In this document: positions 1 through 30,426 of the stretch, piece by piece | How the letters are laid out: each line of letters starts with the position of its first letter | Numbering within the stretch: the stretch's first letter is position 1 | Source of the DNA: Gammaproteobacteria bacterium | GTDB taxonomy: Bacteria > Pseudomonadota > Gammaproteobacteria > Xanthomonadales > Xanthomonadaceae | Assembly (NCBI GenBank): GCA_026398715.1 | Contig: JAPLSI010000034.1 | Coordinates: 1 to 30,426 of the forward strand | Direction of reading: 5' to 3' | DNA length: 30,426 nucleotides | Translations under genes and position numbers: made by a program | The notes under the pieces: model-generated | Database searches by the model: none | What the model was told of the DNA's origin: nothing | What the model saw: only the letters and a program-made list of their open reading frames with translations

Positions 1-1678
1 CGAGGTCGCGACTGGCGCCTGGCTGGTAGGCGAGGTTGGCGATGTCGCCGATGAATTCCGCGTAAGGATTTTCACCGAACACTACGATGGCGACATCGGG
101 TCGCGTCGTAAAGGTTCCATCCGCCGACAGCACGGCATTTCCGCCGGCGGCGGTCGTGGCTTCCCGGATGCCTGCCCAGATGGACTGCGCGTTCGGGAAA
201 TCAGTGGGCTTGTTGCCGGTGCCTTGCCAGCTCAGCGTCCAGCCGCCGGATTGCTTGCCGACATCGTCCGCGCCGTCGCCTGCCACCAGCACGCGCGACT
301 TCGGATTCAACGGAAGCACGCCAGCGTTGTTCTTCAACAGCACCAGCGATTGCCTGACGGCGGCGCGCGCGAGCTTGCGATGCGCGGCGCTGGCCAGCTG
401 GTCGAACTTGCCGCCCAGTGCGCGCTGCGACGGCAGCCCGGCGTCGAACAGGCCCATGCGGAATTTCACGCGCAGGATCCGGGTTACCGCATCATCAAGT
501 CGTGCCATCGGGATTTCGCCGGAGCGAACCTGCGCGACCGTGTTGGTGTAGACGGCGCGCCAGGTGTCGGGCGCCATGAACATGTCGAGGCCGGCGTTGA
601 TGGCGGCCGGGCAGCTGTCGTTGCTGCAGCCGGGCACTTCGCCGTGGCCGTTCCAGTCGCCGACGACGAAACCGTCGAAACCCAGGCGCTGCTTGAGCAC
701 GCCCGTCAGCAGGCTGCCGTTGCCGTGCATCTTCTGGCCGTTCCAACTGGAGAAGGACGCCATGACGGTTTGCGTGCCGGCCTTCAGTGCGGCGATGTGG
801 CCGGCGCCGTGGATGTCGCGCAATTCGGTTTCAGAAACCTGCGTGTCGCCCTTGTCCTTGCCGCCCGACGTGCCGCCGTCGCCAATGAAATGCTTGGAAG
901 AGGCCACGACATGCGTCGCGTCCAGGAAGTCCTTGGCGCCGACCTTGCCTTGCAGGCCTTCGACTACGGCGGTGGCGTAGCGCGACACCAGCTCGGGATT
1001 TTCGGAATAGCCTTCGTAAGTGCGGCCCCAGCGGTCGTCGCGCGGCACGGTGACGGTGGGCGCGAACGTCCATTCGAAACCGGTGGTGCGCAATTCAGCC
1101 GCGGTGGCGATGGCGATGTTGCGCAGCAGTTCCGGGTCGTTGGTCGCGCCCAAGGCGATGTTGTGCGGAAACAGGGTGGCGCCGACCACATTGTTGTGGC
1201 CGTGCACGGCGTCGATGCCCAGCAGCACGGGAATGGCCTTGCCGCCACCGGTGGTGTCCATGGATGCCTGGTAAAGCGCATCGGCCAGGGCCAGCCATTC
1301 GGCGGCGCTGGCGTTGTATTTGGCGCCGGGGTCGGAGTTGCCGCCGGCCAGTACCGAGCCGAGCCGATACTTGCGCACGTCGTCGGGCGTCAGGCTGCCG
1401 AGGTCGCCCTGCACGATCTGTCCGACTTTTTCTTCCACCGTCATCGTGGCGAGCAATGCGGCGATGCGCGCCTCCAGCGCTTCGTCGCGCGCGATGGGCG
1501 AGCTTGCCTGGGGCCAGTGTTCGGGATTGGCGATCGAACTCGCGCCTGCCGGCGCCGGGGTGGACGACGCGACGGCTGCGCCCGACAAGCCGACGGCGAT
1601 CGAGAACGCCAGGGCCACGGGCTTGAGTCGGAGCAACGCTGCGCGCGGTTGCGCGATCGAGGCGAACGGCATTGGCAT
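1..1678 (-). CDS. Exported GH3 beta-glucosidase (3' end outside window)
   Basis: Glycoside hydrolase family 3 enzyme that should release glucose from beta-glucosides or cello-oligosaccharides in the periplasm or outside the cell. The ATG at 1678 is preceded by a good ribosome site (GGGAGG). The N-terminus is a signal peptide of about 40 residues with an Ala/Leu/Val core. The catalytic barrel then starts with TMTVEEKVGQ and GIDAVHGHNN, and the nucleophile Asp lies in FVVGDWNGHG near residue 341, followed by GLDMFMAPDTW. These are hallmarks of the bacterial exo-glucosidase branch of GH3. About 559 residues are visible; such enzymes usually have 800-870, so the C-terminal third lies beyond the left edge. 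The reading frame is open to base 1. It is divergent from glucokinase and shares a LacI-type operator with it. Substrate linkage cannot be read from the sequence. Confidence 0.93.
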   Translation of the reverse strand, partial: MPMPFASIAQPRAALLRLKPVALAFSIAVGLSGAAVASSTPAPAGASSIANPEHWPQASSPIARDEALEARIAALLATMTVEEKVGQIVQGDLGSLTPDDVRKYRLGSVLAGGNSDPGAKYNASAAEWLALADALYQASMDTTGGGKAIPVLLGIDAVHGHNNVVGATLFPHNIALGATNDPELLRNIAIATAAELRTTGFEWTFAPTVTVPRDDRWGRTYEGYSENPELVSRYATAVVEGLQGKVGAKDFLDATHVVASSKHFIGDGGTSGGKDKGDTQVSETELRDIHGAGHIAALKAGTQTVMASFSSWNGQKMHGNGSLLTGVLKQRLGFDGFVVGDWNGHGEVPGCSNDSCPAAINAGLDMFMAPDTWRAVYTNTVAQVRSGEIPMARLDDAVTRILRVKFRMGLFDAGLPSQRALGGKFDQLASAAHRKLARAAVRQSLVLLKNNAGVLPLNPKSRVLVAGDGADDVGKQSGGWTLSWQGTGNKPTDFPNAQSIWAGIREATTAAGGNAVLSADGTFTTRPDVAIVVFGENPYAEFIGDIANLAYQPGASRDL

Positions 1679-1747
1679 GGAACCCTCCCAGGTCCGCAAG
1701 GTCGACGACAGCCCCGCCTCGCGGGGCCGCGTCGCTGTACGGCCGGA

Positions 1748-1777
1748 TTATTACGCCCATGTTGACAGCGTTGTCAA
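1748..1777 (-). promoter_or_regulatory. Likely promoter of the beta-glucosidase gene
   Basis: On the minus strand a perfect TTGACA (1777-1772) is followed after 18 bases by TAATAA (1753-1748). This is a near-consensus housekeeping promoter, with transcription expected to start near 1741, about 60 bases before the ATG. The -35 hexamer is one arm of the operator palindrome, so a bound repressor would directly block RNA polymerase. Confidence 0.6.
1762..1777. promoter_or_regulatory. LacI-family operator, site 1 (glucosidase/glucokinase)
   Basis: TTGACAGCGTTGTCAA is a 16-base imperfect palindrome with the central CG typical of LacI-family sites. It lies in the divergent region between the GH3 gene and glucokinase. 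Close copies occur at 4159-4172 and 4251-4264, in front of the sugar carrier and the LacI-family gene. It is probably bound by the regulator encoded at 4318-5334. Confidence 0.75.
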
Positions 1778-1819
1778 TTGTCGGGCCTACTTTGCCTCCG
1801 GCGAATCTGGCGCGGCCCA

Positions 1820-2761
1820 ATGAATGCATCGCTTGCCCTGGTCGCCGACATCGGCGGCACCAATGCTCGGTTCGCGCTGGCGGATGTCAGCCTGCCCGCG
1901 CCCTTGCTGTCGGACACCATCCGCCAGTTGTTGGTGACGGACTTTCCGTCGCTGGTGCATGCGGCGCAGCACTACCTCGAGGCGATGGGCAACCTCGCAG
2001 GCCAGCCACGCACCGGCGTGTTCGCCGTGGCTGGTCGCGTCGATGGCGACGAAGCCCGCATCACCAATCACCCGTGGCTGATTTCGGCCCGCGCAACGGC
2101 CCAGGCCCTGGGCTTCCACCATTTCCATCTGGTGAACGACTTCACCGCGCAGGCCATGGCGGTGCAGTTGCTGACCGACGATGACCTGGCGGTGATCGGC
2201 CCGGGCACGGGCCTGGGCGTAAGCGGACTGTTGGTGCGCGACGGGATTGCGACGGCGCTGGAAACCGAAGGCGGACATGTCAGCTTCGCGCCCTCCAACC
2301 CCGAGGAACTGGAGATCCTGCGCGAGTTGTCGCAGGACTTCGGTCGCGTTTCCGACGAGCGACTGCTCAGCGGCGGCGGCCTGGTCAACATCCACCGGGC
2401 GCTGTCGCGATTGGCAGGCGCCAACGTGCCGACCGCGCTGCGGCCGCAGGACATCACCGAACGCGCGCGACAGGGCGACGCCGGTTGCGCGCGGGCAGTG
2501 GAAGTCTTCTGCGCAGTGTTCGGGGCGATCGCCGGCGACCTGGTGCTGACCCTGGGCGCCTGGGACGGCGTCTACCTGACCGGCGGGCTGGTTCCGAAAC
2601 TGCTGCCCGAATTGCAGTCGGGAATCTTTCGCGAACGATTCGAGGCCAAGGGGCGCTTTGCGGCCTCGATGGCAGGCGTGCCGACGCTGGCGGTCATCCA
2701 CCCCCAGGCCGGCTTGCTCGGCGCCGCAGCGCACGCGCGCAACATCATCGTGCCGGTGTAG
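1820..2761 (+). CDS. glk: Glucokinase
   Basis: ATP-dependent cytoplasmic glucokinase (Glk family of proteobacteria), 313 residues, which is normal for the family. It converts glucose to glucose-6-phosphate. The N-terminal phosphate-binding motif ADIGGTNARFAL, the LVNDFTAQA segment carrying the catalytic Asp, the glycine-rich GPGTGLGVSGLL loop and the sugar-contact EGGHVSFAP are all present. I chose the ATG at 1820 because the protein then begins a few residues before the ATP motif; an in-frame TTG at 1778 would sit inside the operator. The ribosome site is weak. It is divergent from the GH3 gene and converges on the sugar carrier with only 16 bases between the stops. In context it traps glucose released by the glucosidase and imported by the carrier. 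Confidence 0.93.
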   Translation: MNASLALVADIGGTNARFALADVSLPAPLLSDTIRQLLVTDFPSLVHAAQHYLEAMGNLAGQPRTGVFAVAGRVDGDEARITNHPWLISARATAQALGFHHFHLVNDFTAQAMAVQLLTDDDLAVIGPGTGLGVSGLLVRDGIATALETEGGHVSFAPSNPEELEILRELSQDFGRVSDERLLSGGGLVNIHRALSRLAGANVPTALRPQDITERARQGDAGCARAVEVFCAVFGAIAGDLVLTLGAWDGVYLTGGLVPKLLPELQSGIFRERFEAKGRFAASMAGVPTLAVIHPQAGLLGAAAHARNIIVPV

Positions 2762-2777
2762 CCCCGCTCGAAACGAA

Positions 2778-4082
2778 TCAAGCGGCGTGCGAGTGATACA
2801 GGCGGATGTGCTTGAGACCGAAATACATGATGAAGCCATAGCAGGCCAGCGGCACGTAGAACGACGGCTGGATGCCGATGCGGTCGGCGAAGAAGCCCTG
2901 CACGAACGGAATGATGGCGCCGCCGACGATGGCCATGCACAGGATGCCCGAGCCGTGGCCGGTCAGCCTGCCGACGCGATGCAGTGCCATGCTGAAGATG
3001 GTCGGGAACATGATCGAATTGAACAGGCCCACCGCCAGGATCGACCACATCGCCACCGGGCCGCCGCTGAGGATGCTGGTCAGGATCAGCGCCATGGCCG
3101 CCGCCGCATTGAAGCCGAGCACCTTGCCCGGGCTGACATAGCGCATCACCGCAAAGCCGATGAAACGGCCCACCATCGCCAGGCCCCAGTAATAGCTGAC
3201 GTACTTGGCTGCGGTGGCGGCCGGCAGGCCGGCGATGTTGCTTTCGCCCATGTAGTTGATAAGGAAGCTGCCGATGCTCACTTCCGCGCCCACGTACAGG
3301 AAGATCGCGATAGCGCCCAGGATCAGGTTGCGATGGTCGAAGACGGATCGCTTCGAATCGCCGCTGCCGGCGGTGGCCGAGTCGTCCTCGTGGGTGATCT
3401 GCGGCAGGCGCGCCATCGCGAAGAACACCGCAAGCAAGGTCAGCATGCCGGCAAGGATCAGGTAGGGCACCTGCACGGAGGCCGCTTCGGCGGCGCGACG
3501 GGCCGCTTCGTCCGCCGCGCTGAGCGCGCCGGTGCCGGTGGCGACCATCGCGGTGCCCGACAGGATGAGGATGCCGCCGAACAACGGACCCACCGTCGTG
3601 CCCAGTGAATTGAAGGCCTGGGTCAGCGTGAGGCGGCTGGAGGCGATCTGCGGATTGCCGAGCACGGTCACGTAGGGATTGGCCGCCACCTGCAGGATGG
3701 TGATGCCCGATGCAAGCACGAAGAACGCGAACAGGAACAGGCCGTAGCCGCTTTCGGCGGCTGGATAGAACAATGCGCAACCCGAGGCTGCGACCAGCAG
3801 GCCGGTGACCGCGCCCTTCTGGTAGCCGATGCGCTTGATCAGCGAGCCGGCCGGAATGGAGACGATGAAGTAGGCGCCGAAGAAGCAGAACTGCACCAGC
3901 ATCGCCTGCACGTAGTTGAGTGTGTACACCGCCTTGAGGTGCGGGATGAGCACGTCGTTGAGCGACGTGAGCAAACCCCACATGAAGAACAGGATGGTGA
4001 CGATGACGAGCGATCGGGTGTGGTTGCCGTAGTCGGCATCCGGCTGGCTGCTGCTGGTGGCGCTGGTAGGTATGGACGTCAT
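2778..4082 (-). CDS. MFS sugar transporter, FucP/GluP type
   Basis: Inner-membrane major-facilitator symporter of the fucose/glucose-galactose branch, 434 residues with about 12 hydrophobic segments. Family features include FFMWGLLTSLNDVLIPHLK in the first helix, the IPAGSLIKRIGYQKG loop and QVAANPYVTVLG in mid-protein. The ATG at 4082 is chosen because AGGGAG stands seven bases before it; in-frame ATGs at 4088 and 4136 have poorer spacing. The neighbouring beta-glucosidase and glucokinase argue that it imports glucose or a related hexose with protons, but the exact sugar is an inference. A LacI-type operator lies 77 bases upstream. Its stop faces the glucokinase stop. Confidence 0.9.
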   Translation of the reverse strand: MTSIPTSATSSSQPDADYGNHTRSLVIVTILFFMWGLLTSLNDVLIPHLKAVYTLNYVQAMLVQFCFFGAYFIVSIPAGSLIKRIGYQKGAVTGLLVAASGCALFYPAAESGYGLFLFAFFVLASGITILQVAANPYVTVLGNPQIASSRLTLTQAFNSLGTTVGPLFGGILILSGTAMVATGTGALSAADEAARRAAEAASVQVPYLILAGMLTLLAVFFAMARLPQITHEDDSATAGSGDSKRSVFDHRNLILGAIAIFLYVGAEVSIGSFLINYMGESNIAGLPAATAAKYVSYYWGLAMVGRFIGFAVMRYVSPGKVLGFNAAAAMALILTSILSGGPVAMWSILAVGLFNSIMFPTIFSMALHRVGRLTGHGSGILCMAIVGGAIIPFVQGFFADRIGIQPSFYVPLACYGFIMYFGLKHIRLYHSHAA

Positions 4083-4158
4083 GCGCATTCTCCCTGATGC
4101 AAGCCAAGCTGGAACCCGTGCCAGCGGCGAGGGCATTCTGGAACAAAACCACGCCGAG

Positions 4159-4172
4159 TGATAGCGCTGTCA
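4159..4172. promoter_or_regulatory. LacI-family operator, site 2 (sugar carrier)
   Basis: TGATAGCGCTGTCA matches site 1 except for C to T at the fourth base and T to C just right of the centre. On the minus strand it overlaps a possible promoter (TTGCGG, 17 bases, CTATCA) that would drive the sugar carrier. It lies in the divergent region between that gene and the LacI-family gene. Confidence 0.7.
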
Positions 4173-4231
4173 TTTTCACGCCCGCAATGCCGCAGCGCAG
4201 CAATCCCCCCTGCCCGGTCGGGCCTGCGCGC

Positions 4232-4264
4232 TATACTCTTCACACCGCAGTGACAGCGTTGTCG
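4232..4264 (+). promoter_or_regulatory. LacI-gene -10 element and operator, site 3
   Basis: TATACT at 4232-4237 is a near-consensus -10 box. TGACAGCGTTGTCG at 4251-4264 would lie just after the transcription start and 53 bases before the regulator's ATG. It matches site 1 except for the last base. The arrangement fits autorepression. No clear -35 box is seen. Confidence 0.6.
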
Positions 4265-4317
4265 GCGCCAGGAGCGCGCCGGCGCTTGCCATGCCAGAGC
4301 CGTGCCAGGGAGTGCCA

Positions 4318-5334
4318 ATGGCGTCGAGAGTAAGAATCGAGGATGTCGCCGCGGCGTCGGGCGTGTCCATGAAGACCGTGTCGCGGGTGCTTAACCGCGA
4401 ACCCAACGTTCGCGAGGACACCCGCGCCCGGGTCCAGAAGGCGGTGGACAAGCTCAAGTACATCCCCCATTTCTCGGCGCGTAGTCTTGCCGGCAACAAG
4501 TCCTACCTGATCGCGCTGATCTACAACAATCCGTCAGCCAACTACCTGATGGAAGTGATGGGCGGCGTGTTGGCCGCCTGCGACGCCGAGCAGTACGGCA
4601 TGCTGCTGTGCCCGCTGGACCCCGAGGGCCCGAAGTTGATTTCGGCCATCGAAACGCTGGTCGCGCGCTCCCAGCCCGACGGCCTGATCCTTACGCCGCC
4701 CATTACCGACGCCCCCGGGCTGCTCAAGCGGCTGGCCGAACTCGACATCCCCTATGCCAGCGTGTCGCCCAAGGTGCACAAGAAGTGCATCGGCGTGGCC
4801 ATGGATGAAACCCAGGCGGCTTACGACATGGTGGCGCACCTGGTGTCGCTGGGCCATCGCCGCATCGCCCACATCATCGGCCACCCCTCGCACGGCGCCA
4901 GCGGATGGCGCCTGACCGGCTACCAGCAGGGGCTCGAGCGCGCCGGCCTGAAGCTCGATCCGTCGCTGGTGGTGCAAGGTGAGTTCTCGTTCGACTCCGG
5001 CGTGCGCGCCGCGCAGAAACTTTTCGCGCTGAAGAAGCGACCCACCGCCGTGTTCGCGGCCAACGACGACATGGCGGCAGGCGTTATCCACGCTGCGCTG
5101 GAGCAGGGGCTGCGGGTTCCGCAGGATGTGTCGGTGTGCGGCTTCGACGACACGCCCATGTCCGGCCAGATCTTCCCGGCCCTGACCACCGTGCACCAGC
5201 CCACGCACGAGATGGGGCGCCTGGTGACGCTGGAACTGCTTGCGTCCATCCAGCGACCGGGGTCGGGACGAATGTTGCACGTGCCCTACACCTTGCAGGT
5301 GCGCAAATCGACCGGAACGGCCCCGCGCAACTAA
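4318..5334 (+). CDS. LacI-family transcriptional regulator of the glucoside locus
   Basis: DNA-binding regulator of 338 residues, normal LacI length. The N-terminal helix-turn-helix and hinge read VRIEDVAAASGVSMKTVSRV, followed by a periplasmic-binding-protein-like sensor domain with FAANDDMAAGV and VCGFDDTPMSG, both typical of the family. The ATG at 4318 has AGGGAG five bases upstream; an earlier ATG at 4291 lacks one. Three matching palindromes stand before the flanking genes, including its own, so it is probably an autoregulated local repressor of the glucosidase, glucokinase and sugar carrier. The inducer is unknown; glucose, cellobiose or another beta-glucoside is a reasonable guess. The regulator is well supported, the regulon is an inference. 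Confidence 0.93.
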   Translation: MASRVRIEDVAAASGVSMKTVSRVLNREPNVREDTRARVQKAVDKLKYIPHFSARSLAGNKSYLIALIYNNPSANYLMEVMGGVLAACDAEQYGMLLCPLDPEGPKLISAIETLVARSQPDGLILTPPITDAPGLLKRLAELDIPYASVSPKVHKKCIGVAMDETQAAYDMVAHLVSLGHRRIAHIIGHPSHGASGWRLTGYQQGLERAGLKLDPSLVVQGEFSFDSGVRAAQKLFALKKRPTAVFAANDDMAAGVIHAALEQGLRVPQDVSVCGFDDTPMSGQIFPALTTVHQPTHEMGRLVTLELLASIQRPGSGRMLHVPYTLQVRKSTGTAPRN

Positions 5335-5360
5335 AGGTCTGCAGAAACGCCAGTCGCGGG

Positions 5361-5948
5361 TTATGGAACGACAGTCCAGCCGTCGTTCAGCTTGCGCAGG
5401 GTGGCGGTAGCCTCGACGGGTTCGTCCATTCCCTGCAACGTGGCGAACGCCGGATTCCGCGCCCAGGCCGGCACCTTGCCTATCCGCCAGGTGTAGAACA
5501 CGCGCGATAACTGCGCATCGGTGCCGCGGGTCGGCTCGGTCCATTGCACGACGTCGTCAACCACCTTGGTGCCCACGCAAAAGCCATTGCGCGGGTGCCA
5601 GGCTTCCGCGCTCCTGCCCGCATCGGTCAGGTCTATCACCATGGCCTGGCGACTAAGCAGCCCGTTGGCATTGGCAGGCAGGCGCTTGCTCGTCAGCGTC
5701 ACCAGGCCCGCTTGCGCGAGCGCGCCAAGGATGGCATTGCCGTTCCGTTCGGAAGAGTCGAAATCCACTTGCAGCGGGAAGCGACGGTTGTCGATGTCGG
5801 TTGGCGTCCAGCACGCGTCCTGTCTCCCGAACGATGCTTCCAGGGCTGCTTCCGCCCGACCTTTGGTCAGGCCATCCCCGCAGCCGCTTGCAAGCACCAG
5901 CAACATTCCCGGCAACAGGCAGCGAACTAAACGGGTGCCTGCATGCAT
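5361..5948 (-). CDS. Lipoprotein of unknown function
   Basis: A predicted lipoprotein of about 195 residues. The signal region ends in the lipobox LASGC, which makes Cys23 the lipid-bearing residue when the ATG at 5948 is used; an upstream in-frame ATG at 6002 would add 18 residues before the hydrophobic core and is less likely. Residue +2 is Gly, so outer-membrane sorting by Lol is expected. The mature part is polar, has further Cys residues (in DACWTP and GFCVGT), and shows alternating segments such as VFYTWRIGKVPAWA and ATATLRKLNDGWTV that suggest a small beta-rich fold. I do not recognise a family. It lies downstream of and convergent with the LacI-family gene, and is divergent from the LuxR-type gene. 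Neither start has a strong ribosome site. Confidence 0.72.
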   Translation of the reverse strand: MHAGTRLVRCLLPGMLLVLASGCGDGLTKGRAEAALEASFGRQDACWTPTDIDNRRFPLQVDFDSSERNGNAILGALAQAGLVTLTSKRLPANANGLLSRQAMVIDLTDAGRSAEAWHPRNGFCVGTKVVDDVVQWTEPTRGTDAQLSRVFYTWRIGKVPAWARNPAFATLQGMDEPVEATATLRKLNDGWTVVP

Positions 5949-6094
5949 CGGAGGATTCCATTCGGGCCAGCGCGGCAGGCTAGTGGGTCGGATGGCGAGC
6001 ATGCAATCCGTACAAGCACCCGAGTAGATTTACGTAAGCCTCCGACGCAACTCGTGCAGTGCGTCGCATTTGGAAAATCCTTGGGTTCAGGTTG

Positions 6095-6940
6095 ATGTGT
6101 CAGCATTGCTTTTCGTCCTGCTTGATTGGAAATTTTTTGCGCGTGCCTGAGTTTCGTTGTTCGTCGGAAGCCGATCTCCGGCAGCATGCACAAGACTTCA
6201 CAAAGAGCATGGGCTTTGCCTCGTACGGACTTGTCGCAGAATTGCGACCGACCGAGTCGGCCAACACCGATCCCTTGCTGTTCGTCGGCAATGCCGTCCC
6301 TGAATGGGAGGCGGCGATCCGCACGTCGCTTGTTTCCGGCCGGCCGCACAACCTCGTGCGCCACGCCACGTTGCAGCTGCCGCCGGTAGGCTGGAGCAGT
6401 ACCGGGCAGTTGTCCGGCCACACCATCGTTGACGAACTGGCCCTGGACCACGTGCGCCGCATGCGCGACTGGCCGGTGCACGCGGGCGCCTTGTGCACGG
6501 TGTTCGCACCCGAGCTCAGTTGGGGCGCGATGGCGTTCTTCTCGACGCGGGCCATGTCGGTGGCCGAGCTCAATCGCGCGCTTCCATACTGTTCGCTGTA
6601 CGCGCTGAACTTCTGCTTCTGGTACCTGCAGATCGTGCATCGTCGCCAGCAGGTGCGCCGTCCGCTGTTGTCGCGACGCGAGACCCAGTGCCTGGGGCAG
6701 GCCGCGCAAGGCCGCACCTCGGCCGAGATCGGCGTAAACCTCGTTATCAGCGCGCGCACCGTGGAAGGCTACATCGCCAGCGCCTGCGCCAAGCTCAACT
6801 GCCGCGGGCGCCAGGCGGCGATTGCGCGCGCGCATGAACTCAACCTGCTCAGCGCCTGGAGCGAACTGCGCTCGGGCTTCGAGCGCCAGCGCGACGACGC
6901 ATCGCGTGCGCAGGCGCCAGGCGGCAACCTTCCCCCCTGA
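6095..6940 (+). CDS. LuxR-family regulator (LuxR solo)
   Basis: Transcription factor with an N-terminal autoinducer-binding-like domain (about residues 25-165) and a C-terminal LuxR helix-turn-helix from about residue 192, seen in LSRRETQCLGQAAQGRTSAE and SARTVEGYIASACAKL. The sensor domain keeps two Trp that align with TraR Trp57 and Trp85 (in PEWEAA and VGWSS), but the DP pair that contacts the acyl-homoserine lactone is Asn-Leu (GRPHNLVRHA). No luxI-type synthase is in the window. The start is uncertain: the GTG at 6059, this ATG and the GTG at 6143 are all in frame, and the first 100 bases are AT-richer than the rest (about 48% G+C in 6061-6120). The catalase-like gene follows 27 bases downstream on the same strand, so the two probably share a transcript. 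Confidence 0.82.
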   Translation: MCQHCFSSCLIGNFLRVPEFRCSSEADLRQHAQDFTKSMGFASYGLVAELRPTESANTDPLLFVGNAVPEWEAAIRTSLVSGRPHNLVRHATLQLPPVGWSSTGQLSGHTIVDELALDHVRRMRDWPVHAGALCTVFAPELSWGAMAFFSTRAMSVAELNRALPYCSLYALNFCFWYLQIVHRRQQVRRPLLSRRETQCLGQAAQGRTSAEIGVNLVISARTVEGYIASACAKLNCRGRQAAIARAHELNLLSAWSELRSGFERQRDDASRAQAPGGNLPP

Positions 6941-6967
6941 TGCGCGGCGGGTTACTCTGGCTGGCAG

Positions 6968-7972
6968 ATGACCAAGCCCCCCGCCAGCAAGCTGCACCCC
7001 CTGGAAACGCGCGAGCCGCGTGAAGCCGCGCATGTCGCCGAGATGATCGACATCCTGCGGCGCAAGATGGAAAGCGACTACGGCGTCGGCCATACCCGCC
7101 GCGACGCGCATCCCAAGTCCACCGGCGTGTTGCGTGGCAGGTTCGTGGTGGAGCCCGACCTGCCGATCGAGTTGCAGGTTGGCTTGTTCGCGACGCCGCA
7201 TACCTACGATTGCTGGGTGCGCATGTCCAACTCCAGCGGCAAGCCGCAGTCGGACGCGATTCCCGATGCGCGCGGCATCGGCATCAAGTTGCTGGACCAT
7301 CGCAGCCGCGCCGAACACGGCGAGACGACCCTGGGCCAGGATTTCGTGCTGCTCGATTCGCCGGTGATGCCGCTGGGCACCGTGGCGATGTTTCGCGACG
7401 CGGTGTACTACACGATCGAAAGCACGCCGGTGCTGTTGGCGGCGAAGTTCGCCATCACCGGCCACGCCGGCGCCTTGATCGGCCTGCTCGGCTTGCGCAA
7501 CACGCCCAGCTCGCCGCTGGACGTGCGTTACTGGAGCACTACGCCCTACCGCTTCGGCGAGGACCACGTGGTGAAGTACTCGCTCATCCCTACCTCGGTG
7601 TACACCAGCCCCAAGCCGCACAACCCAGGCGACGATTACCTGGGCGAGGCCATGCAGGTGCACCTGGACGGCCACGATGCGAGTTTCGATTTTTGCGTGC
7701 AGCTGCGTCGCGGCGGCATGCCGGTGGAGGATGCGTCGGTGCGTTGGGACGAGCGCCAGTCACCGTTCCGCAAGGTGGCCACGCTGTATATCCCGCGACA
7801 GGTCTTCCGCACCGCCAAGCGCCAGCTGATGGGCGAGGAGCTCGCCTTCTCGCCCGGCCATGCCTTGCCCGCGCACGCGCCGCTGGGCGGCCTGAATCGC
7901 GCGCGCATCAAGATCTACGATGCGTTGTCGAAATTCCGGCACAAGCGCGACAAGCGCCACGTGGTGGACTAG
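6968..7972 (+). CDS. Catalase-family heme protein (short, catalase-like)
   Basis: A 334-residue protein of the small catalase-related group; true catalases have about 480 or more residues. Preserved features are the distal-His segment HPKSTGVLRGRF (His48), the VRMSNSSG and DARGIGIKLLD strands of the beta-barrel, and a C-terminal RARIKIYDALSKFR in which Tyr317 is the probable axial heme ligand. Where catalases carry the distal Asn before PVFF, this protein shows LLDSPVM, so Asp may replace it. Family members act on hydrogen peroxide or on organic and lipid hydroperoxides; which applies here cannot be told. No signal peptide is seen, so it should be cytoplasmic. It follows the LuxR-type gene closely, and its stop overlaps the convergent JmjC gene by four bases. 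The ribosome site is weak. Confidence 0.85.
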   Translation: MTKPPASKLHPLETREPREAAHVAEMIDILRRKMESDYGVGHTRRDAHPKSTGVLRGRFVVEPDLPIELQVGLFATPHTYDCWVRMSNSSGKPQSDAIPDARGIGIKLLDHRSRAEHGETTLGQDFVLLDSPVMPLGTVAMFRDAVYYTIESTPVLLAAKFAITGHAGALIGLLGLRNTPSSPLDVRYWSTTPYRFGEDHVVKYSLIPTSVYTSPKPHNPGDDYLGEAMQVHLDGHDASFDFCVQLRRGGMPVEDASVRWDERQSPFRKVATLYIPRQVFRTAKRQLMGEELAFSPGHALPAHAPLGGLNRARIKIYDALSKFRHKRDKRHVVD

Positions 7973-8973
7973 CGGCCCAGTCGCTTGATGATCTGCGCGC
8001 GCAGCGCATTGGCTGCCGACTCGTCCAGCGGTGAAAGCACGCTGCGTGCCTCGGGCGGGATGTGCGCGACGGTCTGGTCCCCGTGCTCGAAGACGTAGTG
8101 GCGGAAGATCCCGTGCCAGGCGTCGCGTTGTTCCGGCGGCAGGTCACGCAAGCTCAGGATGCCATGCATCAGCGCGGTAATGGGCGAGCCCAGGTAGTCG
8201 GGTGATTTCCGCCACCAGTAGTTGACCAGCACGTTGAAGCCATCGAGCGATTCCACGTGGTGCCACCACAGGCCTGGAATGAAGATGGCGTCGCCGGGAC
8301 CGAGTTCGGCAACCTGCGCGTGGCGCAGGGCTTCGGCGAAGCGCGGGAATTTTTCGTGGTCGGGATTGGCGAAGTCCACCAGGCTGATGGCCAGCCCGGC
8401 CGGATTGAAATCGATCGGACCCACGTAAAGGTTTTCCAGTTGCTCCGGTGGAAACAAGGTGAAGCGGCGGTGTCCTGCCGTCACGCAGGCGACGTTGTTG
8501 GTCACGTCCTGGTGGGCGGCGATACGACTGCGGTTGCCGATCCAGATACTGACCAGCGGATTGCGATCGCCCATCGCCAGGTCGTTTTGCGTGCGCAGGC
8601 CAGGCAGGCAACCGTCCACTGCCGTCGAACCGACATAGATCGCGGGTGGCTCCGGATCGCGCTCGTGCCTTTCGAGCGAGGCCAACACGTCGTCGAGGCG
8701 ATGGGGTTCCGAGCTGAAATTGAAACCGCTCAGGTCATCGTTGTAGAAATAGCGGCCCGCGGTATGGGGTGCGGCCACCCGGGTTTCGACCGGCGCCCCG
8801 CGATAGAAGCGCAGCAGGTAAAGGGCTGCGTCGTGCGAGGACGCCAGGGCCGCCTTCACCATCGGCCAGTCGGCCACCAGGCCGCGCAGCAGCAGCGGCT
8901 GGGTGGCGTTGAGGATCTCGTCGCTGATCGCCTGTGGCGTCAGCCCGAGGATTTCGCGCATGGCGTTCGACAT
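7969..8973 (-). CDS. FIH-like JmjC/cupin-8 Fe(II)/2-oxoglutarate oxygenase
   Basis: A 334-residue protein of the cupin_8/JmjC superfamily. The metal site is visible as HQD (His154, Asp156) and a distal His in IPGLWWHHVESL (His238 or His239). The segments FTLFPPEQLENLY and LVDFANPDHEKFP resemble the same region of the human asparaginyl hydroxylase FIH. The position of FIH Lys214, which holds 2-oxoglutarate, appears to be Arg here. The expected reaction is oxygen-dependent hydroxylation of a protein side chain or small molecule; the substrate is unknown. The protein should be cytoplasmic. The first in-frame ATG is used, with a second ATG four codons later. It converges with the catalase-like gene (stops overlap) and lies 37 bases from the end of no other plus-strand gene; on its 5' side the M13 gene ends 37 bases away on the same strand, so read-through from it is possible. 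Confidence 0.85.
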   Translation of the reverse strand: MSNAMREILGLTPQAISDEILNATQPLLLRGLVADWPMVKAALASSHDAALYLLRFYRGAPVETRVAAPHTAGRYFYNDDLSGFNFSSEPHRLDDVLASLERHERDPEPPAIYVGSTAVDGCLPGLRTQNDLAMGDRNPLVSIWIGNRSRIAAHQDVTNNVACVTAGHRRFTLFPPEQLENLYVGPIDFNPAGLAISLVDFANPDHEKFPRFAEALRHAQVAELGPGDAIFIPGLWWHHVESLDGFNVLVNYWWRKSPDYLGSPITALMHGILSLRDLPPEQRDAWHGIFRHYVFEHGDQTVAHIPPEARSVLSPLDESAANALRAQIIKRLGR

Positions 8974-9010
8974 GCCGCCTATTGTGCCTTCACACCGCCC
9001 GCTTTTTCAT

Positions 9011-11062
9011 TCACCAGACTCGGACGCGATCGGCCGGGGCGAGATACAGCTTGTCGCCTTCCTTCACCTCGAAGGCGCCATACCACTCGGCCAGGTTGCG
9101 CACCGGTCCGTTGATGCGGTACTTCGGCGGCGAGTGCGGGTCGGACTTGATCAGGTTGACCAGGGCTTCCTCGCGGTACTTCGCCTTCCACACCTGCGCC
9201 CACGCCATGAAGAAGCGCTGGTCGCCGGTCATGCCGTCGATCACGGGCGCGGGCTTGTCATCCAGGCTCAGCTGGTAGGCGGTGTAGGACATGGAAAGGC
9301 CGCCGAGGTCGCCGATGTTCTCGCCCATGGTCAGCTTGCCGTTGACGCAGGTGCCGTCGAGCGGACAGAACGTGTTGAACTGTTCGCCCAGGATCTTGGT
9401 CTTGGCATCGAAACGCGCGCGATCCTCGTCGGTCCACCACTGGCGCTGGATGCCGGCGAAGTCGGACTTGCTGCCCTGGTCGTCGAAGCCGTGGCCCATC
9501 TCGTGGCCGATGACCGCGCCGATGCCGCCGTAGTTCACCGCCGGGTCGGCGTTCACGTCGAAGAACGGCGCCTGCAGGATGGCCGCGGGAAACACGATCT
9601 CGTTGAACTGCGCGTTGTAGTACGCGTTCACCGTTTGCGGGGTCATGAACCATTCGTCGCGGTCGGGCCTGGTGCCCGCGCGCGCATTCTGGTCATCGCT
9701 GTAGTACTTGCGCAGCGCCATCGCGTTGGCCATCAGGTCGTTCGGCACGATCGTCACCGCGCTGTAATCACGCCACTTGCTGGTGTAGCCAATCTTGGGA
9801 TTGAAGGTTTCCAGCTTCTTGTAGGCCTCGGCCTTCGTGGCCTCGCCCATCCAGTCCAGCTTCTGGATGTTCTGGCGCAGCGCCTTGCGCAGGTTCTCCA
9901 CCAGGTCGTCCATCGCCGTCTTGGCTTCCGGCTTGAAGTGGCGGGCGACATAGATCTGTCCGACCGCATCGCCAAGGCCGGTCGTGGCGCCAACCGTGGC
10001 AACGGCGCGCTTCCAGTCGTCGCGCTGCGTCTTCTGGCCCGACAACACGGTGCCGGTGAAGGCGAATGCGGACTTGTCGATTTCCGTGCTGAGCATCGGC
10101 GCGTTGGTGCGCACGGCGTGGAAGGTGAGGTAGTCGCGCCACACCGACAGCGGCGTCTTGCCGATGATCTCCAGCACGGGGCCAGTGGCGCTGGGCGTGG
10201 ACACGTTCACTTCGGTCGGCACCGGCATGCCCTGCGCATTGAGGTGCGCGGTGAAATCGTAGCCGGGGTACTTCGAATTGAGTTCGGCGAACGTGGTGAG
10301 GTTGTAGGTCTTGTCACGGTCGCGGCGGTCGGCGCGGTCCCAGTGTTTTTCCGCCAACTCGGTTTCCAGTGCGAGGATGGCTGTCGCGCGTGGCTTGGCG
10401 TCCGCGATGCCGGCAAAGCCGAGCATGCGCGTGATGTGAACGACGTAGGCGGCGCGGATCGCGACGAAGCGCGGGTCGGGATTGATGTAATAGTCCTTGT
10501 CGGGCAGGCCCAGGCCGCCCACGCCCACGCCGACCAGGTAGCGATCGGGATTCTTGCGATCGATGCCGATGCCGATGCCGACCGGCGAGTTGCTGCCTTC
10601 GACATCGGCGCGACCGAACGCGGCGATCAGCGCGGCCTGCGAATCGATCGCGGCAATCTTGTCCAGCGTCGGCTGGATCGGCTTGACGCCGGCCGCGTCG
10701 CGCGCCGCCTTGTCCATGTAGCTGGCGTAGAAGTCGCGGATCTTCTGTTCGTTGCTACCCGGCGCGAGGTCCTTCTTCGCGGCGAGCTCTTCGATGATGG
10801 TGCGGACCTGTTCTTCGGCCTGGTCGTTCAAGGTATTGAACGATCCGTAGCGCGCTTCGTAATCCTTCAACTGATACGTATCGAACCAGTGGCCGTTGGC
10901 GTGGCGATCGAAATCATCACCGGCCTTCACCGAGGTGTCGCGATTGGCCAGGTCGATGCCGAAGCTGCCCAGTTGGGGCTTGCCCGCAGTCGGGGTGGCG
11001 GCCATCAGGGCGGGGGAAACGAGCGCCAGGGACAGGCCGAGGCTGAGCAGGGACTTCTTCAT
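9011..11062 (-). CDS. Exported M13-family zinc metallopeptidase (PepO/neprilysin-like)
   Basis: A 683-residue endopeptidase of the neprilysin family, full length. A signal peptide (MKKSLLSLGLSLALVSPALMA) is followed by the N-terminal M13 domain with DDFDRHANGHW, then the catalytic domain with VIGHEMGHGFDDQG (zinc ligands His520 and His524, catalytic Glu521) and GENIGDLGGL (third ligand Glu581). NAYYNAQFNEIVFPA is the conserved substrate-binding strand, and the chain ends in RVRVW, close to the usual C-terminal motif. It should cut short peptides in the periplasm or outside the cell. It is divergent from the M4 metallopeptidase across about 290 bases. Confidence 0.95.
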   Translation of the reverse strand: MKKSLLSLGLSLALVSPALMAATPTAGKPQLGSFGIDLANRDTSVKAGDDFDRHANGHWFDTYQLKDYEARYGSFNTLNDQAEEQVRTIIEELAAKKDLAPGSNEQKIRDFYASYMDKAARDAAGVKPIQPTLDKIAAIDSQAALIAAFGRADVEGSNSPVGIGIGIDRKNPDRYLVGVGVGGLGLPDKDYYINPDPRFVAIRAAYVVHITRMLGFAGIADAKPRATAILALETELAEKHWDRADRRDRDKTYNLTTFAELNSKYPGYDFTAHLNAQGMPVPTEVNVSTPSATGPVLEIIGKTPLSVWRDYLTFHAVRTNAPMLSTEIDKSAFAFTGTVLSGQKTQRDDWKRAVATVGATTGLGDAVGQIYVARHFKPEAKTAMDDLVENLRKALRQNIQKLDWMGEATKAEAYKKLETFNPKIGYTSKWRDYSAVTIVPNDLMANAMALRKYYSDDQNARAGTRPDRDEWFMTPQTVNAYYNAQFNEIVFPAAILQAPFFDVNADPAVNYGGIGAVIGHEMGHGFDDQGSKSDFAGIQRQWWTDEDRARFDAKTKILGEQFNTFCPLDGTCVNGKLTMGENIGDLGGLSMSYTAYQLSLDDKPAPVIDGMTGDQRFFMAWAQVWKAKYREEALVNLIKSDPHSPPKYRINGPVRNLAEWYGAFEVKEGDKLYLAPADRVRVW

Positions 11063-11354
11063 GTTGGGTCTCGTTGGGGGCTCTGGGGTGGAGCCTGGAA
11101 AGCGGGAACGCGAAGCGTAACGCAGGTCAGCCCCGCCCCATGCGACCCCTGGTCGGAATGCACTACCGGATGTACTAGAAGCCTCGTCTCAGGCTCCGGC
11201 GAGAAATGCTGCAGTGCAGCGTGACCCTGCCGGTCTTTGGCCGGTTAATGCCCACTAGTCCGTATTTTTGTGACAAGCGTCGAAGATTCCCCCGGATCGC
11301 GACCTGCCCGGCTCACCCCCAGGCCACCGCGTACATCCATGAAGGGAATTAGAA
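11063..11354. other. Divergent intergenic region with two small hairpins
   Basis: About 290 bases separate the M13 and M4 genes. Two short inverted repeats lie in it: AGCCT/AGGCT with a six-base loop (11180-11195) and the palindrome GCTGCAGTGCAGC (11208-11220). GCCGGT occurs twice near 11230, and an AT-rich patch (GTATTTTTGTGAC) lies near 11262. I see no convincing promoter boxes and no coding potential. Confidence 0.5.
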
Positions 11355-13274
11355 GTGAGCGCCTCGTCACACCCGACCCTGTCACTGCAACAGCTCGCCA
11401 TGGCGATGCTGATGGTGTTCGCCGGCTCTGCCGCGCACGCCGCCAGCCGCGATGACCTGCTTCGCGCTGACGTGGCCACGGTCAATGCGCAGTATCGCCA
11501 GGCCAGCATGGGCCTCGGCACGCCGGCCAAGGCGCAGGAGCGCCACGCCGAAATGATCGGCCTCGACGGCGAGTCGCGCCTGCAGGTGCTGACCCATCGC
11601 CAGGACAGCAAGGGCACGCAGTACTACCGCTACCAGCAGACCTTCCGCGGCGTGCCGATCTTCGGCGAGCAAGTGGTGGTGACTGAAGCCAACGGCCAGG
11701 TGCGCAACCTGTTCGGTCGCAAGGTTTCGAACCTGTCCGGCGAACTGCCGCAGGGCCAGTTGTTGATCGGCAAGGCTCGGGCGATGTCGGTCGCGAAATC
11801 CGCATCCCTGGGCAAGCGCCAGGCGTCGATGAAAATCGAACGCGAACAAGCGCAGCAGATGATCTACATCGATGCCGACGATCGCGCCCGCATGGCGTAC
11901 GTCGTGTCGATGTTCGCCGACAAGCCTGGCGGCGGCGCGCCGACCCGTCCGATGGTGGTGGTGGACGCCGCCACCGGCGCGGTCATCAAGCAGTGGGATG
12001 GCCTGACGCACGCAGCGGTCGGCACCGGCCCCGGCGGCAACCTCAAGACCGGCGCCTACGAATACGGCACGCACTTCGGCTACAACGACGTGCAGGCCAG
12101 CGGCGGCATCTGCACGATGAGCAATCCGCAGGTGCAAACGGTGAACCTCAACGGCGGCACGGCCGCCTATTCCGCCTTCTCGTATGCCTGCCCGCGCAAT
12201 GCCGCGGACGCCGTCAACGGCGCGTACTCGCCACTGAACGACGCGCACTTCTTTGGCAAGGTCGTCTACGACATGTACGGCGCCTACCTCGGCGTCGCGC
12301 CGCTGCCGTTCCAGCTGACCATGCGCGTGCATTACAGCAGCAACTACCAGGGCGCGTTCTGGGACGGCGCCACGATGACCTTCGGCGACGGCGGCAACAT
12401 GTTCTACCCGATGGTCAGCCTCGACCTGTCGGCGCACGAGGTGTCGCACGGCTTCACCGAGCGCAATTCCAATCTTGTGTATTCGGGCATGTCGGGCGCC
12501 ATCAACGAAGCGTTCTCGGACATGGCCGGCGAAGCGGCCGAGTACTACGTGAAGGGCAGCAACGACTTTCAGGTTGCCGCGCAGATCACCAAGAGCGATG
12601 GCGCGATGCGCTACATGGACCAGCCGGGCAGGGACGGCCAGTCCATCGACAACGCCAATCGCTACAACGACAACCTCGACGTGCATTATTCGTCGGGCGT
12701 GTACAACAAGGCGTTCTTCCTGCTGGCCAGGACCACGGGCTGGAACACGAAGAAGGCCTTCCAGGTGTTCGCGCGCGCCAACCAGTTGTACTGGACGTCC
12801 AGCAGCAGCTTCGACCAGGGCGCCTGCGGTGTTGAAATTGCCGCTGGCGACCTCGGCTATATCACCAGCGATGTCACTCGCGCGTTCTCGAGCGTCGGCG
12901 TCAGTTGCGCGGCGGCCACCAGTGGTGGCGGTACGCGCGTCTACGCCAACACGACGCCGGCCGCGATTCCGGATGGCAAGACGCTGGTCAGCACCATCAC
13001 TGTCGCTGGTCGCACCGGCAAGGCCGCGGCCGGCCAGGTCAGCATGGTCATCACCCATCCGCAGCGCGGCGAACTGCTGATCAGCCTGGTCGCGCCGGAC
13101 GGCAGCAGCTACCTGCTGAAAGCCGCGACCAAGAACGACATGCGCGAAAACGTCACCGACACCTACACCGTGGACCTGTCGTCCGAAAACCTCAACGGCG
13201 CCTGGAAGCTGGTGGTGCAGGACAAGTTCCGCAAGAACGTGGGCAGCTTGAACAACTGGAGCCTTGAATTCTGA
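11355..13274 (+). CDS. Secreted M4 (thermolysin-like) metallopeptidase with C-terminal P domain
   Basis: A 639-residue secreted zinc endopeptidase. The GTG start is supported by AAGGGA seven bases upstream. The order is: signal peptide (to about residue 30, AGSAAHA), FTP/PepSY propeptide with YRYQQTFRGVPIFGEQVVV, M4 catalytic domain with SAHEVSHGF (His361, Glu362, His365) and AINEAFSD (third zinc ligand Glu385), the helical half with DVHYSSGVYNKAFF, and from about residue 530 a proprotein-convertase P (homo-B) domain ending NLNGAWKLVVQDKF and NNWSLEF. The propeptide and P domain are usually cleaved during maturation. Such enzymes are exported by type II secretion in related bacteria and degrade extracellular protein. 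A hairpin follows the stop. Confidence 0.95.
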   Translation: MSASSHPTLSLQQLAMAMLMVFAGSAAHAASRDDLLRADVATVNAQYRQASMGLGTPAKAQERHAEMIGLDGESRLQVLTHRQDSKGTQYYRYQQTFRGVPIFGEQVVVTEANGQVRNLFGRKVSNLSGELPQGQLLIGKARAMSVAKSASLGKRQASMKIEREQAQQMIYIDADDRARMAYVVSMFADKPGGGAPTRPMVVVDAATGAVIKQWDGLTHAAVGTGPGGNLKTGAYEYGTHFGYNDVQASGGICTMSNPQVQTVNLNGGTAAYSAFSYACPRNAADAVNGAYSPLNDAHFFGKVVYDMYGAYLGVAPLPFQLTMRVHYSSNYQGAFWDGATMTFGDGGNMFYPMVSLDLSAHEVSHGFTERNSNLVYSGMSGAINEAFSDMAGEAAEYYVKGSNDFQVAAQITKSDGAMRYMDQPGRDGQSIDNANRYNDNLDVHYSSGVYNKAFFLLARTTGWNTKKAFQVFARANQLYWTSSSSFDQGACGVEIAAGDLGYITSDVTRAFSSVGVSCAAATSGGGTRVYANTTPAAIPDGKTLVSTITVAGRTGKAAAGQVSMVITHPQRGELLISLVAPDGSSYLLKAATKNDMRENVTDTYTVDLSSENLNGAWKLVVQDKFRKNVGSLNNWSLEF

Positions 13275-13282
13275 TTCCCCAC

Positions 13283-13300
13283 GCTGCCGTCATCGGCAGC
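13283..13300. terminator. Hairpin between converging M4 and protease-remnant genes
   Basis: GCTGCCG-TCAT-CGGCAGC is a perfect seven-base-pair stem with a four-base loop, nine bases after the M4 stop. The T-run of a classical terminator is missing in both directions, so it may act weakly or protect the transcript end. The stop codon of the minus-strand protease remnant lies in its loop. Confidence 0.5.
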
Positions 13301-13694
13301 CAGGACCGCCAGCGATGCACGCCCCTACCCAGGCGTTGAATTTCGCGACGCGGGTGTAAACGCCGACCTTGTCCACGTGTGCACAGCCGTCCCCCCAGCT
13401 GACTATTCCGGCCAAGGTCGGCGTCCTTTTTCCGTCGATGTCCACATCGATGGTCAGCGGACCTCCGCTATCGCCCTGGCAGGCGTCCCTGCCGCCCGCG
13501 GGATAGCCCGCGCAGATCATGTTGATGCTGATCGCGCCATCGTAGGCCAGCGCGCGGTTGCAACTGCGCCGCAGCATCTGCGCCGCATCGACCAGCGCGC
13601 CGGGCAATGCGGCCAGGCGCGAATAGCCGGCGTTGCCGACCACCAACGCCCATCGCCCAGGCTCGGACTCGGCCAGGTAATCGGCCGCGATCAA
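13290..13694 (-). pseudogene. C-terminal half of a trypsin-like (S1A) serine protease
   Basis: The translation carries the second half of a chymotrypsin-fold protease: [20 protein letters not shown] with the catalytic Ser (residue 76 counted from a TTG at 13694), the Asp six residues before it that gives trypsin specificity, then [10 protein letters not shown] and [14 protein letters not shown]. The half with the catalytic His and Asp, the activation site and any signal peptide is absent. Upstream, the frame runs into the 3' end of the membrane-protein gene, and the only plausible start is a TTG overlapping that gene's stop (TTGA). An S1 protease normally needs about 220-250 residues in this domain, so an active enzyme is not expected. 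It is most simply a deletion remnant; a translated fragment without activity cannot be excluded. Confidence 0.75.
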
Positions 13695-15022
13695 TGCGTG
13701 GCCGGCATGCGTGCGATTTCGGAAAGTGCCAGGGAGATTTCCGCAGCGAGCGGATGGTCGGGATATTTTTCCAGCAGGCCTTCGAGCAGGTGCCGCGCTT
13801 CGGCAACACGCCCGAAGCGTTCGGCCATCAGCCGCGAGGCGATGAGCGTGTTGCGTTGAACGTCGGGGTCTTTCGGAAAGCGCGTCCTGAAACCTTCGGC
13901 CAGGTCCACCGCCAACTGGCTCTGGCCGGTGGCGTTGGCATGGGCGATGAGCGCGGTGATGTGTTCGGGCGCATCGAGCTGGAACGCGGGATCCTGGGAT
14001 CGCGACTCGATCAGCAATGCCGCGGCACGCTTGGTCTGGCCCAGGGCCAACAGCACGCCGATGTAGTCGCGGCCATGCGCGCCAAGTCGCTCCTGGTCGC
14101 CATTGACCAACAACAGTTGCCGATAGCGTTCGTGGATCGGCGCCGACGCGCCGCGTCGGGCGATCAGTGATTGCAGCTGGTCGGCGGCCGCCACGGGTTC
14201 GTCGTTCGCCAGCAGACGATCCGCCGCCTGCATCACCTCGTCTTCCTCGGCGTTGGCAAGCGTCGGCCGCACGATGGGCGGCGTCAGGTCCAGGTCGAGC
14301 GCCTCATGCTTGTAGAGGATGACGCGACCCATCAGGTGGTAGCCGGCAAGCAGGCCGTAAAAACCGATGAACGCCGACAGCACCGCTGCCAGGAAACCCG
14401 GCAGGCTCGCCGCAAGCAACCATTGCAGGCCGCCGATTGCCAGCAGCAGGCCCGCCAGCATCGCCAGCATCACGAAGTACGACGCACCCACGCGTGACAA
14501 CAACGCCCACCACGCGCGCGGGTCGAGTGAATGCCACAGGTTGTCGTCCACCGCCTGCAGGATGATGGCCGCGGGCAATACCGCCATCGCCAGCAACATC
14601 GCCAGCCAGCCCAGGTTGCCGGCGCCCATCAGCAACAGCAGGAAAACCGGCACACCGAAGATCAGCAGCAGCAGGATCTGTCCGACGGCCTGGCTGTCGG
14701 TGGCTGCCATGCCGCCGGCCTTGTCGGGGCCGATGCGGTCGTGCGCGGTGTCCACCAGCGCTTCCACCGCCAGCTTCAACACCAGCATCAGGATGACTAG
14801 GTCGATGATGAGGCCCAGCATGACGGCGAACACACTGCTCGAACTGCCCTGCACCGAAATCGTGGGCATCCACTGCAGCTGCAGCGACGAGCCGAGCCAG
14901 TACGAAACGATCTTTGCCAGCGAGCAACCCACCAGCATCGCGAACGCCTCGCCCCGCATGGGAAAGGCGAGGATGGACGGGATGTCCTGCCAGAAAGCGC
15001 GGGGGCGTTTTCTCGCCGTCAC
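13691..15022 (-). CDS. Multi-pass membrane protein with C-terminal TPR-like domain
   Basis: A 443-residue protein I cannot place in a named family. The first 240 residues carry about six hydrophobic helices (for example [16 protein letters not shown] and [17 protein letters not shown]). The last 200 are soluble, Ala/Leu-rich paired helices with tetratricopeptide-like spacing ([40 protein letters not shown]), probably a protein-binding cytoplasmic arm. I chose the GTG at 15022 because it overlaps the stop of the upstream GYF-RDD gene as GTGA, a usual sign of translational coupling; the frame is open further upstream, but there it only reads across the RDD gene out of frame. It probably works with the RDD protein in the membrane; no substrate is evident. 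Confidence 0.8.
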
Positions 15023-16023
15023 GACCAGTCGTAGCGCCGGGCCCAATCCGCCTGCGCGGTGTTGCCGGCCGCGCTGGCCACGTGCGGCGCCGACGCTTCG
15101 GGCACCAGGCCCTGCGCCTGCTGTGCGCGCTTCACGTAATCCTGGTACTGGCTTATCGCGATGGCGGCGAGGATCGCCAGGATCGGCACCATCAGCATCA
15201 CCAGCAGGAACACCACCAGGCAACCGGACATGCCGCGCTTCTGGCGGTCCGGGAATTCCGTGTAGGCCCACTTGTCCACCACCAGCGTGCTGGCGACCAT
15301 GTCGTGCAGGGCGCGCTTGCGGTCGGTGAAGGCCGCCATCAGGAAGCCGATGTACAAGGTGATGTATGACAGCGCCGCGGCGAACCATCGGCCCAGCGCG
15401 TGGCCGAAGCTCAGGCGATGTCCCGACTCGTCTGTGACCTTGATGCCCAGCGCCATCTTGCCCAGCGTCGCCTGGCTGGCGGAGCTTTCCATGCCGGCGT
15501 AATACAGCGGCTTGGCCAGGAATATCACCAGGTAGTAGACCGCCTGGAAGGTGCCTGACTGGCTGGACGTGAGCAGGTCGCCGCCGGTCATGGCCATGCC
15601 CAGCACCAGGGCCAGGATCGCGATCGGAATACCGAGGATCAGCGAGTCGAGGAAGTACGCGGCCCAGCGGCGAACGAAGCCGGCATAGACGATATCGGTC
15701 GAATGCGATCGTACTTCCACCGACGCTTCAGGTGCGCGATACGGATTGGCTTCGTTCCAGCCCATCGGGCGCGGCGCGTCTGGTGGAAGCGGCGCAAGTT
15801 CGAGTTCGGGCGGCGCCTGCGGTGGCGGCGGAATACCGTAGGGGTTGGACGCGCCAAGTTCGGCGCCGAGTTGCGAGATCGGCAGCCAGCCAGGCATGCC
15901 TTCGCGCCAGGCCAGGCTGGCACTGCCGGCGCGTCCGCTGGCGAGTGCATTGCGAACGTCGGCCGCAGTGACCGGTCCGACCTGCACGCCGGCAGTGTCG
16001 GTGTAATACCAGATATCGCTCAT
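15019..16023 (-). CDS. GYF_2-RDD membrane protein with pilin-like C-terminal helix
   Basis: A 334-residue composite protein. Residues 1-50 are a GYF_2 (DUF4339) module: WYYTDTAGVQVGPVTAADV and WREGMPGWLPI. A Pro-rich linker (PPPPQAPPE) leads to an RDD transmembrane domain (about 110-250), with the expected Arg and Asp in FVRRWAAYFLDSLILG and TDRKRALHDMVASTLVV. After it, residues 268-305 form a long hydrophobic helix, VPILAILAAIAISQYQDYVK, that strongly resembles the start of a mature type IV pilin. The ATG at 16023 has AGGGG upstream. It is the first gene of a pair, and its stop overlaps the start of the TPR-like membrane protein. RDD proteins have been linked to ion transport and other membrane roles; the function here is unknown. 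Confidence 0.88.
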   Translation of the reverse strand: MSDIWYYTDTAGVQVGPVTAADVRNALASGRAGSASLAWREGMPGWLPISQLGAELGASNPYGIPPPPQAPPELELAPLPPDAPRPMGWNEANPYRAPEASVEVRSHSTDIVYAGFVRRWAAYFLDSLILGIPIAILALVLGMAMTGGDLLTSSQSGTFQAVYYLVIFLAKPLYYAGMESSASQATLGKMALGIKVTDESGHRLSFGHALGRWFAAALSYITLYIGFLMAAFTDRKRALHDMVASTLVVDKWAYTEFPDRQKRGMSGCLVVFLLVMLMVPILAILAAIAISQYQDYVKRAQQAQGLVPEASAPHVASAAGNTAQADWARRYDWS

Positions 16024-16093
16024 GCCATCCCCTGATTCTTCCCTGCGCCCACACTAGTGGCTGCGGGACCGCGGGACAAGGGCTGTTGCTGGC

Positions 16094-16753
16094 TCAGTCT
16101 TTTTCGAAGGCCGCGATTTCATCCAACACGGCTTGCGCCGAGCGCAGGCTTTTTCCGGTGACGCTGTCTTCCACTGCCTTGGCACGATGCGGGTGCCTGG
16201 GATTGAGCGACCAGCGGTGGAACGCCCAGGTAGCCGCCAGGCCGAGCAGGCCGATGATCGTGCCGAAGACGAACACCAGCGGCGCATTTTCGTACATGTT
16301 CACGCCAGTGCCGGACTTCACCAGCACCGCCATGATCGGCATCCACAGGAACCACCAGGGCAGGCCGGCCCACAGGCCGCTGCGGATGCGGAAGTGGCGC
16401 AGGCTGCCCAGTTGTTTCTGCAGCGCCATCACCGGCGCCGCGTGGTCGATGGCCTTCATGCGGCTTAGCGTGACGCCAGCGGTGATGATCAAGGCCACGC
16501 CATAGATATGCAGCATGAGGCCCGACAACGCCATCGACCACTCCGGGAGTTGGCCGGCCCAGAAATTTGCGGCAGGCAGTATCACCAGCGCACCGAGAAC
16601 GATCTGCGCGACCTGGCCCCAGAACAGTGGCCGCAGCCGACGATTCAGCTGGTCGAGCTTGCGCTCGCGGAAGGCCTGCATCTGCAGGCGATTGCTGGTT
16701 TCCAGGCGCTGGTCGAGGCTTTGCCAGGCGGATTTGAGTTCGTCGAGTTCCAT
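16094..16753 (-). CDS. Membrane protein paired with ECF sigma factor (possible anti-sigma factor)
   Basis: A 219-residue protein that starts with a charged amphipathic helix (MELDELKSAWQSLDQRLETS) and continues with four hydrophobic segments in two pairs (near 42-62, 72-96, 138-160 and 165-186), then a short charged tail. No zinc-anti-sigma motif is present. It lies 48 bases downstream of the sigma factor on the same strand, where a regulator of the sigma factor is usually found, so a role as membrane anti-sigma factor is the best guess; the N-terminal cytoplasmic helix would be the contact region. The family is not one I can name, and the role is an inference from position. Confidence 0.75.
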   Translation of the reverse strand: MELDELKSAWQSLDQRLETSNRLQMQAFRERKLDQLNRRLRPLFWGQVAQIVLGALVILPAANFWAGQLPEWSMALSGLMLHIYGVALIITAGVTLSRMKAIDHAAPVMALQKQLGSLRHFRIRSGLWAGLPWWFLWMPIMAVLVKSGTGVNMYENAPLVFVFGTIIGLLGLAATWAFHRWSLNPRHPHRAKAVEDSVTGKSLRSAQAVLDEIAAFEKD

Positions 16754-16801
16754 GATGGCTCCGGTGAAGCGGTGAAAGGGGATGGCAGGCGCGCGACGCG
16801 C

Positions 16802-17320
16802 TCAGGCAAGTTCGCTGCGAAGGCGTTGTCGCAGGCGGCTCAATTTGGTGGTGACGTTGCTTTCGCCGATGCCGAGGATCTCGGCGATCTCGCGGGTGCT
16901 GCGTTCTTCCAGGTACAGCACCAGCAGCGCGCGATTGAGGGGGTCCAGGCGCTGGATCACCGCGTGCAATGCACGCATGCCGATATCGCTTTCCGGTTGC
17001 GGCGTGTTGGGGTCGGGTGCGTCGTGCAGGCTTTCGTCCAGCGGCACGGTGTGCCGGCGATTGCGCGACGCGATCCGGAATTCGGAGATCGCCACGTTCA
17101 GCGCGATGCGATACATCCAGGTCGAGAACGACCGCGCCTCGTCGTAAGCGGGATAGGCGCGCCAAAGTTGCGTCGCGATCTCCTGCGCAAGGTCGGCGCG
17201 ATCCTCGACGCTGGTGGCATAGCTGGCTGCGACCTTGAAGACGATCTTGCGATGCGTCTGCAACAGCGCATCGAAGGTCTCGCGGGCGTCAGCGATGGCG
17301 GGGTTCATGGCCAGTTGCAT
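16802..17320 (-). CDS. ECF-type RNA polymerase sigma factor
   Basis: A 172-residue sigma-70 factor with regions 2 and 4 only, normal for the extracytoplasmic-function group. Region 2 reads DRADLAQEIATQLWRAYPAY and FSTWMYRIALNVAISEFR; region 4 reads LDPLNRALLVLYLEERSTRE and IAEILGIGESNVTTKLSRLR. The ATG at 17320 has AGGGAT nine bases upstream; an in-frame ATG four codons later is possible. It is co-oriented with the membrane protein 48 bases downstream. The upstream region holds GGTTGTGACAAACC (minus strand, 17379-17392), which could be part of an autoregulated promoter, but no matching -10 is clear. Confidence 0.93.
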   Translation of the reverse strand: MQLAMNPAIADARETFDALLQTHRKIVFKVAASYATSVEDRADLAQEIATQLWRAYPAYDEARSFSTWMYRIALNVAISEFRIASRNRRHTVPLDESLHDAPDPNTPQPESDIGMRALHAVIQRLDPLNRALLVLYLEERSTREIAEILGIGESNVTTKLSRLRQRLRSELA

Positions 17321-17390
17321 GGTGCGGCATCCCTGGGGCGTTTGCGCCTGTCAGGAATGTGATTCGCTGGGGGGCACGGTTTGTCACAAC

Positions 17391-17408
17391 CGGCCGCCCT
17401 TGCGGCCG
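17391..17408 (-). terminator. Hairpin after the alpha/beta hydrolase gene
   Basis: On the minus strand CGGCCGC-AAGG-GCGGCCG forms a perfect seven-base-pair stem with a four-base loop, starting eight bases after the hydrolase stop. It is followed by GTTGTGAC rather than a T-run, so termination is plausible but not certain. It would separate the hydrolase from the sigma-factor unit. Confidence 0.45.
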
Positions 17409-17415
17409 AGCCCGG

Positions 17416-18183
17416 TCAGGGCCGATCGCCGCGCAGCAGCACGAGGTAGCGGCCCGATTGCGCAATCGAGTTGTGGCCGGCGCCGGGAATCACTTCCAGG
17501 CGCGCGACGCCTTGCCTGAATCGGCCCAGCAACTTTCGTGTACTGGCGCGTGGAATCACCTCGTCGTGTTCGGCTTCCATCAACAGGGTCGGCGCGCTGA
17601 CTTTTGGTGCGTAGCGCCAGCTTTCGTATTTGTCGATCAGCAGCCAGCGCACCGGCATCCACGGATACAGGTCGGCGGCGATGTCCTGCAGGCTGTCGTA
17701 GGGCGTTACCAGCACGAGGCGGGCGACATTGCGCTGGCTGGCGACGCGCACGGCCAGTCCACTGCCCAGGCTGCGGCCGATCACCGTCACGCGGCCATGC
17801 GCCTTGTGCACGAGGTCGAACAAGGCCAGCGCGTCCTTCGCCAGGCCCGCTTCGGTCGGCTCGCCGGCGCTGCCGCCGTAACCCCGGTAGTGCAGCAGGT
17901 AGATCGCGTGGGTCGGAAAGGCCGCCGCGAAGTCGGGCAGGTTGCGCGAAACGTCCTCGGCGTTGCCGCCGAAATAGACCAGCGCGTCGGGGCCGACGGA
18001 CTCGCGAACGCTGATGCGGATGCCGGCATCGGTGCCGTCCAGCATACGCATGCTGGCCTCGGCGCCGGCCGCAGCAGGCTGCGGGTAGTACATGAGGGTG
18101 CGTTGTTTCGAATACAGGACCGCGCACAACACCCCATAGACCACCAGCACGAATCCCAGCAGGGCCAGCAACAACTTGCGCAT
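17416..18183 (-). CDS. Membrane-anchored alpha/beta hydrolase (BEM46/ABHD-like)
   Basis: A 255-residue serine hydrolase with an N-terminal hydrophobic helix (LLLALLGFVLVVYGVLCAVL) that anchors it or serves as an uncleaved signal. The fold is shown by VYFGGNAEDV (oxyanion loop), the nucleophile elbow VIGRSLGSGLAV, the acid in MEAEHDEVIP and the catalytic His in GAGHNSIAQSG. This pattern matches the BEM46/ABHD12-13 group, whose members are lipases, thioesterases or peptidases of mostly unknown substrate. The ATG at 18183 directly precedes the hydrophobic core. It is divergent from the M1 aminopeptidase; a 42-base compound inverted repeat lies in the shared upstream region. Confidence 0.88.
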   Translation of the reverse strand: MRKLLLALLGFVLVVYGVLCAVLYSKQRTLMYYPQPAAAGAEASMRMLDGTDAGIRISVRESVGPDALVYFGGNAEDVSRNLPDFAAAFPTHAIYLLHYRGYGGSAGEPTEAGLAKDALALFDLVHKAHGRVTVIGRSLGSGLAVRVASQRNVARLVLVTPYDSLQDIAADLYPWMPVRWLLIDKYESWRYAPKVSAPTLLMEAEHDEVIPRASTRKLLGRFRQGVARLEVIPGAGHNSIAQSGRYLVLLRGDRP

Positions 18184-18239
18184 GGTCGTCAGTTCCTGAA
18201 TCCGCCCGACTGCGAGTGTAAGGCGGAGCGGGCAGGATC

Positions 18240-18281
18240 GTGAACTGCGTAACAGTCCCGCGCATGTGACTGGCAGTTCAC
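18240..18281. repeat. Compound inverted repeat in the hydrolase/M1 promoter region
   Basis: GTGAACTGC (18240-18248) pairs perfectly with GCAGTTCAC (18273-18281), and inside it CAGTC (18253-18257) pairs with GACTG (18268-18272), leaving a four-base bulge and a ten-base loop. It covers a possible -35 (CTGGCA at 18270, 17 bases before TACACT at 18293) for the aminopeptidase, so it could be an operator or a cruciform-like control site. Confidence 0.55.
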
Positions 18282-18327
18282 TTCGCGGCGATTACACTCG
18301 GGGACTTGCCCGTCCCGATGGAATCCC

Positions 18328-21009
18328 ATGCGCCGCATCCTGTGTACCGCCATCCTCCTTTCGCTTTCCGGCGCCGCGTCCACGACGTCCTTCGCCGCCG
18401 TGCCCACGCCTGCGACGGCAGCGGCTGCGCAACGGGCCTTGCCCACCACCCAGTTGCCGCGCGACGTGCGCCCCACGCACTACGACGTGGCGATTACCCC
18501 GCACGCCGACAAGATGGTCTTCGACGGCAGCACCACGGCCAGCATCACGGTCGCGAAGTCGGTGGACCGCATCGTCCTGAATGCGCTGGACATGGACTTC
18601 AGCAAGGTTGAGCTGGTGCCGGCGAACGGCGGCGCGGCATGGATTGCATCGTCGGTGCAGGTGGATGCCGCCACGCAGACGGCCAGCTTCGGATTCGGCA
18701 AGCCCGTTCCCGCCGGCAACTACCGGCTGCGCATGGATTACCGCGGCAAGATCGGCACCCAGGCCAATGGTCTGTTCGCCATCGATTACGTGAACGAGTC
18801 CGGGCCGCAGCGCGCGCTGTACACGCAGTTCGAGAATTCCGACGCCAGGCGCATGTTCCCCGGTTGGGACGAACCCGCGTTCCGCACGACGTACGCCCTG
18901 GAGGCGACAGTGCCGGCCAGCCAGATGGCGGTCAGCAACATGCCGGTGGCGACAAGCACCGCGCTGGGCAACGGCCTGGTGCGCGTGCGCTTCCAGCCAT
19001 CGCCTTCCATGTCGAGCTACCTGTTGTTCTTTGGCCTGGGCAATTTCGAGCGCGCCACCGCCGATGTCGATGGCACCGAAGTGGGCGTGGTGACGCAAGC
19101 GGGCAAGCTGGCGCAGGGACAGGTCGCGCTGGACGCATCGAAGTCCCTGCTGCGTGAATTCAACGACTACTTCGGCGTGCCCTATCCCTTGCCCAAGCTC
19201 GACAACGTGGCGTCGCCGGGCGGCAGCGCGTTCTTTGGCGCGATGGAAAACTGGGGCGCCATCTACAGCTTTGAATCAGCCGTGCTGGTCGACCCCGATG
19301 TTTCAACCATGGCCGACGCGCAACGCGTGTTCTCGATCGCCGCACATGAAATCGCACACCAGTGGTTCGGCAACCTGGTGACGATGCAGTGGTGGGACGA
19401 CCTGTGGTTGAACGAAGGCTTCGCCTCGTGGATGGAAGGCCGCACGACCACCAAGCTGCATCCGGAATGGAACAACCACCTGGGCCTGGTGGCGGTGCGC
19501 GAACTGGCCATGGACCGCGACGCCGTGGCCAGCACGCATCCCGTGGTGCAGCACATAGAAACCGTCGAACAGGCCAACCAGGCCTTCGACGCGATCACCT
19601 ACAGCAAGGGCGAGTCGGTGATCAACATGCTGGAAAAGTACGTCGGCGCCGATGCCTGGCGCGACGGCGTGCGCCTGTACATGAAGCAACATGCCTACGG
19701 CAACACCGCGTCGGATGACTTGTGGCGCGCGATGGAAGCGAGCGGGTCGAAGCCGATCATCGATATCGCGCACGACTTCACGCTGCAGCCGGGCATCCCG
19801 ATGATCCGCGTCGGCGCACCCGATTGCCGCGACGGACGCAGCCTGGTGTCGCTGACGCAAGGCGAGTTCACGGTCGATCGCCCGGGCAAGGCGGCGCTGC
19901 GCTGGCGCGTACCGGTAATCGCGGAATCGCTGGGCTCGGGCAAGCCGGTCAGCACGCTGGTGCACGAGGGCACGGCATCGCTGGACCTTGCAGGCTGCAA
20001 CCCCGTCGTCGTGAACGCCGGCCAGTCCGGTTACTACCGCACCCTTTATTCGCCGGCGCATTTTGCCGCGCTGGCCGGCAGCTTCAACCGCGTGCAACCG
20101 ATCGACCAGTTGGGCCTGTTGTCGGACAGCTACTCGCTGGGCCTGGCCGGCGACCAGGCCAGCAGCGACGTGCTGGAACTGGTGCTGGCGACGCCGCTGG
20201 ATGCCGATACGCAGGTCTGGGGCAAGATCGCCTCGATCCTCACCGGCCTGGACGGCTACTACGCACCGGGATCGGCGCAGCAGATCGTATTCCGCAAGTT
20301 CGCCATCGGCAAGCTGTCGCCCGTGATGGCGCGCGTGGGCTGGGATGCCGCGGCCGGTGAAGCCGATACCGTGGCGATCCTGCGCACCGAGTTGATCGCC
20401 GCGCTGGGCAGGCTGGGCGATGCCGGCGTGATTGCCGAAAGTCGCCGACGCTTCGCCGCGATGGATGGCGACCCGAATGCGATTCCGGGCCCGCTGCGCA
20501 AGACGGTGCTGGGCGTGGTCGCCACCCACGCCGACGCCGCGACCTGGGAAAACTTCCTGTCGCGGGCGCGCGCCGAAAAAGTCCCGTTGATGAAGGACCA
20601 GTGGTTCATATTGCTGTCGTCGCCGAAGGATGCGGCTCTGGCTGCGCGCGCACTGGAACTTGCGATGGGCGACGAACCCGGCGCGACCAACACCGCGAAG
20701 ATGATCGCGACGGTGGCGGCCATCCATCCCGACCAGACCTTCGATTTTGCAGTGGCCCATCGCGAAGCCCTGGACGAACGCGTCGATTTCACTTCGCGCA
20801 GCCGGTACTACCCGGGCCTGGGTGCTGCATCGCGGGACGCGGCGATGATCGGGAAGATTCGAGCCTACGCGAGCGCCTACCTGGCCGAAGGCTCGCGACG
20901 TAGCGCGGACACGGCGGTCGAGGCCATCGAGTATCGCCTGCGCATCCAGTCCGAGCGGCTGCCGGCCATCAACGCCTGGTTGACCAGCATCGGCCTGGCC
21001 GGCGGCTGA
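18328..21009 (+). CDS. Exported M1-family zinc aminopeptidase
   Basis: An 893-residue aminopeptidase of the M1 family with a signal peptide (about 23 residues, ending SFAA). The N-terminal beta-saddle domain is followed by the exopeptidase motif FFGAMENWG (from residue 302), the zinc site HEIAHQWFGNLVT (His340, Glu341, His344) and third ligand Glu363 in LWLNEGFASWMEG. The conserved TYSKGESVINMLE holds the catalytic Tyr. The C-terminal 350 residues are the ERAP1_C helical domain. It removes N-terminal residues from peptides, here in the periplasm or outside the cell. With the endopeptidases upstream and the peptide symporter downstream it fits a peptide-use pathway. Its stop faces the proline-rich lipoprotein gene with seven bases between. 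Confidence 0.95.
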   Translation: MRRILCTAILLSLSGAASTTSFAAVPTPATAAAAQRALPTTQLPRDVRPTHYDVAITPHADKMVFDGSTTASITVAKSVDRIVLNALDMDFSKVELVPANGGAAWIASSVQVDAATQTASFGFGKPVPAGNYRLRMDYRGKIGTQANGLFAIDYVNESGPQRALYTQFENSDARRMFPGWDEPAFRTTYALEATVPASQMAVSNMPVATSTALGNGLVRVRFQPSPSMSSYLLFFGLGNFERATADVDGTEVGVVTQAGKLAQGQVALDASKSLLREFNDYFGVPYPLPKLDNVASPGGSAFFGAMENWGAIYSFESAVLVDPDVSTMADAQRVFSIAAHEIAHQWFGNLVTMQWWDDLWLNEGFASWMEGRTTTKLHPEWNNHLGLVAVRELAMDRDAVASTHPVVQHIETVEQANQAFDAITYSKGESVINMLEKYVGADAWRDGVRLYMKQHAYGNTASDDLWRAMEASGSKPIIDIAHDFTLQPGIPMIRVGAPDCRDGRSLVSLTQGEFTVDRPGKAALRWRVPVIAESLGSGKPVSTLVHEGTASLDLAGCNPVVVNAGQSGYYRTLYSPAHFAALAGSFNRVQPIDQLGLLSDSYSLGLAGDQASSDVLELVLATPLDADTQVWGKIASILTGLDGYYAPGSAQQIVFRKFAIGKLSPVMARVGWDAAAGEADTVAILRTELIAALGRLGDAGVIAESRRRFAAMDGDPNAIPGPLRKTVLGVVATHADAATWENFLSRARAEKVPLMKDQWFILLSSPKDAALAARALELAMGDEPGATNTAKMIATVAAIHPDQTFDFAVAHREALDERVDFTSRSRYYPGLGAASRDAAMIGKIRAYASAYLAEGSRRSADTAVEAIEYRLRIQSERLPAINAWLTSIGLAGG

Positions 21010-21016
21010 TCCGCGC

Positions 21017-21571
21017 TTATCGGGTCGCCGCCGTCGATATCGCGACGGTGGCGCACTCGGCATCGGCCAGGCGATTGCTGCCGGCCGGGCAGGCGCCGTA
21101 GTCCTTCAGTTCGAATTGCAGCGTGCCGGCGGCCGTGCTCGGCGCACGCGCGCTGGCCAACTGGAAGCGCGACTTGCCCGACGTCGACTTCAGCTCGAAC
21201 TCGATGGTGACTTCGCCGGCCCAGACGCATTGCACGTCCTTCGGGCAGCGGCTGTCGTTGACCACGCGCAGGAAGCGCAATTGCGCACCCGGCGCGACGG
21301 TGGCTTCATCGCCGTAGCCCAGGACCACGGTGCCGGACGTCGGGGCTGGCGGCGCATCCGGTGTCGGAGCCGGCGGCGGTGCAGGTGTGGGTGTCGGTGC
21401 CGGTGCCGGTGTCGGCGATTGCGTGACGGCATTGCCGCCCGAAGCGGCGGCGCCATCATCGGCGGCCGCGCGGCTCGGCGATTGGCAGGCGGCGAGGCTC
21501 AACAGGACGGCGAGCGCGATCAGGGTCTTGCCGGGGCGGCGAATCGAATCGTGAACACACAGGCTTGGCAT
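21017..21571 (-). CDS. Proline-rich linker lipoprotein of unknown function
   Basis: A 184-residue predicted lipoprotein. Its signal region has core ALAVLLSLAAC, giving a lipobox LAAC. After a short polar stretch comes a low-complexity Pro/Ala/Thr linker of about 25 residues (PAPAPTPTPAPPPAPTP), which probably spans the peptidoglycan. The C-terminal domain of about 110 residues is beta-rich with four Cys (SRCPKDVQCVWAGE, YGACPAG, DAECAT) that may form disulfides; CxxxxxCVWAGE-like segments occur in small secreted proteins of unknown role. The ATG at 21571 is used because the frame upstream of it runs antisense through the transporter gene. No strong ribosome site is seen. It is divergent from the POT transporter. 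Confidence 0.78.
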   Translation of the reverse strand: MPSLCVHDSIRRPGKTLIALAVLLSLAACQSPSRAAADDGAAASGGNAVTQSPTPAPAPTPTPAPPPAPTPDAPPAPTSGTVVLGYGDEATVAPGAQLRFLRVVNDSRCPKDVQCVWAGEVTIEFELKSTSGKSRFQLASARAPSTAAGTLQFELKDYGACPAGSNRLADAECATVAISTAATR

Positions 21572-21677
21572 GGTCGTGTCGTCCCGGAGGGTGATGGCCA
21601 ATGATAGCCCCGCATCTCCCGGGGTTGCGCCATGCTGATGCCGCGACGTACCGCGCGACGCGAAAAGGTGGAAACCG

Positions 21678-21712
21678 GGTGGGGGATGGTGGCATTGTTG
21701 CCGAACCCCACC
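21678..21712 (+). promoter_or_regulatory. Leader hairpin before the POT transporter
   Basis: GGTGGGG (21678-21684) pairs with CCCCACC (21706-21712), and inside it GGCA-TTGT-TGCC forms a second perfect stem. The structure ends 18 bases before the transporter's ATG, which has no clear Shine-Dalgarno sequence, so it may affect translation. Confidence 0.4.
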
Positions 21713-21730
21713 GCCACCCATCGTGACCGC

Positions 21731-23350
21731 ATGAGCCAAAGCGCCGCTTCCCCAGCCACCGACGCGGCGCGACTGCCCCGCCAGATTCCCTACATCATCG
21801 GCAACGAAGCCTGCGAGCGCTTCAGCTTCTACGGGATGCGCAACATCCTGGTGCAGTTCCTGGTCAGCAGCGTCATCCTGGCCTATATCCCTGCCGATGC
21901 GCGCGAAGGCGCGGCGAAGGACATCTTCCACAGCTTCGTGATTGGCGTGTACTTCTTCCCGCTGCTCGGTGGCTGGCTGTCTGACCGGTTCTTCGGCAAA
22001 TACAACACGGTGATGTGGTTCTCGCTGATCTACTGCGCAGGCCATGCCTGCCTGGCGATGTTCGACGACAACAAGAACGGCTTCTATACGGGCTTGTTCC
22101 TGATCGCGTTGGGATCGGGCGGCATCAAGCCGCTGGTGGTGTCCTTCGTCGGCGACCAGTTCACCCGCGACAACAAGCACCTGGCCAAGATCGTCTTCGA
22201 CGCGTTTTATTGGACGATCAACTTCGGTTCCTTTTTCGCCTCCTTGCTGATGCCCTTGTTCCTGCGCAGCTACGGGCCGGCGGTGGCGTTCGGCATTCCC
22301 GGCGTGCTGATGTTCGTCGCCACCATCATCTTCTGGATGGGCCGCAAGCAGTACGTGCGCGTGCCGCCGACCCGCGGCGAAGACCCGCACTCCTTCTACA
22401 ACGTCGCGCGCACCGCGCTGACCACGCAGGCGCCGGGCAAGGGCCGCAACGGTTTCCTGGTCGCGGTGTTCGGCGCCGCGTTGGCGGTGGGCATGTTGCT
22501 GTGCTGGGCGATCAAGCCCGGTTTCTGGCCGGAGGATTTCGGCTTCGTCATCACGGCCTGCCTGGCGCTGGGTTCGCTGATCGCCTTCGGCGGCATCGGC
22601 ACGTCCATGCAGCTCGAACGCGCCCGCGGCGCGCATCCCGATGCGGCGGTGGATGGCGTACGCGCGGTATTGCGCATCATCATCGTGTTTGCGCTGACCA
22701 CGCCGTTCTGGTCCTTGTTCGACCAGAAGGCATCGACCTGGGTGCTGCAGGGCAAGACCATGGTCATTCCGCATGACGTGTGGTGGTGGCCGAGCTTCCT
22801 GGTGAAGGATGCCGGCCAGATGCAGGCGCTGAATCCGATCCTGGTGCTGATGCTGATCCCGTTCAACAACGTGGTGCTGTATCCGTGGCTGCGACGCATG
22901 GGTTTCGAGCCGACCGCGTTGCGGCGGATGGGCGCGGGCATCGCCTTCTCGGGCATTGCCTGGATCGTTGCGGGCGCCATCCAGCTGAGCATCGACGCCG
23001 GCGCACCGGTGTCGCTGGCCTGGCAGATCGCGCCGTATGCGTTGCTGACCTTCGGCGAAGTGCTGGTTTCGGCCACCGCGCTGGAATTCGCGTACAGCCA
23101 GGCGAGTGGTTCGATGAAGGGCGTGATCATGGCCTTCTGGTACCTGGCCAGCACCTTCGGCAGCCTGTGGGTGTTGCTGACCAACGCCAGCGTGCGCAAC
23201 CCGGCGGTGATCGAGCGCATCGCCAGCACCGGGCTGAGCGAAAACGCCTTCCTGATGTTCTTCTTCGCGGGCTTCGCCTTCGTGGCGGCGGCGGTGTTTG
23301 CCTGGTATGCGCGCAGCTATCCGATGCAGGACAATTACCGGGCGGCTTGA
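21731..23350 (+). CDS. POT-family proton-dependent oligopeptide transporter
   Basis: A 539-residue inner-membrane symporter of the proton-dependent oligopeptide (PTR2/POT) family, with about 12-14 hydrophobic segments. The family's proton-coupling motif ExxER is visible as NEACERFSFYGMRNIL (Glu26, Glu29, Arg30). FFPLLGGWLSDRFFGKYN and LIALGSGGIKPLVVSFVGDQ match the two POT signatures. The ATG at 21731 is chosen since it leaves a short cytoplasmic tail before helix 1; upstream in-frame starts at 21632 and 21686 would add atypical residues. It should import di- and tripeptides, such as products of the nearby exported peptidases. A decayed copy of its 3' end lies at 27564-27633 in the same orientation. 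Confidence 0.94.
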   Translation: MSQSAASPATDAARLPRQIPYIIGNEACERFSFYGMRNILVQFLVSSVILAYIPADAREGAAKDIFHSFVIGVYFFPLLGGWLSDRFFGKYNTVMWFSLIYCAGHACLAMFDDNKNGFYTGLFLIALGSGGIKPLVVSFVGDQFTRDNKHLAKIVFDAFYWTINFGSFFASLLMPLFLRSYGPAVAFGIPGVLMFVATIIFWMGRKQYVRVPPTRGEDPHSFYNVARTALTTQAPGKGRNGFLVAVFGAALAVGMLLCWAIKPGFWPEDFGFVITACLALGSLIAFGGIGTSMQLERARGAHPDAAVDGVRAVLRIIIVFALTTPFWSLFDQKASTWVLQGKTMVIPHDVWWWPSFLVKDAGQMQALNPILVLMLIPFNNVVLYPWLRRMGFEPTALRRMGAGIAFSGIAWIVAGAIQLSIDAGAPVSLAWQIAPYALLTFGEVLVSATALEFAYSQASGSMKGVIMAFWYLASTFGSLWVLLTNASVRNPAVIERIASTGLSENAFLMFFFAGFAFVAAAVFAWYARSYPMQDNYRAA

Positions 23351-23386
23351 TTCAAGCCGGGGCGGCCACGCATGGCCAAGTGTTCC

Positions 23387-24094
23387 CTACAAACTCAGCA
23401 TCTCCTTCAGCCGGAGACTCTGCCTGCGCGACACTTCCACTTCCCCGCCGCCCTTCAAAGTCAGCTGTAATCCGCCGCTACGCCAAGGCGCGATTTGCTC
23501 AACGTAGCCAAGGTTGACCAGGTGGCTGCGGCTGGCCCGGAAAAACATCGCCGGATCCAGTTGCGCTTCGACCGCGCCCAGGGCGCGATACACCATTGGC
23601 GAGTGCGTCCCAAAATACAGGCGGCTGTAGTTGCCAACGGCCTCGATCAAGCGAATTTCCCGCGGCTTGACCAACCAGCAGCGTTCGCCATCCTTCACGT
23701 AGATCGGAGCATCAGGTGATCGTGCAATCGAAACACGCTGGGGTTCGAGATCCAGTTTGCCGATGGCGCGGGCCAGGCGATCCGGCTCGATCGGTTTGAG
23801 CAGGTAGTCGATCGTGGTGCTGACATCAAATGCCTGCAATGCGAACTGCTGATACGCGGTGGTGAAAATGACTTGCGGCACACGCTCCAGTTTGGCCAAC
23901 AGATCGAACGCATTGCCGCCGGGCAGATCAACATCGAGAAAGACCAGCCCAGGCGCCACGCGGTCGATCAGCTCGACGCCGCTATCGACGTCGGCTGCCT
24001 GGCCGACGACACGTATCTGCGGATGCGCCTTGAGCTGATGCTCAAGCTCGAAGCGTGCCAGTTCCGAATCCTCGATGATGACGGCGTCGATCAC
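23387..24094 (-). CDS. LytTR-family response regulator
   Basis: A 235-residue two-component regulator. The receiver domain (1-120) has the acidic pair in VIIEDSELAR (Glu8, Asp9), the phosphorylated Asp54 in VFLDVDLPGG, the switch Thr in IFTTAYQQFAL and the Lys in DYLLKPIEPDRL. The C-terminal LytTR DNA-binding domain (about 135-235) has REIRLIEAVGNYSRLYFG and FFRASRSHLVNLGYVEQI. Its ATG overlaps the stop of the kinase gene as ATGA, so the two are translationally coupled. Base composition is lower in G+C than upstream genes (30 of 60 in 23821-23880). It is the last gene of a probable four-gene unit that starts with the serine hydrolase. Confidence 0.94.
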   Translation of the reverse strand: MIDAVIIEDSELARFELEHQLKAHPQIRVVGQAADVDSGVELIDRVAPGLVFLDVDLPGGNAFDLLAKLERVPQVIFTTAYQQFALQAFDVSTTIDYLLKPIEPDRLARAIGKLDLEPQRVSIARSPDAPIYVKDGERCWLVKPREIRLIEAVGNYSRLYFGTHSPMVYRALGAVEAQLDPAMFFRASRSHLVNLGYVEQIAPWRSGGLQLTLKGGGEVEVSRRQSLRLKEMLSL

Positions 24095-25125
24095 GTTGTT
24101 CCCTCCAGACGCAAGCTTGCCAACACGTATTCACCATCCTGTCGTAGCTCAAAGCGCCCTGCGCTGCCGAAGCCGAGCTTCAATCGCTGTTCCAGATTAT
24201 TCAATCCCGTGCCAGTGCTCAGCGCGCGTTCGCGAAGCGTGCCGGTGTTGCGCACATCCAGCTGCAGGCAACTGCCGACCCTCCGTACTTCCACGCGGAG
24301 CTCGCCCGGTGCTGGCGTCAAGCCAAGGCCATGCTTGATGCCATTCTCAACCAACAATTGCAAAGAATGCCTGGGAACTTGCATCGATAGCGTTGCTGCT
24401 TCGATTTGCTCGCTGTATTGCAAACGGGTGCCCAATTGCAGGCGTAGCAGATCGACGTAGTCGCGCACGATCGCCATTTCTTCGGCAACCGACACCAGCG
24501 GAGAGTCGTATTGGTTGAACTGGTAACGAAGTGTCGAGGCGAACTTGCCGAGCATCGTTCGCGCGGCGTCGGCATCCTTAAGAACGAGCGCACGAATATT
24601 ATTGATCGCATTGAACATGAAATGCGGGCCAAGGTGTCCGAGCAAAGCCTGCAACTGGGCGTCCTTCAACGCCAGCAGCAGCTCGCTTTGGGCAATCGTC
24701 GCACGGCGCAGGCTTTGCTGCCGGCTCAAGGCAACGTATAGAAGGCTCCACAGGAAATAGGCAATCAGCAACAAGGGTACGCGCGCCAGCAGCGGCTGGT
24801 TCCCATGCAGGGTAGCGAACGAAGGGTCAACAAACGAGAGTGCCCATAGGCCGGAACGAAAACAAAAATCGACAAGCACTGCTGTTGCGAGGCTGCAAAC
24901 CGCGACGAGGGCCAGCATCCGAAACTCGCTCATGCGGGCTGTCTGGGCGCGGCGATAAGCCATGCGCAGGCCGAGGCTGCCGATCACGCCCAGCGCGCTG
25001 AGCGCAAGCGCCAACGCCACTCCCGAGATGCCCGCCACGGGTGCGTCGGTGGGTTCCGCGGCCAACTGCAGCAACGTGAATGCGAGCCAGCCGACGGACT
25101 GCAACAACCAGAAACGCTTGTCCAT
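24091..25125 (-). CDS. LytS/YehU-type sensor histidine kinase
   Basis: A 344-residue membrane kinase. The first 140 residues hold about four hydrophobic helices and no recognisable extracytoplasmic sensor. The His_kinase domain follows with GHLGPHFMFNAINNIRAL (phospho-accepting His168) and then an ATPase domain with the N box LLVENGIKHGLGL and the glycine box GTGLNNLEQRL. The ATG at 25125 has AGGAAG five bases upstream; an earlier in-frame start at 25212 would overlap the hydroxylase gene and is rejected. It phosphorylates the LytTR regulator next to it. The 71-base gap to the hydroxylase gene suggests one transcript; membrane lipid state is a possible signal, but this is a guess from context. 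Confidence 0.92.
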   Translation of the reverse strand: MDKRFWLLQSVGWLAFTLLQLAAEPTDAPVAGISGVALALALSALGVIGSLGLRMAYRRAQTARMSEFRMLALVAVCSLATAVLVDFCFRSGLWALSFVDPSFATLHGNQPLLARVPLLLIAYFLWSLLYVALSRQQSLRRATIAQSELLLALKDAQLQALLGHLGPHFMFNAINNIRALVLKDADAARTMLGKFASTLRYQFNQYDSPLVSVAEEMAIVRDYVDLLRLQLGTRLQYSEQIEAATLSMQVPRHSLQLLVENGIKHGLGLTPAPGELRVEVRRVGSCLQLDVRNTGTLRERALSTGTGLNNLEQRLKLGFGSAGRFELRQDGEYVLASLRLEGTT

Positions 25126-25196
25126 CCATCTTCCTGCAAGTAATCGAAACAGGTTACACGATGCCCGGCTAACTCGGCGCTGTTCAAACGTCGAGA

Positions 25197-26072
25197 TCAG
25201 CCGCGGCAGCACGGAGGCTTGACCATGGACGCCAGCTGCGAAAAGTAGCCGCTTGCCCCCGGGTAGGTCGAACCAGGCGAGGCGAACAAGCCAACGGCTT
25301 TGTTTTCACTGAAGCCTTCTGCGCCTTTGAAAGTGCCAAAAACATGATCCCAAAGTAGAAACGCATTGCCGAAATTGCGATCTGCTTCGTGCGCTTGTGT
25401 CGAGTGATGCCAACGATGCACTTCAGGGGTACTGAACACCCGGTTGAGCCAGCCATGTCGCAAGTCGATATTGGCATGCTGCACCAGCACGACCGGCTGG
25501 GTAATCGCCAGATAAGCAAGGATTGCCTCCGGCGCAACACCAAGAAGCATCACGGGAAATACTGCCAGCGTAAAGTTGATGGAGTAATTCAATGGGTGGA
25601 AGCGCAGGCCGTTGAGAAAATACATACGCTCGCTGCTGTGGTGCAAGGCATGTAGCCACCAAAGAGGCGCAAATTCGTGATGAAGTCGATGTGACCAGTA
25701 CTTTCCAAACTCGACCACAAGCACGACAAACAGGATTTGGTGCCAAAGCGCCCACTCGGCAAGCAGGGGTTTCGCACCGAAACCTGCATACAAGGCAATC
25801 ACTCCAAGTGGGGCTGCAATCTTGAACAGCGGTTCGATGAAACCTGCGAGCACGGCCGCACTGGTGAGGTCTGTCGCCAGATCACCCTGGTTGGCATTCC
25901 ATTGCCTGCGATAGGGCAATTTCCGTTCCAGGACCCATGCAACTATCAGCGTCAGGATCGACGAAGCCAAAATGACGAACTCCAGCTGCACGCCGGTCTT
26001 CCACGCCATGCCGTAGAGCAAAAGGGACATTACGACGAGCATCAATACCAGGTAACGCTGAATCAGAAGCAT
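25197..26072 (-). CDS. Sterol-desaturase/fatty-acid-hydroxylase family di-iron membrane protein
   Basis: A 291-residue integral membrane protein of the fatty acid hydroxylase superfamily. Its three histidine clusters for the di-iron centre are SHRLHH (His128, 131, 132), HALHHSSE (His141, 144, 145) and HRWHHSTQ (His219, 222, 223), with an extra His in VQHANIDLRHG. Four or more hydrophobic helices surround them, and NFGNAFLLWDHVFGTF near the end is a family signature. It should use oxygen to hydroxylate or desaturate a membrane lipid; the alkylglycerol-monooxygenase-like spacing suggests an ether or acyl chain, but the substrate is unknown. G+C content is clearly lower than in neighbours (27, 29 and 28 of 60 in 25321, 25561 and 25681 lines). 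It begins 13 bases after the serine hydrolase stop. Confidence 0.92.
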   Translation of the reverse strand: MLLIQRYLVLMLVVMSLLLYGMAWKTGVQLEFVILASSILTLIVAWVLERKLPYRRQWNANQGDLATDLTSAAVLAGFIEPLFKIAAPLGVIALYAGFGAKPLLAEWALWHQILFVVLVVEFGKYWSHRLHHEFAPLWWLHALHHSSERMYFLNGLRFHPLNYSINFTLAVFPVMLLGVAPEAILAYLAITQPVVLVQHANIDLRHGWLNRVFSTPEVHRWHHSTQAHEADRNFGNAFLLWDHVFGTFKGAEGFSENKAVGLFASPGSTYPGASGYFSQLASMVKPPCCRG

Positions 26073-26085
26073 GTGATTGGCCTTG

Positions 26086-27447
26086 TCATTCAGTGCCGGT
26101 GCTGTCGCCCATCAAGCGGCTATGTACCGTCATCGTACGTTTGCCGTCACTGCTGCGCGCGAAGCTCAGGTGGTCCAGGCTTTCGCCCAGGTAGTAGCGA
26201 CCATCGGCGCCGGCGATTACCGGCACCGGTTTGTCGCCTTGCTGAAGCAATACCAGATTGCCAGCATCGAGTTTCAACTCGCGAACATCGCTTTTGTCGA
26301 ACTTATAACTACCAAGCCAGGCCGATCTGTCGGCGTTCTTCGCCGGCTTCCTGTCGAAAGGCCTGCCCAGCGCAATGGCGGCAAGCTCGACGGCGAAATC
26401 GTCAGGCCAGAATTGCTCGGAGTTGGTCAGCACCGAGACGTAGATGTTCTTTTCAGGAACACGCAGAGTGTAGGTGGAAAATCCGTTGATGAAGCCGCTA
26501 TGTTCGTTGCTGCCTTCACCTTGCACTTGCGACACCGCCCAGCCGAATCCATAGGGCATGCGGCTGCCATCTTTCAAAGTGACCTTGCTGAATGCCTGCG
26601 CCATCAAGGCCCTGTCGACCAGGCGGCCCTCGGACAAGGCGGCGTGCCAGCGATCCAGGTCATCAACGCTACTGATCAATGCCCCGGCGCCCTGCGGTTG
26701 CGTCATGCTGATGAAATCCGCGTTCTGCAGCTTTCCCTTGACCAGGCGGTAGCCATGCGCGCGGCCCGGCACCAACTCGGTGTGGCTGCCGAATCGGGTA
26801 GCGGACATCGACAGTGGCGCGAACACCGCCTTGTGCATGTAATCGGCGTAAGCGCTGCCGCTCGCCATCTCGATAACGCGGGTCAGCAGGATGTAGTTGG
26901 AGTTGCTGTACTCGAAGCGCGAACCGGGTTCGAATTCCAGCGGCAGATCCTTGAAGTAGGCGATCAGTTCGTCGACGCTGGCTTCATTGCGGCGTGCGGC
27001 ACGTGATTCGGCGATCCTGCTGATGTTCTTGACGCCCGAGGTGTGGGTGAGTAGCTGACGCAGGCTCACTTTGGCCAGTGCCGGCGGCAAGTGGGTCAAC
27101 ACGTCGCCAACGGGCTGATCGAGTTGCAGTTTTCCTGCCTGCACCAGTTGCAGCACGGCGAACGCGGTGAACTGCTTGGTCACCGAGGCCAGCGGCAATA
27201 CCTTGTCCGCGGTCATCGGCACTTTGTTCTCCACGTCGGCCAGTCCAAATCCTGCCCGCAGCAGGATCTGGTCGCCCTTGCGCACCAGCACCACGCCGCC
27301 TGGTTCGGCACCGGAGAAGAAACTCTTGGCGCGATCTTGCAGTTGCGAGTGCAATTCGGCGGATGATTGAGCGCCGGCAAGTGCGGGAAAGGACAACGCA
27401 ATGGCCAGGGCCAGGCGCGGAAGATGGGTGGCTGCGAAGAGTGTCAT
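26086..27447 (-). CDS. Exported serine hydrolase of the beta-lactamase/DD-peptidase fold
   Basis: A 453-residue penicillin-binding-protein-like hydrolase. The ATG at 27447 has GGAG six bases upstream and opens a signal peptide (MTLFAATHLPRLALAIALSF, ending ALAGAQ). The catalytic motifs are SVTK (Ser88, Lys91), YSN (Tyr180) and HSG (His316, in place of the usual KTG), as in class C-like esterases and D-aminopeptidases. A C-terminal lipocalin-like extension (WLGSYKFDKSD, DHLSFARSSDGKRT) is common in the esterase branch. It acts in the periplasm on a peptide, ester or lipid that cannot be named; resistance to beta-lactams should not be assumed. It is first in the four-gene minus-strand unit with the hydroxylase and LytTR pair. 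Confidence 0.93.
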   Translation of the reverse strand: MTLFAATHLPRLALAIALSFPALAGAQSSAELHSQLQDRAKSFFSGAEPGGVVLVRKGDQILLRAGFGLADVENKVPMTADKVLPLASVTKQFTAFAVLQLVQAGKLQLDQPVGDVLTHLPPALAKVSLRQLLTHTSGVKNISRIAESRAARRNEASVDELIAYFKDLPLEFEPGSRFEYSNSNYILLTRVIEMASGSAYADYMHKAVFAPLSMSATRFGSHTELVPGRAHGYRLVKGKLQNADFISMTQPQGAGALISSVDDLDRWHAALSEGRLVDRALMAQAFSKVTLKDGSRMPYGFGWAVSQVQGEGSNEHSGFINGFSTYTLRVPEKNIYVSVLTNSEQFWPDDFAVELAAIALGRPFDRKPAKNADRSAWLGSYKFDKSDVRELKLDAGNLVLLQQGDKPVPVIAGADGRYYLGESLDHLSFARSSDGKRTMTVHSRLMGDSTGTE

Positions 27448-27715
27448 GTTTTGCTCCACTGGTGAGGTGGAGCCGAGATTGGCGCGGGCCGTTGTGCATT
27501 ACGAACGGTTTATGACTAGCGGTGCAAGCGGCCTGCCAACGGTCGGTGAAGCGGATGGGCGCTCGCCAGCACCGGGCTGGGCGAGGGCGCCTTCCGGATG
27601 TTCTTCTTCGGAGGCTTCGCCTTCGTGCCGGTGGCCGGCGGCCATGCCCCCGCGGGCGCAGTTTTCATACTAAGGTAGGCTGGTCGCGCCGTGGGGCGTG
27701 CCCAGGGGGGACCCC
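27448..27715. other. Intergenic region with a transporter remnant
   Basis: About 270 bases lie between the serine hydrolase and the small membrane protein gene. The left part holds the hydrolase promoter region, including ACCGTTCGT on the minus strand (27509-27501), which fits the LytTR half-site consensus. The right part holds the decayed POT 3' end. No other coding potential is visible. Confidence 0.6.
27541..27678 (+). pseudogene. Decayed 3' fragment of a POT transporter gene
   Basis: Bases 27564-27633 match 23221-23290 of the intact POT gene at 61 of 70 positions without gaps by hand alignment. The frame translates as ASTGLGEGAFRMFFFGGFAFV, compared with ASTGLSENAFLMFFFAGFAFV in the transporter, then diverges and stops at 27678. 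A stop codon lies just upstream in frame, and no start or ribosome site is present, so it cannot be a gene. It is in the same orientation as the intact copy, 4343 bases away, and the lower-GC four-gene unit lies between them. Confidence 0.8.
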
Positions 27716-28459
27716 ATGATCCTACGCAAGCTGACCCAGGCCCTGCGCGAGCAGAACTGGACCGCCATCGTCATCGAGTTCGTGCTGCTGGTCAGCGGCG
27801 TTTTCCTCGGCCTGCAGGTCTCGACCTGGAACGAGGAACGCCGGGATCGCGTGCTGGCGCACCAGTACCTGGAGCGGCTGCGGGAGGACTTCTCGCAGTC
27901 GGTCGCTGGCGCTGAAATCAGCATCGAGAACATGGAACTGCAGGCCAGCAGGGCCACGCTGATGCTGGACCGCCTGCGCGCCTGTCGCCTGGAGGAGGGT
28001 TCCCAGCACGCCGAGTTCGCTGCCGGCCTCTACGTGCTCGGCAGGCTCGAACCGCCAACGCTGACCCGCGGAACGATGGACGAACTGCGCTCCACCGGGC
28101 GACTGGGCATCATCCGCAGCGTCAGGCTGCGCCAGGGACTTTCCAACGTCCTCCAGCAGCAGGAGCGCACGGTGGGGGTCTTCGGTTTTCTCGTCGCCCG
28201 GCGAACGGCTCAGCTTGCCTACATCGATGCCAGGACTACGATCCTGGTGCCGCAGGAAAAGGGCGCCACGAACGACCCGGGGCCGGGCGAAGTCCTGTTC
28301 GACTTCCCGGCCTTGTGCAGGGACCCGGCCTACATCAGCGCTGTGTCGCACCTGCGCCAGATAGCCTACGTGGTGATCCGGCAGAACCACAGGCTGCTGA
28401 AGGAGTACCGCGCGATGGAAGACCTGCTCGACGCCGAACTGGGCAAGGCCCACCGATGA
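27716..28459 (+). CDS. Small single-span membrane protein of unknown function
   Basis: A 247-residue protein. The ATG at 27716 follows a strong purine-rich ribosome site (AGGGGGGA). It opens with a short basic amphipathic helix (MILRKLTQALREQNW), then one transmembrane segment (AIVIEFVLLVSGVFLGLQV) ending STWNEERRDR. The remaining 200 residues are predominantly helical with many charged residues and probable coiled-coil stretches (HQYLERLREDFSQSV), and lie outside the membrane. Proteins with this N-terminal pattern are frequent in Xanthomonadales, but I know of no assigned role. The TldD-like gene follows 18 bases downstream, so it may be a partner or anchor of that exported protein. Confidence 0.82.
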   Translation: MILRKLTQALREQNWTAIVIEFVLLVSGVFLGLQVSTWNEERRDRVLAHQYLERLREDFSQSVAGAEISIENMELQASRATLMLDRLRACRLEEGSQHAEFAAGLYVLGRLEPPTLTRGTMDELRSTGRLGIIRSVRLRQGLSNVLQQQERTVGVFGFLVARRTAQLAYIDARTTILVPQEKGATNDPGPGEVLFDFPALCRDPAYISAVSHLRQIAYVVIRQNHRLLKEYRAMEDLLDAELGKAHR

Positions 28460-28477
28460 GCCTTTTAAAGGATGGCA

Positions 28478-30109
28478 ATGCGCAGGCGTGAATTCATGCA
28501 ATACGGCGGGCTTGGCGCCGCCGCGCTGGCGCTGCCCGGCTTCGCCCGCGCGATTGCGGCCGAAGACCTGCTGGCGACGATGGACCCGGGCATCAAGAAG
28601 GCGATCGCCGATACGGCGATGACAGCGGCCACCGCAGCAGGCGCGAGTTATTGCGACGTGCGCGTCGGCCGTTACCTCAACCAGTCGATCCTGACCCGCG
28701 AAGACAAGGTGCAAAGCATTGGCAACACCGAATCGGTGGGCGTGGGCATCCGCGTGATCGCCAACGGCACCTGGGGCTTTGTCGCCACCAGCCAGCTCGA
28801 CAGCGCCAGCGTCGCCGCTGCCGCGCGCAATGCGGTCGCCGTGGCGCGGGCCAACTCGCGTGCGCAGACCTCGCCGGTGGTGCTGGCGCCGACGCCGGGC
28901 GTGGGCGAGGTGTCATGGCGCACGCCGATCGTGAAGAATGCGATGGCCGTGCCGGTGAAGGACAAGGTTGACCTGCTGCTGGGCGTGAACGCCGCCGCCA
29001 TCAATGCCGGCGCGAACTTTGCTGCCTCGCGCCTGTTCGTGGTGAACGAGCAGAAATATTTCGCGTCCACCGATGGTTCGTACATCGACCAGGACGTGCA
29101 TCGCATCTGGGCGCCGTTCACCGTGACGGCGATCGACAAGGCCAGCGGCAAGTTCCGCACCCGCGACGGGCTGTCGTCACCGATGGGCATGGGTTTTGAA
29201 TTCTTCGATGCCGATCCGTCCGGGCGAATCGCCTTGCCGGCTGGCGTCGTTGCGTATGGCCGCAGCTACGACATGGTTGCCGATGCGATTGCCGCGGCGA
29301 AGCAGGCGCGCGAAAAACTCACCGCGCCGGCGGTAAAGCCGGGCAAGTACGACCTGGTGCTGGACCCGACGCATCTGTTCCTGACCATCCACGAATCGGT
29401 CGGCCATCCGCTCGAGCTCGATCGGGTGCTGGGCTACGAGGCCAATTACGCCGGCACCAGTTTCGCCACGCTGGACAAGCGCGATGCGAAATTCGCCTAT
29501 GGCAACCAGCGGGTGAATTTCTTTGCCGACAAGACCCGGCCCGGTTCGCTGGGTGCCGTCGGCTATGACGACGAAGGCGTGAAGACAAAACAGTGGGACC
29601 TGGTGAAGGACGGCATCCTGGTCAACTACCAGGCCACCCGCGACCAGGCGCACCTGATCGGCGAAAGTGCCTCGCATGGTTGTTCGTACGCCGACTCCTG
29701 GTCGAGCGTGCAGTTCCAGCGCATGCCGAATGTGTCGCTGGCGGCGGGGTCGTCGCCGCTGTCGGTGGAAGAAATGATCAAGGATGTCGAGAACGGCATC
29801 TGGTTCCTGGGTCGCGGTTCGTACTCGATCGACCAGCAGCGCTACAACGCGCAGTTCGGCGCGCAGCTTTATTACGAGATCAAGAACGGCAAGGTCACCC
29901 GCATGCTGGAGGACGTGGCCTACCAGATCCGTACGCCGGAATTCTGGAATGCCTGCAGTGCGATCTGCGATGAGCGCGATTTCAGGCTCGGTGGTTCCTT
30001 CTTCGACGGCAAGGGCCAGCCCGGCCAGGTGTCGGCGGTGTCGCATGGTTCCAGCACGTCGCGCTTCGATGGCATCAATGTGATCAGCACGGCGCGCAGC
30101 CTGGGCTGA
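28478..30109 (+). CDS. Tat-exported TldD/PmbA-family metalloprotease
   Basis: A 543-residue TldD-like protein. The start at 28478 is favoured over an ATG six bases earlier because AAAGGA then lies five bases upstream. The N-terminus has a twin-arginine signal (RRREFMQYGGLGAAALAL, ending FARAIAA). The TldD domains follow with REDKVQSIGNTESVGVGIRV and the zinc motif HESVGHPLE (His305, Glu306, His310). Near the end NACSAICDERDFRLGGS has Cys493 and Cys497, one of which may be the third zinc ligand. E. coli TldD is cytoplasmic and works with TldE on microcin and antitoxin peptides, so export is a notable difference. It is about 480 residues in E. coli; here the excess includes the signal. A paralogue starts 150 bases downstream. 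Confidence 0.92.
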   Translation: MRRREFMQYGGLGAAALALPGFARAIAAEDLLATMDPGIKKAIADTAMTAATAAGASYCDVRVGRYLNQSILTREDKVQSIGNTESVGVGIRVIANGTWGFVATSQLDSASVAAAARNAVAVARANSRAQTSPVVLAPTPGVGEVSWRTPIVKNAMAVPVKDKVDLLLGVNAAAINAGANFAASRLFVVNEQKYFASTDGSYIDQDVHRIWAPFTVTAIDKASGKFRTRDGLSSPMGMGFEFFDADPSGRIALPAGVVAYGRSYDMVADAIAAAKQAREKLTAPAVKPGKYDLVLDPTHLFLTIHESVGHPLELDRVLGYEANYAGTSFATLDKRDAKFAYGNQRVNFFADKTRPGSLGAVGYDDEGVKTKQWDLVKDGILVNYQATRDQAHLIGESASHGCSYADSWSSVQFQRMPNVSLAAGSSPLSVEEMIKDVENGIWFLGRGSYSIDQQRYNAQFGAQLYYEIKNGKVTRMLEDVAYQIRTPEFWNACSAICDERDFRLGGSFFDGKGQPGQVSAVSHGSSTSRFDGINVISTARSLG

Positions 30110-30112
30110 GAC

Positions 30113-30151
30113 GGCAGGGCGGCCGGATACGGGCTGCGGACCCCCCCTGCC
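30113..30151 (+). terminator. Possible weak terminator between the two TldD-like genes
   Basis: GGCAGGG (30113-30119) pairs with CCCTGCC (30145-30151) across a 25-base loop and is followed by TTTCGTC. The loop is long and the T-run short, so it may reduce rather than stop read-through. It starts four bases after the stop of the first TldD-like gene. Confidence 0.3.
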
Positions 30152-30259
30152 TTTCGTCACTTGACGGCCCTTTGGCGGCATCGTCACAGTCGGGCGGACA
30201 ACAATCTGGCTCGGCGCCGCGTCTTGCGATGCCGGCCAGGCCATCCGGGGAGGTTCGCA

Positions 30260-30426
30260 GTGGATAGACGAGATTTCATGCAGTTCACAGGCTTCGGGCT
30301 CGCCGGCCTGATGCTTCCCGGCTTCGGCCACGCGGTCGCCGCCGAGGTACTGGTCAGCACGATGGACGTGGGCCTGAAGAAGGCCATTGCCGACGCCGCG
30401 CTCAATGCCGCCACCGCCGCCGGCGC
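30260..30426 (+). CDS. Second Tat-exported TldD/PmbA-family protein (5' end only)
   Basis: The first 55 codons of a paralogue of the preceding gene. The GTG at 30260 has GGGGAGG six bases upstream. The Tat motif reads DRRDFMQFTGFG, followed by a hydrophobic stretch ending AVAA. About 36 of 55 residues are identical to the upstream protein over the aligned N-terminus, including STMDVGLKKAIADAALNAAT. The rest lies beyond the right edge, so it cannot be seen whether it keeps the zinc motif (TldD-like) or lacks it (TldE-like). The 150-base gap before it includes a possible weak terminator. Confidence 0.85.
   Translation, partial: MDRRDFMQFTGFGLAGLMLPGFGHAVAAEVLVSTMDVGLKKAIADAALNAATAAG

What the first reader, a model, noticed from the sequence alone, without database searches (positions are those of the whole stretch)
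23221..27633. Lower-GC four-gene unit bracketed by direct repeats of a transporter 3' end
The intact POT gene's 3' part (23221-23290) recurs at 27564-27633 in the same orientation at 61/70 identity, and a serine hydrolase, di-iron lipid hydroxylase, LytS kinase and LytTR regulator lie between them. Several sampled 60-base lines there have 27-30 G+C, against about 42 in the POT gene. This looks like an acquired block that entered by recombination at the POT 3' end, or a decayed tandem duplication with a later insertion. The four genes share strand and short gaps, so they may form a lipid-modification system controlled by its own two-component pair.
Basis: partly seen in the sequence, partly recalled or inferred. 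Interest (0 to 1): 0.7.

Follow-up and report, generated by a model that had tools for sequence, protein, structure and literature searches.

The report
Acquired self-regulated hydrolase–hydroxylase operon
A four-gene block (a two-component switch, an exported serine hydrolase and a membrane lipid hydroxylase) was inserted behind a transporter gene, leaving a decayed copy of that gene's tail at its far end, and it carries a conserved control site through which its own switch probably turns it on.

Summary
In detail: 61/70 identity (64/73 over 23220-23292 / 27563-27635), with no third such match in the window. The block averages 57.8% G+C against 65.3% outside. The closest relative found (L001, POT 98% aa) is a natural empty site: POT is followed 26 nt later by the membrane protein, then TldD. 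The right-hand copy begins a decayed second POT tail (27559 to about 27715) that has lost coding constraint. Three of the genes form a conserved module: kinase, LytTR regulator and serine hydrolase stand together in 8 of 8 orthologous loci read from other genomes, with the hydrolase convergent to the pair. All 8 carry a 20-nt-period triple direct repeat 75-78 nt before the hydrolase ATG, with LytTR-site geometry. The window has two of the repeats intact; the third is cut by the insertion junction. In the window the hydrolase has moved to the front of the operon and a di-iron lipid hydroxylase has been added, so the operator probably controls all four genes, the switch included. Gain by recombination that duplicated the POT tail is well supported; route, signal and substrates are inferred. 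New variant of a known kind; moderate interest.

The parts
21632..23350 (+). Intact POT-family oligopeptide/H+ symporter gene; insertion target
   Evidence: PF00854 236 bits; 94% nt identical to L001 POT without gaps; differences 17/6/81 by codon position 1/2/3
23220..23292 (+). Left copy of the direct repeat, inside the intact POT 3' part
   Evidence: D1
23387..24094 (-). LytTR response regulator
   Evidence: PF04397 72.4 bits, PF00072 53.5 bits
24091..25125 (-). LytS-type histidine kinase, 344 aa, overlaps the regulator gene by 4 nt
   Evidence: PF06580 64.7 bits (on the 373-aa ORF); start as in P0121
25197..26072 (-). Membrane fatty-acid-hydroxylase-superfamily protein (ornithine-lipid-hydroxylase-like, di-iron type)
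   Evidence: PF04116 96.4 bits; NCBIfam OlsE 159.4 bits, cut-off 475; His motifs invariant in 10 of 10 aligned
26086..27447 (-). Beta-lactamase-fold (S12-like) serine hydrolase, first gene of the operon; probably exported
   Evidence: PF00144 237.2 bits; S88xxK91, Y180xN182, H316xG318 invariant in 10 of 10 aligned; signal peptide judged by eye
27510..27523 (-). Operator repeat R3 (ACCGCTAGTCATAA), starting 76 nt before the hydrolase ATG
27535..27543 (-). Operator repeat R2 (ACCGTTGGC), starting 20 nt before R3
   Evidence: R2-R3 matrix from 8 other loci: 20.4 here, next best in the window 6.5
27555..27563 (-). Operator repeat R1, degenerate; the insertion junction lies inside it
   Evidence: R1 part scores 6.9 vs 15.0-23.3 in 8 loci; junction at 27559
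27559..27715 (+). Decayed second copy of the POT 3' end and spacer; 27563-27635 is the right copy of the repeat
   Evidence: single alignment to L001 from 27559/11578 onward; 8 private changes in 73 nt at codon positions 1,1,2,2,2,3,1,2
27716..28459 (+). Membrane protein of unknown function next to POT in the empty site (start ATG 27716 by comparison with L001)
   Evidence: 89% aa in L001; no Pfam or NCBIfam hit at E<=1e-3
28472..30109 (+). TldD/PmbA-family gene, flank of the empty site

Best explanation
History: in an ancestor with POT, membrane protein and TldD in a row (as in L001), a DNA piece carrying a four-gene operon was joined into the POT 3' end by recombination that duplicated the POT tail. 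Most likely one end paired with POT by homology and the other joined illegitimately (homology-facilitated illegitimate recombination, or a single crossover of a circle carrying a POT tail). POT stayed intact, the second tail decayed at the far end, and the outer join fell inside the distal repeat of the operon's operator. Working: the exported serine hydrolase and the membrane lipid hydroxylase are made under the kinase-LytTR pair. The phosphorylated regulator binds the tandem repeats about 76 nt upstream of the hydrolase gene. Because hydrolase, hydroxylase, kinase and regulator now lie co-directionally behind that operator, the switch also raises its own level. The hydrolase probably cleaves an amide or ester in the periplasm, and the hydroxylase modifies a membrane lipid (an ornithine-lipid-like acyl chain is the best guess). 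Shown by sequence: the interrupted POT-membrane protein junction relative to L001, the decayed tail, conservation of module and operator. Inferred: direction of change (gain), regulator binding, autoregulation, substrates, signal.
For: Empty site in L001 and continuous alignment on both sides. Kinase in 0 of 27 genomes of L001's genus group (L001's own included) at E<=1e-40; the same query found 4 of 398 order genomes at E<=1e-60. Hydrolase at E<=1e-60 in 1 of 27, a 35% paralogue. Hydroxylase in L001's genome at best 39%. Low G+C and GC3. Right POT tail unconstrained. Four other gene-sized indels between window and L001 show at most a 15-nt match between their ends, the unit 65 nt at 89%. Kinase-regulator-hydrolase triad in 4 of 4 kinase-hit order genomes and at all 4 further hydrolase hits. 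Operator: a matrix from 4 loci ranks it first in 4 of 4 loci fetched later (24.3-27.6, next best at most 7.2) and not in a hydrolase paralogue without the pair (L157, best 4.5). The 8-locus matrix gives 20.4 in the window (next 6.5; at most 15.6 in 40 simulated windows) and at most 9.1 in 14 loci of more distant LytTR pairs. Distance to the hydrolase ATG 75-78 nt in 9 of 9 loci. Geometry fits LytTR sites: two repeats of 9-11 nt, 11-13 nt spacer (PMC4847170, passages).
Against: The window's own genome is not held, so other copies cannot be excluded. The only exact empty site is one genome; in the other 79 POT loci examined (the best 80 of 132 were kept) the membrane-protein/TldD neighbours are missing too, so gain versus precise loss in L001 is not polarised by an outgroup with the same neighbours. 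No site in the 73-nt core groups the remnant with window POT or with L001 by a shared derived state. POT identity to L001 shows no step marking a donor segment, so route and donor are open. With the first, 4-locus matrix the margins in the window were smaller (R2-R3 19.4 vs 12.2; R1-R3 20.8 vs 16.2). L001, without the operon, has a chance-level 13.5. Two distant kinase-regulator-hydrolase clusters (L149, L150; hydrolase 28%, co-directional) lack the operator. No binding, expression or enzyme data.
Confidence: 0.66

Rival explanations
1. Remnant of an integrative element that used the POT 3' end as attachment site and has lost its integrase; the 73-nt repeats are attL and attR.
For: Gene 3' end as target, direct repeats at both ends, target gene kept intact.
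Against: No mobility gene among the four genes and no tRNA in the window. PHROG matches: hydrolase (best a minor tail protein with lysin activity, 179 bits), regulator and kinase match phage families over their common domains, the hydroxylase none. In viral contigs no relative of hydrolase or kinase and only a 30% piece of the hydroxylase (close relatives only). The outer end cuts a conserved operator repeat.
Confidence: 0.12
2. A small tandem duplication of the POT tail came first and the operon was inserted later between the copies.
For: Explains the repeat without homology on the incoming DNA (reasoning from the layout).
Against: Two events; the sequence after the intact POT stop does not look like the native spacer (by eye); POT stop to regulator stop is only 36 nt.
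Confidence: 0.12
3. The operon at POT is ancestral and L001 lost it by recombination between the two POT tails.
For: Direct repeats of this size can mediate deletion (general knowledge); it would give the L001 arrangement.
Against: Kinase in 0 of 27 genus-group genomes, low G+C and GC3, and the duplication still has to be explained.
Confidence: 0.1
4. The four genes are an accidental neighbourhood; hydrolase and hydroxylase are not controlled by the pair.
For: No expression data; hydroxylase not found in the triad loci read; the 71-nt hydroxylase-kinase gap could hold its own promoter.
Against: Conserved hydrolase operator with LytTR geometry in 8 of 8 triad loci and, with R1 damaged, in the window; hydrolase-hydroxylase gap only 13 nt.
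Confidence: 0.2

Closest known systems
LytS/LytTR two-component systems (BtsS/BtsR, YpdA/YpdB, AlgZ/AlgR)
   Same: His_kinase (PF06580) + Response_reg-LytTR pair, overlapping genes; direct repeats with an 11-nt spacer upstream of a target, within the 11-13 nt given for LytTR regulators (PMC4847170, passages)
   Different: Below the NCBIfam BtsR cut-off (127.8 vs 246 bits); target is a serine hydrolase, three repeats instead of two; kinase N-terminus (membrane segments, by eye) has no family match, only His_kinase is hit
Beta-lactamase-fold S12 hydrolases (2qmi, D-aminopeptidase 1ei5, DD-carboxypeptidase/transpeptidase 1cef, LACTB 7v21, ClbP 3o3v)
   Same: S-x-x-K, Y-x-N, H-x-G pattern; sequence matches to these chains
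   Different: Pfam domain ends at residue 354 of the 457-aa ORF and about 100 aa with conserved columns follow; gene tied to a LytTR pair
Ornithine lipid hydroxylase OlsE / sterol desaturase family
   Same: PF04116 His-motif membrane hydroxylase; several relatives are named ornithine lipid hydroxylase by a source
   Different: Far below the OlsE equivalog cut-off (159.4 vs 475 bits); the 10 aligned sequences share an invariant C-terminal cysteine; operon context differs from anything I found
3' displacement by homology-facilitated illegitimate recombination (T6SS effector arrays, PMC5361080, passages)
   Same: New genes join at a conserved gene and an older 3' end is left behind downstream
   Different: Here the target is a transporter gene that stays intact, and the cargo is a regulatory/enzyme operon

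Membership tests
LytS/LytTR two-component system | His_kinase (PF06580) and Response_reg+LytTR domains in adjacent genes | tested here: met
LytS/LytTR two-component system | Paired repeats of 9-11 nt with 11-13 nt spacer at a target promoter | tested here: met
   R2/R3 9 nt, spacer 11 nt, in 9 of 9 loci incl. window; geometry from PMC4847170 passages
LytS/LytTR two-component system | Regulator binds these repeats | not testable with these tools
   needs EMSA or footprint
BtsR (equivalog) | NCBIfam score above cut-off | tested here: not met
   127.8 vs 246 bits
S12-like serine hydrolase (beta-lactamase fold) | PF00144 and SxxK / YxN / HxG motifs | tested here: met
Class C beta-lactamase | NCBIfam bla_class_C or named-family cut-offs | tested here: not met
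   69.9 vs 415 bits; all 25 families shown of 49 hit are below their cut-offs
Fatty acid hydroxylase superfamily | PF04116 with conserved His motifs | tested here: met
Ornithine lipid hydroxylase OlsE | NCBIfam equivalog cut-off | tested here: not met
   159.4 vs 475 bits
Integrative element / genomic island with integrase | Integrase or other mobility gene within the block | tested here: not met
   Pfam of all four genes; window 1-18327 was not scanned for families
Homology-facilitated illegitimate insertion | One homologous and one non-homologous junction, target duplication possible | tested here: inconclusive
   non-homologous join at 27559 seen; no donor boundary visible in POT

The most novel reading that the evidence does not exclude
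A scattered but old signalling module (LytS kinase, LytTR regulator, exported serine hydrolase, triple-repeat operator) in which the hydrolase makes or destroys the signal that the kinase reads. In the window it was captured by one-ended recombination and rewired from 'pair activates convergent hydrolase' into a single self-amplifying operon that also modifies membrane lipid.
Probability: 0.2. Interest if true: 0.65.

Novelty: new variant of a known kind. Interest (0 to 1): 0.45.

Why it matters
It gives a concrete, testable regulon for a LytTR system that I did not find described (searches of an open-licence library): operator, target, and a natural experiment in which gene order places the switch under its own operator. 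It also shows how a gene-sized operon can enter a chromosome without visible mobility genes and leave a readable scar.

Tried and rejected
Plasmid origin: no megablast match of 23100-27760; tblastn of the hydroxylase gives only <60% matches in 69 records (best identity among the 20 listed 37.1%). Viral origin: searches found nothing close. RNA element or tRNA: none at gathering threshold in 21500-28500, no tRNA in the window. A single ACCGTT-type AlgR-like box (consensus recalled, not from a call) was dropped in favour of the 20-nt-period repeat, because such boxes are scattered through the loci; the search for that consensus in print listed no paper with it among the 10 shown. The second-best hit of the 4-locus R1-R3 matrix lies inside POT (16.2 at 22784); it falls to 2.2 with the 8-locus matrix and is treated as chance. 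Polarising the repeat by shared derived sites failed. Literature: in the held library 0 papers hold LytTR with 'serine hydrolase', 'histidine kinase' and Xanthomonas, with 'fatty acid hydroxylase', with CubicO, or with 'beta-lactamase family' and Xanthomonas. One search (LytS, LytTR, Xanthomonas, two-component) found 2; I saw passages of PMC5552118, where Xanthomonas is mentioned as lacking YpdA-type homologues, and only the listing of the other. BtsR with 'direct repeat' and yjiY gave 0. Ornithine lipid papers were seen as a listing only. Caveats on the operator: I aligned the first four sites by eye after seeing the window; the four loci L171, L173, L174 and L175 were fetched afterwards and are the true hold-out, but they come from one genus and form two near-identical pairs. 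The 8-locus matrix includes them.
Full report
What was checked. The direct repeat is real: 23220-23292 and 27563-27635, 64 of 73 identical, same strand; the 70-nt stretch of the finding has 9 mismatches, 61/70. A gapless scan of both strands finds no third place at 44 of 73 or better. The block between is less G+C-rich: 31 one-kb windows average 57.8% (max 60.6%), 243 windows outside average 65.3% (min 61.2%). GC3 is 0.73, 0.70, 0.63 and 0.75 for regulator, kinase, hydroxylase and hydrolase against 0.83-0.88 for four flanking genes.

The empty site. 132 genome stretches encode a POT relative; the best 80 were kept. Of these 80, L001 (a gammaproteobacterial metagenome genome, POT 98% aa) has M1 peptidase, POT, the membrane protein and TldD in the window's order and no inserted block; the membrane protein starts 26 nt after the POT stop (sequence). 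At E<=1e-8 none of the 80 matches kinase, regulator or hydroxylase, and two have weak (26% and 31%) hydrolase relatives. In the other 79 the membrane protein and TldD are not matched either, and some of these loci have short flanks. The window–L001 alignment stops at 23346/11709, just before the POT stop, and starts again at 27559/11578, i.e. 131 nt back inside the L001 POT gene, then runs through the membrane protein and TldD. So the right-hand copy is a second POT tail sitting where the original tail would be. Within the 73-nt core the remnant has 8 changes of its own, at codon positions 1,1,2,2,2,3,1,2, whereas window POT and L001 POT differ mostly at third positions (17/6/81). The remnant is therefore free of coding constraint, and this decay also argues against an assembly artefact, which would have given an intact tail. 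In the core the window POT has 1 private change and L001 has 7; no site tells which copy is the older. Four other gene-sized indels between window and L001 show at most a 15-nt match between their ends, the unit 65 nt at 89%.

Absence from relatives. The genome of L001 has no hydroxylase match above 39%; its five kinase matches are 28-31%. In 27 genomes of its genus group, itself included, the kinase is in 0 of 27 at E<=1e-40 and the hydrolase in 1 of 27 at E<=1e-60, a 35% paralogue; the hydroxylase was not searched in that set. In the order the hydroxylase is in 3 of 398 at E<=1e-60 with 47-48% identity and the kinase in 4 of 398 with 47-49%; in the class the hydroxylase is in 2 of 369 with 49%. 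Completeness of these genomes is not told. The closest relatives are metagenome proteins: hydroxylase 80%, kinase 89%, hydrolase 89%; the closest kinase with an organism name in the listing is from an Arenimonas metagenome genome, 70% over 76% of the query.

The conserved module. All four kinase-hit genomes have kinase→regulator followed by a convergent hydrolase (regulator 63-65%, hydrolase 55-56%; L141-L144). Hydrolase searches at E<=1e-100 in two genera (1 of 20 genomes; 6 of 35) added four loci, all beside the pair and convergent; in L175 the kinase and regulator matches are broken into pieces. Two more distant clusters (L149, L150) also hold kinase, regulator and a hydrolase relative (34-36%, 32-34%, 28%), but co-directional. 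In the protein database 11 of the 41 kinase clusters P0122-P0162 have the same longest-contig length as a listed hydrolase cluster (7354, 3909, 53324, 3484, 9327, 52094, 1025808, 137701, 5197712, 16529, 13817), with identities falling roughly together (linkage inferred from length, lists capped at 120 rows). They include Xanthomonas cassavae and a Myxococcaceae genome. The hydroxylase is not in the triad loci read; one contig length (12,064) links a hydroxylase (80%) with a hydrolase (87%).

The operator. Upstream of the hydrolase the eight loci share three direct repeats with a 20-nt period, consensus about [AGC]CCGCTCAT-N11-ACCGYTSGM-N11-ACCRCANGTCAT. R3 starts 75-78 nt before the ATG in L141-L144 and 76 nt in the window; in the four later loci the outermost in-frame ATG downstream of R3 lies at 75 or 76. 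An R2-R3 matrix from L141-L144 finds the site as top hit in the four loci fetched later (24.3-27.6; next best at most 7.2) and not in the paralogue locus L157 (best 4.5). It also ranks the window site first of 60,782 positions (19.4, next 12.2). With all eight loci the window's R2-R3 scores 20.4, next best 6.5; 40 simulated windows reach at most 15.6, and L001 reaches 13.5 at a place with no triad. Fourteen loci of more distant LytTR pairs reach at most 9.1. R1 in the window scores only 6.9 against 15.0-23.3, and the junction with the POT remnant (27559) falls inside it: the incoming DNA was cut within its own operator. The layout fits LytTR sites in general (9-11 nt repeats, 11-13 nt spacer; PMC4847170, passages).

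How it probably works. In the triads the pair can act on a hydrolase that is transcribed towards it. In the window the hydrolase and its operator sit in front, then hydroxylase (13 nt gap), kinase (71 nt gap) and regulator (4 nt overlap), so the operator can drive all four genes and the switch becomes self-amplifying (inference). The hydrolase keeps S88xxK91, Y180xN182 and H316xG318 in 10 of 10 aligned sequences, and its best sequence matches among solved structures are a PBP-related beta-lactamase, D-peptidases, LACTB and DD-carboxypeptidases. The hydroxylase keeps its His motifs in 10 of 10 and an invariant C-terminal cysteine; no solved structure matches by sequence at E<=0.01. A periplasmic peptide or ester cleavage coupled with acyl-chain hydroxylation of an amino lipid is the best guess, not shown.

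How it came. Gain by recombination that doubled the POT tail is the simplest reading. Homology-facilitated illegitimate recombination can leave such tails; the authors of PMC5361080 proposed a mechanism akin to it for effector arrays and called it rare (passages). It has been described in three competent species and in E. coli conjugation (PMC3240628, start of abstract in the listing). POT identity to L001 shows no step that would mark a donor segment, so a near-identical donor, a crossover very near the 3' end, or a circle with a POT tail all remain open.

Verdict. Observation confirmed; interpretation largely right on acquisition and self-control, too strong on 'lipid system'. New variant of a known kind; interest moderate.

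Noticed in passing
27716-28459; L151, L096: The membrane protein next to POT belongs to a family with paralogues in tandem in relatives (eight matches within the 12 kb of L151); matched in 19 of 395 family genomes at E<=1e-20; no Pfam or NCBIfam hit.
   Followed up: partly
28472-30109 and 30144-30426; L001 12514-14142 and 15444-17078: L001 has two TldD-family genes in tandem, with an extra histidine-kinase-like ORF (by eye) between them on the other strand; a second copy appears to begin at the end of the window.
   Followed up: partly
L001 8650-10053: L001 carries a PAS/GAF/GGDEF-like ORF (by eye) just upstream of POT that is absent from the window, so POT is flanked by indels on both sides.
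   Followed up: no
16086-17426: A gene pair resembling an ECF sigma factor and a membrane protein (by eye) is present in the window and absent at this place in L001.
   Followed up: no
L175: In one genome of the genus of G331 kinase and regulator of the triad match only in broken pieces while hydrolase and operator look intact.
   Followed up: no
25200-25215: The hydroxylase and nine relatives carry a C-terminal cysteine motif (C288 invariant in 10 of 10, C289 nearly so); unexplained.
   Followed up: no
P0142: In a Lysobacter metagenome record kinase and regulator form one 591-aa chain, a fusion or a frameshift.
   Followed up: no
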